The position numbers and the translations under genes are program-made. DNA of 64,000 nt from Tsukamurella sp. TY48 (lineage in GTDB: Bacteria; Actinomycetota; Actinomycetes; Mycobacteriales; Mycobacteriaceae). The notes below the pieces were generated by a model. It had not been told where the DNA came from, did no database searches, and saw only the letters and a list, made by a program, of their open reading frames with translations. Below are positions 1 through 64,000 of the stretch, one piece after another (the first letter of the stretch is position 1; every line of letters starts with the position of its first letter). The stretch lies in assembly GCF_019656655.1 (NCBI RefSeq), contig NZ_BPMV01000002.1:496001-560000 (forward strand). Reading direction: 5' to 3'.

Positions 1-768
1 GCCCTCGCGTCCGCCTACCGGGTGATCGCCTACGACCAGCGCGGCCACGGCCACAGCTCACGAGGGCGCACTCCCCTGACCGCGGCCGTGCTCGCAGACG
101 ATTTCGCGGCGGTGATCGATCACGCGGTGGGCGGCGGCCGTGCCGTCACCGTCGGACACAGCATGGGGGGCATCACCCTCATGGCCTGGTGGCACAGGCA
201 CCCCGAGCAGGCGGCACGGACCAGCGCAGCCACCGTCCTCGCCAACACCACGACAGGAGGATTGGCGCGCGGCACGCGCATCTTCCCTCTCCTCAACGGC
301 GTGGTCCCGGCGCCGGTCGCTCTCGGAAAACTGGTGCTGGGCACACCGATCCGCATCCCGGGCGGCCCCGTCGTCCGAGAGGCGGTTCGACAGCGCACGA
401 TGAACCCGCGGACGGCGACGAGGGCCCAGGCGGCGTTCGTGGCCGATATCGTCCGGCGCTGCGACCCGGTGACCCGCGCCAGCGCCGCGGCTGCCCTCAT
501 CGATCTCGATCTGGGCGCGGCCGCGGTTCGGAGCGTCGCCTCGCCGACCACGGTCACCATCGGCCGGGTCGATAAGCTGACGCCGCCGTGGATGGGGCGG
601 GCGATCGCGAAGACGCTCGACGACACCGGCCATTTGGAACACCTCATCGAGCTCGACACCGGTCACGCGGGCAACGTCGAGATGGCATCCGTGTTCAACA
701 CGATCGTCTCCAAAGCCGCCGACAAGCACCTGGGTCCGAGCGTCGAACGGGCGAATCACCCGACCTGA
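1..768 (+). CDS. alpha/beta hydrolase, 5'-truncated by window edge
   Basis: The reading frame is open from base 1, so the true start lies outside the window; about 255 residues are visible. It shows the alpha/beta-hydrolase pattern: a DQRGHG oxyanion-region turn near the start, the nucleophile elbow GHSMGG about 50 residues in, an acid candidate in GRVDKLTPP and a catalytic histidine in DTGHAGN near the end. Proteins of this type hydrolyse esters, epoxides or C-C bonds; nothing here fixes the substrate. It converges on the transglutaminase-like gene with a 20-base gap. Family assignment is secure, specific function unknown. Confidence 0.85.
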   Translation, partial: ALASAYRVIAYDQRGHGHSSRGRTPLTAAVLADDFAAVIDHAVGGGRAVTVGHSMGGITLMAWWHRHPEQAARTSAATVLANTTTGGLARGTRIFPLLNGVVPAPVALGKLVLGTPIRIPGGPVVREAVRQRTMNPRTATRAQAAFVADIVRRCDPVTRASAAAALIDLDLGAAAVRSVASPTTVTIGRVDKLTPPWMGRAIAKTLDDTGHLEHLIELDTGHAGNVEMASVFNTIVSKAADKHLGPSVERANHPT

Positions 769-788
769 CCGTCGCACCCTCGGCCAGG

Positions 789-1601
789 TCATACGATCAA
801 TTCGTCCGGAACTGTCAGATCGGGATGTCCGTACACCGTGGAAATCTGCGAAAGGTCGTCTCCCGAACACACGGCCGCAACCTGATCGAGAAGAGCATCG
901 TAATCGGGACCAGTGCGTCCGTCATAGGCCTCGGTCATCCGCCCCCACTCGTCCCACGGCAGCATTTCCACCCTGTTGAGCGCGGCGAGGTCTTTCACGA
1001 GGTTCCCCCGAATCTCAGCGGGCCCCCAGTTCTCCGTGCCGTAAACACCGAACTCCATCGCATCGACCCTGTTGTTCCGATAGGCGAGCCATGCCTCCGC
1101 CCCTGACAGGAACTCTCCGGGGCGAAGATCATCAGGCCGATCAAGCACGGAACCCCCGAGTATTTCGGGATCGATCCGTATCCAACGATCATCGACGAGG
1201 TATTCGACGATCCAGTGGTCCACTGCGCGATTCGGTACGAAGTATGTGGCGAATCCGCATCGCACTCGGGCCGGGATCGCGCATCGCCGGAGGATGCTGC
1301 ATGCGAGGACCGCGAAGTGACGGCACGTGCCGACTACGCGTTTGTCCGGTTCACGTGGCACCGTCAATGGCGCCGGATCCATTTCGCGGAGTCGCGCAAC
1401 GATCTCGCTTGCTCGTCGGATGTCCTTTTCCGAGAGCCGGTCTAGCGAGATACCGGAGGCGCGCACATCGGAGGGTTGAACAATCAGCGAGGCAACCGGC
1501 CGACACAGCTCGACCGGGTCCTGCTCGACGTTCGCGAGCATGGCTCGATGGACCGACCGCAGGTCAGTCAGCTTCGTGGGCGCCGCGTAGTCGATTACCA
1601 C
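789..1601 (-). CDS. transglutaminase-like domain protein
   Basis: 270-residue protein with a papain-like transglutaminase core. The putative triad is visible: Cys93 in GTCRHFAVLA, His129 in VDHWIVEYL and Asp144 in WIRIDPE, in the order and spacing usual for bacterial transglutaminase-like cysteine proteases. It has no signal peptide or membrane segment, so it is probably cytosolic. The fragment around Cys93 (tracking of a helix with several cysteines, CSILRRC) is typical of the family. Bacterial members are mostly uncharacterised; some are peptidases or amidases. Followed on the same strand by nothing related; the VOC gene starts 59 bases upstream. Confidence 0.75.
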   Translation of the reverse strand: MVIDYAAPTKLTDLRSVHRAMLANVEQDPVELCRPVASLIVQPSDVRASGISLDRLSEKDIRRASEIVARLREMDPAPLTVPREPDKRVVGTCRHFAVLACSILRRCAIPARVRCGFATYFVPNRAVDHWIVEYLVDDRWIRIDPEILGGSVLDRPDDLRPGEFLSGAEAWLAYRNNRVDAMEFGVYGTENWGPAEIRGNLVKDLAALNRVEMLPWDEWGRMTEAYDGRTGPDYDALLDQVAAVCSGDDLSQISTVYGHPDLTVPDELIV

Positions 1602-1659
1602 CTCAGAGCAACCATCGCCGACGGCGGAGTCAGAACTCCGCGACTTCGATGGCGCACCA

Positions 1660-2097
1660 TCAGCCCTTCTTCAATTCCTGCGCCAGCATCACCAGGATGT
1701 CGCTGGGGCCGCGCAGGTACGTGAGCTTGTAGACGTCCTCGTACGTCGCGACTCCGCGGAGCGGATGGCATCCGTGCCGCGCGGCGATCGCGAGGGCCTC
1801 GTCGATGTCGTCGACTGAGAACGCGATGCGGTGCATGCCGATCTCGTTGGGCAGCGTGGGAGTCGTCTCGATCGCGTCCGGGTGGATGTACTCGAACAGC
1901 TCGATCATCCCGTGCCCATCGGGAGTTCGGAGCACGGCGACCTTGGCGTGATTTCCGTCCAGTCCCACGGCGGTGTCTGCCCATTCGCCGCTCACGGTCT
2001 GTCTTCCGACCACCGACAGACCCAGATCCGTGAAGAAGGCGATCGTCGCCTCGATGTCTCGCACCGCGATTCCGACGTTCTCGAGTTTGATCATCAT
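1660..2097 (-). CDS. VOC family (glyoxalase/bleomycin-resistance-like) protein
   Basis: 145 residues beginning MMIKLENVGIAVRD, the classic first strand of a vicinal-oxygen-chelate module. The second half repeats the fold (MHRIAFSVDDIDEAL), with His and Glu candidates for metal binding (GMIELFEY, MHRIAFSV). A longer frame extends upstream, but the double ATG at 2097/2094 fits the fold start. VOC proteins include glyoxalases, dioxygenases, epimerases and antibiotic-binding proteins; the methylmalonyl-CoA-epimerase-like layout is one possibility, but residues are not decisive. Probably divergent from the DUF418 gene. Confidence 0.75.
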   Translation of the reverse strand: MMIKLENVGIAVRDIEATIAFFTDLGLSVVGRQTVSGEWADTAVGLDGNHAKVAVLRTPDGHGMIELFEYIHPDAIETTPTLPNEIGMHRIAFSVDDIDEALAIAARHGCHPLRGVATYEDVYKLTYLRGPSDILVMLAQELKKG

Positions 2098-2255
2098 GCG
2101 GGCTACGCTACGGAGCCCGCGTCGCACTGTCCCGGCCTCCGCGCAGTTGTCAGACGAGCGCCCCCGCCGATCGACGCCCACGTCCATCCACTCGGGCAGA
2201 GAGTGCGGACAGTCGCCGTCTTCCAGGCACCTTGGCTCGCGAAGAGACTCGAGGC

Positions 2256-3455
2256 ATGGCGGGCGCACACGTACAGCAATCCGACACCGTCCGTACGACT
2301 GACGCGGCAACGGGGAGACGCCTGCCGACGCTCGATGTGCTGCGGGGCATCGCGATTCTGGGCACACTCGCTACGAACATCTGGATCTTCACTGCGCCCG
2401 GAAGCGGTGCCGCTGCGGCATCACAGGTTCCGCCAGATCAAGGCGGCGTGGTGGCCTTCCTGTCATGGATTCCCAACGGAAAGTTCCTCGGCCTGCTGAC
2501 GATCATGTTCGGGATCGGGGTGGTGATCCAACAGCGGTCGGCGCAGCGGCACGGCCGCCAATGGCCGGGCACCTACCCCGTACGGTGCGCACTGCTGTTC
2601 CTCGACGGTCTCGTCAACTACATCTTCATGGTCCAGTTCGACGTCTTGCGCGCGTACGCAGTGGTCGCCTTCATCGTCGCGTTCCTCGTGCTGTTCAGTG
2701 ACCGGATTCAACTCTGGCTGGCGGCGCTCTTCCTCGCCGTCCACATCGGCTATCTCGTCTACCTCACCCTCCAGGACAACGGCGGTATGCCGCCGCCCCC
2801 ACCCGGCCCGCAGCTCCCCGAGGGCTCGACCGACATCGGCTGGTGGGACCTGACGCTGTACAACCTGCAGAACCTTCCGCAGGCGTTCATGATCAACGCC
2901 GAGTTCCCCACCCTCGCCGTGATGGCGGTGGCGTTGTTCCTCCTCGGCGGAGCCGTGTACCGCCACGGCGTCTTCGAGGCCGGCCGCCGGCGACTTCGGT
3001 ACTGGCTGATGGCCGTGGGATTCGGGGTTGCGCTGCCTGCGGATTTCACAGTGAGCGTGCTGTTCCCCGAGTACAGCTCGTGGGGCCGTTACTTGTTCGC
3101 AGCCGGTGTGTCCTTCGGTCTGCTCGCCCTGGTCACCGAGTACGGCGTCCGGCGCGGAGGCTTCGGGCGGACCGGCACCATGATGTCCCTGGTCGGACGC
3201 ATGGCGCTGACGTGCTACCTCCTGCAGAACATCCTCGGCGTCCTGGGGCAGTACCTTGTGTTCAACCGGGACTTCTTCGCGCGCCTGAACTATCCCGCGG
3301 CGGCCGTGGGGGCGTGGCTGGCGATCTCCGCGATTCTGATCGTGTTCTCGTGGTGGCTGTGGCTACGAAAGTTCGATCGCGGGCCGGCGGAGATCCTGTG
3401 GCACCGGGCCTACGACCTCACCATCAGTGGCGTGCGACGCGTTCGCTCGCGCTGA
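2256..3455 (+). CDS. DUF418 (YeiB-like) integral membrane protein
   Basis: 399 residues from the ATG at 2256 (a TTG 24 bases upstream is in frame, but the ATG has the better GAGACTCGAGG spacing). The N-terminus has the LDVLRGIAILG motif shared by DUF418/acyltransferase-3-like membrane proteins, followed by about ten hydrophobic segments. The diagnostic C-terminal DUF418 signature VGRMALTCYLLQNILG is present around residue 310-325. Family members are found across bacteria; their biochemical role is not established. Ends before a bidirectional terminator that also serves the convergent tRNA-Val. Confidence 0.85.
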   Translation: MAGAHVQQSDTVRTTDAATGRRLPTLDVLRGIAILGTLATNIWIFTAPGSGAAAASQVPPDQGGVVAFLSWIPNGKFLGLLTIMFGIGVVIQQRSAQRHGRQWPGTYPVRCALLFLDGLVNYIFMVQFDVLRAYAVVAFIVAFLVLFSDRIQLWLAALFLAVHIGYLVYLTLQDNGGMPPPPPGPQLPEGSTDIGWWDLTLYNLQNLPQAFMINAEFPTLAVMAVALFLLGGAVYRHGVFEAGRRRLRYWLMAVGFGVALPADFTVSVLFPEYSSWGRYLFAAGVSFGLLALVTEYGVRRGGFGRTGTMMSLVGRMALTCYLLQNILGVLGQYLVFNRDFFARLNYPAAAVGAWLAISAILIVFSWWLWLRKFDRGPAEILWHRAYDLTISGVRRVRSR

Positions 3456-3476
3456 CCCGAAGACACCCGAAAACGA

Positions 3477-3508
3477 AGAAAACCGGCTGGTTACCAGGCG
3501 GTTTTTCG
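3477..3508. terminator. bidirectional intrinsic terminator
   Basis: Stem AACCGGCTGG / CCAGGCGGTT with a three-base loop (3481-3503, one mismatch), flanked by an A-rich run on the left and GGTTTTTC on the right. It can therefore end transcription of the DUF418 gene (+) and of tRNA-Val (-). Confidence 0.75.
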
Positions 3509-3509
3509 G

Positions 3510-3581
3510 TGGTCCTAGCTGGGATCGAACCAGCGACCTTCCCCGTGTGAAGGGGACGCTCTCCCACTGAGCCATAGGACC
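3510..3581 (-). tRNA. tRNA-Val (anticodon CAC)
   Basis: Complete 72-nt cloverleaf on the minus strand: acceptor GGTCCTA/TAGGACC with discriminator A, D-arm GCTC..GAGC, anticodon stem TCCCC/GGGGA with loop TTCACAC giving anticodon CAC, T-arm GCTGG-TTCGATC-CCAGC. No CCA is encoded. It reads GTG valine codons. Confidence 0.95.
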
Positions 3582-3763
3582 GAAGCTTCGTTCGGCTTCG
3601 TGTTACCGCTCAGCCGAACGAGAGAGAACATTAACACGACGTCTGAATGGAAGGGTAATCGGGGTGCTTACCTGCGGCTATCCTCAGCCACGTAAGCCGA
3701 CGAGGCAGGACGATGCTTCACCACGTCGCCGACTGCGGCGCGAACATAGAGTGACCAGGCGAT

Positions 3764-3792
3764 TTGGCAAGCGCTCGATGTTCACGTACTGT
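3764..3792 (+). promoter_or_regulatory. SigA-type promoter for the tRNA-Gly/Cys/Val unit
   Basis: TTGGCA (3764-3769) and TACTGT (3787-3792) are separated by exactly 17 bases, about 50 bases upstream of tRNA-Gly. The rest of 3582-3840 holds no gene that I can support, only this promoter, a small CGAAGC/GCTTCG hairpin at about 3581-3599 and presumably the minus-strand promoter of tRNA-Val. Confidence 0.55.
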
Positions 3793-3840
3793 TCTCTCTC
3801 GCACCGGAAAGGCACCGAAAGGGCCGGTCCGGCTGTGATT

Positions 3841-3913
3841 GCGGATGTAGCGCAGTTGGTAGCGCATCACCTTGCCAAGGTGAGGGTCGCGGGTTCGAAT
3901 CCCGTCATCCGCT
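3841..3913 (+). tRNA. tRNA-Gly (anticodon GCC), copy 1
   Basis: 73-nt cloverleaf: acceptor GCGGATG/CATCCGC with discriminator T, D-arm GCGC..GCGC with an 8-nt loop, anticodon stem around TTGCCAA giving GCC, T-arm GCGGG-TTCGAAT-CCCGT. No encoded CCA. It is the first gene of a Gly-Cys-Val array and nearly identical to the copy at 4337. Confidence 0.96.
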
Positions 3914-3930
3914 CGAAGTGGGCTTACCGT

Positions 3931-4001
3931 GGCGGTGTGGCCGAGTGGTGAGGCAACGGCCTGCAAAGCCGTGCACACGGGTTCGATTCCCGTCGCCGCC
4001 T
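3931..4001 (+). tRNA. tRNA-Cys (anticodon GCA)
   Basis: 71-nt cloverleaf: acceptor GGCGGTG/CGCCGCC, discriminator T, anticodon loop CTGCAAA giving GCA, T-arm ACGGG-TTCGATT-CCCGT. No encoded CCA. Lies 17 bases after tRNA-Gly and is presumably co-transcribed with it. Confidence 0.95.
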
Positions 4002-4054
4002 CCAACACGCTCAGCCACTCCGCAACGGAGCGGCTGAGCACCACTTCTTGTTAC

Positions 4055-4129
4055 GCGCGATTAGCTCAGTGGGAGAGCGCTTCCCTGACACGGAAGAGGT
4101 CACTGGTTCAATCCCAGTATCGCGCACCA
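4055..4129 (+). tRNA. tRNA-Val (anticodon GAC), CCA encoded
   Basis: Acceptor GCGCGAT/ATCGCGC, discriminator A at 4126 followed by an encoded CCA (4127-4129). D-arm GCTC..GAGC, anticodon loop CTGACAC giving GAC, T-arm ACTGG-TTCAATC-CCAGT. Third gene of the Gly-Cys-Val unit, followed directly by a terminator. Confidence 0.95.
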
Positions 4130-4132
4130 TGA

Positions 4133-4160
4133 AGACCCGCTGGAGACAGCGGGTCTTTTT
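4133..4160 (+). terminator. intrinsic terminator of the tRNA unit
   Basis: Perfect 9-bp stem AGACCCGCT/AGCGGGTCT with a six-base loop and a TTTTT tract, three bases after tRNA-Val. Confidence 0.9.
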
Positions 4161-4285
4161 GCATTCGGGGGCATCGGCACCGACCATCGATCGCCGCGCG
4201 CTGCCGCGGCCGACACTCCACGGCTGCTCGTCTCCGACTCCCGTGACCAGCGGCGGCGTGCCCAATCCCGCTATCCCCCACCCCC

Positions 4286-4316
4286 TTCGAAGCGCGATCT
4301 CCGGCTCGTGTAAGTT
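4286..4316 (+). promoter_or_regulatory. candidate promoter of the second tRNA-Gly
   Basis: TAAGTT at 4311-4316 is a plausible -10 about 20 bases before tRNA-Gly copy 2; the best -35 is TTCGAA at 4286-4291, giving a 19-base spacer. Weak match; proposed because this tRNA lies beyond the terminator of the first unit and needs its own promoter. Confidence 0.3.
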
Positions 4317-4336
4317 ATGACGAGCCTCAACAGCAG

Positions 4337-4411
4337 GCGGATGTAGCGCAGTGGTAGCGCATCACCTTGCCAAGGTGAGGGTCGCGGGTTCGAATCCCGT
4401 CATCCGCTCCA
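4337..4411 (+). tRNA. tRNA-Gly (anticodon GCC), copy 2, CCA encoded
   Basis: Same sequence as the tRNA-Gly at 3841 except for one T fewer in the D-loop and an encoded CCA (4409-4411). Acceptor GCGGATG/CATCCGC, discriminator T. It sits alone, between the terminator of the first tRNA unit and its own downstream hairpin. Confidence 0.96.
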
Positions 4412-4413
4412 GG

Positions 4414-4442
4414 AGCCCCGGTCGCGTATGCGGCCGGGGCTT
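4414..4442 (+). terminator. terminator hairpin after tRNA-Gly copy 2
   Basis: AGCCCCGG/CCGGGGCT stem right after the CCA, followed by a short TTC only. Strong stem, weak T-tract, as is common in high-GC actinobacteria. Confidence 0.6.
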
Positions 4443-4466
4443 CAGCCATTTCTGTAGCCTGGTCAC

Positions 4467-4784
4467 GTGATCATCGACGTCCTTGCGCGACTGCCCCGCC
4501 GGGGACAGTTCTTCGCGCCGTGGATGGCGGTCGTCGCCATGTTCGTCGCCAGCATCACGGTGGCCGACGGTGCCGCGGCACTCGTCGGCATCGCCCTCGC
4601 GATCGCTGTCGCAGCGGTCTGCCACGCCGCAGCCGATCGGGACCACCGCGCACCGTCGGGCCCGAAGACCGGACGAGCGCCGGATCACCGGCTCCGCGGC
4701 GCATACCGCCGCAGCTTCATGCCGAACGGGGCCGGGCGGCCCCGTCGGCCCCGAGCACCGGGCATCGCCGCTTTCGCGGCGTAG
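4467..4784 (+). CDS. DUF6412-type small membrane protein
   Basis: 105 residues from GTG 4467. Two hydrophobic segments (about residues 17-33 and 35-52) precede a basic, Pro/Arg-rich tail ending RPRRPRAPG, which I recognise as the DUF6412 tail. In actinobacteria such genes commonly sit directly upstream of a second yidC, as here (83-base gap, same strand). I infer it is a partner or accessory of that insertase; its biochemical role is unknown. Family call rests on the tail motif and context. Confidence 0.65.
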   Translation: MIIDVLARLPRRGQFFAPWMAVVAMFVASITVADGAAALVGIALAIAVAAVCHAAADRDHRAPSGPKTGRAPDHRLRGAYRRSFMPNGAGRPRRPRAPGIAAFAA

Positions 4785-4867
4785 CTCTCACCACACGCCG
4801 CACGCGTCCCATCACTCACGCGCGTCGCGGTCACGCGCGCGCTTTCACGCCTGCGAGGTGCTCTCCC

Positions 4868-5734
4868 ATGCTCGATTTCGTCTACTACCCCATTTCCGCC
4901 GTCCTCTGGCTGTGGCATAGCGTCTTCGGTGCCGCGCTCGGCGCCGACAACGGTTTCGCCTGGGCTCTGTCCGTGGTCTTCCTCGTCTTCACCGTGCGCG
5001 CGCTCCTCCTGTGGCCCGCAATCGTGGCTGCACGCACCGATCGCCGGGTGCAGAAGTTGCGGCCCGAGTTGGAGAAGCTGCGCACCAAGCACGGTAAGGA
5101 CGCCCGAAAACTGGCCGTCGAGACGCAGCGGCTTCAGCGCGAGAACGGTGTTCGCCCACTCCTCGGCTGCCTACCCGCCCTCGTGCAGGTCCCGGTCTTC
5201 TTCGGTCTGTATCACGTGCTCCGGTCGTTCAATCGCACCGGAACCGGACTCGGGCAACTCGGCCTCACGCCCGAGCAGAACGCGACCACCGCCAACTACG
5301 TTTTCTCCGCGCACGATGTCCAGTCCTTCCTCAGCGCCAGGCTTTTCGGTGCACCCATCTCCGCCTCCATGTCGAGCTCGGACAGCGTGCTCGCCTCCTT
5401 CGCGCAGTTCGGAGGGATGCCCAGCGTCACCACGATCGCGGCGGTGGCGATACCGCTGATGGCGATCGCCTGCATCGTCACCCACATCAACGCGCGATTC
5501 TCACTACGGCACCAGACCGTCGACGCCGCCGGCGCACTGCAGGCAGACCTCATGCGGAAGCTGATGCTGTGGGTGATGCCACTGGGCAGTGTCGTCGCCG
5601 GGCCCGTCCTGCCGATCGCGATCCTGTTGTATTGGGTCGCGAACAACGCGTGGACCTACGCCCAGCAGCACCTCGTCCACTTCTTGCTGGAGCGAGAGAA
5701 GGTACGGACGGCGGTCACGGCAGCCGGTCGATGA
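4868..5734 (+). CDS. yidC: YidC/Oxa1-family membrane protein insertase (paralogue)
   Basis: 288 residues from ATG 4868, with GAGGTG nine bases upstream as ribosome-binding site. It begins MLDFVYYPISAVLWLWH, then has the charged cytosolic loop between TM1 and TM2 (REL-type helices around KLRPELEKLRTKHG), the conserved arginine-containing hydrophilic groove segment near VFLVFTVRALLLWP, and the GCLPALVQVPVFFGLYHVLR segment typical of Oxa1. About five membrane segments. The protein inserts or folds membrane proteins. It is probably a second YidC: the housekeeping copy in actinobacteria usually lies next to rnpA near oriC, which is not the context here. Confidence 0.88.
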   Translation: MLDFVYYPISAVLWLWHSVFGAALGADNGFAWALSVVFLVFTVRALLLWPAIVAARTDRRVQKLRPELEKLRTKHGKDARKLAVETQRLQRENGVRPLLGCLPALVQVPVFFGLYHVLRSFNRTGTGLGQLGLTPEQNATTANYVFSAHDVQSFLSARLFGAPISASMSSSDSVLASFAQFGGMPSVTTIAAVAIPLMAIACIVTHINARFSLRHQTVDAAGALQADLMRKLMLWVMPLGSVVAGPVLPIAILLYWVANNAWTYAQQHLVHFLLEREKVRTAVTAAGR

Positions 5735-5770
5735 CCGAGGGCGGTTCCGCCGCGTGGCAGGATGCGCACC

Positions 5771-6262
5771 ATGTCCGACGGTGCACCCGACCTGATCGTC
5801 CGAGCGGCGGCCGCCACCGACCTCGGAGCGGTCGCGGCCCTCGGCGTCGAGGTCCAGGATCTGCACTTCACCGCGCGCCCCGATCTGTTCGTAGCTCCGG
5901 CCCCAGACCAGATCGAGGCCTTCATGGCTGCCGCGATCGACCAGCCGCAGCACCACCTGCTTGTAGCGGTCCGTGCAAGCGAGGTGCTCGGCTTCATCCT
6001 CTGCGAGCAACAACGGAGAATCGCCACACCGTTCCGCCGCGCAATGACGAACATCTACATCCACCAGCTGGCGGTCGCAACGCACGCCCGGCGGTCCGGT
6101 GTGGCGTCCGCTCTGCTCGCAGGCTGCGAGTCGCTCGCCAGCGCATCGGGAGCCTCGTGGCTCCGACTCGATTCGTGGGCCTTCAATGCGACTGCGCAGG
6201 ACTACTTCACCCGTCGCGGATTCGCAGCGATGAACACGGTCTTCGAGCGCATGGTGCCGTAG
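5771..6262 (+). CDS. GNAT-family N-acetyltransferase
   Basis: About 163 residues; an ATG at 5762 is in frame three codons earlier. The start LIVRAAAATDLGAVAAL is the usual first strand/helix of GNAT enzymes. Motif A, which binds the acetyl-CoA pyrophosphate, is seen as QLAVATHARRSGVASALL, and motif B as ALGASWLRLDSWAFNATAQDYFTRRGF-like strand-helix with the Tyr-Phe-x-Arg-x-Gly-Phe ending. The acceptor substrate is not evident. Stop codon lies just before the ZTP riboswitch of folD. Confidence 0.85.
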   Translation: MSDGAPDLIVRAAAATDLGAVAALGVEVQDLHFTARPDLFVAPAPDQIEAFMAAAIDQPQHHLLVAVRASEVLGFILCEQQRRIATPFRRAMTNIYIHQLAVATHARRSGVASALLAGCESLASASGASWLRLDSWAFNATAQDYFTRRGFAAMNTVFERMVP

Positions 6263-6264
6263 CC

Positions 6265-6359
6265 TGGAGCTGGATCGCGACTGGCGCGCAAGGTGGAGCA
6301 CCACCGGGGACCGATCCGCGACCGCTACGCCGTGCGCCTGGGCACACCGACCCAGGAGG
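6265..6359 (+). ncRNA. ZTP (pfl) riboswitch controlling folD
   Basis: The 5' domain shows P1 GGATCG (6272-6277) pairing with CGATCC (6312-6317), enclosing the conserved CGCGACTGGCG and the P2 hairpin GGTGG/CCACC followed by GGGGA. The 3' domain is GTGC-GCCTGG-GCAC (6332-6345), containing the invariant CGCCTGGGCA; GGCG of ACTGGCG can form the pseudoknot with CGCC. This matches the ZTP/ZMP-sensing aptamer, which in actinobacteria precedes one-carbon genes such as folD. CCTGGG (6337-6342) is complementary to CCCAGG (6351-6356), which overlaps the AGGAGG ribosome-binding site: a translational expression platform is likely. Confidence 0.92.
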
Positions 6360-6363
6360 CACC

Positions 6364-7218
6364 GTGTCCGCATCCCCCGTAGTCATGCGTGGCGATCTGC
6401 TCGCCCGAACCACCAACGCCGACACCGCGCGCCGCGCACAGGAGCTGTTCACCGCCAACGGTGTCCGTCCTACGCTCGCAACCGTGCTCGTGGGCGACGA
6501 CCCAGCCTCGGCGACCTACGTCCGGATGAAAGAACGACGGAGCGCCCAACTCGGCCTGGACACCCGACACGTCGAGCTCGCTCGCGAGACGACCACCGCC
6601 GAACTGGTCGATGTGCTCAACGCCCTCTCCGGCGATCCGGAGGTGCACGGCATCCTGCTCCAGCACCCCGTCGGCCAACACATCGACGAACGGGCGGCGT
6701 TCGACGCCATCACGCCGACGAAGGACGTCGACGGGGTCACCTCGGCATCCTTCTCCGCCATGGCGTTCGGAGAGGCCGGATTCGAATCCTGCACGCCCGC
6801 GGGCATCCTTCGCCTGCTGGACCACTACGAGGTGAACCCCTCTGGTTCACACGCGGTGGTCGTCGGACGCAGCCCCATCCTCGGCAAACCGATGGCCGCG
6901 CTCCTGTTGCAGCGCGATGCCACCGTCACCGTGTGCCATTCGAAAACGCGTGATCTCGCACGGCACGTCGCAGCTGCCGACATCGTGATCGCCGCCGTCG
7001 GGCGGCCCGAGTTGATCCGCGGCGAGTGGATCGCGCACGGCGCCGTGGTGATCGACGCCGGTTACAACCCGGGCAACGTCGGTGACGTGGATTTCGTGGG
7101 GGCGTCCCGCCACGCGGCGACGATCACCCCAGTTCCCGGCGGCGTCGGCCCGATGACCATAGCGGTGCTCCTGGCGCAGACCGTCGACGCTGCGGAACGG
7201 GCAACGCACCCGCGCTAG
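6364..7218 (+). CDS. folD: bifunctional methylenetetrahydrofolate dehydrogenase / methenyltetrahydrofolate cyclohydrolase FolD
   Basis: 284 residues from GTG 6364, with AGGAGG (6354-6359) placed 4 bases upstream. The enzyme interconverts 5,10-methylene-, 5,10-methenyl- and 10-formyl-THF, using NADP+. Evidence: Tyr52 and catalytic Lys56 in TYVRMKERR, the folate loop around GILLQHPVG and KDVDGVTS, the NADP-binding GRSPILGKPMAALLL, and the C-terminal PGGVGPMTI. It lies under a ZTP riboswitch, so expression should rise when 10-formyl-THF is short and ZMP/ZTP accumulates. It may be a second, stress-responsive FolD besides a constitutive copy elsewhere; that is inference. Confidence 0.93.
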   Translation: MSASPVVMRGDLLARTTNADTARRAQELFTANGVRPTLATVLVGDDPASATYVRMKERRSAQLGLDTRHVELARETTTAELVDVLNALSGDPEVHGILLQHPVGQHIDERAAFDAITPTKDVDGVTSASFSAMAFGEAGFESCTPAGILRLLDHYEVNPSGSHAVVVGRSPILGKPMAALLLQRDATVTVCHSKTRDLARHVAAADIVIAAVGRPELIRGEWIAHGAVVIDAGYNPGNVGDVDFVGASRHAATITPVPGGVGPMTIAVLLAQTVDAAERATHPR

Positions 7219-7227
7219 TGTCGCGGC

Positions 7228-8094
7228 ATGACGCGTGGCCCTCTCCCTGTCGACGGCCACGTCCACAGTGAGTGGTCGTGGGACACGGGCGGCCCGTCGT
7301 CCGGCGCGGCCGGGCGAATGGCCGCGACCTGTGTGCGGGCACTCGAAATCGGGCTTCCCGGCATGGTGTTCACGGAGCACCTCGACCTCGACATCAATTG
7401 GCGGTCCACCACCGACGATCTCCTGGAGCATCAGCGCAGGCTGCTCACTGACGAGGGCTATGTCGCAGTGCCAGAGTTCGATGTGGACGGCTATTCGGCC
7501 GCGATCAAACGCTGCCGCGCCGAGTTCCCGACGGTCCGGATCCTGACGGGCGTCGAGGTCGGACAACCTCACGTGCATCCGGACCGCATTCGGGCCCTCA
7601 CATCACGATTCGACCGGATCAACGGATCACTGCACACGCTGCCCGTCGGAGGCGACAGGTTCGAACCCAACACGCTGTATTCGATGTGGCCGGCGGACGA
7701 GGTGATCCTCGCGTACCTCGACGAGGCACACCGGATGCTAGAGGCCGCGGACCTGTTCGAGGTCTTCTGTCACCTCGACTATGCAGTACGGACCTGGCCC
7801 ACGCGACGGGCGGGCGAGTTCCAACCGAGCAGGTTCGAGAACCACTTCCGCCAGACCCTCCGCGCGATCGCGCAAACCGACCTCGTGCTGGAGATCAACA
7901 CCGGAATCATGCGTCCGTGGCTCACGCAGTGGTGGGCGGAGGAGGGCGGGCAACAGGTGACGTTCGGCAGCGACGCCCACGAACCGAGGCATCTCGCTGC
8001 TCACTTTGTGGAAGCGGTGGATCTCGCTCGAGACTCAGGGTACGTCCCCGGCGAAACACCCGACCTTCCGTGGCGACGGAACGGCTCCGGCTAA
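7228..8094 (+). CDS. PHP-domain histidinol-phosphatase-like protein
   Basis: 288 residues. PHP metal-site motifs appear in order: DGHVHSEWSWD at the N-terminus, TEHLDLD near residue 50, GVEVG near 110, NGSLHTLP near 130, EVFCHLDY near 175 and GSDAHEP near 250. This set matches the HisJ/PHP phosphoesterase class, which dephosphorylates histidinol phosphate; many paralogues act on other phosphates. It starts 9 bases after folD and may be co-transcribed. The C-terminus overlaps the convergent HxlR gene by four bases. Confidence 0.8.
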   Translation: MTRGPLPVDGHVHSEWSWDTGGPSSGAAGRMAATCVRALEIGLPGMVFTEHLDLDINWRSTTDDLLEHQRRLLTDEGYVAVPEFDVDGYSAAIKRCRAEFPTVRILTGVEVGQPHVHPDRIRALTSRFDRINGSLHTLPVGGDRFEPNTLYSMWPADEVILAYLDEAHRMLEAADLFEVFCHLDYAVRTWPTRRAGEFQPSRFENHFRQTLRAIAQTDLVLEINTGIMRPWLTQWWAEEGGQQVTFGSDAHEPRHLAAHFVEAVDLARDSGYVPGETPDLPWRRNGSG

Positions 8095-8480
8095 CGGTCC
8101 TCGCCATCGGGTGACGATGGGTACGACTCGGAGAACCGACGCCCCCACGCCGTCATAGACTCAAGGACGGGCAGCGCCCCTCGGCCCGCGTCGGTGAGGC
8201 GGTACTCGACGCGAGGCGGTACCTCCGGATACACCTCTCGGTCAACGAGGCCGTCCTGTTCCAGCTCGCGGAGCTGCCGAGCCAGGACCCGCGGTGTGGG
8301 GCTCGGAAGAATTCGTGCCAACTCGTTGAAGCGGAGTACCCCGCGCCGATCCAGTTCGGACAGAATTGTCGGCTTCCATGCCCCGCCGAGCACGGCCACG
8401 GTGATCTCGGCCGCGCACACCGGATGGGAGTTCTCCACCAGTTTGCGGGTACGCGCACGGCCGCTACTCGGTGCTTCCAC
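8091..8480 (-). CDS. HxlR-family transcriptional regulator
   Basis: About 129 residues from GTG 8480; an in-frame extension upstream looks non-coding. The core VCAAEITVAVLGGAWKPTIL has the HxlR signature around the winged helix, followed by RFNELARILPSPTPRVLARQ-type recognition helix and the wing (VEYRLTDAG). HxlR proteins respond to aldehydes, ROS or other reactive species and often control a divergent transporter or reductase. Here the neighbour is a divergent MFS exporter 120 bases away, so it probably regulates that gene and itself. Confidence 0.85.
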   Translation of the reverse strand: MEAPSSGRARTRKLVENSHPVCAAEITVAVLGGAWKPTILSELDRRGVLRFNELARILPSPTPRVLARQLRELEQDGLVDREVYPEVPPRVEYRLTDAGRGALPVLESMTAWGRRFSESYPSSPDGEDR

Positions 8481-8538
8481 GACTGTGACTATGCCACCGC
8501 ACAGGCGTGCATGGTTCGACCTGCGCGCTATCCCCTTT

Positions 8539-8551
8539 GTCACCGAGTGAC
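8539..8551. promoter_or_regulatory. candidate HxlR operator
   Basis: Inverted repeat GTCAC-CGA-GTGAC in the 120-base interval between the divergent HxlR and MFS genes. Short, but it is the clearest dyad there and is placed where a regulator of both would bind. Confidence 0.4.
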
Positions 8552-8600
8552 TCCGTTGTGCGTTCTTGTTTCCCGCGAATTGCTCCTGCACCCTCGAAAC

Positions 8601-9938
8601 GTGAACTGTCCGACTGCTACCCCCAGCAAGACTCGGCCCGATTGGCGAATCCTGGTACCACTACTGACTGGGATCCTGACGACGAGCCTCGCGGTGGGCA
8701 TGATCAATACCGCCCTCCCGCGCCTCGCGGACGACCTCGCCCTATCGGCAACCTTGCGGACCTGGATCGCCGATATCTATCCGCTGTGCCTGGCGATCGG
8801 CATCGTGAGTGCGGCGCGGGCCGGCGACGCCCTCGGTCGCCGGCGCCTGCTGGTTGCGGGCTTGGTGTTGTTCGGCGCTGCCAGCGCAGCCGCGGCGACG
8901 GCATCGACGGGTGCGGTGCTCCTCCTCAGTCGCAGCGCTCTGGGGGTCGCTGGGGCGATGGTCGTGGCGGGCGTCGTCTCAACGATCGGCGCCGTGTTCG
9001 ACGGGAACGCGCGCACCGTGGCCAACGGGTGGTGGGTGGCAGTGTTCGGCGCGGCCGCGGCGATCGGTCCTATCGTGGGCGGCACTGCGACGGAGATTGC
9101 GGGATGGCGCTCGGTGTTCTGGATATCGGTCCCATGTGCGGCGGTCGGGCTTCTGCTGACCCTGGCGATGGTGCCCGAGACCCGCTCGGCCGGACCGGTG
9201 ACGTGGGATCCAGCGAGCATCGTCACGTCGGCGGGCGGTCTCGGGCTCGCGGTCTACTCGGTCCACCATCTCGCCGCCGCACCCATTGCGGGTAGCGCAA
9301 CGGCAATAGCCGCGTCGGCGTTGCTGATCTGGTTCGTTCGGCGGCAACGCCGCCTGACGGACCCCATGATCGACGTGTCGATGTTCGCACGACGCCGCTT
9401 CTCCGTTGCGACGGTTTCGATGCTGATCTCGTCGGGGGCGGGTGCCGCCGCCGTCTACCTCCTGAGCATCTACTTGCAGGCGGGCGGCCGAGGGCCGCTC
9501 GCGACCGGGATCGTCCTGCTTCCCCAGGCTGTGGCAACGACCGCGGGAGGACTATGCGCCCCCGCTGTCGCACACCGGCTCCCGCCTTCGACAGCGCTGC
9601 GCGCCGCGTTGATTCTCCAAGCCGTGGGCCTGCTGACCGTGGCCTTCCTCCCGGGCACGATGATCGCCGGGCTGGCGCTCGTCGGCCTCGGCTTCGGTAT
9701 CGTCGGCACGCTCGGCACCTCGGCGCTCTTCGATTCGGCGAATCCCGACCAGGTGGCTCAGGTCGGTGCTGTGCAGGAGGTGGCATTCGCCCTCGGAGCC
9801 GGCGGCGGCATTGCCGTGTTCGGTACGGTCGCGTCGCTGTCACAGCATCGTGGCTTCCCGTTGGCAATGGCTGCCGCCGCGACGGCGTGCCTCATCGCTG
9901 CAGGCCTCCGGAATCGTCCTAGTCCCGCTCTTGGATAG
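8601..9938 (+). CDS. MFS transporter, DHA2 (EmrB/QacA-like) drug exporter
   Basis: 445 residues from GTG 8601. The first helix is followed by MINTALPRLADDL, the motif D1-like start of DHA2 exporters, then motif A-like ARAGDALGRRRLL between TM2 and TM3, and the antiporter motif C region around IGPIVGGTATEIAGW. About 12-14 membrane segments are visible. Likely a proton-coupled exporter of toxic organic compounds. Divergent from an HxlR regulator; regulated by it by inference. Confidence 0.85.
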   Translation: MNCPTATPSKTRPDWRILVPLLTGILTTSLAVGMINTALPRLADDLALSATLRTWIADIYPLCLAIGIVSAARAGDALGRRRLLVAGLVLFGAASAAAATASTGAVLLLSRSALGVAGAMVVAGVVSTIGAVFDGNARTVANGWWVAVFGAAAAIGPIVGGTATEIAGWRSVFWISVPCAAVGLLLTLAMVPETRSAGPVTWDPASIVTSAGGLGLAVYSVHHLAAAPIAGSATAIAASALLIWFVRRQRRLTDPMIDVSMFARRRFSVATVSMLISSGAGAAAVYLLSIYLQAGGRGPLATGIVLLPQAVATTAGGLCAPAVAHRLPPSTALRAALILQAVGLLTVAFLPGTMIAGLALVGLGFGIVGTLGTSALFDSANPDQVAQVGAVQEVAFALGAGGGIAVFGTVASLSQHRGFPLAMAAAATACLIAAGLRNRPSPALG

Positions 9939-9990
9939 ACAGTTCGTGCCCAAGTGTCCACCCAATCGGACGGGCTGCTAGCTTCCGATC

Positions 9991-11574
9991 GTGACCGAGA
10001 ACACGCAGGCACCGTCGACCACGAGCCCCGAGGAGTCGCTCAACAGCCGGGTACGGGAGGCCTACCGGGCTGTCACCGACGAGGCGCGCGCCGACAAGGT
10101 GGCCAAGCAGCACGCGCGAGGCAAGATGACCGCCCGCGAGCGGGTGGCGCTGCTCGCCAACGGCGGGTTCAACGAGTTCGGTGCGCTCGCCGGACCGGGC
10201 CCCGCACAGCAGGGCGCGGCTCCCCTCGTCGCTCCTGGCGACGGGGTGGTGACGGGCATCGGCTACATCGACGGCCGCCCAGCGGCGATCGCGGCCTTCG
10301 ACTTCACGGTGCTCGGCGGCAGCAACGGCGCCACCGGAATGGCCAAGCTGGATCGGTGCGCCGAACGCGCCCTGCTCGACGAGATCCCGCTGATCATGCT
10401 CATGGACGGCGGCGGACACCGGATGCAGGAGGCCCTTGATTCCCGCCTCGCCGCACCGGGCTCGCGGCTGCTGTTGCGCCTGGCCGATCTGTCCGGACAC
10501 GTGCCGCTCGTCGCCGCCATGATGGGTCCGGGTTTCGGTGCGCCGGCGAACATCTCGGCGTGCTGCGATTTCGTCACCATCGTCCGCGGGATGGGCACCA
10601 TCGGCATCTCGTCGGCGCCCCTGGTGCAGGCGGCCACCGGCGAGAACCTCACCAACGACGAGATCGGCGGCGCCGATCTGCAGGCGCAGCGCGGCGTGGT
10701 GGACGTGGTCACCGACACCGAACAGGAGTCGGTCGACGCGATCCGCGCCTTCCTCAGCTACCTGCCGGCCTCCGCGACCGCCGAGCCGGTGCTCTCCGCC
10801 GGCCCGCACGAACCCGGCGACACCGCCGAGGCGATCGATACGCTCGTCCCGTCGTCGATGCGGCAGGCCTACGACGTGGTCGACGTGATCGAGGCGATCG
10901 CCGACGTGGACACCGTCTTCGAACTCAAGCGCCTGCACGCCCCCAATATCGTGACCGCCTTCGCCCGGATCGACGGCCGCCCCGTGGGTGTGGTCGCGAA
11001 TCAGCCGCGTTTCCACGCCGGCGCGCTCGACGCGAACGCGTGCGAGAAGGCCGCACACTTCATCGCGGTGTGCGACACCTTCGGTCTGCCACTGCTGATC
11101 CTCATCGACCTGCCCGGCTTCCTGGTGGGAGCGGGTGCCGAGGAGACGAATCTCGTCCGGCGCAGTGCACGCCTCGGCTACGAACTCGCGGCGGCCACCG
11201 TGCCGCGATTCGTGATCGTGACGCGAAAGGCCTACGGCGCGGCCTACATCGCGATGGGCGGCGGTCGCAGCATCGAGGCCGACCTCTCGCTGGCCTGGCC
11301 CACCGCGGAGATCTGCGCGATCCCCATCGAGAGCGCGGTCGACCTCGCCTTCCGCACGCAGTACGAGTCCGCACCCGACCCGGCGAAGGCCCGCAACGAC
11401 CTCATCACCCTGTTCCAGGCGAACGTCGACCCGCTGCTCGCCGCGGACGGCTTCGGCATCGACGACGTGGTGCTCCCGTCCGCGACGCGCCCGATGCTCG
11501 CGGAGGCGCTGGGCCGGGTGCGGCGACGGCAGCCGCGGGTTCCGCAGAAGCGACGGTCCATCTCCCCCATCTAG
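9991..11574 (+). CDS. acyl-CoA carboxylase beta subunit (carboxyltransferase)
   Basis: 527 residues from GTG 9991. N-terminal KQHARGKMTARERVALL is the usual opening of acyl-CoA carboxylase beta subunits. The N-terminal half has the crotonase-like oxyanion segments (AAFDFTVLGGSNGATGMAK; MDGGGHRMQEA), and the C-terminal half the biotin/carboxyl region (LPGFLVGAGAEE, TRKAYGAAYIAMGG, WPTAEICAIP). It transfers CO2 from biotin to an acyl-CoA. No biotin carboxylase gene is adjacent, so it must use an alpha subunit encoded elsewhere. Its stop codon overlaps that of the convergent CGNR gene. Confidence 0.88.
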   Translation: MTENTQAPSTTSPEESLNSRVREAYRAVTDEARADKVAKQHARGKMTARERVALLANGGFNEFGALAGPGPAQQGAAPLVAPGDGVVTGIGYIDGRPAAIAAFDFTVLGGSNGATGMAKLDRCAERALLDEIPLIMLMDGGGHRMQEALDSRLAAPGSRLLLRLADLSGHVPLVAAMMGPGFGAPANISACCDFVTIVRGMGTIGISSAPLVQAATGENLTNDEIGGADLQAQRGVVDVVTDTEQESVDAIRAFLSYLPASATAEPVLSAGPHEPGDTAEAIDTLVPSSMRQAYDVVDVIEAIADVDTVFELKRLHAPNIVTAFARIDGRPVGVVANQPRFHAGALDANACEKAAHFIAVCDTFGLPLLILIDLPGFLVGAGAEETNLVRRSARLGYELAAATVPRFVIVTRKAYGAAYIAMGGGRSIEADLSLAWPTAEICAIPIESAVDLAFRTQYESAPDPAKARNDLITLFQANVDPLLAADGFGIDDVVLPSATRPMLAEALGRVRRRQPRVPQKRRSISPI

Positions 11575-12089
11575 GAACGCCGGTGCCGCCGAACGGCATC
11601 GGTGTTGGCGCACCGCGACGAGCAGTACGACTGCCGCCCGCCACGGCTGGTATCGGCGAACACCTTCGCGCATCCCTCGCGGGCACAGGCACCCAGCCGC
11701 GCTCCCTCAGCCTCCGTGGTGAAGATCGCGAGCCCACCCGCGGTGACCGCCCGAACCCGCCCGAGGAGCGATTCGGTCTCGGGGGTGAAATGCAGATGGG
11801 GGCGCAGCCCGTCGTGCGCGGTGAGGTAGATACCCACCGTCCCCGTCGTCAGCAACTGGTTCACCGCATCGCAGCGATCCTCCACCGCGGCGGTGAGGAA
11901 CGGGGCCCGCAGCTGATCGGTCCACGCGCCCAGATCGCGGATCACGTCGTCGTCCAGTTCGATCCGGCGAATCTCGTGGTCCTGCAGGACCGCGGCGACC
12001 GCGGCCTCGGACCACGCACCGTCGGCCCGCAGGTTCACCAGGTCGACGGTGAGCCGCACACCGGTCATGTTGTCGTGGTCGAACTGCAC
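11571..12089 (-). CDS. CGNR zinc-finger protein
   Basis: 172 residues from GTG 12089. The N-terminal ~120 residues correspond to the ABATE-type stress/sensor domain; the C-terminus carries the zinc finger C-x4-C (GACAREGC), then DTSRGGRQSYCSSRC. The last element, where most members read CGNR, reads CANT. Such proteins are thought to be DNA-binding regulators. Last gene of a three-gene minus-strand unit whose promoter side carries a CsoR-type palindrome, so copper-linked expression is possible. Confidence 0.8.
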   Translation of the reverse strand: MQFDHDNMTGVRLTVDLVNLRADGAWSEAAVAAVLQDHEIRRIELDDDVIRDLGAWTDQLRAPFLTAAVEDRCDAVNQLLTTGTVGIYLTAHDGLRPHLHFTPETESLLGRVRAVTAGGLAIFTTEAEGARLGACAREGCAKVFADTSRGGRQSYCSSRCANTDAVRRHRRS

Positions 12090-12096
12090 GAGACGA

Positions 12097-12270
12097 TCAT
12101 CCCGCCTGGACGGTGGTCTCCGGGTACGACACGGGCACCTCGGTGCTCTCGCCCACCGTCGCGATCCGTCGCGCGCCGCATGCGCACCGCTGGTAGAGCA
12201 CGATCCCCTCGCTGGTCGGGTGGTGCGATTCGGTCTGCCAGGCATGCAGCTGCGTCTCGATCTCGTTCAT
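12097..12270 (-). CDS. 57-residue protein with CxC motif
   Basis: Small ORF starting at ATG 12270 (MNEIETQLHAWQTESHH) and ending 7 bases before the CGNR start; it begins 5 bases after the membrane-protein stop. The central LYQRCACGARR looks like half of a zinc ribbon: a CxC in a basic context, followed by a beta-rich tail. High third-position GC and tight spacing on both sides support a real gene. No known function. Confidence 0.65.
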   Translation of the reverse strand: MNEIETQLHAWQTESHHPTSEGIVLYQRCACGARRIATVGESTEVPVSYPETTVQAG

Positions 12271-12275
12271 GACGA

Positions 12276-12842
12276 TCAGCGTGCGACCGGTTCATCAGAC
12301 GTTTCAACCATTACACGTCGAGACCGGCCAAAACCCATGACCACCAGCGGTATCGCAGTGAACGCGAGCGCCGGGACGATTCCGCCGACGACGCCGAACA
12401 CCCACTCCGGCGCCCCACCGATGCGCGCGGCCGCCACGCCGACGCCGCACGCCGTGAGCACGAAACCCAGGGCTCCGAAGGCAGCGCTCCAGCGACCGAA
12501 GAGTGCCCACATGAGCGGCAGGAAATGCACCCCGACGGCGATGAGGACGATGCTCAGCGACAGATCCCGGCGACCGGACGCGACCGCAACCCGGTTCCCC
12601 ACGACGACCAGAATCACCTCGACGGCCACCGCGGCCCAATAGCGCGGGTTGCGCACGAATCCCCGGCCGGACGGCGCCGCCGACGCCCGCGGCGCGGACC
12701 GTCGGGCCAGGACCAGCGAGGCGGCGCCCAGCAACGCGACCACGGCGACGCACACGCCCCAGACCGGCGCGCTCACTCCCTCCCGCCCCGGACCGAGCAC
12801 CCACCACATCCCCGCGATCACCCCGATCGCCGTGCCCACCAT
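12276..12842 (-). CDS. integral membrane protein of unknown function
   Basis: 188 residues from ATG 12842 (a GTG at 12863 is also in frame). Six hydrophobic segments are visible. The middle carries VRNPRYWAAVAVEVILVVVG and LIAVGVHFLPLMWALFG, a pattern I associate with small DUF-type membrane proteins in actinobacteria but cannot name with certainty. First gene of a minus-strand trio. The palindrome TACCCC-TAG-GGGGTA lies 45 bases upstream, so it may respond to copper. Confidence 0.65.
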   Translation of the reverse strand: MVGTAIGVIAGMWWVLGPGREGVSAPVWGVCVAVVALLGAASLVLARRSAPRASAAPSGRGFVRNPRYWAAVAVEVILVVVGNRVAVASGRRDLSLSIVLIAVGVHFLPLMWALFGRWSAAFGALGFVLTACGVGVAAARIGGAPEWVFGVVGGIVPALAFTAIPLVVMGFGRSRRVMVETSDEPVAR

Positions 12843-12886
12843 CACCCCCCCATGGGACCACACAGTCGTACGCGACGCTTACTTTC

Positions 12887-12901
12887 TACCCCTAGGGGGT
12901 A
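12887..12901. promoter_or_regulatory. CsoR-type operator, box 1
   Basis: TACCCC-TAG-GGGGTA, arms perfectly complementary. Copper-sensing CsoR proteins bind GC-rich palindromes of this kind. It lies 45 bases upstream of the minus-strand membrane protein. Read on the plus strand it runs into TATAGAAT (12900-12907), a good -10, so it could also overlap an outer promoter of the copper operon. Confidence 0.75.
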
Positions 12902-13000
12902 TAGAATCGCCGACGATGCGCTTCCTCATGATCAGACTCGCGCGAGCCCGCGTTTCACGCATGGCCGGCTCCCCGAACAGCTGGTCAGACATCATCTTGC

Positions 13001-13017
13001 ATACCCTAGGGGGGTAT
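13001..13017. promoter_or_regulatory. CsoR-type operator, box 2, overlapping -10 of the copper operon
   Basis: ATACCC-TAGGG-GGGTAT. It overlaps the -10 candidate TATAGT (13015-13020) of the plus-strand operon, 35 bases before the first start codon. A repressor bound here would block RNA polymerase until Cu(I) releases CsoR, whose gene is last in the operon. Confidence 0.82.
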
Positions 13018-13052
13018 AGTATGTTGGTGGAGTGTCGAAGACGGGAGAAGCC

Positions 13053-13211
13053 ATGAATCCCATGGTCAAGATCGGAACCTACGCAGCCGGCCTGGCGGTG
13101 GTCTTCGCCGCCGCATTCGCCGTGGGCTCCGCCGTCGGCCCCACGGCCGAACAGCCCGGCCCGCACGCCACCGCACCGTCGATCAGCGAAGGGGGCCACG
13201 ATGGCCACTGA
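13053..13211 (+). CDS. 52-residue membrane-anchored peptide of the copper operon, His-rich end
   Basis: ATG 13053 preceded by GGGAGAAG. The peptide begins [18 protein letters not shown], has one hydrophobic segment (residues 7-29, ending VGSAVGP), and ends ISEGGHDGH. The N-terminal segment resembles that of longer actinobacterial proteins found ahead of copper ATPases; here the C-terminal domain is missing and only a His/Asp tail remains. Its last 11 bases overlap the start of copA, so translation is coupled. I infer a membrane-bound copper-binding or CopA-assisting micropeptide. Confidence 0.75.
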
Positions 13212-15450
13212 GACCCACGCGCCCACCACCTCGGTGGACCTCGAGATCGAGGGCATGACGTGCGCCTCCTGCGCCAACCGCATCGAGCGCAAGCTGAACA
13301 AGCTCGACGGCGTCACCGCCACCGTCAACTTCGCGACCGAGAAGGCGCACGTGAACGCCCCCGCTGGCACCGATACCGCGGCACTGATCGACGCCGTGCA
13401 GCAGGCCGGATACGCCGCCCACGTCCCCGCCCCCGCGGGCGAGGGCGCCGACGGCGAACCGTCGGGCCGCACCCACGAACCCGCCGACGCGCTGCGCCAG
13501 CGCCTCCTCATCAGCGCCGCGCTCACCGTCCCGGTGATCGCGATGGCGATGATCCCCGCGCTGCAATTCGACTACTGGCAGTGGCTCTCGCTGACGCTCG
13601 CCGCGCCCGTCGTGGTGTGGGGCGCCCTCCCCTTCCACCGCGCCGCGTGGACCAACCTCAAGCACGGCACCGCCACGATGGACACGCTGGTGTCGATCGG
13701 CACGCTCGCCGCCTTCGGCTGGTCGATCTACGCGCTGTTCTGGGGCGCCGCCGGCGTGACCGGCATGACCCACCCGTTCAGCTTCACCATCGAGCGGATG
13801 GACGGTACCGCCAACATCTACCTCGAGGCCGCGGCGGGCGTCACGACATTCATCCTGGCCGGCCGCTACTTCGAGGCGAAGAGCAAGCGCCAGGCGGGCG
13901 CGGCCCTGCGTGCCCTGCTGGAGCTGGGCGCCAAAGACGCCGCCGTGCTCCGAGACGGTGTCGAGACGCAGATCCCGATCGGCGAACTCGCCGTCGGTGA
14001 CGAGTTCGTGGTCCGCCCCGGCGAGAAGATCGCGACCGACGGCACCGTGGTCGCGGGACAGTCCGCGATCGACGCCTCGCTGCTCACCGGCGAATCCGTG
14101 CCCGTCGAGGTGCGCCCCGGCGATACGGTCACGGGTGCGACGGTGAACGCCGGTGGGCGCCTGGTGATCCGCGCGACACGCGTCGGTGCCGACACCCAGC
14201 TCGCACAGATGAGCCGTCTCGTCGAAGACGCACAGGCCGGCAAGGCCAAGGCGCAGCGGCTGGCCGACCGGATCTCCGGCGTCTTCGTGCCGATCGTGAT
14301 CGCGATCGCCGTCGGCGCGCTCGGATTCTGGCTCGGCACCGGACAATCCGCGTCGATGGCCCTCACCGCGGCGGTCTCCGTGCTGATCATCGCGTGCCCC
14401 TGCGCCCTCGGCCTGGCCACTCCGACCGCCCTGCTCGTGGGCACCGGACGCGGCGCTCAGCTCGGCATCCTGATCAAGGGCCCTGAGGCCTTGGAGTCCA
14501 CCCGCACGGTGGACACCGTGGTGCTCGACAAGACCGGCACCGTGACCACGGGCGTGATGAAGTTGCAGGCCGTGCACGCCGCCGCGGACGAGACCGAGAC
14601 CGATGTGCTCGCCATGGCAGGAGCACTGGAGGCCGCCTCCGAGCACCCGATCGCCCGCGCCATCGCGCAGGCCGCACAGCACCGCGGCACGCTCGCCGCC
14701 GTCGAGCAGTTCGTGAACGTGCCCGGCCTCGGCGTCCAGGGCATGGTGGACGATCGCGCCGTCGTTGCCGGACGCCCCGTCCTCCTCGAGGACTGGGCCA
14801 TGCCCCTGCCCGACGCCCTGCGCGCCGAGTTCGACGAGGCCCAGCGGCGCGGTCAGACCGCGATCGCGGTGGGTTGGGACGGTGCCGCCCGTGGCGTGCT
14901 GGTGGTGTCCGATGAGATCAAGCCGACCTCCGCCGACGCGGTCGCGCGGCTCAAGCGGCTGGGTCTGCGGCCGATCATGCTCACGGGCGACAACGAGCCC
15001 GCGGCGCGCTTCATCGCCGATCAGGTGGGCATCGACGAGGTGATCGCCGAGGTCCTGCCCGAGCAGAAGGTGGACGCGGTCCGGCGTCTGCAGGGCGAGG
15101 GACGCTCGGTGGCCATGGTGGGCGACGGCGTCAACGATGCCGCGGCGCTCGCGCAGTCCGATCTCGGCATCGCCATGGGCACCGGCACCGATGCCGCCAT
15201 CGAGGCCGCGGACCTCACCCTGGTGAGCGGCGACCTGCGCACCGTGGTGGACGCTATCCGGCTCTCCCGTCGCACGCTGTCCACGATCAAGACCAACCTG
15301 TTCTGGGCCTTCGCCTACAACCTGGCGGCCCTGCCACTCGCGGCGGCGGCCCTGCTCACCCCGATGCTCGCCGGCGCGGCGATGGCCCTGTCGTCGGTGT
15401 TCGTGGTGAGCAACAGCCTCCGGCTACGCGGCTTCCGGCCGCAGAAGTGA
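13201..15450 (+). CDS. copA: Cu(I)-exporting P1B-type ATPase CopA
   Basis: 749 residues. One N-terminal heavy-metal-associated domain with GMTCASC (Cys21, Cys24); eight predicted membrane segments; actuator TGES near residue 297; transmembrane copper motif CPC near 398-400; phosphorylation motif DKTGT near 443; SEHPIARA (Ser-Glu-His-Pro) nucleotide-binding motif; GDGVNDA near 641. This set defines a P1B-1 copper exporter, which pumps Cu(I) out of the cytosol with ATP. Preceded by CsoR boxes and followed by csoR. Confidence 0.95.
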
Positions 15451-15461
15451 ATACTGGAACC

Positions 15462-15776
15462 ATGACGACCACGGAAACCGGTCACGACCACGCGCACGGC
15501 TACATGTCCGACAAGGACGAGTACCTCAAGCGGCTTCGACGTATCGAGGGGCAGGCCCGCGGCCTGCAGCGGATGGTCGAAGAGGAGAAGTACTGCATCG
15601 ACATCCTCACGCAGGTCTCCGCCATGACCAAGGCCCTGCAGGCCGTGGGCCTGGGACTGCTGGAAGATCACCTGAGCCACTGCGTGGTGGACGCCGCCCG
15701 CTCGGGCGACGAGGCGGAGACCGCCGCGAAGATCAAGGAGGCGTCGGCCGCGATCGCGCGGTTCTCGCGCTCCTGA
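15462..15776 (+). CDS. csoR: copper-sensing transcriptional repressor CsoR
   Basis: 104 residues from ATG 15462, 11 bases after the copA stop. The Cu(I)-binding triad Cys45-His70-Cys74 has exactly the spacing of characterised CsoR proteins (25 and 4 residues apart). KRLRRIEGQARGLQRM is the basic DNA-binding helix; the N-terminus has extra histidines (GHDHAHGY). Binding of Cu(I) releases the tetramer from its operator. The palindromes at 12887 and 13001 are the probable sites, giving autoregulation. Confidence 0.95.
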   Translation: MTTTETGHDHAHGYMSDKDEYLKRLRRIEGQARGLQRMVEEEKYCIDILTQVSAMTKALQAVGLGLLEDHLSHCVVDAARSGDEAETAAKIKEASAAIARFSRS

Positions 15777-15884
15777 TCGGCATCGTCGACAATCCGCTTC
15801 CCGGAATCCGCGACATACCGTACAGTAACTTCTCGTCAGCGATGTGAGCTGCGTCTCACTTCACCGACACCCTCACCCTTGGAC

Positions 15885-15917
15885 ACCCGCCCGGCCCACA
15901 AGACCCCGGGCGGGTTT
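15885..15917 (+). terminator. intrinsic terminator of the copper operon
   Basis: Stem ACCCGCCCGG/CCGGGCGGGT with an 11-base loop, then TTT, about 110 bases after csoR and before the convergent zapE stop. Confidence 0.75.
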
Positions 15918-15931
15918 CCGCTTTCTGCGCG

Positions 15932-16957
15932 CTAGCTCGCGTCGGCCGAGGCGAAACGCGACAGCGCCAGCAGGCGCGACGTGGCGCGCAGATACTTCTT
16001 GCGGTAGCCGCCGGCCACCATCTCCGGAGTGAAGATCTCGTCGAGCTTCGCGCCCGAGACGAGCACCGGGATGCCCGCGTCGTACAGGCGGTCGGCGAGC
16101 ACCACGATGCGCAGCGCCACCGTCTGGTTGTCGGCCGGGTGCACGCCGCTGATGCACACCTTGGAAATGCCCTCCACCAGCTGCTTGTACTTCGACGGGT
16201 GCAGCTTCGACAGGTGCTCGGACAGCGCATCGAAGGTGTCCAGGGTGGCGGTCGGATCGGCCTCGGCGATCGCGACGAGCTCCTCGTCCGACAGCGGATC
16301 GGGCGCGGGCGGCAGGTCGCGGTGCCGGTAATCGGGCCCATCGACCCGCACCGACTGGAAGACCGCGCTCAGCTTGCTGATCTCACGCATGAAGTCCTGC
16401 GCCGCGAAGCGCCCCTCGCCGAGCTGTCCCGGCAGCGTGTTGGACGTGGCGACGATCGACACACCCCGCGAAGCGAGCTCGGTGAGCAGCCGCGACATGA
16501 CCATCGTGTCGCCGGGATCGTCGAGTTCGAACTCGTCGATGCAGAGCACGCTGTGGTTCGACAGGTACTCGACGCACTGGTTGAAGCCGAGCGCGCCCAC
16601 GAGGTGGGTGTACTCGACGAAGGTGCCGAAGGCCTTGGGCGCGGGCACGCTGTGGAAGATCGAGGCCAGCAGGTGGGTCTTGCCCACGCCGAATCCGCCG
16701 TCGAGGTAGAGGCCCACACCGTGCGGCGGGGTGCTCTTGCGGCCGAACAGGCCCTTCTTGTTCCGCTGCTTGGTCAGCTTGTTCACGTCGGCGACGAAGT
16801 CGCGGGCGCTCTGCACCGCCGCGGCCTGGCTCGGCTCGTTGGGATCCGGGATGTAGCTGTCGAAGCTGACCTCGCTGAACATCTCCGGCGGCACCAGCTG
16901 CTCGACCATCTGCTCCGGCGTCACCGTCGGTGTGCGATCCACGAGATGCAACGTCAT
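15932..16957 (-). CDS. zapE: cell-division ATPase ZapE (AFG1-like)
   Basis: 341 residues, a usual length for the family. Walker A GGFGVGKT (residues 87-94), Walker B LCIDEFELDD (Asp141-Glu142), sensor-like ATSNTLPGQLGEGRF, and the C-terminal YDAGIPVLVSGAKLDEIF segment characteristic of AFG1/ZapE. In E. coli the protein acts at the constricting Z-ring; the mitochondrial relative AFG1 is a chaperone-type ATPase. Divergent from the RibD-like gene, as in mycobacteria (Rv2670c-Rv2671). Confidence 0.9.
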   Translation of the reverse strand: MTLHLVDRTPTVTPEQMVEQLVPPEMFSEVSFDSYIPDPNEPSQAAAVQSARDFVADVNKLTKQRNKKGLFGRKSTPPHGVGLYLDGGFGVGKTHLLASIFHSVPAPKAFGTFVEYTHLVGALGFNQCVEYLSNHSVLCIDEFELDDPGDTMVMSRLLTELASRGVSIVATSNTLPGQLGEGRFAAQDFMREISKLSAVFQSVRVDGPDYRHRDLPPAPDPLSDEELVAIAEADPTATLDTFDALSEHLSKLHPSKYKQLVEGISKVCISGVHPADNQTVALRIVVLADRLYDAGIPVLVSGAKLDEIFTPEMVAGGYRKKYLRATSRLLALSRFASADAS

Positions 16958-17010
16958 GCGGTGAACTTTATCCGCAGGTCACTCGCCCGGTCACCTCGGC
17001 TACCGTCGAT

Positions 17011-17637
17011 GTGGTGACCGCGCTGCTGCCGCCCCCGCTTCCCGAGGATCCCGAGGCGCTCGCCGCGCTGTACCGCCACCCCGACGACGGCGACCGGCCG
17101 TACGTGCGCGCCAACATGATCACCTCGCTCGACGGTGCCGCCACGGCCGGCGGACGGTCGGGATCGCTCGGCGGTCCCGGGGATCGCCGCGTCTTCCAAG
17201 CGCTCCGCGCCGCCGCCGATGTGGTCCTGGTGGGCGCGGCGACGGTGCGCGACGAGGACTACGGAACCCCACCCCATCCCGCGCTCGCCGTGATCACCCG
17301 CGGCGAACTGGAACGGACTCCACGCCTCTACCCGGACGGCGGCCCGGAACCGATCGTCTACTCCGGGCACGGCGATTCGGTCGATCTCCGCGAGGTCCTC
17401 GCGGACCTGCAGCGCCGCGGCCTGCGCCGCGTGCTGGCCGAGGGCGGGCCCGGGGTTCTGGGTGCGCTGCTCGCCCAGGACCTCGTCGACGAGCTGTGCC
17501 TCACCGTCGCACCCCGCGTGGTCGGCGGTCACGGCGGCCGGATCGTCTCCGGCCCCGATCTCGCCACCGACCGCTGGAAGCCCGCGCACGCGCTCGCCGA
17601 CGACGAGGGCTTCCTCTACACACGCTGGCTGCGCTGA
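17011..17637 (+). CDS. RibD C-terminal-domain reductase (Rv2671-like, DHFR-related fold)
   Basis: 208 residues from GTG 17011 (a second GTG follows directly). The dihydrofolate-reductase-like RibD_C fold shows in VRANMITSLDGAATAGGRSG, VVLVGAATVRDEDYG, RRVLAEGGPGVLGALL and ELCLTVAPRVVGG. There is no deaminase domain. The M. tuberculosis protein in the same position, Rv2671, acts as a dihydrofolate-reductase analogue that can contribute to para-aminosalicylate resistance; the same role here is by synteny and fold. Confidence 0.85.
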   Translation: MVTALLPPPLPEDPEALAALYRHPDDGDRPYVRANMITSLDGAATAGGRSGSLGGPGDRRVFQALRAAADVVLVGAATVRDEDYGTPPHPALAVITRGELERTPRLYPDGGPEPIVYSGHGDSVDLREVLADLQRRGLRRVLAEGGPGVLGALLAQDLVDELCLTVAPRVVGGHGGRIVSGPDLATDRWKPAHALADDEGFLYTRWLR

Positions 17638-17673
17638 CCCGGGCACGCGGCGAACGTCGCTAGGGTGAAGACC

Positions 17674-19236
17674 ATGCCTCAGCCGCGTACCGTGCGACCG
17701 CTCACCGTCGGCGCCGCCCTCGTCGCGGTCGCCGTGGCGGTCGCGGGATGCGCACCGTCGCCCGCACCATCGCCCGGATACGTCACGGACTTCGGGTCCG
17801 GCGGCGGGGGCGGCGCACCGTCGAGCTCGGCCAACCCGGTGGATGCGGCCCCGCAGTGGCGCGCGCCCCAGAACGATCCGATCTCCTGGCAGGACTGCAC
17901 CGACCAGCTCGCCGCCCGCTACAACGCACCCGCCGCCGGCAACGCGACCTTGCAGTGCGGCTCGCTCACCGTGGCGCTGGGCCAATCGCAGGCGCCCCTG
18001 CGCGTCGCGCTGACCCGCGCCGTGGTGCCCGGTACCCCCGCGACCGCACCCCCATTGGTGATGGTCGGCGGCACCGAGTTCACCAGCCAACGGGCGCTCA
18101 CCACGCTCGCCGCGGGCGAAGCGCCGCTGCTCGCCACCCGCCCGGTGGTCGCGATCGACCGCCGCGGTCTCGGCGGATCTGCCCCACTGACCTGCCGGAC
18201 CGCGGAACAGCGATCCGTCTTCCGCTCCGGAGGTGGTCCCGCCGACCCTCTCGACGAGCGCGTGGCCGCGATCAGCCGGGCGTCGACGGAGGCCGCGACC
18301 CTCTGCGGCGACGCCTACCCCGCGACGCTCACCGAGTACACGGCCGCGGGCGCCGCCGACGATCTGGAGGCCTTGCGCAGCGCGTGGCGCGTCCCCGCGC
18401 TGGCGCTGCTCGCCGTCGGAGACGGGTCCACCACGGCACTGGCGTACGCCGCGAAGCATCCGAAGCAGGTGGCGCGCTTGGCCCTCGACTCCCCCGTCCG
18501 GTACTCCGCGCCCGAGGCCGCGCGGGCCGAGGACGCCGCGAAGGGCACCAGCGCCACGCTGCAGGCGCTGGCGAGCCAGTGCGGGCCGGCATGCGCCCTG
18601 GGACCGGACCCCACCGGGGCGATCCGCGATGTCGTCGACCGCGCCGCCGCGGGCCGGTTGGCGCCGTTCACCGACACCGATGTCCGGCGCGCGGTGATCA
18701 CCACCCTCGGCATCGGCGCCGGCGACCGTGACGCCCGCATCGCCGCCCTCGCGCCGGCTCTCCAGGCCGCCCGCACCGGCGACCCCGCACCGCTGCGCGC
18801 CATCCTGCGCACCGCGGACGAGGCCCTCGGCAGCGACGGCCAGTTCGTGGGCCGCTGCTCCGACGCCGCGCAGAAGGCCTCACCCGACCAGGCCAAGGCC
18901 AACGCCGAGAAATGGGGCCCGCAGTACCGGCTGGGCGCCGCGTCCGCGCTGACCCTCGCGGACTGCACGTCCTGGCCCTCGATGCCGGAGCCGCCGGCCC
19001 TGACGCCGCTGTCGGTGCGGTCGCTGGTGGCCACCGCGGCCGCCGACCCCCTCACCTCCCGTGACGCGCTGGAGACACTCAACGGACAGCTCACGGTGGC
19101 GGGCGCCCAACCCGCCGCCGTCACCTGGGGCGGTATCGGCGACGGTGCCGTGGTCCGGTCGGCCTGCGTCCAGAACGCGCTCGTCGCCTACCTGGACCGC
19201 CTCGAGGCGCCGAGCACCCGGGCCTGCCCCGCCTGA
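17674..19236 (+). CDS. secreted alpha/beta-hydrolase-fold lipoprotein, apparently lacking the catalytic residues
   Basis: 520 residues from ATG 17674, GGTGAAG upstream (a GTG at 17665 is in frame). Signal peptide with lipobox AVAVAGC, then a Gly/Ser/Pro-rich linker. The fold follows the S33 tripeptidyl-peptidase/TAP-like layout (VAIDRRGLGGSAPLTC; LALLAVGDGSTTALAYA; C-terminal Cys-containing helix). But the nucleophile elbow G-x-S-x-G is replaced by A-V-G-D-G, and the usual C-terminal GHG reads GIG, so Ser and His both appear lost. Position between ribD-like and aftC equals Rv2672. I infer a binding or scaffolding role in the envelope. Confidence 0.8.
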   Translation: MPQPRTVRPLTVGAALVAVAVAVAGCAPSPAPSPGYVTDFGSGGGGGAPSSSANPVDAAPQWRAPQNDPISWQDCTDQLAARYNAPAAGNATLQCGSLTVALGQSQAPLRVALTRAVVPGTPATAPPLVMVGGTEFTSQRALTTLAAGEAPLLATRPVVAIDRRGLGGSAPLTCRTAEQRSVFRSGGGPADPLDERVAAISRASTEAATLCGDAYPATLTEYTAAGAADDLEALRSAWRVPALALLAVGDGSTTALAYAAKHPKQVARLALDSPVRYSAPEAARAEDAAKGTSATLQALASQCGPACALGPDPTGAIRDVVDRAAAGRLAPFTDTDVRRAVITTLGIGAGDRDARIAALAPALQAARTGDPAPLRAILRTADEALGSDGQFVGRCSDAAQKASPDQAKANAEKWGPQYRLGAASALTLADCTSWPSMPEPPALTPLSVRSLVATAAADPLTSRDALETLNGQLTVAGAQPAAVTWGGIGDGAVVRSACVQNALVAYLDRLEAPSTRACPA

Positions 19237-19262
19237 GCCCGCCGGTTCGGTACGGTCTATCC

Positions 19263-20573
19263 GTGCCAGTAGCTCTCGCCCGGATGAAGTCCGACCCCGT
19301 CCTCGTCATCAAGTGGATCCTGTGGCCGCTCGCCATCCTGACGCTGCTGCAACGACTCATCGTGCTGGTGCCGAACCGCGCCAAGACCGACGACTTCACC
19401 ACGGTGTACACGGCCGCGGTGCGATTCCTGCGGCACGAGCCGGTGTACGTGGAGAACTACGACACCGTCGATCCGCACTACCTCTACGCCCCGTCGGGCA
19501 CGCTGCTGATGGCACCCTTCGGCTACTTCGACCCGGAGACCGCGCGGAACATCTTCGTGGCGCTGAGCACGATCGCGCTGCTGGTGGCGCTCTACGTGAT
19601 GCTGCGGATGTTCGGCTACGGCCTGAACTCGGCCGTCACGCCCGCCGTGCTGTTCTTCGCCGTGACCACCGAGGCCGTCACGAACACCCTCGTGTACACG
19701 AACTTCAACCTGTTCCTGCTGCTCGCCGAGGTCGTCGCCATGGCGCTGCTGCTCAAGCGCAAGGACCTGTGGGCGGGCATCCCGCTGGGCCTGTCCTTCG
19801 CGGTGAAACCCCTGCTGGCGGTGTTCCTGCTCCTGATCATCCTGAACCGGCAGTGGAAGGCCCTGATCACCGCGATCGGCGTCCCCATCGTGTTGATGGG
19901 TATCGGGTGGGCCCTCGCAGCGGATCCGAAGAGCTACATCGATCGCACCATGCCCTACCTCGGCGTGGCGCGGGACTACTACAACAGCTCGATCAGCGGG
20001 AACGCCATGTACTTCGGGCTCCCCGACTGGCTGACCTTCCTGCTCAAGGCCGCCGTGCTGATCATGGCCGCCGTCTCCGTGTACCTGCTGTACCGGTACT
20101 ACCGCAGCAGCAACGAGCTCCTGTGGTGGTCCACCTCCGCCGGCGTGCTCATGACCGCGATGTGGCTGGTCGGCTCGCTCGGCCAGGGCTACTACTCGAT
20201 GCTGCTGTTCCCGATGCTGATGACGATCGTCTACCGCAGTTCGGTGGTGGCGAACTGGCCGGCGTGGCTCGCCGTCTACGGCTTCCTCAGTTACGACTTC
20301 TGGCTGTCCGGAAAATGGCTGGCGCTGGGCCGCAGCCTGGCCTATCTCAAGTGCACGCTCGGCTGGACCCTGCTCATCGTGGTCACGTTCTGCGTGCTGG
20401 TCTACCGCTACCTCGACGCCCGCGCCGAGGGCCGGCTGGAGTACGGCATCGACCGTCCGCTCCCGCCGGACGAGGAGCCCGGTCGGCACGAACGCATCGA
20501 GCCGGTAGCCGTTGCGCCGCAGGCGGAGCCCGACGGTGACGGACCGGTGGCACCCGACGGCGCACGCGGTTAG
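19263..20573 (+). CDS. aftC: alpha-(1->3)-arabinofuranosyltransferase AftC-like (GT87)
   Basis: 436 residues with about ten membrane segments and a charged cytosolic C-terminal tail. The first periplasmic loop carries the Asp pair of GT-C enzymes (AKTDDFTTVYTAA, Asp43-Asp44). AftC uses decaprenyl-phosphoryl-arabinose to create alpha-1,3 branches in arabinogalactan and lipoarabinomannan. Synteny with Rv2673, between the pseudo-hydrolase lipoprotein and msrB, supports the name. Its presence implies an arabinogalactan cell wall. Confidence 0.88.
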   Translation: MPVALARMKSDPVLVIKWILWPLAILTLLQRLIVLVPNRAKTDDFTTVYTAAVRFLRHEPVYVENYDTVDPHYLYAPSGTLLMAPFGYFDPETARNIFVALSTIALLVALYVMLRMFGYGLNSAVTPAVLFFAVTTEAVTNTLVYTNFNLFLLLAEVVAMALLLKRKDLWAGIPLGLSFAVKPLLAVFLLLIILNRQWKALITAIGVPIVLMGIGWALAADPKSYIDRTMPYLGVARDYYNSSISGNAMYFGLPDWLTFLLKAAVLIMAAVSVYLLYRYYRSSNELLWWSTSAGVLMTAMWLVGSLGQGYYSMLLFPMLMTIVYRSSVVANWPAWLAVYGFLSYDFWLSGKWLALGRSLAYLKCTLGWTLLIVVTFCVLVYRYLDARAEGRLEYGIDRPLPPDEEPGRHERIEPVAVAPQAEPDGDGPVAPDGARG

Positions 20574-20582
20574 CGTGGAGGG

Positions 20583-21041
20583 ATGAGCACCTCCTCGGAG
20601 ACTTCCGATTCGACTCCCCGCCCCAAGCTGGAACTCACCGATTCCGAATGGCGCAAGCGCCTGACCGCACCCGAGTACCGGGTGCTGCGCCAGGCCGGCA
20701 CCGAGGCACCGTTCACGGGCGAGTACACCGACACCAAGACCACGGGCGTGTACCGCTGCCGTGCCTGTAATGCGGAACTCTTCCGCTCGGACGCGAAGTT
20801 CGACTCGCACTGCGGGTGGCCGTCGTTCTTCAGCCCGCTCGCCGGAGACGCGATCATCGAGCGGGAGGACACCTCGCTCGGGATGCGCCGGGTCGAGGTG
20901 CTGTGCGCCAACTGCGGCAGCCACCTGGGCCACGTCTTCGAGGGCGAGGGTTACGGCACCCCCACGGACCTGCGCTACTGCATCAACTCGATCAGCATGC
21001 GACTCGAACCCGACTCGGGGACCGCCGACAGCGACGCCTGA
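20583..21041 (+). CDS. msrB: peptide-methionine (R)-S-oxide reductase MsrB
   Basis: 152 residues. Zinc site Cys59/Cys62 (YRCRACNAELF) and Cys108/Cys111 (VLCANCGSHLG); HCGWPSFF motif; catalytic Cys133 in LRYCINSISM. Reduces methionine-R-sulfoxide in proteins. Starts 9 bases after aftC, so the two are probably co-transcribed; same order as in M. tuberculosis (Rv2673-Rv2674). Confidence 0.95.
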   Translation: MSTSSETSDSTPRPKLELTDSEWRKRLTAPEYRVLRQAGTEAPFTGEYTDTKTTGVYRCRACNAELFRSDAKFDSHCGWPSFFSPLAGDAIIEREDTSLGMRRVEVLCANCGSHLGHVFEGEGYGTPTDLRYCINSISMRLEPDSGTADSDA

Positions 21042-21055
21042 GCCGGGCGCCGCCC

Positions 21056-21757
21056 TCAGGGCAGGGCGTTGATGAGATCGCGCACCTGCACGCGCGGTCC
21101 GGAGAAGAAGGGCGTCTCCTCGCGGGTATGGCGGCGGGCGTCGGTGGCCCGCAGGTCGCGCATGAGGTCGACGATGCGGTACATCTCCGGCGCCTCGAAG
21201 GCCAACAACCATTCGTAGTCGCCCAGCGCGAACGCGGGGACCGTGTTCGCGCGGACATCGGGGTAGCCCCGCGCCGCTCGGCCGTGATCGGCCAGCATCT
21301 TGCGCCGCTCCTCGTCGGGCAGCAGGTACCACTCGAGGCTGCGCACGAACGGGTACACGCAGATGTTCGCGCCCGGCTCCTCACCCGCGAGGAACGCCGG
21401 GATGTGGCTCTTGTTGAACTCCGCGGGGCGATGCAGCGCGGTCGAGGACCACACGGGGTCGCTGGCGCGGCCGAGCGCGGTGGTGCGCCGGAAGTCGTTG
21501 TAGGCGGCCTGCAGATCCTCGAGCTTCTCCGCGTGCCACCAGATCATGAAGTCGGCATCGGCCCGCATGCCGGCCACGTTGTACACGCCGCGCACCACGA
21601 GATCGCCCTGCTGGATGCGCTCGAAGAAGGCCTCCGCCTCGGTGGCCGCCGCATCGCGCGCGGCCTCGTCGCCCAGCTCGCCCGGACTGATCGAGAAGAC
21701 CGAGAACATCAGGTAGCGGACGGTCGAATTCAGCTCTGCGTAATCCAGTTTGGCCAC
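21056..21757 (-). CDS. hemQ: coproheme decarboxylase HemQ (ChdC)
   Basis: 233 residues from GTG 21757, aligned with the MARLDY start of mycobacterial homologues (an ATG three codons upstream is possible). The family catalyses two oxidative decarboxylations of coproheme III to haem b with peroxide. Residues stand at the numbering known for the actinobacterial enzymes: distal His118 ([10 protein letters not shown]), catalytic Tyr135 ([11 protein letters not shown]) and proximal haem-ligand His158 ([12 protein letters not shown]). Last gene of the hemE-hemY-hemQ unit. Confidence 0.93.
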
Positions 21758-21800
21758 GTCACCCATCCTGCCACGCGGCTCGCTCCAAGCGCCGCGTGGG

Positions 21801-23066
21801 CTAGGACAGATGCTCGAGGACGCGCTTGACGGCCGCTTCGGCGCGGGCGATGCAGGCGGGCACGCCGACACCGTCGAAGTAGGCGCCGGCGAGCACCATT
21901 CCGGCGGGCGTAGCCGCCTCGATCGCGGCCAGGATGTCGCGGTGCCCGGGCAGGTACACCGGGATGCCCTCGTACCACCGCTGCACGTGGACCGCCGTCG
22001 GTTCCGCGGTGACGCCCAGCACGGTCGCCAGATCGTCCCGCGCCGCGGCGATGAGCCCACCGTCGAGGTCGTCGACGATCCGGCTGACGCCGAGCCTGCC
22101 GTAGGACAGCCGCACGGCACCGTCGGGGATGTGGTCCCACTTGCGACCCGACAGCGTGATCGCCTTCGCACTCACCTGCTCGCGGCTGGCCACCAGCACG
22201 CCCGACAGATCGGGTAGCGGCGTGTCGTCGGGTAGGCGCAGCGTGACCAGTGCCGAACTCGCGGCGGGGATCTGGGCAACCGCGGCACCGAGCTCCGGGT
22301 AGTACCCGGACACCAGGCGACCCACCTGCGGCGCGGGAACGGCGAGCACCACCGCATCGAACATCGACCCGCGCAGGTTCCACTGCGGGCGCACCTCGGG
22401 CACCGGTGCGCCCAGCATGATCCGGTCGCCGAGGCGCTCGGACAGCGCGTCCAGCAGTTGCTGGTAGCCGCCGCGGAAAGTGCCGAAGATCGGTGCATCA
22501 TTCGGTTCGCCGAGCGCATCGCGGACCGCGGTGCCCAGGGAGTCCGCGCCCGCGTCGAGCCGTTCCGCCAGCGCGGGCAGCGCGGCCCGCACCGAGACGT
22601 CGTCGGCGTGCGCGGCGAAGACGCCCGCGACCATCGGATCGACGCTGCGCTCGACCACCTCGTCACCGAGGCGCGAGCGCACCAGATCGCCGATCGAGAC
22701 GTCGACACCTCGCCGCCAGCTCATCGGCAGCCGCACCTCGTCGGCATCGCTCGGAAGGCCCATCAGGGTGCGACCGAAGTGGCCGCGGAGCGCTCCGTCG
22801 GAGTACAGGGCCGGACGGCGTCCGGCGGGCGTGACCACCTCGTCGGCGAGGCCGAGTTCCGCGGCCAGATCGAGCACCTCGGGGCGGCGCTGGACGAAGG
22901 CCTCCGCGCCCACGTCGAGACGGACATCGCCGACCGTCTCCGAGCGCAGCTTCCCGCCCACCCGGTTCCCGGATTCGAACACCGTGACGCGCGCCCCGGC
23001 CTGCTCCAGGCGGAGGGCTGCGACCAGTCCTGAGATTCCCGCCCCGACGACGGCCACATTGCTCAT
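21801..23066 (-). CDS. hemY: coproporphyrinogen III oxidase (HemY/CgoX type)
   Basis: 421 residues. N-terminal FAD-binding [21 protein letters not shown] followed by the second dinucleotide motif VGGKLRSE, and a C-terminal FAD segment ([22 protein letters not shown]). In Gram-positive bacteria this enzyme oxidises coproporphyrinogen III to coproporphyrin III in the coproporphyrin-dependent haem route. That route needs HemQ, encoded 43 bases downstream. The start overlaps the hemE stop by four bases (ATGA). Confidence 0.92.
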
Positions 23067-24136
23067 AGGGAGTGCACCAATTCGACGACGCGCGTGAGAA
23101 CCTCGGGATCGGTCGACGGCAGCACGCCGTGACCGAGGTTGAAGACGTGGCCGGTGGCGCCCGCGGTGAGGGCCGCATCGGCCTCCGCGCAGACCCGGCG
23201 CACCTGGGCGTCGACGGTCTCCCAGGACGCGGCGAGCGTGGCCGGATCCAGGTTGCCCTGCAGTGCCTTACCGGGGCCGACGCGGCGCGCGGCCTCGTCG
23301 AGCGGGACGCGCCAGTCGACGCCGACGACGTCGGCGCCGGCTTCGCCCATCGCCCCCAGCAGCTCGCCCGTTCCCACCCCGAAGTGGAAGCCGGGGAGCG
23401 CGGCGTTCGTCTCGCGCAGGGCGGCGAAGACCCGGGCGGAATGCGGCAGCACGTACTCGCGGTAGTCCGCCAGCGACAGCGCGCCGGCCCACGAGTCGAA
23501 CAGCTGGAAGGCCTGCACCCCGGCGTCGGCCTGCACCCGCAGGAAGGTGATCGCGATATCGGCGAGCGCGCCCAGGAGCGCGTGCCAGGTGGTGGGATCG
23601 GTGTACATCAACGCCTTGGTGCGCTCGTGGTTGCGGCTCGGGCCGCCCTCCACGAGGTACGAGGCCAACGTGAACGGGGCCCCGGCGAAGCCGATCAGCG
23701 CCACTCCGGCCGGCAGCTCGGCACGCAGGCTGCGCACCGCCTCCGCGACGGGCTCGACCTGTTCCGCGCCGAGCGAGGGCATCGCGGCCACCGCTGCGGC
23801 GTCCCGGACGGGCTGCTCGATCACTGGACCGATACCGCTCACGATGTCCAGGTCGATTCCAGCCGCCTTAAGCGGAACCACGATGTCCGAGAAAAGGATC
23901 GCGGCATCGGTGTGATGGCGGCGCACCGGTTGCAGCGTGATCTCGGTGACCAGATCCGGCATGAAGCACGACTGCAACATGCCGACACCCTCACGCACCT
24001 TCCGGTACTCGGGCAGAGACCGGCCTGCCTGCCGCATGAACCACACCGGACGCCGCGACGGGCGCTCTCCGGCCGCGGCGGCGAGCAGCGGATACGAGGG
24101 GCCGGCGTCCACCGCCGGCGCGAGATTCTCACTCAT
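23063..24136 (-). CDS. hemE: uroporphyrinogen decarboxylase HemE
   Basis: 357 residues from ATG 24136 (a second ATG two codons upstream, 24142, also fits). The signature [16 protein letters not shown] is intact near residue 30, with the substrate-binding [27 protein letters not shown] and FNLGHGVLP segments. It decarboxylates uroporphyrinogen III to coproporphyrinogen III and heads the haem unit hemE-hemY-hemQ. In M. tuberculosis echA15 lies next to it; that gene is absent here. Confidence 0.95.
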
Positions 24137-24232
24137 CGCCATCGATCATGTCACGCCCGCGCGCCGCCGGTGCCCTGCGCCTGCGGCGCGCCTCCCGCCC
24201 GGGTCGCGGGTGAGCGGCTACCGTCACGATTT

Positions 24233-24853
24233 GTGAGTCAACCAGGAGCGGGAGAGAACGGCGCCGAGATCGGCGCCGGACAACGCAGTGCCGATCCGGC
24301 CCCCTTCCGGGAGGCCGTCGATTCGATGCACACCGCCGCGGTTCGGCCCGAGATCGAGATCGGCAGTATCCGTCCGCCACAGCGGCTGGCGCCGTACAGC
24401 TACGCGCTCGGCGCCGAGGTGCGCTCCCCCGAGTCCGACGTGGTCCCCGAGCATTCCGACGGCGAGACCTTCGGCCGCCTGATCCTGCTCTACGATCCCC
24501 ACGGTCACGAGGCCTGGAACGGCCTGATGCGCCTCGTCGCGTACGTGCAGTCCGATGTCGACGAGACGCTCGCCTCCGATCCGCTGCTGCCCGAGGTGGC
24601 GTGGAGCTGGCTGACCGACGCACTCGCCGAACGCGGGCAGGAGGTGACCGCCCTCGGCGGCACCGTGACCGCCACCTCGTCGGTGCGGTACGGCGACATC
24701 GCGGGTCCGCCCCGCGCGCACCAACTGGAACTCCGTGCGTCCTGGACGCCGCTCGCACCCGATCTCGCGGGCCACGTCGAGGCCTTCTGCTCGGTCCTGG
24801 AGATGGCCGCCGGCCTCCCGCCGGCCGGCATCACCAGGCTCGGCTCGGTCTAG
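24233..24853 (+). CDS. DUF3000 family protein
   Basis: 206 residues from GTG 24233, divergent from hemE. It contains the DUF3000 core: FREAVDSMHTAAVRPEIE, the acidic DPHGHEAWNGLMRLVAYVQ and WSWLTDAL segments, and a C-terminal ELRASWTPL. The family is restricted to actinobacteria and uncharacterised. It is always next to the RNase D gene, here 9 bases upstream, so a link to RNA processing or haem regulation can be suspected but not shown. Confidence 0.88.
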   Translation: MSQPGAGENGAEIGAGQRSADPAPFREAVDSMHTAAVRPEIEIGSIRPPQRLAPYSYALGAEVRSPESDVVPEHSDGETFGRLILLYDPHGHEAWNGLMRLVAYVQSDVDETLASDPLLPEVAWSWLTDALAERGQEVTALGGTVTATSSVRYGDIAGPPRAHQLELRASWTPLAPDLAGHVEAFCSVLEMAAGLPPAGITRLGSV

Positions 24854-24862
24854 GGTCCGCCC

Positions 24863-26077
24863 GTGGCGAAGGCCGCTCAGGAACCGGTCCCCGGAATCCC
24901 GCTCACCGAGCCCGCCGAGGGCGTTCCCGATCCGCTCACCACGGTCGAGGAGTTCGCGGAATGCGCCGCCGCGCTGCGCCGTGGCACCGGCCCCGTGGCA
25001 CTCGACACCGAGCGGGCGTCCGGGTTCACGTACTCCTCCCGCGCCTACCTGATCCAGATCAAGCGCACCGGCTCCGGGCTCTTCCTCCTCGATCCGATCC
25101 ACGAGCCCGAGGGGCTGGCACCGGTGATCGACGCGCTGCGGAACGTCGAGTGGGTGCTGCACGCCGCCGATCAGGACCTCCCATGCCTGCGCGACGACGG
25201 CTTCCTCTGCGATGCCCTGTTCGATACCGAGCTGGCCGGGCGGCTCCTGGGCGAACCGCGGGTGAACCTGGCGGCGATGACCTCCGAGTTCACGGGCTAC
25301 GCCCTGGCCAAGGGGCACGGCGCCGCCGACTGGAGCACCCGCCCGCTCCCCCACGATTGGCTCAACTACGCGGCCCTCGACGTGGAGCTGCTCGTGGACC
25401 TGCGCGATGAGGCGTACGAGCGCCTGGACGCCGCGGGGAAGCTCGAATGGGCGCTCGAGGAGTTCGAGTACGCCCGCACCCGCCCCGATCCCGCACCGAA
25501 GCCGGACCCGTGGCGGCGACTGTCCGGTCTGAGCACGCTGCGCACCCGACGCCAACTCGGACGGGCACGCGAGCTCTGGCTGGCGCGCGACGAGATGGCC
25601 GAACAGCGCAACGTGGCGCCGGGACGCACCCTGCCGGATGCGGCGATCATCAACGCAGCCTCCAAGAACCCCACCACGGAATCCGAGCTCACCGCGCTGC
25701 CGGTGTTCGGCGGCCCGCGGATGCGGCGCACCGCCAAGCGCTGGGTCGGGGCGATCAACCGCGCCAACGCGCTGTCCGATGCGCAGCTCCCCCCGCTGCA
25801 CGGTCCCCGGACCGGGGTGCCCGCGAACAACCGCTGGGCGAAGTCGAACCCGGAGGCCGCCGAGCGGCTGGCCCGCGTGCGGGCCGCGCTCGCCGAGATC
25901 TCCGAGCAGGTCGAGGTGCCCGTGGAGAATCTGCTCCCGACCGACGCTGTGCGTCAGCTGTGTTGGGACGACAAGGCGCACGGCACCGCCGAGATCGATA
26001 CGGCGCTGGCCGCCTCGGGCGCACGCACGTGGCAGCGCCAGCTGACCGTGGCCGCAGTCGCCGCTGCGCTCGACTGA
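24863..26077 (+). CDS. rnd: ribonuclease D-like 3'-5' exonuclease with HRDC domain
   Basis: 404 residues from GTG 24863. DEDDy exonuclease motifs: VALDTE (ExoI), HAADQDLPCLRDD (ExoII) and NYAALDVELLVDL (ExoIII, Tyr-x3-Asp). An HRDC domain follows (about residues 225-300, LWLARDEMAEQRNVAPGR), then a C-terminal helical region. Family members trim tRNA and other RNA 3' ends. Co-directional with DUF3000. The stop codon lies inside a 25-bp direct repeat (26066-26117). Confidence 0.88.
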   Translation: MAKAAQEPVPGIPLTEPAEGVPDPLTTVEEFAECAAALRRGTGPVALDTERASGFTYSSRAYLIQIKRTGSGLFLLDPIHEPEGLAPVIDALRNVEWVLHAADQDLPCLRDDGFLCDALFDTELAGRLLGEPRVNLAAMTSEFTGYALAKGHGAADWSTRPLPHDWLNYAALDVELLVDLRDEAYERLDAAGKLEWALEEFEYARTRPDPAPKPDPWRRLSGLSTLRTRRQLGRARELWLARDEMAEQRNVAPGRTLPDAAIINAASKNPTTESELTALPVFGGPRMRRTAKRWVGAINRANALSDAQLPPLHGPRTGVPANNRWAKSNPEAAERLARVRAALAEISEQVEVPVENLLPTDAVRQLCWDDKAHGTAEIDTALAASGARTWQRQLTVAAVAAALD

Positions 26078-26117
26078 CCGCGAACCGCGGTCGCGCTCGA
26101 CTGACCGCTAGCCGCGG
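26066..26117. repeat. 25-bp direct repeat carrying the rnd stop codon
   Basis: GCGCTCGACTGACCGC-x-A-x-CCGCGG occurs at 26066-26090 and again at 26093-26117, with two mismatches. The first copy includes the RNase D stop TGA, the second the dxs stop (minus strand). It looks like a local tandem duplication at a convergent gene end. Confidence 0.85.
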
Positions 26118-28138
26118 GCCCGCCCGGCCACCGGCACCTCGGCATTCGACGACGCCGCATTCTCCGGCGCCGCGCTGTCCGCCGCAGTCGCGGAAGCCGA
26201 GTTCTTCGACGCGGTGTTCTTCGACGCGGTGTTCTTCGATGCGCTGGCCTGCGGGACCGCCGTGGGCGTGCACGCGGTGACCCACCCGGTGATGCGGAAC
26301 GCGATCTCCGACGGGGTCAGCCCCAGCTCCTTGAGGAGCTCACCGCGCGAGCCGTGGTCGAGGAAGCGCTGTTCGATGCCCAGCACCCGGGTGGGCACAT
26401 CGACCTCGGCACGCTGCAGCGCGGCGGTGACCGCGGCACCGATACCGCCGGCCACGCCGCTGTCCTCCAGGGTCACCACCAGCTGGTGCGCGCGGGCCAG
26501 GTCCACGATCGAACCCGGGACGGGCAGCACCCAGCGGGGATCGACGACGGTGGCCGCGATGCCCTGATCGCGCAGGCGGGCGGCCACGTCGACCGCGGTG
26601 TGCGCGAAGGCGCCCACGGCCACGATCAGCACGTCGGCGGCGCCGTCGCCGACCAGCACGTCGACCCCGTCGTCCAGGCGGCGCACGGCGTCGAGATCGG
26701 CGGGCACCGCGCCCTTGCCGTACCGGATCAGCGTGGGAGCGTCGTCGACGTCGAGCGCCTCGGCGAACTCCTCCCGGAGCCGGGTGGCATCGCGCGGGAC
26801 CGCGGCGCGCAGGCCGGGAACGATGGCCGCGAGCGACAGGTCCCACATGCCGTGGTGGCTGGCGCCATCGGGGCCGGTGACCCCGGAGCGGTCGAGGACC
26901 ACCGTGACGCCCTGCTTGAGCAGCGCGACGTCCATCAGCAACTGGTCGAAGGCGCGATTGAGGAAGGTCGAGTACAGCGCGACCACGGGGTGGATGCCGC
27001 CGAGCGCGAGACCGGCGGCCGAGGTGAGCGCGTGCTGCTCGGCGATGCCCACGTCGTACATCCGCTCGGGGAACTTGCGGCCGAAATCGGCCACGCCCGT
27101 CGGCTCGGCCATCGCACCGGTGATCGCGACCACGTCGGGACGGCGCTCCCCCTGGCTGATGAGTTCCTCGGAGAAGACCGAGGTCCAGTCAGCGCCGCCG
27201 CCACCGCCCACGGGCAGACCGGTGACGGGGTCGATCACGCCGATGCCGTGCATCTGATCGGCCTCGTCGTTCTCGGCGTGCTCATAACCGTTGCCCTTGC
27301 GGGTGATCACGTGCACCACCACGGGACCGCCGAAGTCGCGGGCGCGGCGCAGCGCCTCCTCGACGGCCGCCTCGTCGTGCCCGTCGATCGGGCCGAGGTA
27401 CTTCAGGCCGAGGTCCGCGAACAGTGCCTGCGGGCTGAGCATGTCCTTGATGCCGGCCTTCATGCCGTGCAGCACGGAGTACAGCGGCTCGCCGACCACC
27501 GGCGTGCTGCGCAGCCGCTGGCGCGCCTCGCCCAGTAGCTTCTCGTACTCGGGCTGGGTGCGCAGGCCCGACAGGTGGGTCGCGAGACCACCGATGGTGG
27601 GCGCGTACGAGCGGCCGTTGTCGTTGACCACCACCACCACGGGCCGGTCGGATGCGGCGATGTTGTTGAGCGCCTCCCAGCACATGCCGCCGGTGAGGGC
27701 GCCGTCGCCGACCACCGCGACCACGGTGCGCTGCTCGCCCTTGAGCTCGAAGGCCTTCGCCAGACCGTCGGCGTAGCTCAGCGACGCCGAGGCGTGCGAG
27801 GACTCGACCCAGTCGTGCTCGGACTCGCTGCGGCACGGGTAGCCGGACAGTCCGCCGGCCTGGCGCAGCGTGTCGAATTCGTCGCGGCGGCCGGTCACGA
27901 TCTTGTGTACGTAGGCCTGGTGGCCCGTGTCGAAGATCACCGGGTCCACCGGCGAGGAGAAGACGCGATGGATCGCGAGCGTGAGCTCGACCACGCCGAG
28001 GTTGGGGCCGAGGTGGCCGCCCGTGGCGGCGACCTTCTCGACGAGGAAGGCACGGATCTCCGACGCCAACTGGGACAGCTGCGCCTGGTCCAACCGACGC
28101 AGGTCCTGCGGGGACTCGATGGTGCTGAGCAGATTCAT
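26108..28138 (-). CDS. dxs: 1-deoxy-D-xylulose-5-phosphate synthase Dxs
   Basis: 676 residues from ATG 28138 (AAGGAG 12 bases upstream, rather far). Makes DXP from pyruvate and glyceraldehyde-3-phosphate, first step of the MEP isoprenoid route, using thiamine diphosphate. Motifs: GGHLGPNLG (His42), [16 protein letters not shown] (TPP site, 144-159), the GIAEQHAL catalytic Glu region, and [10 protein letters not shown]. The protein normally ends near FRITGWV; here about 55 extra residues follow, with ASKNT-type repeats and an Ala/Ser-rich tail. Confidence 0.94.
26201..26245. repeat. three 15-bp tandem repeats in the dxs tail
   Basis: GTTCTTCGACGCGGT twice, then a third copy with two changes. 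They encode [10 protein letters not shown] units on the minus strand, in the extension that follows the conserved end of Dxs. Confidence 0.9.
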
Positions 28139-28201
28139 ACCGCCGTGCCGCTCCTTCCGATATCCCTCGTGTTTACACCGCAAACGAACGCTCCGGCCAG
28201 T

Positions 28202-29383
28202 TTACGGCGCACTGCCGGTGGTGAGCACCGCGAGGCACTCGAGATGGTGGGTGCCGGGAAAGGCGTCGACGGCGACGGCCTCGCGCACCGCGTACCCGGC
28301 GTCCCGGAAGAGCGCCAGGTCACGGGCGAAGGCGGCCGGGTCGCAGCCCACGTGGATCACGGCCCGCGGGGCGGCGGTGGCGATGGCCGCGATCACGGCC
28401 TTGCCCGCACCCGAGCGCGGCGGATCGAGCACCACGAGCCCGGGTGCCCGCAGCCGGCCGACGGTCCGCGCGACGTCGCCGCGATGGAAGCGGACCCGGG
28501 AACCGTCGAGCGCGTCGCGGCCGGCGGCGATCGCCTCGCGGGCGGTCTCGACCACGTCCACCGTGAGTCCACGCTCGGCGAGCACGGCCGCGAAGACACC
28601 CGCGCCGCCGTACAGGTCCCATGCACGCGCGCCCGCGTCGACGGTGCCGTCGGCGAGCAGGTCGGCGGTCCAGCGGTCGACCAGCGCGCTGTAGTGGGCG
28701 GCGGCGTCGCGGTGCGCCTGCCAGAAGGAGCCGGCGGGAAGGCGCCACGCCGTCCCGCCGATCCGGTAGTCGGCCATGCCGGTGCCGTCGAGCACGGTGC
28801 CGCCCGCCACGGCGTGCCGCGCACCGTCGTCGTCGAGCACGACGGCCACCTCGTCGCCGGGCGTGGCGCGCAGCCCCTCGGTGAGGCCGGTGGGGAGCTG
28901 GGCGCAGCCGGAGGCGTCGACGAGGTCGTGGCTGCGTGCGCCGCGCCAGCCGAGGGTGCCGTCGGCGGCGGCGTGCAGCCGGGCGCGGTGGCGCCAGCCG
29001 GTGGTGAGGCCGGGAGTGATCTCGCCGACGGTGGGCGCGAGCTCACCGGGGGCGAACCGGCCGAACCGGACCAGGAGGTCGGCGAGGACCTCGGTCTTCC
29101 AGGTGCGCTGGTACTCCGGTGTGGCGATGGTGAGGTCGCAGCAGCCGGCACCCGCGGCGGCCGCCGGACAGCTCTCGGGCACGCGGTGCGCCGACGCCGT
29201 GCGGACCTCGACGGTGCTCGCTCGGGCGTAGGACTTCTTCACCTCGGTGATCCGGGCGCGAACGGTCTCCCCGGGGAGCGCGCCGCGCACGAAGACCGCC
29301 TGCCCGTCGTGCCGGGCGACCGCGATGCCGCCGTGGCCGGGCGACTGCGGGCTCAGCTCGACGACGTCATTCGGAGTCAGCAT
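28202..29383 (-). CDS. TrmA/RumA-family SAM-dependent RNA (uracil-5) methyltransferase with TRAM domain
   Basis: 393 residues. N-terminal TRAM beta-barrel (about 1-60: VVELSPQSPGHGGIAVAR..., VRARITEVKKSYARA). The methyltransferase core has the SAM-binding ARAWDLYGGAGVFAAVLAE, VVLDPPRSGAGKAV and the catalytic cysteine motif VGCDPAAFARDL. It methylates C5 of a uridine in tRNA or 23S rRNA; the target cannot be told. Cysteines in CPAAAAGAGCCDL may be a degraded Fe-S site. The start overlaps the upstream DUF3159 gene by 17 bases. Rv2689c is the M. tuberculosis counterpart. Confidence 0.88.
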   Translation of the reverse strand: MLTPNDVVELSPQSPGHGGIAVARHDGQAVFVRGALPGETVRARITEVKKSYARASTVEVRTASAHRVPESCPAAAAGAGCCDLTIATPEYQRTWKTEVLADLLVRFGRFAPGELAPTVGEITPGLTTGWRHRARLHAAADGTLGWRGARSHDLVDASGCAQLPTGLTEGLRATPGDEVAVVLDDDGARHAVAGGTVLDGTGMADYRIGGTAWRLPAGSFWQAHRDAAAHYSALVDRWTADLLADGTVDAGARAWDLYGGAGVFAAVLAERGLTVDVVETAREAIAAGRDALDGSRVRFHRGDVARTVGRLRAPGLVVLDPPRSGAGKAVIAAIATAAPRAVIHVGCDPAAFARDLALFRDAGYAVREAVAVDAFPGTHHLECLAVLTTGSAP

Positions 29384-30083
29384 GGGTGAGTTTCCGCGCC
29401 ACGACGAAGGTCACGAGCAGCCCGAGGGCGAACATCGGCCACCCCATGGCGATGCGGGCGACGCCGAGCCAGTTCACGTCGTCGTTGAGATACAGGACGA
29501 GCTGCACCACGAAGCGCACGGTGAACATCGCGATCCACAGCACCGTGAGCCACACGAAGCCGCGGTACTGGCGACGATCGGCGCGCCAGTCGTGGCCGCC
29601 GTCGACCGCCTGCTTGGAACGCTCGTCGAACAGGTGCCACAGCACGCCCACGAGGGGCCACCGGACCACGATCGAGACGGCGAAGACCACCGCGAAGACG
29701 GCCTGCATCACGATCCCGTACAGGTAGTAGCCCCTGCCGCTGCCGCCCACCAGCAGGGCGATCGCCACGCACACCGCCACCCCGAAGAAACCGGAGATCG
29801 CGGGCTGGATCGAGGTGCGGGTGGCGAGCCGGATCACCATCACGACCGCGGCCACGGCGAGCGCGGCGATCACGCCGCCCTTGAGGCCCCACACGGCGTT
29901 CGCGGGGACGAAGGCGGCCACGGGCAGCGCCGAGTACACCAGGCCCTGCCAGCCGCCCATCTGATCGAGCACCTGGTCCCGAATCGAGGGCTCGGCGGCC
30001 TCGGGCGCAGCGGCCGCTCCATCGGGGGTCGCGTTCGCCTCGATCGCGGGTTCTCCGCCGTCCCGTCCAGCACCATCCGTCAC
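29367..30083 (-). CDS. DUF3159 integral membrane protein
   Basis: 238 residues. A hydrophilic N-terminus is followed by SIRDQVLDQMGGWQGLVYSA, the DUF3159 opening, and about six membrane segments. Conserved polar stretch HLFDERSKQ / WRADRRQYRGFVWLT lies in a cytosolic loop. Actinobacterial family without known function. Translationally coupled to the downstream RNA methyltransferase (17-base overlap). Confidence 0.88.
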   Translation of the reverse strand: MTDGAGRDGGEPAIEANATPDGAAAAPEAAEPSIRDQVLDQMGGWQGLVYSALPVAAFVPANAVWGLKGGVIAALAVAAVVMVIRLATRTSIQPAISGFFGVAVCVAIALLVGGSGRGYYLYGIVMQAVFAVVFAVSIVVRWPLVGVLWHLFDERSKQAVDGGHDWRADRRQYRGFVWLTVLWIAMFTVRFVVQLVLYLNDDVNWLGVARIAMGWPMFALGLLVTFVVARKLTHADSE

Positions 30084-30111
30084 CCGGCCAGCGTACTGGC
30101 ATGCTCATCGC

Positions 30112-30819
30112 ATGCCCTCTTTCGCGCGTGCCACCGCCGTGTTGTTGCCGGGCTCGGGGTCCGACGCCGATTTCGTGCTGCGGGCGTTCGCGCCGGTCGC
30201 CGCGCTGTGCGCGCGCACGGTCGCCGTCGATGCGGAGCCACCGTCGGTGGTGGACGGGTACCGGGCCGCGCTCGACGCCGCTGCCGCCGACGGTCCGGTC
30301 GTGGTGTGCGGGGTGTCGCTCGGCTCGGCGGCGGCCGCGCGCTGGGCCCTGGACCGTCCCGACGCGGATGTGACGCTGGTGTTGACGCTGCCACCGTGGT
30401 CCGGCCCGGCCGGGGCCGACACCCCCGCCGCGGTGTCGGCGCGGGTCACCGCGGAGACGGTCGACGAGCGCGGAGCCGCGGAGGCGATCGCGCGGATGCA
30501 GTCCGGCAGCCCGGCCTGGCTGGCGCGCGAGCTCACCCGGTCGTGGGCGGCGCACGGAGATTTCCTGGCGCCCGCGCTCCGGGAAGCGGCCGGCTACCGG
30601 GCGCCGACGGAGGCGGAACTGCGCGGTCTGCGCGCGCCGACCGTGGTGGTGGGCGCCGAGGGCGACCTGATCCATCCGGTCGCGGTGGCGCGGGCGTGGG
30701 GCGCCGCCATCGACGGTGCCGCGGTCGAGGTGGTGGAGCTGGCCGAACTCGGACCCGACCCGGCCGTGCTGGGCCGGGCCGGTGTCCGCCGGCTGACCGG
30801 TATCAGTCCTGGTGCTTGA
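30112..30819 (+). CDS. alpha/beta-hydrolase-fold protein (Rv2695-like)
   Basis: 235 residues. Begins with strand ATAVLLPGSGSD, nucleophile elbow VCGVSLGSAAAARWAL (Ser in GVSLG), and an acid candidate in VVVGAEGDLIHPVAVARAW. The usual final His is not obvious (ELAELGPDPA), so activity is uncertain. The position beside DUF3710, dut and DUF3093 matches Rv2695 of M. tuberculosis. Its 3' end overlaps the convergent DUF3710 gene by 17 bases. Confidence 0.78.
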   Translation: MPSFARATAVLLPGSGSDADFVLRAFAPVAALCARTVAVDAEPPSVVDGYRAALDAAAADGPVVVCGVSLGSAAAARWALDRPDADVTLVLTLPPWSGPAGADTPAAVSARVTAETVDERGAAEAIARMQSGSPAWLARELTRSWAAHGDFLAPALREAAGYRAPTEAELRGLRAPTVVVGAEGDLIHPVAVARAWGAAIDGAAVEVVELAELGPDPAVLGRAGVRRLTGISPGA

Positions 30820-31624
30820 GGCGTGAGAGCGCCGACCCGCGGGTGAGGCGGTCCTGGTTGCCCTGACGCAGCGCGGCGGGGCCGTTGGCGGCGGCCCGCT
30901 GGGCCACCTGCTCGGCGATCGACGCCGCGGCGTCCTGCTGCTGCTGGGCCTGCTGCGCCATCGCCTGCTGCAGCTGAGCGACGAGCTCGGAGGGCAGCTC
31001 GATCTCGAGGTGATCGCGCGCCGGACGGGGCTCGGTACCGCGCCGCACCACGGTCTCGGCCAGCATCGCGCGGGCGAGCTGCGCCGCCTGTTCGGCGGCC
31101 TCCGCGGGCGCGGCCACGACGAATCGGATCATCCACCGCGGACCGTCGATGCCGATGAAGCGGAGCACGCCGTCGGGCTGGACTCCGACCACCTCACGGC
31201 CCCAGTGGCCGTCCTCGATGGTGACCTGGGCGCCGTTCTCGCGCAGCGAGTCCCCCAGCTCGGTGACCACCTCGCGCCACTGTCCGCCCTTCTTCGGGGC
31301 GGCGAAGACGCCGGGGGTGATGCGGCCGACCGGGGTGTCGAGGTGCACGCCCACGGGCTGTCCCTCGGGGCTCATCTCCACCTGCAGCTGCGCCTCGGGC
31401 GGCATGGCCAGCACCAGCGAACCCAGGTCGAGGCGGCCGTCCTCGAGACCCTCGATGCTCTCGAGCTGCGCGAGATCGTAGGGACCCTCACCGGAGCCGA
31501 GGACCTGGGTCTCGTCGGTCACCGGCTCGGGGATCGCGTGGTGCTCCGGCTGCCCGATGGAGGCGTACGGATCGACGTTGGCGTCGCTGCGCTGCTTGCC
31601 GGACTTGCGGCGGCCGAGGGCCAT
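30803..31624 (-). CDS. DUF3710 family protein
   Basis: 273 residues. Basic start (MALGRRKSGKQ), then the DUF3710 core: RLDLGSLVLAMPPEAQLQVE, GVFAAPKKGGQWREVVTEL and GREVVGVQPDGVLRFIGIDG-like strands ending PRWMIRFVV. The C-terminus holds a glutamine-rich coiled coil (QLQQAMAQQAQQQQD). The family is actinobacterial and uncharacterised. It lies immediately downstream of dut on the same strand (59-base gap) and matches Rv2696c. Confidence 0.88.
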   Translation of the reverse strand: MALGRRKSGKQRSDANVDPYASIGQPEHHAIPEPVTDETQVLGSGEGPYDLAQLESIEGLEDGRLDLGSLVLAMPPEAQLQVEMSPEGQPVGVHLDTPVGRITPGVFAAPKKGGQWREVVTELGDSLRENGAQVTIEDGHWGREVVGVQPDGVLRFIGIDGPRWMIRFVVAAPAEAAEQAAQLARAMLAETVVRRGTEPRPARDHLEIELPSELVAQLQQAMAQQAQQQQDAAASIAEQVAQRAAANGPAALRQGNQDRLTRGSALSRLKHQD

Positions 31625-31682
31625 GGGGCGGTGCTCCTTGGTTTCGAGGGACGACGATGCCTTCAGCGTAGAAGGCGGGAAG

Positions 31683-32138
31683 CTAGCGGTCGAGGCTGGA
31701 GTGCCCGCCCGAGGAGCCGTAGCCGCCGGTACCGCGGACGGTCTCGTCGAGGAAGGAGACCTCGACGAAGTCCGGGAGCTCGACCTGCTGGACCAGGAGC
31801 TGGGCGATGCGGTCGCCGCGGGCGATCTCGACCGCGGTTTCGCGGTCGGTGTTGAGCAGGCACACCTTGATCTCGCCGCGGTATCCGGCGTCCACGGTGC
31901 CCGGGGTGTTGACCACGGTGAGGCCGTGTTTCGCGGCGAGTCCGGACCGGGGGTGGATCAGTCCGACGGTGCCGTACGGCAGGGCGAGCGCGATGCCCGT
32001 GGGGATCATCGCCCGGGTGCCGGGTTCGATCCGCACGGACACCGTGGAGTACAGGTCGACACCCGCGTCACCGGGGTGCGCGCGCTTGGGAAGGGGTAGG
32101 CCCTCGTCCAGCCGAAGTAGGGGTATCTGGCTCACCAT
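31683..32138 (-). CDS. dut: dUTP diphosphatase
   Basis: 151 residues from ATG 32138. All five trimeric dUTPase motifs are visible: [10 protein letters not shown] (1), [11 protein letters not shown] (2), [17 protein letters not shown] (3), [10 protein letters not shown] (4) and the Gly-rich [14 protein letters not shown] (5) that closes over the neighbouring active site. Hydrolyses dUTP to dUMP and PPi, keeping uracil out of DNA. Divergent from the DUF3093 gene. Confidence 0.96.
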
Positions 32139-32162
32139 GGCTTGCAGACTACGCTGGCGGGT

Positions 32163-32654
32163 GTGGCGCAGGATCCAACGGTGAACACCCCAGACACGAG
32201 CACCCGGTACTTCGAACGGCTGAGTGTGCCGTGGTACTGGTGGCTGATCGGAGCCGGAATCTCGGCGTTGATCTGTTACGAGATCGACCTGGCGGCGCGG
32301 GGGGCCACGTGGGCCTACGCACTGTTCCCGGTGGTCTTCCTCATCGCGGGCGCGCTGCTGTGGTCGATGGGCCGCGCCTCGGTCGGGGTGCGCGACGGTG
32401 AGCTGTGGGCGGGCAATGCGCATCTACCGCTGGAGCTGGTCTCCCGTGCGGCGGCGGTGCCTCCGGAGGCGAAGAGCAAGGCGTTGGGCCGGCAGCTCGA
32501 CCCTGCGGCGTTCGTCTATCACCGGGGCTGGATCAAGACGCTGGTGGCCGTGGTGCTGGACGATCCGGACGATCCGACACCGTACTGGCTGGTGTCCACG
32601 CGGCATCCGGACCAGCTGCTCGCGTGCATTCCCGCCGCGACCACGCTCGACTGA
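32163..32654 (+). CDS. DUF3093 family membrane protein
   Basis: 163 residues from GTG 32163. [18 protein letters not shown] leads into two membrane segments, followed by the DUF3093 beta-rich domain ([52 protein letters not shown]). Rv2698 is the syntenic mycobacterial protein. Function unknown. Shares the divergent promoter region with dut. Confidence 0.88.
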
Positions 32655-32705
32655 GGGGCTCGTCCCCGAGTCCTCTGGAGCGGGTCGCCGCGGGTGACTG
32701 CGCGA

Positions 32706-33005
32706 TCAGGCGCAGTCGATGCAGATCAGCTCGCTGCCGTTCGGATCGGCCAGGCGGCTGCGGTGGTACACGAGGAAACAGCTCGTACACGTGAACTCGT
32801 CGGCCTGCTTCGGCACGACGCGAACACTGAGCTCCTCGCCCGAGAGGTCTGCGCCGGGGAGTTCGAACGATTCGGCGGTCTCGCCCTCGTCCACATCCAC
32901 GGTGCCCGACTGTGCCTCGTTGCGGCGCGCCTTCAGTTCTTCGAGCGAATCCTCCGAGATCTCATCAGCCTCGGAGCGACGTGGCGCATCGTAATCAGTT
33001 GCCAT
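32706..33005 (-). CDS. DUF4193 zinc-ribbon protein
   Basis: 99 residues from ATG 33005 (MATDYDAPRRSEADEISEDS). A strongly acidic N-terminal half is followed by a zinc ribbon with two Cys pairs, FTCTSCFLVYHRSRLA and ELICIDCA. Short actinobacterial family, syntenic with Rv2699c. Possibly an RNA polymerase- or nucleic-acid-associated protein; the sequence does not settle this. Confidence 0.9.
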   Translation of the reverse strand: MATDYDAPRRSEADEISEDSLEELKARRNEAQSGTVDVDEGETAESFELPGADLSGEELSVRVVPKQADEFTCTSCFLVYHRSRLADPNGSELICIDCA

Positions 33006-33236
33006 ACCTTGTAATCCCCATCCTTGCTCGGCCCGCCACCTCGGGGTTGCCGGGTGGACGGGCCCGTTGTCCCGCACCGAGCGGCCCAGACTATAGCGCA
33101 ACGAAATTCACGTGTCACGTATTTTGCGTCCGCAACGCCATATTCACCACTCGCGCCCTGTAACGCGCCGCCCCGTGGATTGATTCCCGGCCTCGCCTCC
33201 CGGCTCCTGCGGGCCCGCTCACGTACAGTCGGGGCC

Positions 33237-33944
33237 GTGGTTTCCCAGCTCACCGGCGCCGGCCGCCGATTCGACCGCAAGGGCGAGCCGTTCCGGCGTC
33301 GGAGCGCGCTGCCGCTCCTCATCGTGATCGCGGTCCTGGCCGTGGTGGCCATCGCGACCTGGGCGCGCGCCATGTCGTCCGGAGAGACCGCGGCCGCGCC
33401 GGTGTCGTGCCCCGCGCCGGCGCCGCCGTCGGCCGCCGCGTCCGGGAAGCCCCGTCCCTCGTCCCCCGCGCCCGCCGCACCGGCCCGCTTCGACGTGGTC
33501 TCGCCGGACGACATGATCACGGTGCGGCCGGCACCGCTGGCCGCGAGCGTGGTGCGGGTGCTCAACGCTTCGGGGCAGTCGGGCCGGGCCGAGACCACGC
33601 TCAACAAGCTGGCCGATTACGGCTTCGGCGCGCCGCCCACCGGCGCCTACGGCAACGACACGATGTACTCGCAGATGGAGTGCCAGGCGCAGCTGCGCTT
33701 CGGCGATTCCGGACGGGCCGCCGCCGCGGCGGCGTGGGTGATCGCGCCGTGCGCCGAGCTGATCAACGACGGCCGGCGCGATGCCACCGTCGACCTGTCA
33801 CTCGGCACGTTCTTCACCGACCTGGAGCCCAGCACCGACGCGCAGGAGGTGCTGCGCATCCTGCGCGCGGCACCGGCGGGAGCCACCGACGGCGGCGCGA
33901 ATCCGGCGCTGGTGGCGGCGGTGCACCGCAACGCCTGCAACTGA
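33237..33944 (+). CDS. cei: envelope integrity protein Cei
   Basis: 235 residues from GTG 33237. One N-terminal membrane anchor (LPLLIVIAVLAVVAIATW, about residues 25-42), a Pro/Ala-rich linker, then a LytR_C-type extracytoplasmic domain (VVRVLNASGQSGRAETTLNKL...) with three cysteines. The mycobacterial homologue Rv2700 (Cei) is needed for cell-envelope integrity. The last 15 bases including the stop are tandemly duplicated just downstream. Confidence 0.88.
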   Translation: MVSQLTGAGRRFDRKGEPFRRRSALPLLIVIAVLAVVAIATWARAMSSGETAAAPVSCPAPAPPSAAASGKPRPSSPAPAAPARFDVVSPDDMITVRPAPLAASVVRVLNASGQSGRAETTLNKLADYGFGAPPTGAYGNDTMYSQMECQAQLRFGDSGRAAAAAAWVIAPCAELINDGRRDATVDLSLGTFFTDLEPSTDAQEVLRILRAAPAGATDGGANPALVAAVHRNACN

Positions 33945-33959
33945 AACGCCTGCAACTGA
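33930..33959. repeat. 15-bp tandem duplication across the cei stop codon
   Basis: AACGCCTGCAACTGA occurs twice back to back (33930-33944 and 33945-33959). The first copy is the end of cei (Asn-Ala-Cys-Asn-stop); the second is outside the gene. Confidence 0.95.
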
Positions 33960-33968
33960 GCGGGCCCG

Positions 33969-34832
33969 TCAGAGGGCGTCGAGACCGCCCGCGGCGCGCA
34001 GGATCTCGATGAACTCGTCGGCGATCCCGGGAGCCACCGCCACGGTGAGAGCGCCCTCCTCGCTGCGCGAGTCGGGTGCGGGGACGATCACGGTGGCACC
34101 GGCCTCGGCGGCGATCAGGGAGCCCGCGGCCCAGTCCCAGGGGCTCAGTCCGTGTTCGTAGTGGGCGTCGGCGCGGCCCGCGGCCACCATGCACAGATCC
34201 AGTGCCGCCGATCCGATCCGTCGCACGTCGCGGACCTGCGGGAGCAGCCGGGCGAGCACCTGTCCCTGCCGCTCGCGCCGCTCACGGGCGTAGCCGAAGC
34301 CGGTGGCGACGAGCGCGAGTGCGGGATCGGTGATCGGGTTCGCGCGCAGGACGCGCTGCGTCCCGTCGGCGAGGATCTCCCGGGCTCCCCCGCCGAGCGA
34401 CGCCGCGTAGACGGTGCCGTGCACCACGTCGGCGACGGCGCCTGCCACGGACACTCCGTCGACCTGCGCACCGAGCGAGACGGCGTAGGCCGGTATCCCG
34501 TACAGGAAGTTGACGGTGCCGTCGATCGGGTCCACGATCCACCGCACGGCGCCGGGCTCCCCCGCCGCGCCGCCGAACTCCTCGCCGAGCACCGCATCGT
34601 CGGGGCGCAGCTGCGTCAGCCGCTCCCGCACGAACCGCTCGGTCTCGGTGTCCACCACGGTGACCGGGTCGGTGGGCGTCGATTTGGTGCTGACCGCGTC
34701 CTCGGGACTGGCATCGAAAGCGTTGGCTCCGAATACTTCCGCGCGGCGCGCGGCGACCCGCTGGGCGGCCTCGCGGGCAACGGTGACGGCGATCTCGGAC
34801 AACTGCTGCCGGTCGTGTTCCACGTCCTCCAC
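33969..34832 (-). CDS. suhB: inositol monophosphatase family protein SuhB
   Basis: 287 residues from GTG 34832; other GTG codons at 34847 and 34823 are possible starts. Lithium-sensitive phosphatase motifs: DPVTVVDTETERFV, LGEEFGG (metal 1 Glu), WIVDPIDGTVNF (metal-binding DPIDGT) and LSPWDWAAGSLIAAEAG (catalytic WDxAAG). Dephosphorylates myo-inositol-1-phosphate or related sugar phosphates, relevant for phosphatidylinositol mannosides and mycothiol. Syntenic with Rv2701c. Confidence 0.9.
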   Translation of the reverse strand: MEDVEHDRQQLSEIAVTVAREAAQRVAARRAEVFGANAFDASPEDAVSTKSTPTDPVTVVDTETERFVRERLTQLRPDDAVLGEEFGGAAGEPGAVRWIVDPIDGTVNFLYGIPAYAVSLGAQVDGVSVAGAVADVVHGTVYAASLGGGAREILADGTQRVLRANPITDPALALVATGFGYARERRERQGQVLARLLPQVRDVRRIGSAALDLCMVAAGRADAHYEHGLSPWDWAAGSLIAAEAGATVIVPAPDSRSEEGALTVAVAPGIADEFIEILRAAGGLDAL

Positions 34833-34921
34833 CGAACCACAATCCACGGTAGTTTGACAGCGCGGGGGCGACCCCGGACTGGTATTCGACCCGGCGCGGG
34901 CCGGCACAGCGGGAGCAGAGC

Positions 34922-35665
34922 ATGACTGTCAATCACGGGTTCGGCGTCGACATCGGCGGCAGCGGGATCAAGGGCGGCGTCGTCGACCTCGACACCGGCG
35001 AACTGGTCGGTGAGCGCTTCAAGGTGCTCACCCCGCAACCCTCGACTCCGGAGGCGTGCGCGGAGGCCGTGCAGCAGGTGATCGACAACTTCGAGTGGAA
35101 GGGCCCCGTCGGCGTCACGGTGCCCGCGGTGGTCACGGGCGGCGTGGTGCGGTCCGCCGCGAACATCGATGCGGGCTGGATCGGGACCGATGCCGATGCG
35201 CTGTTCACGGCGAAGCTGGGCCTCGATGTGACGGTGCTCAACGACGCCGACGCGGCCGGTCTGGCCGAGGATCGCTACGGCGCAGGGCGCGATGTGGAGG
35301 GCGTGGTGCTGCTCCTCACCCTGGGCACCGGGATCGGTTCGGCTCTGCTGCACAAGGGGACGCTGGTGCCGAACACGGAGTTCGGGCACCTGGAGGTGGA
35401 CGGCAAGGAGGCCGAGCACCGCGCTGCGAGCTCCGTGAAGGACGCCAAGGGCTGGTCGTACGAGAAGTGGGCCGAGCAGGTCTCGCGGGTCTTCCGGGAG
35501 TACGAGAAATTGCTGTGGCCCGATCTGATCGTGGTCGGTGGCGGGATCAGCCGGAAGGCCGAGAAGTGGATCCCGATGCTCGATGTGGCATCGCCGGTGG
35601 TGCCCGCCGCGCTGCTGAACACCGCGGGCATCGTCGGTGCGGCGATGGCGGCGCAACCGTCGTAG
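34922..35665 (+). CDS. ppgK: polyphosphate glucokinase PpgK
   Basis: 247 residues. ROK-family kinase: VDIGGSGIKGGVVDLDTG phosphate loop, LNDADAAGLAEDRYGAG, TLGTGIGSALL, and NTEFGHLEVDGKEAEHRA, the ExGH-type motif where metal-binding cysteines of other ROK kinases are absent, as in PpgK. Phosphorylates glucose using polyphosphate or ATP. The pair suhB/ppgK just upstream of sigA is the standard actinobacterial arrangement. Confidence 0.94.
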   Translation: MTVNHGFGVDIGGSGIKGGVVDLDTGELVGERFKVLTPQPSTPEACAEAVQQVIDNFEWKGPVGVTVPAVVTGGVVRSAANIDAGWIGTDADALFTAKLGLDVTVLNDADAAGLAEDRYGAGRDVEGVVLLLTLGTGIGSALLHKGTLVPNTEFGHLEVDGKEAEHRAASSVKDAKGWSYEKWAEQVSRVFREYEKLLWPDLIVVGGGISRKAEKWIPMLDVASPVVPAALLNTAGIVGAAMAAQPS

Positions 35666-35734
35666 CGCGCGCCCGGTTTGCGGCGATTTCGGGCCGTGAG
35701 GCGCAGGTGATCGCGGGCGTCTCCACTGAATCGT

Positions 35735-35740
35735 TACAAT
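35735..35740 (+). promoter_or_regulatory. candidate -10 of the sigA promoter
   Basis: TACAAT is the best -10 in the 230-base leader between ppgK and sigA; no convincing -35 stands 16-18 bases upstream. The remaining leader contains only a weak CCGG hairpin and no ORF that I would support. Confidence 0.25.
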
Positions 35741-35895
35741 GGAGCTCCCGGCATCGACACGCCGGACCACAAGCCGGACCTCGTCGCTCCCCGGACGCCT
35801 CAGCCGCCACCTCGCCCGCACCGTCGGGAACGGCGGTTTCGCTGCGCCCGATGAGCGTTCACCGGTGGACGAACGGACAGCAGGAAAGGGCGTAA

Positions 35896-37350
<1,455 letters not shown>

Positions 37351-37365
37351 CTCTTCGGAAGAACG

Positions 37366-37401
37366 AACGCTCCCCTCCGCCGCGCGGAGGGGAGCGTTTT
37401 T
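37366..37401 (+). terminator. intrinsic terminator of sigA
   Basis: AACGCTCCCCTCCG/CGGAGGGGAGCGTT, a 14-bp perfect stem with a five-base loop and TTTTTC, 15 bases after the sigA stop. Confidence 0.95.
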
Positions 37402-37440
37402 CGTTGGCGGGTGCGGCGTACCGCGCGTACGGTCGCCCCG

Positions 37441-37893
37441 GTGTACATCCGCCCGCAGATCACCGCGCCGTCGTTCGTCGACGATGCCGGTGTGCCGATC
37501 CCCTACGGCGACCGGTGGAACTTCGACGACGGGCCGCCGCCAGAGAGCTACTCGCGCGAGAGCAACCTCGGCCGCTTCGCCCCGTTGCACACGATCGCGA
37601 ACGCGCTGATCGACCACCTGGTGCGGACCTACGATGTGACCGTCACCGATCTCGGCCCCGGGAGTGACTACCGCAACGCGACGGTCCGGCACGTGGCGAT
37701 CGGCCCGGTGGTGGGCGACCGGGTCGTGGTCCTGCTCACTGATTACCCCTCGGCCGGTGCCCGGTTCGGCCCCGACCACGAGGTGCACTACCCGCGCTGT
37801 TCGTGCGATGCCTGCGATGAGACCTGGGAGTACGGCGCGGAGATGCTCGAGTTCGAGATTCTTCGCGTCGCCGCGCACTGGCCGCGACGGTAG
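37441..37893 (+). CDS. DUF6226-like protein
   Basis: 150 residues from GTG 37441. Tyr/Asp/Pro-rich N-terminus, then ESYSRESNLGRFAPLHTIANALIDHL, which I associate with DUF6226, and a C-terminal beta-rich domain with CSCDACDETWEYGAEMLEFEI. The Cys-x-Cys-x2-Cys cluster may bind metal. No known function; cytosolic. It ends three bases before the stop of the convergent membrane protein. Confidence 0.65.
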   Translation: MYIRPQITAPSFVDDAGVPIPYGDRWNFDDGPPPESYSRESNLGRFAPLHTIANALIDHLVRTYDVTVTDLGPGSDYRNATVRHVAIGPVVGDRVVVLLTDYPSAGARFGPDHEVHYPRCSCDACDETWEYGAEMLEFEILRVAAHWPRR

Positions 37894-37896
37894 CGC

Positions 37897-38454
37897 TCAG
37901 CGGTTGGCGGGTTCGCTGCGGCCGGACACCCAGAGCGGCCCGGTGAGCAGCCAGATCACGGTGACCACGCCGAGCCCGCCGAAGACGCTGAAGAGTTGCT
38001 CGCGCTGGGTGTCGTCGGCCACGGTCACGCTGAGCAGTCCGGTGACGGCGGCGGCGATGGCCACGGCTCCGAGCCAGCGGTAGAAGTCGGACCACTCCTT
38101 GCGGGTGCGCTCGGGTCCGTACTTGGGCACCTTGTACGGTTCGGGGCCGCCGGCGAAGCGGTGCGCGAACTTCGCATCGGCCCAGGCGATCATCCGGTGC
38201 CCGAACATGATGGTGCAGCCCAGGTAGATTCCGGCGAGCCGGTGCCCCAGGCCCACCTCGCCCCCGCGGTAGAGGTCGATGGCGACGGCGATGATGAGGA
38301 CCACGTCGAGCACCGGGACCAGCGCGAGCACGATGCCGCCGGCCTTCTTCGCCCGGGCGATGTAGCGCAGCGCGAGGCCGCCGAGTACGAGCACCCAGAA
38401 GCCGATCTCGCACGCGGCGATCGTCCAGAGGACGGGATTGTTCAACTCGCTCAT
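37897..38454 (-). CDS. integral membrane protein, function unknown
   Basis: 185 residues from ATG 38454 (MSELNNPVLWTIAACEIGFW). Five hydrophobic segments: about 10-30, 40-58, 72-90, 125-143 and 153-172, with a basic cytosolic loop PYKVPKYGPERTRKEWSDFYRW. I do not recognise the family. Divergent from the histidine kinase gene by 107 bases. Confidence 0.7.
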   Translation of the reverse strand: MSELNNPVLWTIAACEIGFWVLVLGGLALRYIARAKKAGGIVLALVPVLDVVLIIAVAIDLYRGGEVGLGHRLAGIYLGCTIMFGHRMIAWADAKFAHRFAGGPEPYKVPKYGPERTRKEWSDFYRWLGAVAIAAAVTGLLSVTVADDTQREQLFSVFGGLGVVTVIWLLTGPLWVSGRSEPANR

Positions 38455-38561
38455 GATTCCAGGGTGACGCATCGGGGCGCCGATGTCGTCCACCTATGGA
38501 GGATTCGTGCATCCGTCGTTCGGGGGACCCCGCGGAGCGGCACATGTGCTGCAATGAAGGC

Positions 38562-39683
38562 ATGGCCGCCGACAGGATCCCGCGGACGTCGGAGTTCGCC
38601 GGCGTCTCGGCCCTCGGTGTGCTGGTGGTCGGGGTCCTGCTGTGGATCGCGGGCGGCTGGTCGCTGAACTCGGCCAACGAGGACATGTACCCGTGGCAGG
38701 TGAAGTTCGGGCTGCTCTGCGCCGCGTTCGCCATCCAGGTGCTGGCCCGCGATCGCCCCGCACTCGGCTTCGGTCTGATGCTCGCGCTGATCGCGTGGGA
38801 CCTGCCCTTCGGACCGTCGGTCGCGCTGTGGATCGCCTTCTCCGATGTCATCTACCTGGCCACCGCGCTGGGCAGCCGGCGGCTGGCCGATGTGGTGGCC
38901 TGGGTGTCGCTGCTGCTCACGGTGGTGGCGGCCGTCGTCGCCACGGTGCATGGGGGCGTCAAGGGCGGGGTGTACGCCACCCTGGTGATGCTGGCCGTCA
39001 CGTGGTCGCCGATCGGCTACGCCCGGGCCGTCCGCGCTTATCGCAGGCTCGCCCATCTCGAACGCGCCGAGAGCGAATCCCGGCGCGCCGCGGCGCTCGC
39101 CGAGGAACGCCGGAGGCTGGCCCGCGAGCTGCACGACACGGTGGCCGGTCACCTGTCGGCGGTCGCGATCCTGGCCGATGCGGCGCAGCGCTCCCCCGGT
39201 GATGCCGCTGTGCTGCAGACGATCCGGGCGGGGAGCCTGGCCGCGCTCGAGGAGATGCGGTCCACGATCAACCTGCTCACCTCGCCCGACGATGCGGCAG
39301 TGCGCACCACCCTCGCCTCGCTCGATCCGCTGATCGACATCGCCGAGGCCGCCGGCGGCACGGTGACGCTGCGCGGGCCGGGCGATGCGGAATTGCCGAT
39401 CGCGGTGGAGGCCACCACCACCCGTATTCTGGGCGAGGTCATCGCCAACGCCACCAAGCACGCGCCGGGCGCCCCGCTCGACATTACCCTGACCATCGAC
39501 GGAGCCGAACTCATCGTGACCGCCAGTAATCCCCTGCCCGCCGGTGTGGCCACCGGTGCCGGGAACGGCCTGCAGAACATGGCCTTCCGCGCCGAGTCGA
39601 TCGGCGGTGTGGCCTCGGCCGGTCCGCAGGGACGGGATTGGGTGGTGCGGGCGCGGATTCCGATGCGGGTGTCGGCGCCGTGA
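38562..39683 (+). CDS. NarL-family sensor histidine kinase
   Basis: 373 residues from ATG 38562. About five N-terminal membrane segments with very short loops, so the signal is probably sensed in or near the membrane. The phosphoacceptor is in ARELHDTVAGHLSAVAI (HisKA_3 type), and the ATPase domain shows EVIANATKHAPGAPLDIT (N box) and GAGNGLQNMAFRAESIGG (G box). Stop overlaps the response-regulator start (GTGA). Signal unknown. Confidence 0.9.
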   Translation: MAADRIPRTSEFAGVSALGVLVVGVLLWIAGGWSLNSANEDMYPWQVKFGLLCAAFAIQVLARDRPALGFGLMLALIAWDLPFGPSVALWIAFSDVIYLATALGSRRLADVVAWVSLLLTVVAAVVATVHGGVKGGVYATLVMLAVTWSPIGYARAVRAYRRLAHLERAESESRRAAALAEERRRLARELHDTVAGHLSAVAILADAAQRSPGDAAVLQTIRAGSLAALEEMRSTINLLTSPDDAAVRTTLASLDPLIDIAEAAGGTVTLRGPGDAELPIAVEATTTRILGEVIANATKHAPGAPLDITLTIDGAELIVTASNPLPAGVATGAGNGLQNMAFRAESIGGVASAGPQGRDWVVRARIPMRVSAP

Positions 39684-40321
39684 CGGTCACCGTGGTCCTG
39701 GCCGACGATCACGCCGCCATCCGGGCCGGCCTGCGGCTGCTGCTCGAATCCTCCGGAGAGGTCCAGGTGATCGGTGAGGCTGCCGACGGTGCCGCCGCCC
39801 TGCGGCAGGCGAAGGCGCTGCGCCCGGACGTGGTGATCATGGACGTGCGGATGCCGCGGGTCGACGGGATCGCCGCGACCGCGCAGGTGGTGGCGGAAAC
39901 GGATTCGGCGGTCCTCGTTCTCACGACCTTCGACCTCGACGATTACGTGCTGGGTGCACTCGCTGCGGGCGCGAGCGGATTCCTGCTCAAGTCCGCGGGC
40001 GGCGACGAACTGATCCGTGGGGTGCAGGCGGTGGCCGAGGGCGACGCGGTCCTGGACCCGAAGGTCACGCGCACCGTGATCACGTCGCTGCCGTCGGCGT
40101 CCGCCCCGGCGCAGACCGACCTGTCGGTGCTCACCGATCGCGAGCGCGATGTGCTCGCCGGCCTCGGCGCGGGACTGTCGAATCATCAGATCGCGCGACG
40201 CCTGGAGATCGGCGAGGCGACGGTGAAGACCCATGTCTCGCGGGTGCTCATGAAGCTCGGTGTGCAGTCGCGGGTGCAGGCGGCCGTGATCGCCTCGCAG
40301 GCGGGCCTCGACGCGCTCTGA
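39680..40321 (+). CDS. LuxR/NarL-type response regulator
   Basis: 213 residues from GTG 39680. Receiver domain with acidic pair Asp9-Asp10, phosphoacceptor Asp55 (VVIMDVRMPR), Thr82/83 and Lys104 (GFLLKSAGG). The C-terminal LuxR helix-turn-helix is LTDRERDVLAGLGAGLSNHQ ... TVKTHVSRVLMKLGVQSR. Translationally coupled to the kinase. Targets unknown; the downstream DUF6069 gene is a candidate. Confidence 0.93.
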   Translation: MTVTVVLADDHAAIRAGLRLLLESSGEVQVIGEAADGAAALRQAKALRPDVVIMDVRMPRVDGIAATAQVVAETDSAVLVLTTFDLDDYVLGALAAGASGFLLKSAGGDELIRGVQAVAEGDAVLDPKVTRTVITSLPSASAPAQTDLSVLTDRERDVLAGLGAGLSNHQIARRLEIGEATVKTHVSRVLMKLGVQSRVQAAVIASQAGLDAL

Positions 40322-40330
40322 GCGCGCCCC

Positions 40331-40361
40331 TTGACCTCAACAATGGTTACGGTTGTGCAAT
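40331..40361 (+). promoter_or_regulatory. MerR-type promoter with 19-base spacer
   Basis: TTGACC (40331-40336) and TGCAAT (40356-40361) are 19 bases apart, a spacing that normally needs DNA distortion by a MerR-family activator. Between them lies an imperfect dyad ACCTCAAC-aatg-GTTACGGT (40334-40353, 6 of 8 positions symmetric). No merR gene is in the window. Confidence 0.5.
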
Positions 40362-40398
40362 GGAGTCGTTCCAGAAATTCGACTCCGAGGAGCCCCTC

Positions 40399-40833
40399 AT
40401 GACCGTTCACTCCCCCACGACGTCCGCCGCGCCCACTATTCGACTCACCCGCACGACGGTCGTCGTCGGCGCGGTCGCGGCATCCCTCCTCGCCAATCTG
40501 GTGCTGTGGCTCGTCGGTCTCGCCGCCGGTGGCGACTTCACCATGACCGACCCCGAAGGTGTGCGCGCCTCGGTCGCACCGGGCGGCGTGATCCTGATGA
40601 CGGTGGCGCCCCTCGCCGTCGGCATGACCGCCGCCGTTCTGTTGTCCCTGCTGTGGGCACCAGTCCTGCGGGTGGCCGAGGTGATCGGCGCCGCCGCGGC
40701 GCTCGGCACCATCGCCGGGACGCTGTCCGCCGATTTCGACGGTCCGTCCACAGTCACCCTCTCGCTGATGCACGTGGTGATCGCGGTGGTCCTGGTTGCC
40801 GCACTGGAGGGCCTGTACCGCCGCATCCGTTGA
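40399..40833 (+). CDS. DUF6069-like membrane protein
   Basis: 144 residues from ATG 40399, chosen because GAGGAG stands 6 bases upstream; an ATG at 40360 is in frame. Four membrane segments (TVVVGAVAASLLANLVLWLV, ILMTVAPLAVGMTAAVLLSL, VIGAAAALGTIAG, LMHVVIAVVLVAAL), a topology and pattern found in DUF6069 proteins. Function unknown. Expression probably controlled by the MerR-type promoter. Confidence 0.7.
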   Translation: MTVHSPTTSAAPTIRLTRTTVVVGAVAASLLANLVLWLVGLAAGGDFTMTDPEGVRASVAPGGVILMTVAPLAVGMTAAVLLSLLWAPVLRVAEVIGAAAALGTIAGTLSADFDGPSTVTLSLMHVVIAVVLVAALEGLYRRIR

Positions 40834-40841
40834 CGGTGCGC

Positions 40842-40880
40842 GGATCCGCGCCCTCGCTCAGCGGGCGAGGGTGCGGATCC
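40842..40880. terminator. 16-bp hairpin between convergent genes, reaching into the carboxylase 3' end
   Basis: GGATCCGCGCCCTCGC (40842-40857) pairs with GCGAGGGTGCGGATCC (40865-40880) over 16 positions with one G-T wobble and a seven-base loop. There is no T-tract, but the stem sits exactly between the DUF6069 stop and the carboxylase stop; its right arm codes for the last residues of the carboxylase. Confidence 0.65.
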
Positions 40881-43800
40881 ATGCCCGGGTGTCGGCGGGG
40901 TCGATCACGTCGTCGAGTTCGAAGGTGGTGGCGGCGTGCAGGGCCCGCCCGCGCTGGTACGCCAGGGACAGCAGCTGATCGAACAGCTCGGCGCGCGCGG
41001 CCTCGTCGGGCGCGGCGGCGAGCTCCTTACTGAATCCCAGCCGCACTGCGCCCTCGAGTCCCATCCCGCCGATCTCGCCGGTGGGCCACGCCACCGTGAA
41101 CTGGGGCGCGTGGAAGGACCCACCGGTCATCGCCATCGCGCCGAGGCCGTAGCCCTTGCGCAGCACGACGGCCCCGACGGGCACGGTGAGCCGCGCGCCC
41201 ACCACGAACAACCGGGAGAACCGCCGGACCGTGGCCTGCTCCTCCGCCTCGGGCCCCACCATGAAACCGGGTGTATCGCACAGCGATACCACTGGTAGGC
41301 CATGCGCCTGCGCCAACTCCAGGAAGTCGGCCAGTTTGTCGGCGGCCTCGGCGTCGATCGCGCCGCCGAGATGCCGGGTGCTGTTGGCGATGAGCGCGAT
41401 GGGGTTCCCCTCCACCCGCACCAGCGCCGTGACCACACCGACCCCGTAGTCGCGGCGCAGCTCGGTGATCGAGCCCTCGTCCACCACCGCCGCGATCGCC
41501 TCGCGCACGTCGTAGGCGCGAAGCCGGTTCTCGGGCACGGCGTGCCGAGCGCGGCGCGGGTCGGGGGCGGTCCAGTCGTCGGCGGGCCCGGAGAAGTAGC
41601 CGAGGCACCGCCGGGCCACCGCGACGGCGTGTTGTTCGTCGTCAGCGGCCACGTGGACCACCCCGGTGCGCCGCTGCACGTCGATCGGACCGATGGCCTC
41701 GGGCGGGAAGTCACCGAGCCCGCCGCCCGAGATCATCGCCGGCCCGCCCATGCCGATGTTGGCGTCCGGCGTCGCGATCAGCACATCGCAGATCCCCGCG
41801 AGCGCGGCATTGCCCGCGAAGCACCGGCCGGAGACGATGCCGATCAACGGCACCTCGCCGCGGAGCGCGCCCATGGAGCGGAAGGTGGGAACGTCGAGTC
41901 CGGCGACGATGTCGAAGTCGGTGTCGCCGGGGCGCCCTCCGCCGCCCTCCGCGAACAGGATCACGGGCACCCTTCGGCGCCGCGCGATCTCGAGGAGGCG
42001 ATCGGTCTTCGCGTGGTTACGCCAGCCCTGCGTCCCCGCCATCACCGTGTAGTCGTAGGAGATCACCATCGTCTCCCGCCCGCCGACGGTGGCCAGCCCG
42101 CCGACCAATCCGTCCGCCGGACCGGTGGCGATCAGGTCCTCTTCGGACCTGCGGGCGCGCTGCGCGGGCAGGACCAGTGCGCCGTACTCGGTGAAGGAGC
42201 CCTCGTCCACGAGGTCGGCGATGTTCTCCCGGGCCGTCCGCCGGCCGATCCGGTGCCGCTTGGCGACTGCCCCGGGGCGGCCGGCGTCCCGCGTGACGGT
42301 GTGCCGTTCCGCGACCTCGCCCAGATCGGCTCGAGGGCGATCGAGATCTTCGGCCGCGCTGCCGGATCCGCCGCGGGTGTCCACGCCGGCGGCGGTGTAG
42401 GTGAGCAGCGGCGTACCCGCGGCCACCGTCTGGCCGGGGCGCACCAGCACCTCGTCGACGACGACCGGTCTGTCGAGGGCCTGCTCGTGCTCCATCTTCA
42501 TGGCCTCCAGCACGACCAGTGGCGTACCGGGCTCCGCCGTCCGACCGGGTTCGGGCACGGCCACGACGGTGCCGGTCAGCGTGGCGGTCAGCACGTCGCC
42601 GCCGAGCGCATCGTTTCCGGCCGGCGTGGGCGCGGGCGACGGGGCCTCGGGCACGAGGTCGCCGAGGCGGCGCCCGAGGTAGCCGGTGTCCACCGGACCC
42701 GATCGGAACTCGGGATCGGTGAGGACGGCGCGCAGCAGAGCGATGTTGGTGCCGGGGCCGTCGATCACGAACTCCCCCAGCGCCGCTTCGGCCTTCGCGA
42801 GGGCGCGGGCGGTGGTGGCGGCGCGGACGATGACTTTCGCGAGCAGGGAATCGTACCGCGCCGAGATCGCGAGCCCGGGGCGGCCGTAGCCGTCGACCCG
42901 GACGCCCGGGCCGGTCGGCGGGGTGTATCCGTCGAGGACGCCCGCGGTGGGGAGCACGGTGCCGTCGGCGAGCGGGGTCTCCAGGTTCACCCGGACCTGG
43001 ACCGCGGCGCCCGTGGCGGCGGCGGGCGTCCCGGTCAGCGCACCGTCGCTGCACCGCACGCCGTCGGGCAGCCCGAGCGCATCGAGCGGCGCGCCCTCGG
43101 CGAGCTGGAGCTGGACGGCCACCAGATCGATGCCGGTCACCTCCTCGGTCACGGTGTGCTCCACCTGGATCCGCGGGTTCACCTCCAGGAACAGCGCGCC
43201 GTGGTCGTCCACCAGGAATTCGACGGTGGCCAGTCCGCGGTATCCGACGGCGGCGCACAGGCGGGCCGCCGCCGCGTGGATCTCGGCGCGCCGGTCCTGC
43301 GTGAGAGCGGGTGCCGGAGCCAACTCGATGAGTTTCTGGTTGCGGCGCTGCACACTGCAGTCGCGGTCGCCCACGGCGATGGCTGCGGTGCCGTCCCCCA
43401 CCACCTGAACCTCGATGTGCCGGGCGCCCGTGCGGAGTTCCTCGGCGAACACCCGACCGTCGCCGAAGCCGAGTTCGGCCTCGGACACGCAGGCGCGATA
43501 GGCGGCGGCGAGGTCGCCGCCCGCGGGAACCGCGCGCATGCCCCGTCCGCCACCGCCGGCCAGTGCCTTGATCATCACGCCACCGGGGTGGGCGGCGGCG
43601 AAGGCCCGGACCGTCTCCAGGTCGGCGCCTCCCGTGGTGGCTCCGGGCACCGGGACTCCGGCGTCGACGGCGGCCTCGCGTGCGGCGGCCTTGTCGCCGA
43701 AGGTCCGCAAGACCGCCGGTTCCGGGCCGACGAAGACCAGTCCGGCGGCGGCGCAGGCGGCGGCGAAGTCGGCGTTCTCGGCGAGGAACCCGTAGCCGGG

Positions 43801-44028
43801 GTGCACGGTGTCGGCGCCGGATTCCGCTGCGGCGGCGAGGACCGCCGCCTGGTCCAGGTAGGCCGAGGGGCCGTTGCCGGCGAGCGCGACGGCGGTGTCG
43901 GCCGCCGCGACGTGCGGGGTGTCGGCGTCGTCCGCGGCGTACACGGCGACGGTCGGTATCCCCAGTTCGCGCGCGGTACGGATGATGCGCAGCGCGATCT
44001 CGCCGCGGTTGGCGATGAGCAGTTTCAC
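40858..44028 (-). CDS. single-chain acyl-CoA carboxylase (biotin carboxylase - BCCP - carboxyltransferase)
   Basis: 1056 residues from GTG 44028, overlapping the ligase stop (GTGA). Domain order: biotin carboxylase 1-450 (MKLLIANRGEIALRIIRTAR, ATP-grasp GGGGRGM, EVNPRIQVEHTVTEE), biotin carrier domain about 475-545 with biotin-accepting Lys511 in LEAMKMEH, then carboxyltransferase from about 600 (MVISYDYTVMAGTQGWRN, FAEGGGGRPGD, DTPGFMVGPEAEEQ, LRKGYGLGAMAMTGG). This arrangement matches the single-chain long-chain acyl-CoA carboxylases described from Mycobacterium avium and other bacteria. The acyl-CoA substrate is not evident. The continuation of the frame upstream of 44028 is a shadow of the ligase. 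Confidence 0.92.
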   Translation of the reverse strand: MKLLIANRGEIALRIIRTARELGIPTVAVYAADDADTPHVAAADTAVALAGNGPSAYLDQAAVLAAAAESGADTVHPGYGFLAENADFAAACAAAGLVFVGPEPAVLRTFGDKAAAREAAVDAGVPVPGATTGGADLETVRAFAAAHPGGVMIKALAGGGGRGMRAVPAGGDLAAAYRACVSEAELGFGDGRVFAEELRTGARHIEVQVVGDGTAAIAVGDRDCSVQRRNQKLIELAPAPALTQDRRAEIHAAAARLCAAVGYRGLATVEFLVDDHGALFLEVNPRIQVEHTVTEEVTGIDLVAVQLQLAEGAPLDALGLPDGVRCSDGALTGTPAAATGAAVQVRVNLETPLADGTVLPTAGVLDGYTPPTGPGVRVDGYGRPGLAISARYDSLLAKVIVRAATTARALAKAEAALGEFVIDGPGTNIALLRAVLTDPEFRSGPVDTGYLGRRLGDLVPEAPSPAPTPAGNDALGGDVLTATLTGTVVAVPEPGRTAEPGTPLVVLEAMKMEHEQALDRPVVVDEVLVRPGQTVAAGTPLLTYTAAGVDTRGGSGSAAEDLDRPRADLGEVAERHTVTRDAGRPGAVAKRHRIGRRTARENIADLVDEGSFTEYGALVLPAQRARRSEEDLIATGPADGLVGGLATVGGRETMVISYDYTVMAGTQGWRNHAKTDRLLEIARRRRVPVILFAEGGGGRPGDTDFDIVAGLDVPTFRSMGALRGEVPLIGIVSGRCFAGNAALAGICDVLIATPDANIGMGGPAMISGGGLGDFPPEAIGPIDVQRRTGVVHVAADDEQHAVAVARRCLGYFSGPADDWTAPDPRRARHAVPENRLRAYDVREAIAAVVDEGSITELRRDYGVGVVTALVRVEGNPIALIANSTRHLGGAIDAEAADKLADFLELAQAHGLPVVSLCDTPGFMVGPEAEEQATVRRFSRLFVVGARLTVPVGAVVLRKGYGLGAMAMTGGSFHAPQFTVAWPTGEIGGMGLEGAVRLGFSKELAAAPDEAARAELFDQLLSLAYQRGRALHAATTFELDDVIDPADTRAWIRTLAR

Positions 44029-45749
44029 TTCGACTCCCCTTCGGCCGCGAAGCGCGCGGCGCGTTCGAACAGTTCGCCCTTGCGCACCTTCCCGGTGGCG
44101 GTCATCGGAAGGGCGTCGACGAGAACGAAGTCCGGCACCTTGTACGCCGCCATGTTCTCGCGCGACCAGTCGGCGAGTTCGACGGTGTCCACCGGCCCGC
44201 CCGCCACCACGAAGGCGAGCGGGATCTGCCCGCGCCGCGGATCGGGTCGCGGCACCACCGAGACCGCCGATACGGCGGGGTGCCGCTTCAGCAGCGCCTC
44301 CACCTCGGAGGGGAACACCGACATGCCGTTCACCTTGATCATCTCCTTGGTACGGGCGAGGTAGTGCACCGCGCCCCATTCGTCCAGCTTGCCCACGTCG
44401 CCGGTGTGCAGCCAGCCGTGGCGGATGGTCTCGGCGGTCGCATCGGGCCGCCGGTGGTATCCGAGCAGGATCGACTCGCTCCGCACCACGATCTCGCCGG
44501 TCTCGCCCACCGGGACCGGAGCGCCCGCGCCGTCCACGATGAGGATGTCGGTGCCGGGCACCGGGAGCCCGCAGAACACCGGGTCGGCGGTGAGGTCCCG
44601 GTCGCCGTCCTGGAAGCCGAGGGTGAAGGTGTCGGCGGTGTGCGTCTCGGTCATCCCGTACGAGGCCTCGCGGAGCGTACCGCCGGTGAGATCGCGCCAG
44701 CGGCGGCGGACCTCGGGAGTCAGCTTGAGCACGAAGGAGACCGCGAGCGGATGACGGATGCTCGCCAGGTCCGCCCCGTCGATGCCGGGCAGGTCCATCA
44801 GCTCGACGTAGTTGTCCACGGTGGCCACGGTGTCGGTGATCGCATGTCGTGCGATGAGCATCGCGGCACAGGCCGGGTCCCATCGGGTCATGAGGACCAC
44901 CGTCTGGCCGTTGACGAGCGGCTTGAGAATGCCGAAATCCTCTCCGGCGATCCAGAACACGGGCAGGAAGTTGAGCCCGACCGACTCCGCCGAGCCCACC
45001 TTCGCGCCACCGCCGAGGGTGGCGGTGGCCGCGGTGTAGGCCATGTGCCGCTGGGTGTGTTCACAGCCCTTGGGGAGGCCGGTGGTGCCGCCGGTGTAGT
45101 TGAGGGCGGCGAGCGCGTCGGGGTCGGAGGGACGCTCGGGCGCCCGATCTGCGGTGAGCACGCGGTGCCAATCGCTACGGGAGTCCGGCGCCGTCGGGAA
45201 GGGCACGGGCAGCTCCCCCGGATCGGCGATCATGTCGCCCAGCGCGGTGGCGAGCACGGTGCGCACTCCCGTATCCGCGCGGACGGATTCGACGAGGTCG
45301 AGCAGGTCGGTCTGGGCCAGCACCACTGCGACTCCGGCGTCCTCGAGCTCGTGGCGCAGTTCGTGCCCCTTGAGCAGCGGGTTGACGGGGACGTGCACGG
45401 CCCCGATCTTGAGGATGCCGAGCATGGCGATCGCGAACTGCGGACAGTTCCCGAGGTACACGCCCACACCATCTGCGGGTCGGACACCCTGCGCGAGAAG
45501 GAATCCGGCGAAGCGGTCGGAGAGTTCGTCGTACTCGGCATAGGTCACGTCGCGCCCGTAGAAGGAGATGGCGACGGTGTCGGGGCGATGCCGCGCCCAG
45601 TGCCGGAGGTGTTCGACCACCGCGGGCGTACCGGCCGGATACTCGACGGTGCGCGGCACCTGCGGCGGCCAGTTCCGCTCGCGCAGCGCGCGGACCTCCT
45701 CCGCGGCGGCGTCGAGTGCGGTGGCGAGGTCGACGGCGGTACCCGTCAT
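44025..45749 (-). CDS. AMP-forming acyl-CoA ligase
   Basis: 574 residues. ANL-superfamily motifs: ALNYTGGTTGLPKGCEHTQ (P-loop), ASYGMTETHT (adenine/substrate), HTGDVGKLDEWGAVHYLAR (A7/A8 hinge), KEMIKVNGMSVFPSEVE, and the final catalytic lysine in LPMTATGKVRKGEL. It activates a carboxylic acid to its CoA thioester with ATP. Coupled to the carboxylase by a four-base overlap, so its product is probably that enzyme's substrate. Chain-length preference is unknown. Confidence 0.92.
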   Translation of the reverse strand: MTGTAVDLATALDAAAEEVRALRERNWPPQVPRTVEYPAGTPAVVEHLRHWARHRPDTVAISFYGRDVTYAEYDELSDRFAGFLLAQGVRPADGVGVYLGNCPQFAIAMLGILKIGAVHVPVNPLLKGHELRHELEDAGVAVVLAQTDLLDLVESVRADTGVRTVLATALGDMIADPGELPVPFPTAPDSRSDWHRVLTADRAPERPSDPDALAALNYTGGTTGLPKGCEHTQRHMAYTAATATLGGGAKVGSAESVGLNFLPVFWIAGEDFGILKPLVNGQTVVLMTRWDPACAAMLIARHAITDTVATVDNYVELMDLPGIDGADLASIRHPLAVSFVLKLTPEVRRRWRDLTGGTLREASYGMTETHTADTFTLGFQDGDRDLTADPVFCGLPVPGTDILIVDGAGAPVPVGETGEIVVRSESILLGYHRRPDATAETIRHGWLHTGDVGKLDEWGAVHYLARTKEMIKVNGMSVFPSEVEALLKRHPAVSAVSVVPRPDPRRGQIPLAFVVAGGPVDTVELADWSRENMAAYKVPDFVLVDALPMTATGKVRKGELFERAARFAAEGESK

Positions 45750-45776
45750 GGCGGACTCCTGTTCGGTCGGGTCGAC

Positions 45777-46400
45777 CTACGTGAAGCCGACCAGTCGTTC
45801 GGTGATGCGGATCTGGTCCGCGATGAAGCGCTCGCGCTCGGCCGCGTTGCCGCGGGCCACGCGTTTGGCGCCGTGGTGGATGGTGTCGTTGAGGATCTGC
45901 ACCAGGGCCGCGGGTTCGATGCAGAGATCGACCGCGGCCGGGTCCAGCGAGGCCAGGTAATTGGTGTACCGCCGGTGCGTCCGCCGCATGAGGCGGTCCC
46001 AGAGCTCCGCGACATCCTCGCGGACCGCTGCCATCGCATCGAAGAGTGCCACGAGCCCGCCGTTGGCGAAGACGGCATCGGCGTAGGCGCGCATCGTGGC
46101 CGCGATCACCTCGCGGGGTTCCATGGTGTCCATGCCGTCCAGGAACTGGGTGGCCTCCAGTTCGGCGCCCACCCGGTCCAGGACCGCGAGCAGGATCTCG
46201 TCCTTGGACCGGAAGTAGGCGTAGAAGGTGGGCCGGGAGGTCTGGGCGCGTGCGGCGATGAGTTCGACGGTGGTGGCGGAGTAGCCCAGATCGTCGAAGC
46301 ACTCCGCCGCCGCCTGCAGCAGTTCCGCGCGGCGGGTTCCGCCGGCGTCCTTGCGCGAGGCCCGGGCCCGCTCCTGCGATTCGCTGATCGTCACGCTCAC
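45777..46400 (-). CDS. TetR-family transcriptional regulator
   Basis: 207 residues from GTG 46400. N-terminal helix-turn-helix RRAELLQAAAECFDDLGYSATTVELIAARAQTSRPTFYAYFRSKDEI is canonical TetR (split here: recognition helix SRPTFYAYF). The C-terminal ligand domain is about 140 residues. Placed 46 bases after the MFS gene and 27 bases before the ligase gene, so it is encoded inside the operon it presumably represses; acyl-CoA or the free acid is the likely ligand. Confidence 0.9.
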   Translation of the reverse strand: MSVTISESQERARASRKDAGGTRRAELLQAAAECFDDLGYSATTVELIAARAQTSRPTFYAYFRSKDEILLAVLDRVGAELEATQFLDGMDTMEPREVIAATMRAYADAVFANGGLVALFDAMAAVREDVAELWDRLMRRTHRRYTNYLASLDPAAVDLCIEPAALVQILNDTIHHGAKRVARGNAAERERFIADQIRITERLVGFT

Positions 46401-46446
46401 GAGTCTGCTCGGCTCCGGGCTCGGCTTCAAGGACGCCGGCGGTCGG

Positions 46447-47838
46447 TCATACCGTGGCCGGTACGCCGGGGACCGCGGTGGGGTCTTCGCGCACGGCGGC
46501 CGGATTGGTCTCCGGGAGGAACCAGGCGCTCAGGAGGGTGACCAGGCCCATCGCGGCGAGGTAGAGCGAGACTCCCCAGGTGGAGCCCGTCTCCGCGATG
46601 ATCCAGGTCATCAGGAGCGGCGCCACGCCGGAGACCGCGACGGCGGCGAGTTGGTACGCCAGCGAGGCGCCGGAGTACCGGACCCGGGGCTCGAAGAGCT
46701 CGGCCATGAACGCGGCGAGCGGTCCGTACGTGAGGGCCTGCCCGGCGCTGGAGATCAGCATGGCGATCACCAGCATGGTGCCGGACGCGGTATTGGCCAG
46801 TAGGAAGAACGGGAAGGCCCAGAGGATCAGCACGCCACCTCCCAGCAGGACCAGCGGCCGGCGCCCCACCCGATCGGAGTTGGCACCGGCCCACATGATC
46901 ACCAGGGGCATCACGATGGACGTGACCAGGATCGAGGTGAGTACGGTGTTGCGGTCCATGCCGAGGCCGCCTTCGGCCGGCTTCTGCGTTCCGTAGCTGA
47001 GGAATCCGGCGATGGAGACGTAGAACGCGGAGTTGGTGCCGGCGAGCAGGCCCGCGCCCAGCAGGATCTTGCGCCAGTGCTTGCGCACGGCCTCGGACAG
47101 CGGAGCGGCGGCCACCTGGGCCTGATCGCCCCGCTTGGCCTCGACCTCGGCCTTGAGCTGCCGGAACTCGGGCGAGTCCTCCACCTTGAGGTGGATGTAC
47201 AGGACCACAGGGATGAGGGCGGCGCTGGCCCAGAACGGGATTCGCCAGCCCCAGCTGAGGAAGGCGTCGTTGGGCATCGCGTAGCTGACCACGATCATCA
47301 TCAGGTTGCCCAGCACCAGACCGAGCGGCACGCCCATCTGCCCGAAGGTCCCGGCGAAGCCACGGCGTTTGGGGCCCGCGGATTCGGTGAGCAGCAGGAC
47401 GATTCCGCCCCACTGACCGCCGCAGGCGAGGCCCTGCACGAAGCGGAGCGTGATCAGCAGGACCGGGGCCACGGTGGCCATGCCCGCCACGTTCGCCGAG
47501 GGCAGGCAGCCGATCAGGAACGTGGCCACGCCCATCGCGATCAGGCACAGCAGCACCATGGGCTTGCGGCCCAGCTTGTCCCCGTAGTGGCCGGCGAGGA
47601 TGCCGCCGAGCGGGCGCGCGATGAAGCCGATCGAGAACGTACTGAACGCCGCGAGCGTCGCGACGAGGGGCGAGGCGTTCGGGAAGAAGACCTTCGGGAA
47701 GACGAGCGCCGCGGCGGTGCCGTAGACGAAGAAGTCGTACCACTCGATGGAACTGCCCACCAGGCCCGCGGTCAGCAGCTTGCGATGCGATCGGCGACGG
47801 TCGCGCTCGTCGAGCGCGGTCGATGACGTGTCTGACAT
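46447..47838 (-). CDS. MFS transporter, metabolite:H+ symporter (MHS) family
   Basis: 463 residues from ATG 47838 with GGGAG upstream. The start KLLTAGLVGSSIEWYDFFVY is the MHS (ProP/ShiA/KgtP) signature, followed by PLGGILAGHYGDKLGRKPM (motif A), RFVQGLACGGQWGG, and the C-half repeat SDRVGRRPLVLLGG. Twelve membrane segments. MHS carriers import small organic acids and zwitterions with protons. First gene of the unit MFS-TetR-ligase-carboxylase, suggesting import of the acid handled by the two enzymes. Confidence 0.9.
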   Translation of the reverse strand: MSDTSSTALDERDRRRSHRKLLTAGLVGSSIEWYDFFVYGTAAALVFPKVFFPNASPLVATLAAFSTFSIGFIARPLGGILAGHYGDKLGRKPMVLLCLIAMGVATFLIGCLPSANVAGMATVAPVLLITLRFVQGLACGGQWGGIVLLLTESAGPKRRGFAGTFGQMGVPLGLVLGNLMMIVVSYAMPNDAFLSWGWRIPFWASAALIPVVLYIHLKVEDSPEFRQLKAEVEAKRGDQAQVAAAPLSEAVRKHWRKILLGAGLLAGTNSAFYVSIAGFLSYGTQKPAEGGLGMDRNTVLTSILVTSIVMPLVIMWAGANSDRVGRRPLVLLGGGVLILWAFPFFLLANTASGTMLVIAMLISSAGQALTYGPLAAFMAELFEPRVRYSGASLAYQLAAVAVSGVAPLLMTWIIAETGSTWGVSLYLAAMGLVTLLSAWFLPETNPAAVREDPTAVPGVPATV

Positions 47839-47877
47839 GAGACTCCCGGATGTAAGAGAATGTGACCCCCGACACAT

Positions 47878-47906
47878 AGAATGATTGACGTTGACGTTCG
47901 TGTCAA
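47878..47906 (-). promoter_or_regulatory. candidate promoter of the MFS-TetR-ligase-carboxylase unit, overlapped by a TTGAC...GTCAA dyad
   Basis: On the minus strand TTGACA (47906-47901) is followed after 17 bases by CATTCT (47883-47878). The -35 lies inside the palindrome TTGAC-GTTCGT-GTCAA (47891-47906), a typical TetR-type operator layout. Confidence 0.5.
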
Positions 47907-47934
47907 CCGATTCCGCGAATTTGCTAAGCAAACG

Positions 47935-47948
47935 CTTACGCAGGTCAG
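47935..47948. promoter_or_regulatory. TetR-type operator TAAGC-N4-GCTTA, site 1
   Basis: TAAGC-AAAC-GCTTA in the 169-base interval between the divergent MFS and lipase genes. Its half-sites are identical to those of the operator at 60034 upstream of the lactonase operon. Confidence 0.6.
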
Positions 47949-48007
47949 AAGGTTTGCAAACGACCAAATCGCCCCCGCAACGGCGCACGCGCCGTTACCC
48001 TCGCCGC

Positions 48008-48817
48008 ATGACGACCGAACCCGATGCCGACTTCACACTGCCCGGGCACGGCGGCCCGATCGTCGGCCACCGCTGGTCACCGCCCGGCGATCCGCGGTAC
48101 GTGGTGCTGCTCACGCACGGCTACGGCGAGCACTCCCGCCGCTACGACCACCTCGCCTCGCGGCTCACGGCCGACGGTGCCGTGCTCTACGCCGTCGACC
48201 ACATCGGGCACGGTCGCTCCGCGGGAGAGCGTGTTCTCATCGAGGATTTCGACGCCGTGGTCGACGACGTGCACCTGGCGGAAGAACTGGCTCGCCGCGA
48301 ACATCCGTCGCTCCCAGTCACGCTGATCGGGCACTCCATGGGCGGCCTGATCGCGGCGAGGTACGCCCAGCGGTTCGGCAGCGGCCTGCGCGCGGTGGTC
48401 CTGTCGGGTCCGCTGATCGGCCCGGCCGCTCTCGTCTCGTCGATGCTGGCGCTCGACGAGATCCCCGATGTCCCGCTCGATCCCGAAGCCCTCTCCCGCG
48501 ACCCGGAGGTGGGCCGCGCGTACTCCGCGGACCCGCTGGTGTGGCACGGTCCGTTCAAGAAGCCCACGGTGGCGGCGATGGACCGCGCTCTGCGCGCGAT
48601 CTCCGCGGGTGGTCCTCTCCCCGTGCCCGCGCTGTGGCTGCATGGGACCGACGATCCGATCGTGCGGTACGAGGACTCGGCCGCGGGCTGGGCGGAGATC
48701 CGTCCCACGGACCACGCGGAGCGCACCTACCCCGGTGCGCGCCACGAGATCTTCAACGAACTCGACAAGGACCGCACGATCGACGACGCGATCGCCTTCC
48801 TCCACGAGCGGATCTGA
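48008..48817 (+). CDS. monoacylglycerol lipase-like alpha/beta hydrolase
   Basis: 269 residues from ATG 48008. Family pattern of monoacylglycerol lipases: LLTHGYGEHSRRYDHLA (HG oxyanion), DHIGHGRSAGER, nucleophile elbow LIGHSMGGLIAARYA, acid in LHGTDDPIVRYED, and His in PGARHEIFNE. The M. tuberculosis homologue Rv0183 hydrolyses monoacylglycerols. Divergent from the MFS unit and convergent with the lactonase. Substrate inferred by family only. Confidence 0.88.
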   Translation: MTTEPDADFTLPGHGGPIVGHRWSPPGDPRYVVLLTHGYGEHSRRYDHLASRLTADGAVLYAVDHIGHGRSAGERVLIEDFDAVVDDVHLAEELARREHPSLPVTLIGHSMGGLIAARYAQRFGSGLRAVVLSGPLIGPAALVSSMLALDEIPDVPLDPEALSRDPEVGRAYSADPLVWHGPFKKPTVAAMDRALRAISAGGPLPVPALWLHGTDDPIVRYEDSAAGWAEIRPTDHAERTYPGARHEIFNELDKDRTIDDAIAFLHERI

Positions 48818-48823
48818 GGCCGG

Positions 48824-49798
48824 CTACTCCCCCGCCAACACGCGCCGCGGGACGTCCACCAGCATGGTGTCGATCTGCTCCCGGGTGACGCCGCGCTCGA
48901 GGACGTACGGGAAGACATCGTCGAAGATGTGCGTGTAGTGCCACTGCGTGAGAGCGGCTTTGACGTTCGGATCGATCCAGTCGATGTAGCAGGAGGCGTC
49001 CTGCGAGAGCACGATCTTCTCGGCGTAGCCGCGGCGCACCATCTCGATCAGGGTGTCGTTGCGCGCCTCGAAGGTGGTCTCCAGATTGATGCCGAAGCGG
49101 TCGAAGCCGAGGGTGAAGCCGGCGTCGGCGAGTGCCGCGAGGTGGTCGACATCGGTCGAATCACCGCTGTGGCCCAGCACGATCCGCGCCGGATCCACGC
49201 CCTCCTCGTCGCACATCACCCGCTTGACCAGCAGTCCGGTCTCCGACCCGGGATGGGTGTGCACCGTGATCGGCACACCGGTCGTGCGGTGCGCCGCGGC
49301 GACGGCCCGCATCACGCGCTCGACGCCGTCGGTGAGGCCGTGGTGATCGATCGCGCATTTGAGCATGCCCGCCTTCACCCCGGTGCCGCCGATGCCCTCG
49401 GTGATGTCGCGGACGAACATGTCCACCATCGGATCCGGGAATTCGACGCCGGTCATCGCGGTGAGGGCCGGGCCTCGGTACAGGAAGTACCTCGGCACGT
49501 CGCGGTAGGTGTACACGCCGGTCGCCGCGACGATCCGCACCGGGGTGCGTTCCGCGATGGCCCGGATCCGGGGGATGTAGCGGCCGAGGCCCACCACTGT
49601 GGGATCGACGATGGTGCGCACCCCCGCGTCGTACGCCTTCTGGAGCTGGGCGACCGCATCGTCGATCCGCGCGTTCTCGTCGCCGAAGTCGTCGGGATAG
49701 TTCTGCTGGATGTCCGGGGTGAGCACGAAGACGTGCTCGTGCATCAGGGTGACGCCCAGGTCGGCGGCCGCAACCTCGCCGGTGACAGTGTGAACCAT
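48824..49798 (-). CDS. phosphotriesterase-family lactonase (PLL/QsdA-like)
   Basis: 324 residues from ATG 49798. Binuclear metal site of the PTE/PLL class: His20-x-His22 (LMHEHVF), carboxylated Lys147 (VKAGMLKCAID, aligned with the AGIIKVA of parathion hydrolase), His180 (TVHTHPG), His210 (VLGHSGDS) and Asp267 (LSQDASC). PLL enzymes hydrolyse gamma-/delta-lactones and acyl-homoserine lactones; QsdA of Rhodococcus erythropolis (similar length) is a quorum-quenching lactonase in a gamma-lactone catabolic operon. Last gene of the 12-gene operon. An amidohydrolase role (as in PTER) is a less likely alternative, because that group uses Glu for Lys. Confidence 0.87.
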   Translation of the reverse strand: MVHTVTGEVAAADLGVTLMHEHVFVLTPDIQQNYPDDFGDENARIDDAVAQLQKAYDAGVRTIVDPTVVGLGRYIPRIRAIAERTPVRIVAATGVYTYRDVPRYFLYRGPALTAMTGVEFPDPMVDMFVRDITEGIGGTGVKAGMLKCAIDHHGLTDGVERVMRAVAAAHRTTGVPITVHTHPGSETGLLVKRVMCDEEGVDPARIVLGHSGDSTDVDHLAALADAGFTLGFDRFGINLETTFEARNDTLIEMVRRGYAEKIVLSQDASCYIDWIDPNVKAALTQWHYTHIFDDVFPYVLERGVTREQIDTMLVDVPRRVLAGE

Positions 49799-49824
49799 GT
49801 GCTGCTCCTGACGGGGTGACGTGG

Positions 49825-50910
49825 TCAGGCCGGAAGGTCGACCAGGGTGGCGAGGGCGGCGCGATGCCGCCCGGGAATGCCGAGACCGATCTGATCGGCC
49901 TTGGCGCGCTTGAGGTACAGGTGTGCGGGGTGCTCCCAGGTCATCCCGATGCCGCCGTGCAGCTGCACCGACTCCTCGGCGGCCCGCACGGCGAGGTCCG
50001 AACAGTAGGCGGCGGCGACGGCGATCGCGATCGCGCTCTCCGGGTCCGCGGGGCCCAGTTCGCCGAGTGTGACGGTGGCCGACCGCGCCACCGCTGCTGC
50101 GGATTCCGCATCGGCGTACAGCTCGGCGAGCCGGTGCTTGATCGCCTGGAAGCCGCCCACGACGCGTCCGAACTGCTTGCGCTCCTTGAGATACCCGACC
50201 GTGGTCGCCACGCACCACCGCGCCGCGCCCGCCTGTTCGGCGGCGAGCAGCGCCGCACCGGTCAGCAGGCCCGCCCGCACGGCGGCGGTGCCATCGGCGG
50301 CGAGGACCGTGCCGGCGGCACCGTCGAAGGTCACGTCCGCGACCTGACGGGTCATGTCCAGCGAGGACACCGGATCCACGCGGGCCCGCGCGGCATCGAG
50401 GGCGTACAGCGCACCATCGTCGCCCAGGGCCAGCAGGACGTCGGCCCCGATCGCGCCCGCCACCGAGCGGACGGTGCCCGTGAGCGCCCCGCCGGCCGCC
50501 GGACCACCCGTGAGCGGGCCGTGCGGGTCGACGGAGAAGGGCACGACCAGAGCCGCGGTGGTCGCACCGGAGGCGAGCCGCTCGACCAGGTCGTCCGCGC
50601 CCGCGGCGAGCGCCACGGTGGTCGCGATCCCTGCGGAGGTGAGGAACGACGACGATGCCGCCGCAGCCCCCAGCTCTTCGGCCACCACGCCGGCGACGGC
50701 GACTCCGGCGTCGGCCCCGCCGAGCCGCTCCGGGACGAGCAGCCCGGCCACGCCCATCGCGGCGAGCTCGGCGTCGATCCCGGGCACGGGGGCACCGTCG
50801 TAGGCGGCGATCAGGTGCGACGGTGCGCTGCGCCGCTCGAGCAGATCGCGGACCGCCGAGCGCAGGTCCTCCTCGACATCGGTCAGCAGAAGATCGGGGG
50901 TGAAGCTCAT
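49825..50910 (-). CDS. acyl-CoA dehydrogenase family protein (partner subunit)
   Basis: 361 residues from ATG 50910, overlapping the previous stop (ATGA). The C-terminal domain is well conserved (KERKQFGRVVGGFQAIKHRLAEL; AEESVQLHGGIGMTWEHPAH), but the middle FAD-binding beta domain is divergent and the N-terminal half is Ala/Gly-rich. This resembles the non-catalytic or co-catalytic subunit of actinobacterial heteromeric alpha2beta2 acyl-CoA dehydrogenases (ChsE-type), whose two genes are adjacent, as here with the dehydrogenase at 50907-52094. Confidence 0.87.
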   Translation of the reverse strand: MSFTPDLLLTDVEEDLRSAVRDLLERRSAPSHLIAAYDGAPVPGIDAELAAMGVAGLLVPERLGGADAGVAVAGVVAEELGAAAASSSFLTSAGIATTVALAAGADDLVERLASGATTAALVVPFSVDPHGPLTGGPAAGGALTGTVRSVAGAIGADVLLALGDDGALYALDAARARVDPVSSLDMTRQVADVTFDGAAGTVLAADGTAAVRAGLLTGAALLAAEQAGAARWCVATTVGYLKERKQFGRVVGGFQAIKHRLAELYADAESAAAVARSATVTLGELGPADPESAIAIAVAAAYCSDLAVRAAEESVQLHGGIGMTWEHPAHLYLKRAKADQIGLGIPGRHRAALATLVDLPA

Positions 50911-52094
50911 TTGGGCACGTCCTTCCACGGCAGGTCCTTATCGACGCGGTGCTCCGGTGGTAGGCCCAGGACCCGCTCCGCCACGATGTTCTTGAGGATC
51001 TCGGAGGTACCGCCCTCGATCGAGTTGCCCTTGGCCCGCAGGTAGCGGTACCCGGCGTCGCGGCCGTAGAAGTCCACTCGGTCGGGCCGCACCATCGTCC
51101 AATCGCCGTAGCGCAGGCCGTCTTCGCCGAGCAGCTCCAACTCGAGCCCGGAGAGCTTCTGGTTGAGCCGCGCGAACGAGAGCTTCATCGCCGCGCCCTC
51201 GGGGCCCGGCTGGCCCGAGGCGAGCTTCTGGCCGAGCCGCAGCGCCGTGACGCGGGCGACCTCGCTGTCGACCCACAGGCGCAGCAGGTCGTCGTGCAGG
51301 TCCGGTGTGCGCAGATCGGAGCGCTCGCGCCAGGTGGTCGCGACCACACCGATCATGCCCTCCTCGCGCTGCGCGGCCCGGCCGCCGATCGCGACCCGCT
51401 CGTTGTTGAGCGTGGCGTTCGCCACCTGCCAGCCCTGGCCCACCTCCCCCAGGCGGTGTGCGTCGGGGATTCGCACGCCGGTGAGGAAGACCTCGTTGAA
51501 CTCGGCCTCGCCGGTGATCTGCCGTAGCGGGCGCACATCGATCCCCGGATCGGACATGTCGCACAGGAAGTAGGTGAGCCCCTTGTGCTTCGGCTGATCC
51601 GGATCGGTGCGGGCCACCAGGATCGCCCACTGCGCGTTGTGCGCGCCCGAGGTCCACACCTTCTGGCCCGTGACCACCCAGTCGTCACCGTCGCGCACCG
51701 CGCGCGTGGCGAGGCCCGCGAGGTCGGAGCCGGCGCCCGGCTCGCTGAACAGCTGGCACCAGATCTCCTCGCCGGTCCACAGCGGGCGCAGGAAGCGATC
51801 GATCTGCTGCGCCGTCCCGAAGGACAGGATCGTGGGCGCCGCCATACCGAGCCCGATGCCGTTCACGTGGCTGCGGTTGTCGGGTGCCCCGGCCGCGGCG
51901 AACTGCGCATCCACGGCCCGCTGCAGGGAGCGGGACAGGCCCAGACCGCCGCGTCCCTCCGGGTAGGCCACCCACGCCAGTCCGGCGTCGTACCGGGCGC
52001 GGAGGAATTCCAGCGGGTCCGTCGTGGCCGGCGGGTGCGCCGCGAGGAAGTCCTCGATCCGCTGTGCCAGGTCCTCCGCGCCCGGCGCGGTCAC
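50907..52094 (-). CDS. acyl-CoA dehydrogenase
   Basis: 395 residues from GTG 52094, overlapping the previous stop (GTGA). Complete ACAD architecture: helical N-domain, FAD-binding beta domain ([51 protein letters not shown]), C-terminal helices ([30 protein letters not shown]). Introduces the alpha,beta double bond in an acyl-CoA. Probably forms a heterotetramer with the product of the overlapping downstream gene. In actinobacteria such pairs often handle bulky or branched acyl-CoAs. Confidence 0.9.
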
Positions 52095-53314
52095 TTCGCC
52101 GCCGCCCGCTTCTTCAGCTCGGCGCGCGCGAGCGAGTTCTTGTGCACCTCGTCGGGCCCGTCGGCGAACCGGAGGGTGCGGATGCCGGCGTAGTACTCGG
52201 CCAGGGTGAAGTCCTGCGAGAGCCCACCGGCGCCGTGCGCCTGAATGGCCTTGTCCAGGATCCACTGCACGGTCTGCGGAGTCGCGATCTTGATCGCCTG
52301 GATCTCGGTGTGCGCGCCGCGGTTACCCACGGTGTCCATGAGCCACGCGGTTTTGAGAACCAGCAGTCGCAGCTGCTCGATCCGCACCCGCGATTCGGCG
52401 ATCCAGTCGCGGATCACACCCTGCTCGGAGAGCGGCTTGCCGAAGGCGGTGCGGCTGGAGACGCGATCGCACATGAGCTCCACGGCGCGCTCCGCCACAC
52501 CGATCGAGCGCATGCAGTGGTGGATGCGGCCGGGCCCGAGACGGGCCTGCGCGACGGCGAAACCGCCGCCCTCCTCGCCGATCAGGTTGCTCACCGGCAC
52601 CCGCACGTCGGTGAAGCGCATCTCGGCGTGGCCACCGTGGTTGTTGTCCTCGTAGCCGAATACCTGCATGCCGCGGAGCACTTCGAGGCCCGGGGTGTCG
52701 CGCGGCACCAGGATCTGCGACTGCTGCCGGTGCCGCTCGGCATCGGGGGCGGTCTTGCCCATCACGATGAAGATCTTGCAGTTCGGGTTCATGGCGCCCG
52801 TGATCCACCACTTACGGCCGTTGATCACGTACTCGTCGCCGTCGCGCACGATCGACAAGCCGATGTTGGTGGCGTCCGAGCTGGCCACATCGGGTTCGGT
52901 CATCGCGAAAGCGGAACGGATGGAGCCGTCGAGCAGCGGGGTGAGCCACTGCTGCTTCTGCTCCGCGGTGCCGAACTCGTTGAGGACCTCCATGTTGCCG
53001 GTATCGGGCGCGGCACAGTTGAAGACGGCGGGCGCCAGATGCAGCGCGCGCCCGGAGATCTCGGCGATCGGCGCGTACTGGAGATTGGTCAGGCCGGCGC
53101 CGCCCTCGCCGGGCAGGAAGAAGTTCCAGAACCCGCGGCTGCGGGCCTCGGCGCGCAGCTCCTGCAGAATCGGGACGCTGTCCCAGGCCCACCGGTTGTC
53201 GAGCTCACCGAGCTGGCGGTGGAAGGTCTCCTCCGCCGGGTACACGTGGCTCTCCATGAAGGAGGTGACCTCGGCGATCAGCTCCTGTGTCTTGGCGTCG
53301 TAGCCGAATTCCAT
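52091..53314 (-). CDS. ACAD10/11-like acyl-CoA dehydrogenase
   Basis: 407 residues. ACAD fold with [20 protein letters not shown], the segment [25 protein letters not shown] (residues about 150-175, split here as [15 protein letters not shown]) typical of ACAD10/ACAD11 and LvaC, and [20 protein letters not shown] at the C-terminus. In mammals and in the Pseudomonas levulinate (lva) pathway, such enzymes act on 4-phospho-acyl-CoAs made by an APH-type kinase, removing the 4-oxygen so that beta-oxidation can go on. The APH-kinase gene lies one base upstream here. Strong functional hint, not proof. Confidence 0.88.
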
Positions 53315-53315
53315 G

Positions 53316-54332
53316 TCAGTTCTCCTCGAGTGCTTGCAGGCCCGCGTCGAGCAGCGGGTTCACGGCGTCGCCGGCCTCGGCGAAGCCCGCGCCCACGGTC
53401 TGCCCGTTCACGTAGCGGTAGTGGATGCCCTCGACGATGCCGGCCAGTTTGAAGGCGGCGAGTGCGAGGTAGAAACCGAAATCGCCCAGATCGCGGTCGC
53501 TCCGGGCCGCGTACCGGTCGATGATCTCCTGTTCGGTGAGGAAGCCCGGGGCTTCCGTGACATCGGCGACGGTCTCGCGGGAGACCTTCGCCAGGCGTCC
53601 GTAGACCACCATGAGCGCGAGGTCGGTCAGTGAGTCGCCGATGGTGGCGAGCTCCCAGTCGACGACGGCGGCGGGGCGGTCCTGCGGGTCGACCAGGACG
53701 TTGTCGAGACGGTAATCGCCGTGCACGATGCCGGGTTTCGCATCGGCCGGTACCCGCGCCTTGAGCGCCCGGTAGAGCTGGTCCACTTTCGGCAGGTCCC
53801 GGGTGTGGGCGGCGGCGAACTGCTTGTTCCAGCGCTCCACCTGACGGCCCAGGAAGCCCTCGGGCCGCCCGTAGTCGGACAGGCCCACGGTCGCGGGGTC
53901 GACGCTGTGCAGCACCACGAGGGTGTCGATCAGGCGCTCCGAGATCGCCCGGGTGCGCTCGGGTCCCAGCGCCTCGAGCTCGGACGCGCGGCGGTAGGGC
54001 ACGCCGTCGATCTCGCTCATGATGTAGAACGGCGCGCCGAGCACATCGGGGTCGTCGCAGAAGGCGTACATCACCGGGAGCGGCACGCCGGTGCCCGCGA
54101 GGGCGGACATCATCGTGTACTCGCGGCCCATGTCGTGCGCGGTGGCGAGGAGCTTGCCCACCGGCGGGCGGCGCAGGATCCAGTTCGATGTCCCGTCCGA
54201 GATGCGGTACGTGAGATTGGATTTGCCGCCCGCGATGAGTTCCGCGGTGAGATCCGATCCGGCGCCGTCGACGTGCTGCGGCAGCCAGGTGCCGAGGACG
54301 TCGAGATCGAGTCCGGGGTGCTGCTCCGCCAT
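53316..54332 (-). CDS. APH-type phosphotransferase (ACAD10/11 kinase-domain-like)
   Basis: 338 residues. Aminoglycoside-phosphotransferase fold: [10 protein letters not shown] phosphate-binding loop (35-44), [15 protein letters not shown] with catalytic Asp206 and Asn211, [19 protein letters not shown] with metal-binding Asp225. The version [11 protein letters not shown] / [10 protein letters not shown]-like is that of ACAD10/11 kinase domains and LvaA, which phosphorylate the 4-hydroxyl of 4-hydroxyacyl-CoAs, not antibiotics. One base from the ACAD10/11-like gene and one-base overlap with maoC. Confidence 0.9.
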
Positions 54333-54784
54333 CAGAAGACCACCACCGATACGGTCTCGGCCACGCAGGCGGGCTTATCGCCGCCCTCGCGTTCCACGGT
54401 GACGCGGGTGACCACCTGGTAGCCACCGCCGCCCTCGGCAACGGAGACCAGTTCGACTCCGGCGCGCAACCGCGATCCGACCGGCACCGGCTGCGGGAAG
54501 CGCACCTTGTTGCTGCCGTAGTTCACGCCCATCTTCGCGCCGCGTACCTCGTACACCTGCCACACCAGCATCGGGATGAGCGAGAGGGTGAGGTAGCCGT
54601 GCGCGATGGTCGATCCGAACGGGCCGGCGGCCGCGCGTTCGGGGTCGACGTGGATCCACTGGTGATCGCCGGTCGCCTCGGCGAACAGGTCGATCCGCTG
54701 TTGGTCGACGGTGACCCAGTCGGAGTAGCCGAGGTGGCGTCCGACAGCGGCCTGCAGTTCGTCCGGTCCGTTCAGGATCTCCAT
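54332..54784 (-). CDS. MaoC-family enoyl-CoA hydratase
   Basis: 150 residues with the hot-dog fold and the R-hydratase motif FAEATGDHQWIHVDPERA (catalytic Asp and His), then GPFGSTIAHGYLTLSLIP. Hydrates a trans-2-enoyl-CoA to the (R)- or (S)-3-hydroxyacyl-CoA. It stands between the SDR at 54808 and the kinase gene. Role in the pathway: the hydration step of beta-oxidation, or hydration of the enoyl-CoA left after removal of the 4-phosphate. Confidence 0.92.
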   Translation of the reverse strand: MEILNGPDELQAAVGRHLGYSDWVTVDQQRIDLFAEATGDHQWIHVDPERAAAGPFGSTIAHGYLTLSLIPMLVWQVYEVRGAKMGVNYGSNKVRFPQPVPVGSRLRAGVELVSVAEGGGGYQVVTRVTVEREGGDKPACVAETVSVVVF

Positions 54785-54807
54785 GTCTTCGCTCCTCAGT
54801 CCCGCGC

Positions 54808-55563
54808 CTAGTCCTTGGGCCCGCCGGCCACGTAGATCACCTGACCGGAGACGAATCCGGCTCCCTCGCTGGCGAAGAAGCTGGCGGTGTGCGCGATGTC
54901 GGCGGGCTCACCGACCCGCTGCACGGGGATCTCCTTGGCCGCGGCGGTCTTGAAGTCCTCGAAGGCGACGCCGATCCGCTCCGCGGTGGCGGCCGTCATG
55001 TCCGTGGCGATGAAGCCGGGGGCGATCGCGTTCGCGGTGACGCCGAACTTGCCCAGTTCGAAGGCGAGGGTCTTGGTGAAGCCCTGCATGCCCGCCTTGG
55101 CGGCGGAGTAGTTCGCCTGGCCGCGGTTGCCGAGCGCGGAGGTGGACGAGAGGTTGATGATGCGGCCCCAGCCCTCCTTGGTCTGGTACTTCTGCACCTC
55201 GCGCGACATGAGGAAGGCGCCGCGCAGGTGCACCGCCATCACCTGGTCCCAGTCCGAGACGGACATCTTGAACAGCAGGTTGTCGCGCAGGATGCCGGCG
55301 TTGTTCACCAGGATCGTCGGGGCGCCGAGTTCCTCGGCCACGCGGGTCACCGCGGCGGCGACCTTCTCCTCGTCGGCCACATCGACGCCGACGCCGAGCG
55401 CCTGTCCACCGGCGGCGGTGATCTCCGCGGCGACCGTCGCGCAGGCCGCTTCGTCGAGGTCGAGGACGGCCACCTTGTGGCCGTCGGAGGCGAGCCGGCG
55501 GGCGACCTCGGCGCCGATGCCGCGGGCGGCACCGGTCACAATGGCAACACGTTGGGTGGTCAT
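54808..55563 (-). CDS. SDR-family 3-oxoacyl/3-hydroxyacyl dehydrogenase (FabG-like)
   Basis: 251 residues from ATG 55563 (ATGA overlap with the HAD gene). Classical SDR: TGAARGIGAEVARRL (NAD(P) binding), DLDEAA after beta2, NNAG, catalytic Ser in NLSSTSALGNRGQANYSAAKAG (Ser-Tyr-Lys), and the C-terminal SGQVIYVAGG typical of FabG. Asp after strand 2 (LDLDE) points to NAD(H). Likely oxidises the 3-hydroxyacyl-CoA. Confidence 0.9.
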   Translation of the reverse strand: MTTQRVAIVTGAARGIGAEVARRLASDGHKVAVLDLDEAACATVAAEITAAGGQALGVGVDVADEEKVAAAVTRVAEELGAPTILVNNAGILRDNLLFKMSVSDWDQVMAVHLRGAFLMSREVQKYQTKEGWGRIINLSSTSALGNRGQANYSAAKAGMQGFTKTLAFELGKFGVTANAIAPGFIATDMTAATAERIGVAFEDFKTAAAKEIPVQRVGEPADIAHTASFFASEGAGFVSGQVIYVAGGPKD

Positions 55564-56234
55564 GCGTTCTCCTTCTCGGATGTGGGTTCGGTTGCGAGAC
55601 CCGGGATCAGGGCGGCCAGGGCCTCGCGGGTGGTGCGGGCGTCGGTGTGGTGCACGGCGTGCAGCCCGAGGGCGGCCGCGCCGTCGACGTTGGGGACGGC
55701 GTCGTCGAGGAAGGCCGCGCGGCCGGGCGGCACGCCCAGCCGGCCGAGCGCGAGTTCGAAGATGGCGGGGTCCGGCTTCCGCAGGCCCACCTCCTCCGAG
55801 ATGATCACCGCGCCGAACAGCTCCGCGAGCCGATCGCGGTCGTACAGGTTCCCGCTGCCCCAGCTGTTGGAGACCACACCCACCGCGACTCCCGCCGCAC
55901 GAAGATCCTCGGCCAGACGCCACATCGCGGGATCGGCGGCGACGCGGGCGAACATGCGGCGGAGCACGCCGTCGGGGTTGACGGGCCCTCCGTCGCGGGT
56001 GCGCAGCGCCGCGGCGAAGAGCGCATCGAACTCCTCCTCGGGCAGGTCCCCGGTCTCCAGCCGGTGGATCGGGCTCCCCTCGGCGGCATCGCGGCCGAGC
56101 CAGGCCTTGAGGGTGGCGGTGAACACGGCGGGATCGATGTCCTCGTCGGCGATCCAGGCGCGGATGCTCTCACCCATCGGCGTGGTGAGCACCCCGCCGT
56201 AGTCGAAGAGCACCGCGTCCACCGCGCGGCTCAC
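55560..56234 (-). CDS. HAD-superfamily hydrolase
   Basis: 224 residues. HAD motifs: FDYGGVLTTP (motif I; nucleophile Asp in AVLFDYGGV), VVSNSWGSG (motif II), EVGLRKPDPAIFELA (motif III Lys) and AAFLDDAVPNVDGA (motif IV). The FDYGGVLTT...KPDPAIF pattern is that of the HAD domain at the N-terminus of ACAD10. With the APH kinase and ACAD11-like gene in the same operon, all three ACAD10 domains are present as separate proteins. It could remove misplaced phosphate or act as a metabolite-repair phosphatase. Confidence 0.88.
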   Translation of the reverse strand: MSRAVDAVLFDYGGVLTTPMGESIRAWIADEDIDPAVFTATLKAWLGRDAAEGSPIHRLETGDLPEEEFDALFAAALRTRDGGPVNPDGVLRRMFARVAADPAMWRLAEDLRAAGVAVGVVSNSWGSGNLYDRDRLAELFGAVIISEEVGLRKPDPAIFELALGRLGVPPGRAAFLDDAVPNVDGAAALGLHAVHHTDARTTREALAALIPGLATEPTSEKENA

Positions 56235-57220
56235 CGGTCGGCCTGGTAGACGACGCGGCCCACGGTGCTGCCGTCGGCGAGGCGCTGCAGGCCGTCCGGC
56301 ACCTCGTCGAAGGACAGTCGCTCACTGACCAGCGGGGCCACCTTGCCGGCATCGGCGAGCGCCGTCAGGTCGGCGTGGCAGGCGCGCACGGCGGCGGGGT
56401 CGAACCGGTTGTACAGGCCCCAGTGCAGTCCCACGATGGAGTAGTTCTTGATGAGCGCGTGGTTGAGCGCCACCTCCTGGATGGTGCCGCCGGCGAAGCC
56501 GACCACCAGGATGCGCCCTTCGAAGGCGATGCACTTGGTGGACCGCTTGTAGGTCTCACCGCCCACCGGGTCGTACACGACATCGGCGCCGCGACCGCCG
56601 GTCTGCGCCTTGACCACCTCGACGAAGTCCTCGGTGTGCCGGTCGATCACCACATCGGCGCCGAGCGCGCGGGCCACCTCGGCCTTCGCGGGTCCGCCGA
56701 CCACGCCGATCACCGTGGCGCCGGCGGCTTTGCCGAGTTGGATCGCGGCGCTGCCCACCCCGCCCGCGGCGGCGTGCACGAGCAGGGTCTCCCCCGCCTT
56801 CAGCTGAGCCCGGCGGTGCAGGCCGAACCACCCGGTCTGGTAGCCGATGAACAGGGAGGAGGCCTGGGCGTCGTCGAGCGAGGACGGTGCCGGGAAGGTC
56901 TCGGCGGCGTTCATCACGGCGTATTCGGCGAAGCCCCCGTGCGGCAGCGCGACGCCGCCCAGCACCCGGTCGCCCACGGCGAAGCCGTCGACTCCCTCAC
57001 CGACGGTGACGATCTCGCCGCACAGTTCCACGCCCGGGGTGAAGGGCAGATCGGGTTTGATCTGATAGAGCCCGCGACACATGAGCACGTCCGGGAAGTT
57101 CGCCGCCGTGGCCAGCGTGCGCACGGTGACCTGTCCGGGCCCCGGGGTGGGGACCTCGAGATCCACCGCACGCAGTACCGCCGCGGGTTCGCCCAGTTCC
57201 GGTACCTGCCAGGCCCTCAT
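56231..57220 (-). CDS. NADPH:quinone oxidoreductase / zinc-independent MDR reductase
   Basis: 329 residues from ATG 57220. Medium-chain reductase fold with GxGxxG-type LLVHAAAGGVGSAAIQLGKA, substrate-domain LPFTPGVELCGEIVTVGEGV, and no structural or catalytic zinc ligands, so it is of the quinone-oxidoreductase/enoyl-reductase group. Could reduce a 2-enoyl-CoA or an unsaturated carbonyl. Stop overlaps the HAD start by four bases; the start overlaps the previous SDR stop by one. Confidence 0.88.
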   Translation of the reverse strand: MRAWQVPELGEPAAVLRAVDLEVPTPGPGQVTVRTLATAANFPDVLMCRGLYQIKPDLPFTPGVELCGEIVTVGEGVDGFAVGDRVLGGVALPHGGFAEYAVMNAAETFPAPSSLDDAQASSLFIGYQTGWFGLHRRAQLKAGETLLVHAAAGGVGSAAIQLGKAAGATVIGVVGGPAKAEVARALGADVVIDRHTEDFVEVVKAQTGGRGADVVYDPVGGETYKRSTKCIAFEGRILVVGFAGGTIQEVALNHALIKNYSIVGLHWGLYNRFDPAAVRACHADLTALADAGKVAPLVSERLSFDEVPDGLQRLADGSTVGRVVYQADR

Positions 57221-58023
57221 CACCGGCCCTCCTTCTGTTCCAGCCGCTGCTGGATCTTGTTCATCCCGGCGAGCCACCGATCGGGGGCGGCCGCGCGGGC
57301 CTGGTAGTAGTCGCGCACCTCGGGGTGCGGCAGGATCAGCAGTTCGTCGCCCGCGAGGGCCGCCACCGTCTGCTCGGCGACCTGCTCCGCGGTGAGCGCG
57401 GTGTCGCGGGAGAGCAGGTCCTTGAGCGGGCCGGAATCGTCGAGCATCCGGGTCTGCACGCCCTGCGGGCAGATGGCCTGGACCACCACGCCCCGGTGCC
57501 GATACGTGGCCGAGAGCCATTCGGCGAAGGCCACGGCCCCGTGTTTGGTGACGGAGTAGGCGGGAGCGTCGAGCATCGTGAGCAGACCGGCGGCCGATGC
57601 GGTGACCACGAATCGGCCCCGGCCCGCCGCCGCCCAGTCGGGGACCAGCAGGCGTGCCGCGCGCACGTGCGCCATGACGTTCACCTGCCAGGACAGGTCC
57701 CAATCCGCCTCGGACGCTTCGATTCCCCTGCCGCGATCGACGCCGGCGTTGGCGAACCAGGCGTCGATCGCGCCGAGCCGCTCGCGCGCCGTCGCGACCA
57801 GCGCCGCGACGCCGGCCTCGGAGGCGGCATCACCGGGCGCCGGGTAGGCGGTGCCGCCGGCCGCGGTGATCGCGTCGACGGTGCGGGTCACACCCTCGGC
57901 GTCCAGGTCGGCCACCACCACGCGGGCACCGTCCGCGGCGAGCGCGCTCGCGAGTGCCGCGCCGATACCCGCGCCCGAACCGGTCACCACCACCCCGGCG
58001 TTGCGGGGGTCGAAGCCGGTCAT
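57220..58023 (-). CDS. SDR-family oxidoreductase
   Basis: 267 residues. VVVTGSGAGIGAALASALA cofactor motif, DLDAEG after strand 2 (NAD-type Asp), NAGVDRG, TASAAGLLTMLDAPAYSVTKHG catalytic Ser-Tyr-Lys. The C-terminus is extended (LPHPEVRDYYQARAA...), unlike FabG, a form seen in actinobacterial SDRs of steroid and fatty-acid clusters. Substrate unknown. Confidence 0.88.
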   Translation of the reverse strand: MTGFDPRNAGVVVTGSGAGIGAALASALAADGARVVVADLDAEGVTRTVDAITAAGGTAYPAPGDAASEAGVAALVATARERLGAIDAWFANAGVDRGRGIEASEADWDLSWQVNVMAHVRAARLLVPDWAAAGRGRFVVTASAAGLLTMLDAPAYSVTKHGAVAFAEWLSATYRHRGVVVQAICPQGVQTRMLDDSGPLKDLLSRDTALTAEQVAEQTVAALAGDELLILPHPEVRDYYQARAAAPDRWLAGMNKIQQRLEQKEGR

Positions 58024-58027
58024 GGGA

Positions 58028-58783
58028 TCAGACTCCTCCGGTGAGCAGGACGCCGCCGTCGATGGTGAGGGTCTGGCCCGTCATCCACGCGGCGTCGTCG
58101 GACAGCAGGAAGGCCACGACCGACCCGATGTCCTCGGGCACCCCCAACCGCTTGAGCGGATAGGCCGATGCGACCTCCTCCTCACGCCCCTCGTACAGTG
58201 CGGTCGCGAAGCGGGTCTTCACCACTGCGGGGGCGACTGCGTTGACCCGGATGTCCGGGCCCAGCTCGACCGCCAGCTCCTCAGTGAGGTGGATGACCGC
58301 CGCCTTGGAGACGCCGTAGAACGCGATGCCCGGCGCGGGCCGCAGACCCGCCACGGAGGCCACGTTGACGATCGCGCCACCGTGCTCCCGCTGCCACGCC
58401 GCGTTGACCTTCTGCACCCAGGACAACGTGGACATCACGTTGACCTCCATGATCTTGCGGGCCGCCGCCACATCGAGATCCATCAGCGGGCCGTACACCG
58501 GGTTGATGCCGGTGTTGTTGACGAAGAAGTCGGCGCTGCCGAAGGTCCCGATCGCTGTCGCGATCACCTCGTCCTGGTGCGCGAGATCGTCGCCCGAGCC
58601 GGCGACGGCGATCGCGACATCCGGACCACCGAGTTCGGTGACCGCGGCGTCGAGCGCCTCCTGCTTGCGCGCGGTGATCACGACCTTCGCGCCATCGGCC
58701 ACGAGCCGCTGCGCGATGGCGAGTCCGATGCCCCGGCTGGCGCCGGTGACGATGGCCGTCCTGCCGTCGAAACGCCCCGCCAT
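58028..58783 (-). CDS. SDR-family oxidoreductase
   Basis: 251 residues from ATG 58783. AIVTGASRGIGLAIAQRL, TARKQEALD after strand 2 (Arg/Lys instead of Asp, so NADP(H) is possible), NNTGINP, catalytic VASVAGLRPAPGIAFYGVSKAA. C-terminal MTGQTLTIDGGVL. Third SDR of the operon; the different cofactor preference suggests it acts in another redox step than the 54808 enzyme. One-base overlap with the thiolase stop. Confidence 0.88.
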   Translation of the reverse strand: MAGRFDGRTAIVTGASRGIGLAIAQRLVADGAKVVITARKQEALDAAVTELGGPDVAIAVAGSGDDLAHQDEVIATAIGTFGSADFFVNNTGINPVYGPLMDLDVAAARKIMEVNVMSTLSWVQKVNAAWQREHGGAIVNVASVAGLRPAPGIAFYGVSKAAVIHLTEELAVELGPDIRVNAVAPAVVKTRFATALYEGREEEVASAYPLKRLGVPEDIGSVVAFLLSDDAAWMTGQTLTIDGGVLLTGGV

Positions 58784-60000
58784 CAGCTGAGCCGCTCGAT
58801 GATCATGGCCATGCCCTGGCCGCCGCCGACACACATCGTCTCGAGGCCAAACTGCTTGTCGTGCCAGGCGAGCGAGTTGATCAGCGTGCTGGTGATGCGC
58901 GCGCCGGTCATTCCGAACGGGTGGCCGATGGCGATCGCGCCGCCGTTGACGTTGACCTTGTCGGCGTCGATCCCGAGATCGCGCACCGAGGGGATCACCT
59001 GGGCCGCGAAGGCCTCGTTGACCTCCATGAGGTCGATGTCGCCAATGGACATGCCGGCGCGGGCGAGCGCCTGCTTGGAGGCCTCGACCGGGCCGAGTCC
59101 CATGATCTCGGGCGAGAGGCCCGTGACACCGGTGGACACGATCCGGGCGAGCGGGGTGAGGCCGAGGGCCTTCGCCTTGGTGTCGGACATGATCACCACG
59201 GCCGCGGCACCGTCGTTGAGCGGGCAGCAGTTGCCGGCGGTCACGGTTCCGTCGGGCCGGAAGACCGGCTTGAGCTGGCTGACGGCCTCGTAGGTGACGC
59301 CGGCACGCGGACCGTCGTCCTTGCTGACGACGGTGCCGTCGGCGAGCGTGACCGGAGTGATGTCCTTGTCCCAGAAGCCCGCGGCGAGGGCGATCTCCGC
59401 GCGGTTCTGGCTACGGACACCCCACTCGTCCTGATCGTGGCGGCTGACGTTCTTGAACTGCGCCACGTTCTCGGCGGTCTGGCCCATCGCGATGTACAGG
59501 TCGGGCAGCAGGCCCGAGTCCCGCGGATCGGCCCAGGTCTGGCCGCCCTCGGCGAACTTCGCGGTGCGCGCCTCGGCGTCGGCGAAGATCGGATTCTTGG
59601 TGTCCGGAAGGCCGTCGGCGTTGCCCTTGACGTAGCGGCTCACGGTTTCGACGCCACCGGAGAGGAAGACCTCGCCCTCCCCGGCCTTGATGGCGTGGAA
59701 GGCCATGCGGGTGGTCTGGAGGCTGGAGCTGCAGTAGCGGTTCACCGTGACGCCGGGCGCGTGGTCGAGTCCCGCCTCGACCGCGACGGCGCGAGCGATG
59801 TTGAAGCCCGACTCACCGGCGGGCTGGCCGCAGCCGAAGAGCACGTCCTCGATCTCGCGCGGGTCGAGCTCGGGCACCTTGGCCAGCGCCGCGCGCACCA
59901 TCTGCACCGAGAGATCATCCGGGCGGACGTCTTTGAGCGACCCCTTCCCGGCACGGCCGATCGGAGACCGCGCGGTGGCGACGATGACGGCTTCGGGCAT
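58783..60000 (-). CDS. acetyl-CoA C-acyltransferase (thiolase)
   Basis: 405 residues with AGGAGG ribosome-binding site. Nucleophilic Cys in VNRYCSSSLQTT, His in AIGHPFGMTGAR, second Cys in CVGGGQGMAM. Degradative thiolase: cleaves 3-ketoacyl-CoA to acetyl-CoA (or propionyl-CoA) and a shortened acyl-CoA. First gene of the 12-gene operon; the next eleven genes follow with overlaps or gaps of at most 26 bases. Confidence 0.94.
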   Translation of the reverse strand: MPEAVIVATARSPIGRAGKGSLKDVRPDDLSVQMVRAALAKVPELDPREIEDVLFGCGQPAGESGFNIARAVAVEAGLDHAPGVTVNRYCSSSLQTTRMAFHAIKAGEGEVFLSGGVETVSRYVKGNADGLPDTKNPIFADAEARTAKFAEGGQTWADPRDSGLLPDLYIAMGQTAENVAQFKNVSRHDQDEWGVRSQNRAEIALAAGFWDKDITPVTLADGTVVSKDDGPRAGVTYEAVSQLKPVFRPDGTVTAGNCCPLNDGAAAVVIMSDTKAKALGLTPLARIVSTGVTGLSPEIMGLGPVEASKQALARAGMSIGDIDLMEVNEAFAAQVIPSVRDLGIDADKVNVNGGAIAIGHPFGMTGARITSTLINSLAWHDKQFGLETMCVGGGQGMAMIIERLS

Positions 60001-60033
60001 TGCATCCTCCTGGGTAATGACTACGATGCTGAC

Positions 60034-60047
60034 TAAGCGCTCGCTTA
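60034..60047. promoter_or_regulatory. TetR-type operator TAAGC-N4-GCTTA, site 2
   Basis: TAAGC-GCTC-GCTTA, with C and G extending the dyad by one base each side (60033-60048). It lies just downstream of a candidate minus-strand promoter TTGACG (60094-60089) - 17 bases - CACAGT (60071-60066), so a bound repressor would block the thiolase operon. The divergent tetR starts 126 bases away. Confidence 0.7.
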
Positions 60048-60173
60048 GCGAACGAGGTAGTCTCCACTGTGCACCACTGAGAGCCGATCGTCAATCGACC
60101 GGCGAATGTGGCATAGCTCACCCTATGCAGCCACCGGTACGTACGGTGGACGAAGCCGAAAAGGACCGCACCC

Positions 60174-60788
60174 ATGACCGACGCCGACGCACCGTCCCGC
60201 GCCGATGCGACGCGCGCCCGGCTGCTCTCCGCCGCAGCCGAGGCCTTCGCCGAACGCGGATTCCACGGCACCACCACGCGCGACATCGCCGCCGCCGCGG
60301 GCATGAGCCCCGCCGCGGTGTACGTGCACTACAAGTCGAAAGAGCAACTGCTGTACCAGCTCTCCTACCACGGGCACCAGCTGATCATCGACCTGATCGA
60401 TTCGGTCGACGACCGTTCCGCCGCACCGGCCGACCGCCTGCACGCGGTGCTGTACGCCTTCGCCAGCCACCACGCCGCGCAACACACCAGCGCGCGGGTG
60501 GTGAACTACGAGCTCGAGGCGCTCACCGAGGACCACCGCGCCGAGGTCGGCGAACAACGCCGGGAGATCACCCGCCGGCTGCGCGCCATCGTGGACGCCG
60601 GTGTGCAGGACGGCTCCTTCGACACCGACGAACCCCGATTGGCCACCACCGCCGTGCTGTCCAGCGGCATCGACGTGGCCCGGTGGTATCACGACGGCGG
60701 CGATATCACCCCCGAACAGATCGGTGCCTACTACGCCGATCTCGCGCTCCGTACCGTGGGCGCGACGCGATCACCGTCAAGCACGTAA
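60174..60788 (+). CDS. TetR-family transcriptional regulator of the lactonase operon (inferred)
   Basis: 204 residues. Helix-turn-helix RARLLSAAAEAFAERGFHG / TTRDIAAAAGMSPAAVYVHY, TetR type; the C-terminal domain is about 140 residues. Divergent from the 12-gene operon with the TAAGC palindrome between, so it probably represses that operon and itself and is released by an acyl-CoA intermediate. Compare QsdR in the Rhodococcus gamma-lactone system. The acyl-CoA dehydrogenase gene follows 39 bases downstream on the same strand. Confidence 0.9.
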   Translation: MTDADAPSRADATRARLLSAAAEAFAERGFHGTTTRDIAAAAGMSPAAVYVHYKSKEQLLYQLSYHGHQLIIDLIDSVDDRSAAPADRLHAVLYAFASHHAAQHTSARVVNYELEALTEDHRAEVGEQRREITRRLRAIVDAGVQDGSFDTDEPRLATTAVLSSGIDVARWYHDGGDITPEQIGAYYADLALRTVGATRSPSST

Positions 60789-60827
60789 ATCGCAACCGAT
60801 TTCAGTTATCGAACAAGGAGATTCACC

Positions 60828-61985
60828 ATGCGTCGTACCGTCTACACCGCCGATCACGAGGCCTTCCGCGAGACGCTGCGCGCCTTCATCGAGTCCGAGG
60901 TCGTACCCCACTACGACGAGTGGTACGCCAACGGCATCGTGCCCAAGGAGTTCTACCTCAAGCTCGGCGAGCTCGGCGTCTTCGGCATCGAGGTGCCCGA
61001 GGAGTACGGCGGCGCCGGCATCGAGTCATTCAAGTACCAGGCCGTGATCAGCGAGGAGCTCGGCCGCGCCGGCGTCTCCTTTGGCGGCTCCAGCGTGCAC
61101 ATCGCGCTGTGCCTCCCCTACCTCACGGGGCTGGCCACCGACGAGCAGAAGCAGCGCTGGCTGCCCGGCATGGCCTCGGGCGAAACCATGTTCGCCATCG
61201 CCATGACCGAACCCGGCACGGGATCGGACCTGGCCGGCATGAAGACCACCGCCAAGCTCTCGGCCGACGGCACGCACTACGTGCTCAACGGTGCGAAGAC
61301 CTTCATCACCGGCGGCGTCAACGCCGACCGGGTGATCGTGTGCGCCCGCACGGCGCCGCCGAAGGACGACGATCGCCGCTACGGCATCTCGCTGTTCGTG
61401 GTGGACACCACGCTCCCCGGCTACGCCGTGGGCCGCAAGCTCGACAAGATCGGCCTGCGGACCTCGGACACCGCCGAGCTGTCCTTCACCGATGTCCAGG
61501 TGCCCGTCGAGGACCTCCTCGGCGAGGAGAACAAGGGCTTCTCCTACCTCGGCCAGAACCTGCCGCAGGAGCGCCTGTCCATCGCGGTCGGCGCGTACTC
61601 CCAGGCCGCGGCCGCGGTGCGGTTCGCCCAGGCCTACACCGAGGACCGCACCATCTTCGGCAAGACGGTGGCATCGTTCCAGAACAGCAAGTTCGAGCTG
61701 GCCGCGTGCAAGGCGAAGGTCGACGCGATGGAGTCCTGCGTCGACCGCGGACTCGAGCTCCACGACGCGCACGAGCTCACCGCCGCGGACGCCGCCTCGC
61801 TCAAGCTGTTCTGCACCGAGGCCGCGTCCGATGTGATCGACCGCTGCCTGCAACTGCACGGCGGCTACGGCTACATCAACGAGTACCCGATCGCCCGGCT
61901 GTACGCCGACAACCGGGTCAACCGCATCTACGGCGGTACGTCCGAGGTGATGAAGTCGATCATCGCCAAGGACATGGGCCTGTAG
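60828..61985 (+). CDS. acyl-CoA dehydrogenase, LCAD-like
   Basis: 385 residues from ATG 60828 with AAGGAG upstream. ACAD architecture: helical N-domain, FAIAMTEPGTGSDLAGMKT, LNGAKTFITGGVNADRV, AELSFTDVQVPVEDLLGEE, LPQERLSIAVGAYSQAA, DRTIFGKTVASFQNSKFELA and RIYGGTSEVMKSIIAKDMGL. The LPQERL and IYGGTSE forms resemble long-chain/isovaleryl-type enzymes. It lies next to tetR and probably belongs to the same regulon as the divergent operon. Confidence 0.93.
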   Translation: MRRTVYTADHEAFRETLRAFIESEVVPHYDEWYANGIVPKEFYLKLGELGVFGIEVPEEYGGAGIESFKYQAVISEELGRAGVSFGGSSVHIALCLPYLTGLATDEQKQRWLPGMASGETMFAIAMTEPGTGSDLAGMKTTAKLSADGTHYVLNGAKTFITGGVNADRVIVCARTAPPKDDDRRYGISLFVVDTTLPGYAVGRKLDKIGLRTSDTAELSFTDVQVPVEDLLGEENKGFSYLGQNLPQERLSIAVGAYSQAAAAVRFAQAYTEDRTIFGKTVASFQNSKFELAACKAKVDAMESCVDRGLELHDAHELTAADAASLKLFCTEAASDVIDRCLQLHGGYGYINEYPIARLYADNRVNRIYGGTSEVMKSIIAKDMGL

Positions 61986-62001
61986 CCGCTCCTCGTCGAA
62001 T

Positions 62002-62034
62002 CCGCCCGGCATCCATCCCCCGGATGCCGGGCGG
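62002..62034 (+). terminator. strong hairpin after the acyl-CoA dehydrogenase gene
   Basis: CCGCCCGGCATCC/GGATGCCGGGCGG, a 13-bp perfect stem with a seven-base loop, 17 bases after the stop. No T-tract. Confidence 0.7.
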
Positions 62035-62063
62035 TGGCGTCGACCGCGGATTAACCTCGCCAC

Positions 62064-62234
62064 ATGCCTACTTTGCGATGCCCATTATGCGAGTGCGAGG
62101 AGTTCCAGCGCGAGGTCTCGCGCCAGGACTCCAAATGGGGCTACACCAATCACAAGATGATCCTCATGATCTGCCTGCAATGCCGCTACGTCCTGCACTT
62201 CTACGACAAGAGGTCGATCTTCGACGTGCACTGA
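62064..62234 (+). CDS. 56-residue zinc-ribbon protein
   Basis: ATG 62064 to TGA 62234. Two Cys pairs, LRCPLCECEEF and MICLQCRYVLHF, separated by about 28 residues, form a complete zinc ribbon. The segment between is polar (SRQDSKWGYTNHKM) and the end aromatic/basic. Codon use is less GC-rich than in neighbours (TTG, CGA, TTA near the start). It stands alone between the hairpin at 62002 and the permease. Function unknown. Confidence 0.7.
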   Translation: MPTLRCPLCECEEFQREVSRQDSKWGYTNHKMILMICLQCRYVLHFYDKRSIFDVH

Positions 62235-62382
62235 GCCGCCCGACGGAGCGCTGCAACCCCCGTGCAACTCCCACCCTCGTAGTGTCCTGCGTCACAACCC
62301 ACGACCATCTCGGAAACTCCGCGGCAACGATGCGGCAACACCGAGGCGGTTCGATGGGCTGCTCAGGAAAGAGAGGCAGCAC

Positions 62383-63822
62383 GTGACCGCAGAACCGCAG
62401 CGCACCGTCCACCACGACGGGGTGGATGAATCCTTCGAATCCGACGCGTACCTCGCCAAACGCACGCTCCGCTCCGGATCGGCGGGCTGGGTACTGCTCG
62501 CCGGGCTGGGCGTGAGCTACGTGATCTCGGGCGACTACGCCGGCTGGAACAACGGCCTCGCGCAGGGAGGATTCGGCGGCCTGGCCATCGCCTCCGTGGT
62601 GATCGCGGGCATGTACCTGGCGATGGTGCTGGGCATGGCCGAGATGTCCTCCGCCCTGCCCGCCGCGGGCGGCGGCTACACCTTCGCCCGGCGGGCGCTC
62701 GGGCCGTGGGGCGGATTCGCCACCGGCACCGCCATTCTCATCGAATACACCATCGCCCCGGCGGCGATCGCCACCTTCATCGGCGGCTACGTGCAATCGC
62801 TGAACCTGTTCGGCATCACCGACGGCTGGTGGGTGTACCTGTTCGTCTACGCGCTCTTCATCGGCATCCACCTCACCGGCGCCGGCGAGGCCCTCAAGGC
62901 GATGTTTGTGATCACCGCCATCGCGCTGGTGGGACTCGTGGTCTTCGCGGTCGCCGCGATCGGCCGGTTCGACGCCTCCAAGCTCACCGACATCGCCGCT
63001 ACCGACGCCGCAGGAGCATCGAGCTGGCTCCCCCACGGCTACCTCGGAATCTGGGCCGCACTCCCCTTCGCGATCTGGTTCTTCCTCGCCATCGAGGGCG
63101 TTCCCCTGGCGGCCGAGGAGGCCCGCGAGCCCGAGAAGAACGTGCCCCGCGGGATCATCGTCGCGATGCTCATCCTGATCGTCACCGGTGCCACCGTCTT
63201 CCTCCTGGCCACCGGGGCACTGGGCGCGAACGCACTGTCGGACAGTGGCAATCCGCTCGTCGAGGCGCTCGGCGACAGCGGCGCCGCCAAGGTGGTCAAC
63301 TACATCGGCCTGGCCGGCCTGGTGGCCAGCTTCTTCTCCATCATGTACGCGTACTCGCGGCAGACCTTCGCCCTCTCACGCGCCGGTTACCTGCCCAAGA
63401 ACCTGTCGATCACCAACGCCCGCAAGGCTCCGGTGCTCGCGCTCATCGTGCCGGGCGTGATCGGTTTCATCCTGTCGCTGATCGGCGAGGGCGCGACCCT
63501 GCTGAACATGGCCGTCTTCGGGGCCGCGGTGAGCTACGTGCTGATGATGGTGAGCCACATCGTGCTCCGCCGCCGCGAGCCCGATATGCCGCGGCCCTAC
63601 CGCACCCCCGGCGGCGTCGTCACCACCTCATTCGCGCTGATCGTGGCCTGCATCGCCGTGGTCGCGACCTTCCTCGTGGACCCCTTCGCCGCGGGTCTCA
63701 CCCTGGCCGCCTTCGCCGCCTTCCTGGTGTACTTCGGCGTCTACAGCCGGCACCACCTGGTGGCCAACTCGCCCGACGAGGAGTTCGCGGCACTCGCCGA
63801 CGCGGAACGCGACCTCAAGTAG
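62383..63822 (+). CDS. APC-family ethanolamine permease-like transporter
   Basis: 479 residues from GTG 62383 with GAGAGG upstream. Twelve membrane segments; the N-terminal SYVISGDYAGWNNGLAQGGF and MSSALPAAGGGYTFARRALG match the ethanolamine permease (Eat) subgroup, and VPLAAEEAREPEKNVPRG is a shared APC loop. Imports ethanolamine or a related amine with a cation. If the gene starting at 63987 encodes an ethanolamine ammonia-lyase, the assignment would be confirmed; the window ends too early to tell. Confidence 0.85.
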   Translation: MTAEPQRTVHHDGVDESFESDAYLAKRTLRSGSAGWVLLAGLGVSYVISGDYAGWNNGLAQGGFGGLAIASVVIAGMYLAMVLGMAEMSSALPAAGGGYTFARRALGPWGGFATGTAILIEYTIAPAAIATFIGGYVQSLNLFGITDGWWVYLFVYALFIGIHLTGAGEALKAMFVITAIALVGLVVFAVAAIGRFDASKLTDIAATDAAGASSWLPHGYLGIWAALPFAIWFFLAIEGVPLAAEEAREPEKNVPRGIIVAMLILIVTGATVFLLATGALGANALSDSGNPLVEALGDSGAAKVVNYIGLAGLVASFFSIMYAYSRQTFALSRAGYLPKNLSITNARKAPVLALIVPGVIGFILSLIGEGATLLNMAVFGAAVSYVLMMVSHIVLRRREPDMPRPYRTPGGVVTTSFALIVACIAVVATFLVDPFAAGLTLAAFAAFLVYFGVYSRHHLVANSPDEEFAALADAERDLK

Positions 63823-63986
63823 CCCACGGCCCCACGAAAATCGACCGGAGACCAGCCGACGGCGCCCCGCTGGGCGAGATCCCCGACACGGTCTTCTGAG
63901 CACGCGGGCGAACTCCACCGCACACCGCCGCGCGGCGCGTTGAATGGAAGCCGACGCCGCACCCGATCATCGCCGAACGGAGCACC

Positions 63987-64000
63987 ATGATCCGCACGCA
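63987..64000 (+). CDS. start of a following gene, truncated by window end
   Basis: ATG 63987 preceded by CGGAG at a suitable distance, reading Met-Ile-Arg-Thr and then leaving the window. Same strand as the permease, 164 bases after its stop. Nothing can be said about its product. Confidence 0.3.

Follow-up and report, generated by a model that had tools for sequence, protein, structure and literature searches.

QsdA, the lactonase of Rhodococcus erythropolis, belongs to the phosphotriesterase (PTE) family. According to the available excerpts on the qsd operon (QsdA, QsdC, QsdR; PMC6262395, PMC6476934, PMC3689677), the lactonase is followed by a CoA ligase and a TetR gene diverges at the operon start. 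The opened lactone is degraded in Rhodococcus by a beta- or omega-oxidation step, and removal of the 4-hydroxyl is not stated in the accessible part of that account (PMC3689677). In mammals, ACAD10 and ACAD11 combine an APH kinase with an acyl-CoA dehydrogenase (ACAD) carrying an HCMR motif, an upstream Arg and a catalytic Asp (available portions of PMC12440821 and PMC11342911), features that one paper, in its accessible part, ties to 4-phosphoacyl-CoA chemistry. In the Pseudomonas putida lva operon, within the portion of its description available, kinase and ACAD (LvaA, LvaC) are separate genes. Among lactonases, PPH and SsoPox are PLL-A enzymes; the excerpt of PMC3781021 places PPH among the natural lactonases and describes PLL-A enzymes such as PPH as hydrolysing acyl-homoserine lactones (AHLs) and other lactones.

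We analyzed a stretch of 64,000 nucleotides from Tsukamurella sp. TY48 (the window), which holds an operon that combines known enzymes in a new way and, judged from its sequence, probably serves the catabolism of gamma-lactones and 4-hydroxy acids. It shares with ACAD10 and ACAD11 the kinase and the ACAD with the features above, and with ACAD10 also a HAD protein that lacks the second Asp of DxD. In contrast to the mammalian proteins, three unfused genes are found, the HAD gene lies two genes from the kinase, function is predicted, and lactonase and beta-oxidation genes share the Tsukamurella operon. Compared with the lva operon as described in the excerpt, in which kinase and ACAD are likewise separate, the Tsukamurella operon adds a HAD protein, a lactonase, a heteromeric ACAD pair and a thiolase, whereas the window lacks a CoA ligase. 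As in the qsd operon, a TetR gene is transcribed away from the start of the operon; however, TetR here diverges from the thiolase and not from the lactonase, the ligase (QsdC position) is missing in the window, and the pair predicted to remove the 4-hydroxyl is part of the same operon.

Gene content and order of the operon

The operon comprises twelve ORFs on the minus strand, the first beginning with the thiolase ATG at 60000 and the last ending with the stop of the PTE-family gene at 48824. By their coordinates, neighboring genes overlap by up to 4 bases or are separated by up to 26, in line with a first-pass annotation that had described twelve minus-strand genes with overlaps or gaps of at most 26 bases; that list had the gene count right, but left the HAD gene unnamed and out of its scheme. 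Genes 5 and 10 start with GTG, both at 4-base overlaps. The Pfam families are thiolase, SDR (three), MDR, HAD, MaoC, APH, acyl-CoA dehydrogenase (three) and PTE. Gene content, order, families, motifs and conservation were observed directly, the last in, among others, 60 ACAD11 loci drawn from the matches listed for the 353 of 397 genomes that carry an ACAD11-type gene. The genes are as follows:

58783..60000, minus: thiolase, acetyl-CoA C-acyltransferase, first gene (Pfam; NCBIfam NF005890 779 bits, cut-off 580)
58028..58783, minus: SDR oxidoreductase sdr2 (Pfam adh_short_C2; same strand in 22/60 ACAD11 loci)
57220..58023, minus: SDR oxidoreductase sdr3 (Pfam adh_short; same strand in 19/60 ACAD11 loci)
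56231..57220, minus: MDR quinone/enoyl reductase, PIG3-like (TIGR02824 242 bits, under the cut-off of 297; PDB 4eye 218 bits)
55560..56234, minus: HAD-IA protein, fifth gene (Pfam Hydrolase; TIGR02247 90 bits, under the cut-off of 125)
54808..55563, minus: FabG-like SDR sdr6 (TIGR01830 256 bits, under the cut-off of 298)
54332..54784, minus: MaoC-like hydratase/dehydratase (Pfam PF01575 103 bits)
53316..54332, minus: APH-family kinase, ACAD10/11-LvaA type (HGDYRLDN; PDB 8v3v, 9o56, 3dxp)
52091..53314, minus: ACAD11/LvaC-type acyl-CoA dehydrogenase (PDB 8v3u 469 bits)
50907..52094, minus: acyl-CoA dehydrogenase, subunit of a probable heteromeric pair (PDB 6wy9 140 bits, 4x28_A 122 bits)
49825..50910, minus: acyl-CoA dehydrogenase partner subunit (Pfam, with no middle-domain match; PDB 6wy8_A 75 bits; IpdE2 model 145 bits, under the cut-off of 450)
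48824..49798, minus: predicted PTE-family lactonase, PLL-A like (PF02126 281 bits; PDB 4if2 PPH 358 bits, SsoPox 240 bits)

Tsukamurella retains the entire operon, and large portions of it persist across the order, so the gene order is not a product of chance.

The kinase–dehydrogenase pair and the HAD protein

Scores and motifs both support in silico that kinase and dehydrogenase form a split ACAD11 of the ACAD11/Lva type, as had been proposed at first pass. Against solved structures, the kinase matched the ACAD11 kinase domain 8v3v at 189 bits, 9o56 at 223 bits and 3dxp at 219 bits, and its catalytic Asp (HGD) is kept in the alignment to 8v3v. The dehydrogenase matched 8v3u at 469 bits, the best PDB entry beyond the four ACAD11-like ones reaching 146 bits, and aligned to 8v3u with the HCMR motif, upstream Arg and catalytic Asp all present. 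It is the sole close ACAD11 match in a genome with at least 11 other ACADs. An HGD-type motif was found in 63 of 69 kinase ORFs across the loci, and an HCMR-type motif in 81 of the 85 ORFs whose best match was this dehydrogenase; the four others comprise three distant sequences (31–36% identity) and one at 71% (L113). The kinase gene lies on the ACAD11 strand in 56/60 ACAD11 loci and is directly adjacent in 53.

Of the DxD motif, the HAD protein keeps the first Asp alone (FDYGG; DxD aligned to DYG), and D-x-GG was present in all 32 HAD ORFs, a count that includes that of the window and some duplicate genomes. The second Asp is likewise missing from the HAD domain of ACAD10 (excerpts of PMC12440821 and PMC11342911), which is described in the available part of PMC11342911 as having negligible phosphatase activity and restraining the kinase; the accessible part of the 2025 paper states that the domain was not evaluated and has no homology to any lva operon protein (PMC12440821). 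HAD, kinase and ACAD are consecutive, in the domain order of ACAD10, in 15 of the 60 ACAD11 loci, and a same-strand HAD match was absent in 38. In the window, two genes separate HAD from kinase, and the match to the model TIGR02247 stays below its cut-off. The HAD protein is, on its sequence, a candidate stand-alone counterpart of the ACAD10 domain.

A broader proposal, which we put forward tentatively and judge somewhat less probable than its opposite, is that this is the free-standing bacterial form of the animal regulatory domain, so that actinobacteria would own HAD, kinase and ACAD as an ACAD10 in separate pieces. Joined to a lactonase–ligase pair in Tsukamurella, the module would form a complete pathway and, through phosphorylation and loss of the 4-hydroxyl, provide a step of bacterial gamma-lactone catabolism that has lacked an explanation. 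The operon provides a simple bacterial setting for asking what the HAD domain of ACAD10 does.

The lactonase and its neighbors

The last gene had been read at first pass as a PTE/PLL-family lactonase with a full metal site, and both parts of that reading are supported in silico, the sequence placing it as PLL-A like. His20, His22, Lys147, His180, His210 and Asp267, the binuclear site of PLL enzymes (four His, an Asp and the carboxylated Lys), are all present and invariant in seven of seven aligned sequences, including that of the window. Mycobacterial PPH (4if2) is the closest solved relative, at 358 bits, followed by SsoPox and its variants (227–240 bits) and 4rdy (218 bits), while the other listed entries reached 157 bits at most. 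In the alignment, SsoPox Tyr97, Arg223 and Trp263 pair with Tyr96, Arg234 and Trp274. The gene is the single PTE-family lactonase copy in the genome.

A CoA ligase follows the lactonase directly in 9/10 Tsukamurella genomes, as in the qsd operon, and is absent in the window. The earlier description of an operon without a CoA ligase thus holds for the window but not for the other nine genomes. Six same-family relatives at 52–56% identity (L053, L055, L059, L060, L064, L067) also have a ligase within 400 bases, and the ACAD11 gene is absent from the stretch examined around them. Four Rhodococcus relatives at 63–73% identity, none labelled QsdA, were found among the best 80 of 578 loci; the R. 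globerulus relative L218 has a GntR neighbor, and 400 bases to either side of it gave no match to a ligase.

The kinase–ACAD11 cluster occurs widely across the order and in most cases lacks a lactonase, which has been added in all ten Tsukamurella genomes seen (seven genomes, G238, the T. tyrosinosolvens record and the window, with the duplicates L083/L155 and L084/L154 excluded). Within the 60 ACAD11 loci, a lactonase lies on the ACAD11 strand in three, all Tsukamurella, and on the opposite strand in three more. The lactonases themselves were surveyed at 75 places in 59 of 150 genomes, window included, using 40 of the other 74 places (not strictly the best 40), and further in the best 80 of 578 loci. 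A motif-checked ACAD11 gene was located within 10 kb of 20 of 111 distinct lactonase sequences, counting lactonase-anchored rows only, and of 13/104 outside Tsukamurella; for the remaining 91 of the 111, it was absent within 10 kb. Random placement, at an assumed 1–2 copies per 5.5 Mb and ignoring shared ancestry, would yield approximately 0.3–0.6 of 111. Well-supported branches force at least three changes of the linkage label, with ACAD11-anchored rows included, which inflates linkage. The joining of the two halves claimed at first pass thus recurs in other lineages.

Outside Tsukamurella, the lactonase is on the opposite strand in 4 of the 13 linked loci and a kinase match is present in 4; in two of the loci lacking a kinase match, ACAD11 sits at the edge of the locus. 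At least 6 of the 20 linked lactonases come from metagenome bins (L192, L215, L222, L223, L225, L226), and no kinase was found among the flanking genes scanned in L226. Nocardioides phosphati carries a single run, sdr2-sdr3-MDR-HAD-kinase-ACAD11-lactonase.

Linkage could also be a by-product of PTE genes lying amid fatty-acid genes of any kind. As a rough control, we counted ACAD ORFs in 103 distinct non-Tsukamurella lactonase loci at a threshold of 75 bits, which may overlook distant ACADs. ACAD11-type ORFs numbered 14, spread over 14 loci, and other ACADs numbered 20, likewise over 14 loci; the ACAD11-type ORFs include that of L204 (37% identity), left out of the 13/104 count. We set this explanation aside, given 14 ACAD11-type ORFs against 20 others although the genome has one ACAD11 gene and at least 11 other ACADs. 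As most ACAD11 clusters lack a lactonase and 91/111 lactonases lack a nearby ACAD11, the lactonase is an optional member, and the cluster must also serve 4-hydroxy acids from other sources.

Predicted pathway, regulator and alternative readings

From these genes we infer each reaction and substrate, and the regulation. The PLL enzyme would open the lactone ring to a 4-hydroxy acid, and a CoA ligase, encoded by the neighboring gene in most Tsukamurella and elsewhere in the window strain, would convert it to 4-hydroxyacyl-CoA. The APH kinase would then phosphorylate the 4-hydroxyl, and the ACAD11-type enzyme would oxidize, eliminate phosphate and re-reduce to give 2-enoyl-CoA, with beta-oxidation completed by MaoC, the FabG-like SDR, the heteromeric dehydrogenase pair and thiolase. 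Forms with a 4-oxo or enone group may be converted by the other SDRs and the MDR. The HAD protein may hold the kinase in check, like the HAD domain of ACAD10, and the TetR repressor may act at a single palindrome. Phosphorylating the hydroxyl would be the same trick that mammals use on 4-hydroxy fatty acids, after which the chain can be burnt as ordinary fat, and the operon offers a concrete, testable answer to how the 4-hydroxyl is removed in lactone catabolism.

Of the first-pass proposal of a gamma-lactone/4-hydroxyacid operon, the kinase/ACAD type, the PLL-A lactonase and their linkage bear up, while a parallel to a QsdR-type regulator finds no support in the solved matches given below. 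Counting against a lactone operon, besides the absence of a lactonase from most ACAD11 clusters, are the resemblance of regulator and heteromeric dehydrogenases to steroid-pathway proteins and the window's lack of a ligase. The divergent side comprises:

60033..60048, no strand: perfect palindrome CTAAGCGCTCGCTTAG, a candidate operator for TetR, conserved in all 3 loci of the genus that were compared
60174..60788, plus: divergent TetR regulator (Pfam TetR_N, TetR_C_24; PDB 3him 139 bits, KstR2 77.5 bits)
60828..61985, plus: acyl-CoA dehydrogenase 3' of the TetR gene, beside which it stays in same-genus loci

The palindrome occurs at one genomic site at up to one mismatch, and a control pattern at 3 per strand; because the control has more sites, site number by itself is weak evidence. 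A sigma-70 promoter scan of the divergent region found none. Among the best 60 of 185 PDB matches, KstR2 is the closest named solved regulator and QsdR is absent.

It is unlikely, yet worth weighing, that the operon serves 4-hydroxy or 4-oxo acids (levulinate, oxidized fatty acids), with the lactonase a minor helper on spontaneous lactones or in an unrelated role. The lactonase-less cluster is the common state, three SDRs and an MDR would suit 4-oxo and enone reduction, and 4-hydroxy acids lactonize spontaneously. That lactonase and ACAD11 are linked in several lineages, and that the lactonase–ligase pair sits inside the same Tsukamurella operon, argues instead for catabolism of lactones together with 4-hydroxy acids.

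A steroid C/D-ring or terpenoid side-chain cluster, with ACAD pair, thiolase and KstR2-like TetR as in HIP catabolism and the PTE enzyme opening a steroid-derived lactone, is improbable. Among solved structures, the ACAD pair matches Tcur3483/Tcur3481 best, and 4x28 is one of those that follow; all of these, like KstR2, we take to have steroid-pathway roles, and IpdE2 is the top-scoring NCBIfam model for the partner subunit. However, that match scores 145 bits, the cut-off being 450, and we set the HIP cluster aside because a better one, of 290 bits (also sub-cut-off), lies on the other contig of this genome beside another IpdE2-like match. We know of no steroid cluster with an ACAD11–kinase pair.

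A quorum-quenching operon with an AHL as natural substrate is very improbable: PLL-A enzymes such as PPH hydrolyze AHLs (excerpt of PMC3781021) and the qsd operon degrades them, but AHL opening yields N-acyl-homoserine, no obvious precursor of 4-hydroxyacyl-CoA, QsdR is missing from the TetR matches given above, Pfam found no amidase family among the twelve genes, and feeding on quorum signals as a main role was set aside as family breadth is its sole support.

On the lactonase side, the operon is flanked by:

47885..48817, plus: alpha/beta hydrolase (widest ORF), convergent with the lactonase (PF12146 195 bits)
46447..47988, minus: MFS transporter, 93% identical to that of locus L082 and kept downstream in L082 and T. 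tyrosinosolvens
44025..45749, minus: acyl-CoA synthetase (NF004822 796 bits, cut-off 782)

The hydrolase occupies the CoA ligase position of the other Tsukamurella seen, and the acyl-CoA synthetase is a possible supplier of the CoA thioester.

The kinase–dehydrogenase pair and the HAD protein

The tightly packed, twelve-gene operon described in the first-pass annotation was confirmed, with twelve minus-strand genes running from the thiolase at 60000 to the lactonase at 48824 and junctions spanning 4-base overlaps to a 26-base gap, in a 4.37 Mb genome of two contigs. The core interpretation, in which the 4-hydroxyacid released by the lactonase is processed by a kinase and an ACAD11-type dehydrogenase, was supported in silico. 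The dehydrogenase (52091..53314) matched ACAD11 at 469 bits vs. 146 bits for its best match beyond the ACAD11-like group of four. Among solved structures, the kinase (53316..54332) scored 223 and 219 bits against two APH-type structures and 189 bits against the ACAD11 kinase domain. Passages of PMC12440821 link three features to 4-phosphoacyl-CoA, namely the HCMR motif, an Arg further upstream and a catalytic Asp; the alignment of the dehydrogenase to ACAD11 contains all three. Across the compared loci, 81 of 85 open reading frames (ORFs) with the window's ACAD11-type gene as best match had an HCMR-type motif; the remaining four comprised three distant ORFs (31–36% identity) and one at 71% (locus L113). 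Bacterial kinase and ACAD orthologues stand in for ACAD10 domains in passages of PMC11342911. Based on these orthologues, the match scores and the motifs, the prediction that the pair works like ACAD11 is well grounded.

An ACAD11-type gene was detected in 353 of 397 searched genomes of the order (E up to 1e-120), and 60 regions were fetched among the places listed for these 353 genomes (ACAD11 loci). The kinase was encoded on the same strand in 56 loci and adjoined ACAD11 directly in 53. Also on the same strand were a FabG-like SDR (36 loci), MaoC (35), two further ACADs (24 and 25), the HAD (22, a match thus missing in 38), two other SDRs (22 and 19) and the MDR (14); a thiolase with at least 70% identity was found in five loci. 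The lactonase was on the same strand in three loci, all from the same genus, and on the opposite strand in three more; given this rarity, it appears to have joined an older cluster at a later stage.

The fifth gene of the operon (55560..56234), not named in the scheme first proposed, encodes a HAD-IA protein whose DxD motif reads FDYGG: the nucleophile Asp is retained and the second Asp is replaced by Gly, opposite FDLDG in a solved entry listed as beta-phosphoglucomutase. The second Asp was lost in all 24 HAD ORFs of a smaller set and in all 32 of a larger one, in which the window and some duplicate genomes are counted. At the level of this motif, the protein resembles the HAD domain of ACAD10, which, according to passages of PMC11342911, has the first Asp only, is almost devoid of phosphatase activity and holds the kinase in check; passages of PMC12440821 describe that domain as lacking homology to any lva operon protein. 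The missing second Asp alone does not prove that catalysis is absent in the HAD protein. In 15 of 60 ACAD11 loci, three consecutive genes follow the ACAD10 domain order, HAD–kinase–ACAD; in Tsukamurella, two genes intervene between HAD and kinase. Among the matches listed, the open-licence literature named no bacterial stand-alone partner of the ACAD10 HAD domain.

The lactonase and the CoA ligase in Tsukamurella

The lactonase (48824..49798) is the sole PF02126 member in the window's genome, and its closest named relatives belong to seven Tsukamurella genomes (80–92% identity), which assigns the window to this genus. Among its best 60 matches to solved proteins, PPH was the closest (358 bits), followed by SsoPox and variants (up to 240 bits), 4rdy (218 bits) and a remainder at 157 bits or less. 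Tyr97, Arg223 and Trp263 of SsoPox align with Tyr96, Arg234 and Trp274 of the lactonase. Passages of PMC3781021 place PPH and SsoPox in PLL-A and attribute AHLase and oxo-lactonase activity to PPH.

All seven named Tsukamurella genomes keep the operon; its final gene is the lactonase, and a CoA ligase lies 6–10 bases beyond it, as measured from alignment ends. G238 (the genome of locus L082) and record NZ_LR134470.1 from T. tyrosinosolvens share this lactonase-then-ligase order; with the window counted, the lactonase was present in 10/10 Tsukamurella genomes and the ligase in 9/10. The usual place of the ligase is occupied in the window (47975–48822) by an alpha/beta hydrolase gene on the other strand, between the lactonase and a transporter. 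Since NZ_LR134470.1 carries ligase and hydrolase together, the window's strain has most likely lost the CoA ligase; searching its own genome with the Tsukamurella ligase returned 17 matches, the best at 53% identity. This putative loss and the HAD gene are additions to the first-pass annotation.

NZ_LR134470.1 (locus L231) is designated T. tyrosinosolvens 'plasmid 28', has the whole locus and its neighbours aboard and may be a misnamed chromosomal contig. Downstream of the operon, a block at 40858–47988, partly conserved in other Tsukamurella, encodes an MFS transporter, a second TetR, an acyl-CoA synthetase and a biotin-dependent carboxylase. The G238 thiolase aligns as two pieces in different frames (L082:4835-6038), possibly owing to a frameshift or a sequencing error.

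Lactonase linkage outside Tsukamurella

Close relatives of the lactonase in other genera are mostly not within such an operon. An AMP-ligase match was located at most 400 bases from the lactonase in 37 of 111 distinct relatives, and Planosporangium, Amycolatopsis (two loci) and Planotetraspora have a ligase–lactonase pair, ligase first and 8–12 bases apart, with ligases at 66–68% identity.

A motif-checked ACAD11 gene lay within 10 kb of 20 of the 111 distinct lactonase-anchored sequences (13 of 104 when the seven from Tsukamurella were excluded), the expectation under uniform placement being 0.3–0.6 of 111, assuming 1–2 copies per 5.5 Mb. In Nocardioides phosphati, a single run contains HAD, kinase, ACAD11 and lactonase, the last two 29 bases apart. 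ACAD11 follows the lactonase by 102–171 bases in five metagenome bins (L192, L215, L222, L223 and L226). The two genes are on opposite strands at four lactonase-anchored loci from genomes of the order (L041, L061, L062 and L065). Only 4 of the 13 linked non-Tsukamurella loci (L061, L062, L065 and L162) had a kinase match, which speaks against the pathway being complete at every linked locus; at L158 and L169, linked loci with no kinase match, ACAD11 is at the edge of the examined stretch.

In a 128-row tree, which takes in rows anchored on ACAD11, the linkage label (ACAD11 nearby) changed 12 times vs. an average of 19 for shuffled labels. The label is thus also clustered by descent and, therefore, the 20 linked lactonase sequences are not independent. 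Counted against the ligase group, eight label changes were obtained, with at least three forced by well-supported branches. The lactonase of bin L223, labelled Acidobacteriota, is very near that of the Actinomycetes bin L226, a possible binning error.

Both component sides are known and their combination is new. Passages of PMC6262395 and PMC6476934 describe QsdA, QsdC and QsdR, and no lactonase joined with ACAD11 or LvaA was seen in the open-licence literature among the matches listed.

The putative control region and a possible steroid role

Three features lie next to the thiolase end of the operon:

60033–60048, perfect 16-base palindrome between the TetR and thiolase genes
60174–60788, TetR gene, opposite in direction to the operon
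60828–61985, further acyl-CoA dehydrogenase gene, opposite in direction to the operon

Within the best 60 of 185 solved matches of the TetR protein, the closest was 3him (139 bits) and the closest among named regulators was KstR2 (77.5 bits); QsdR was absent from these 60, leaving the proposed analogy with the TetR of the QsdA operon unsupported. The KstR2 match would suit a steroid role for the operon, as would its ACAD pair, for which the steroid enzymes Tcur3483/Tcur3481 were the nearest matches and 4x28 ranked among those that followed. This role is weakened because a better IpdE2 match sits on the genome's other contig.

The palindrome sits within a longer imperfect inverted repeat and was conserved in all three same-genus loci compared, with copies in 2 of the remaining 57 ACAD11 loci (L101 and L118). 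Allowing up to one mismatch, it has a single site genome-wide; a backwards-read control pattern gave three sites per strand, so the number of sites alone is no evidence. Its position and conservation fit a candidate operator for a local repressor. In one Tsukamurella genome, the palindrome (CTAAGCGCTCGCTTAG) is repeated in a widened gap between thiolase and the following SDR gene (L084:13716), which suggests a second regulated promoter.
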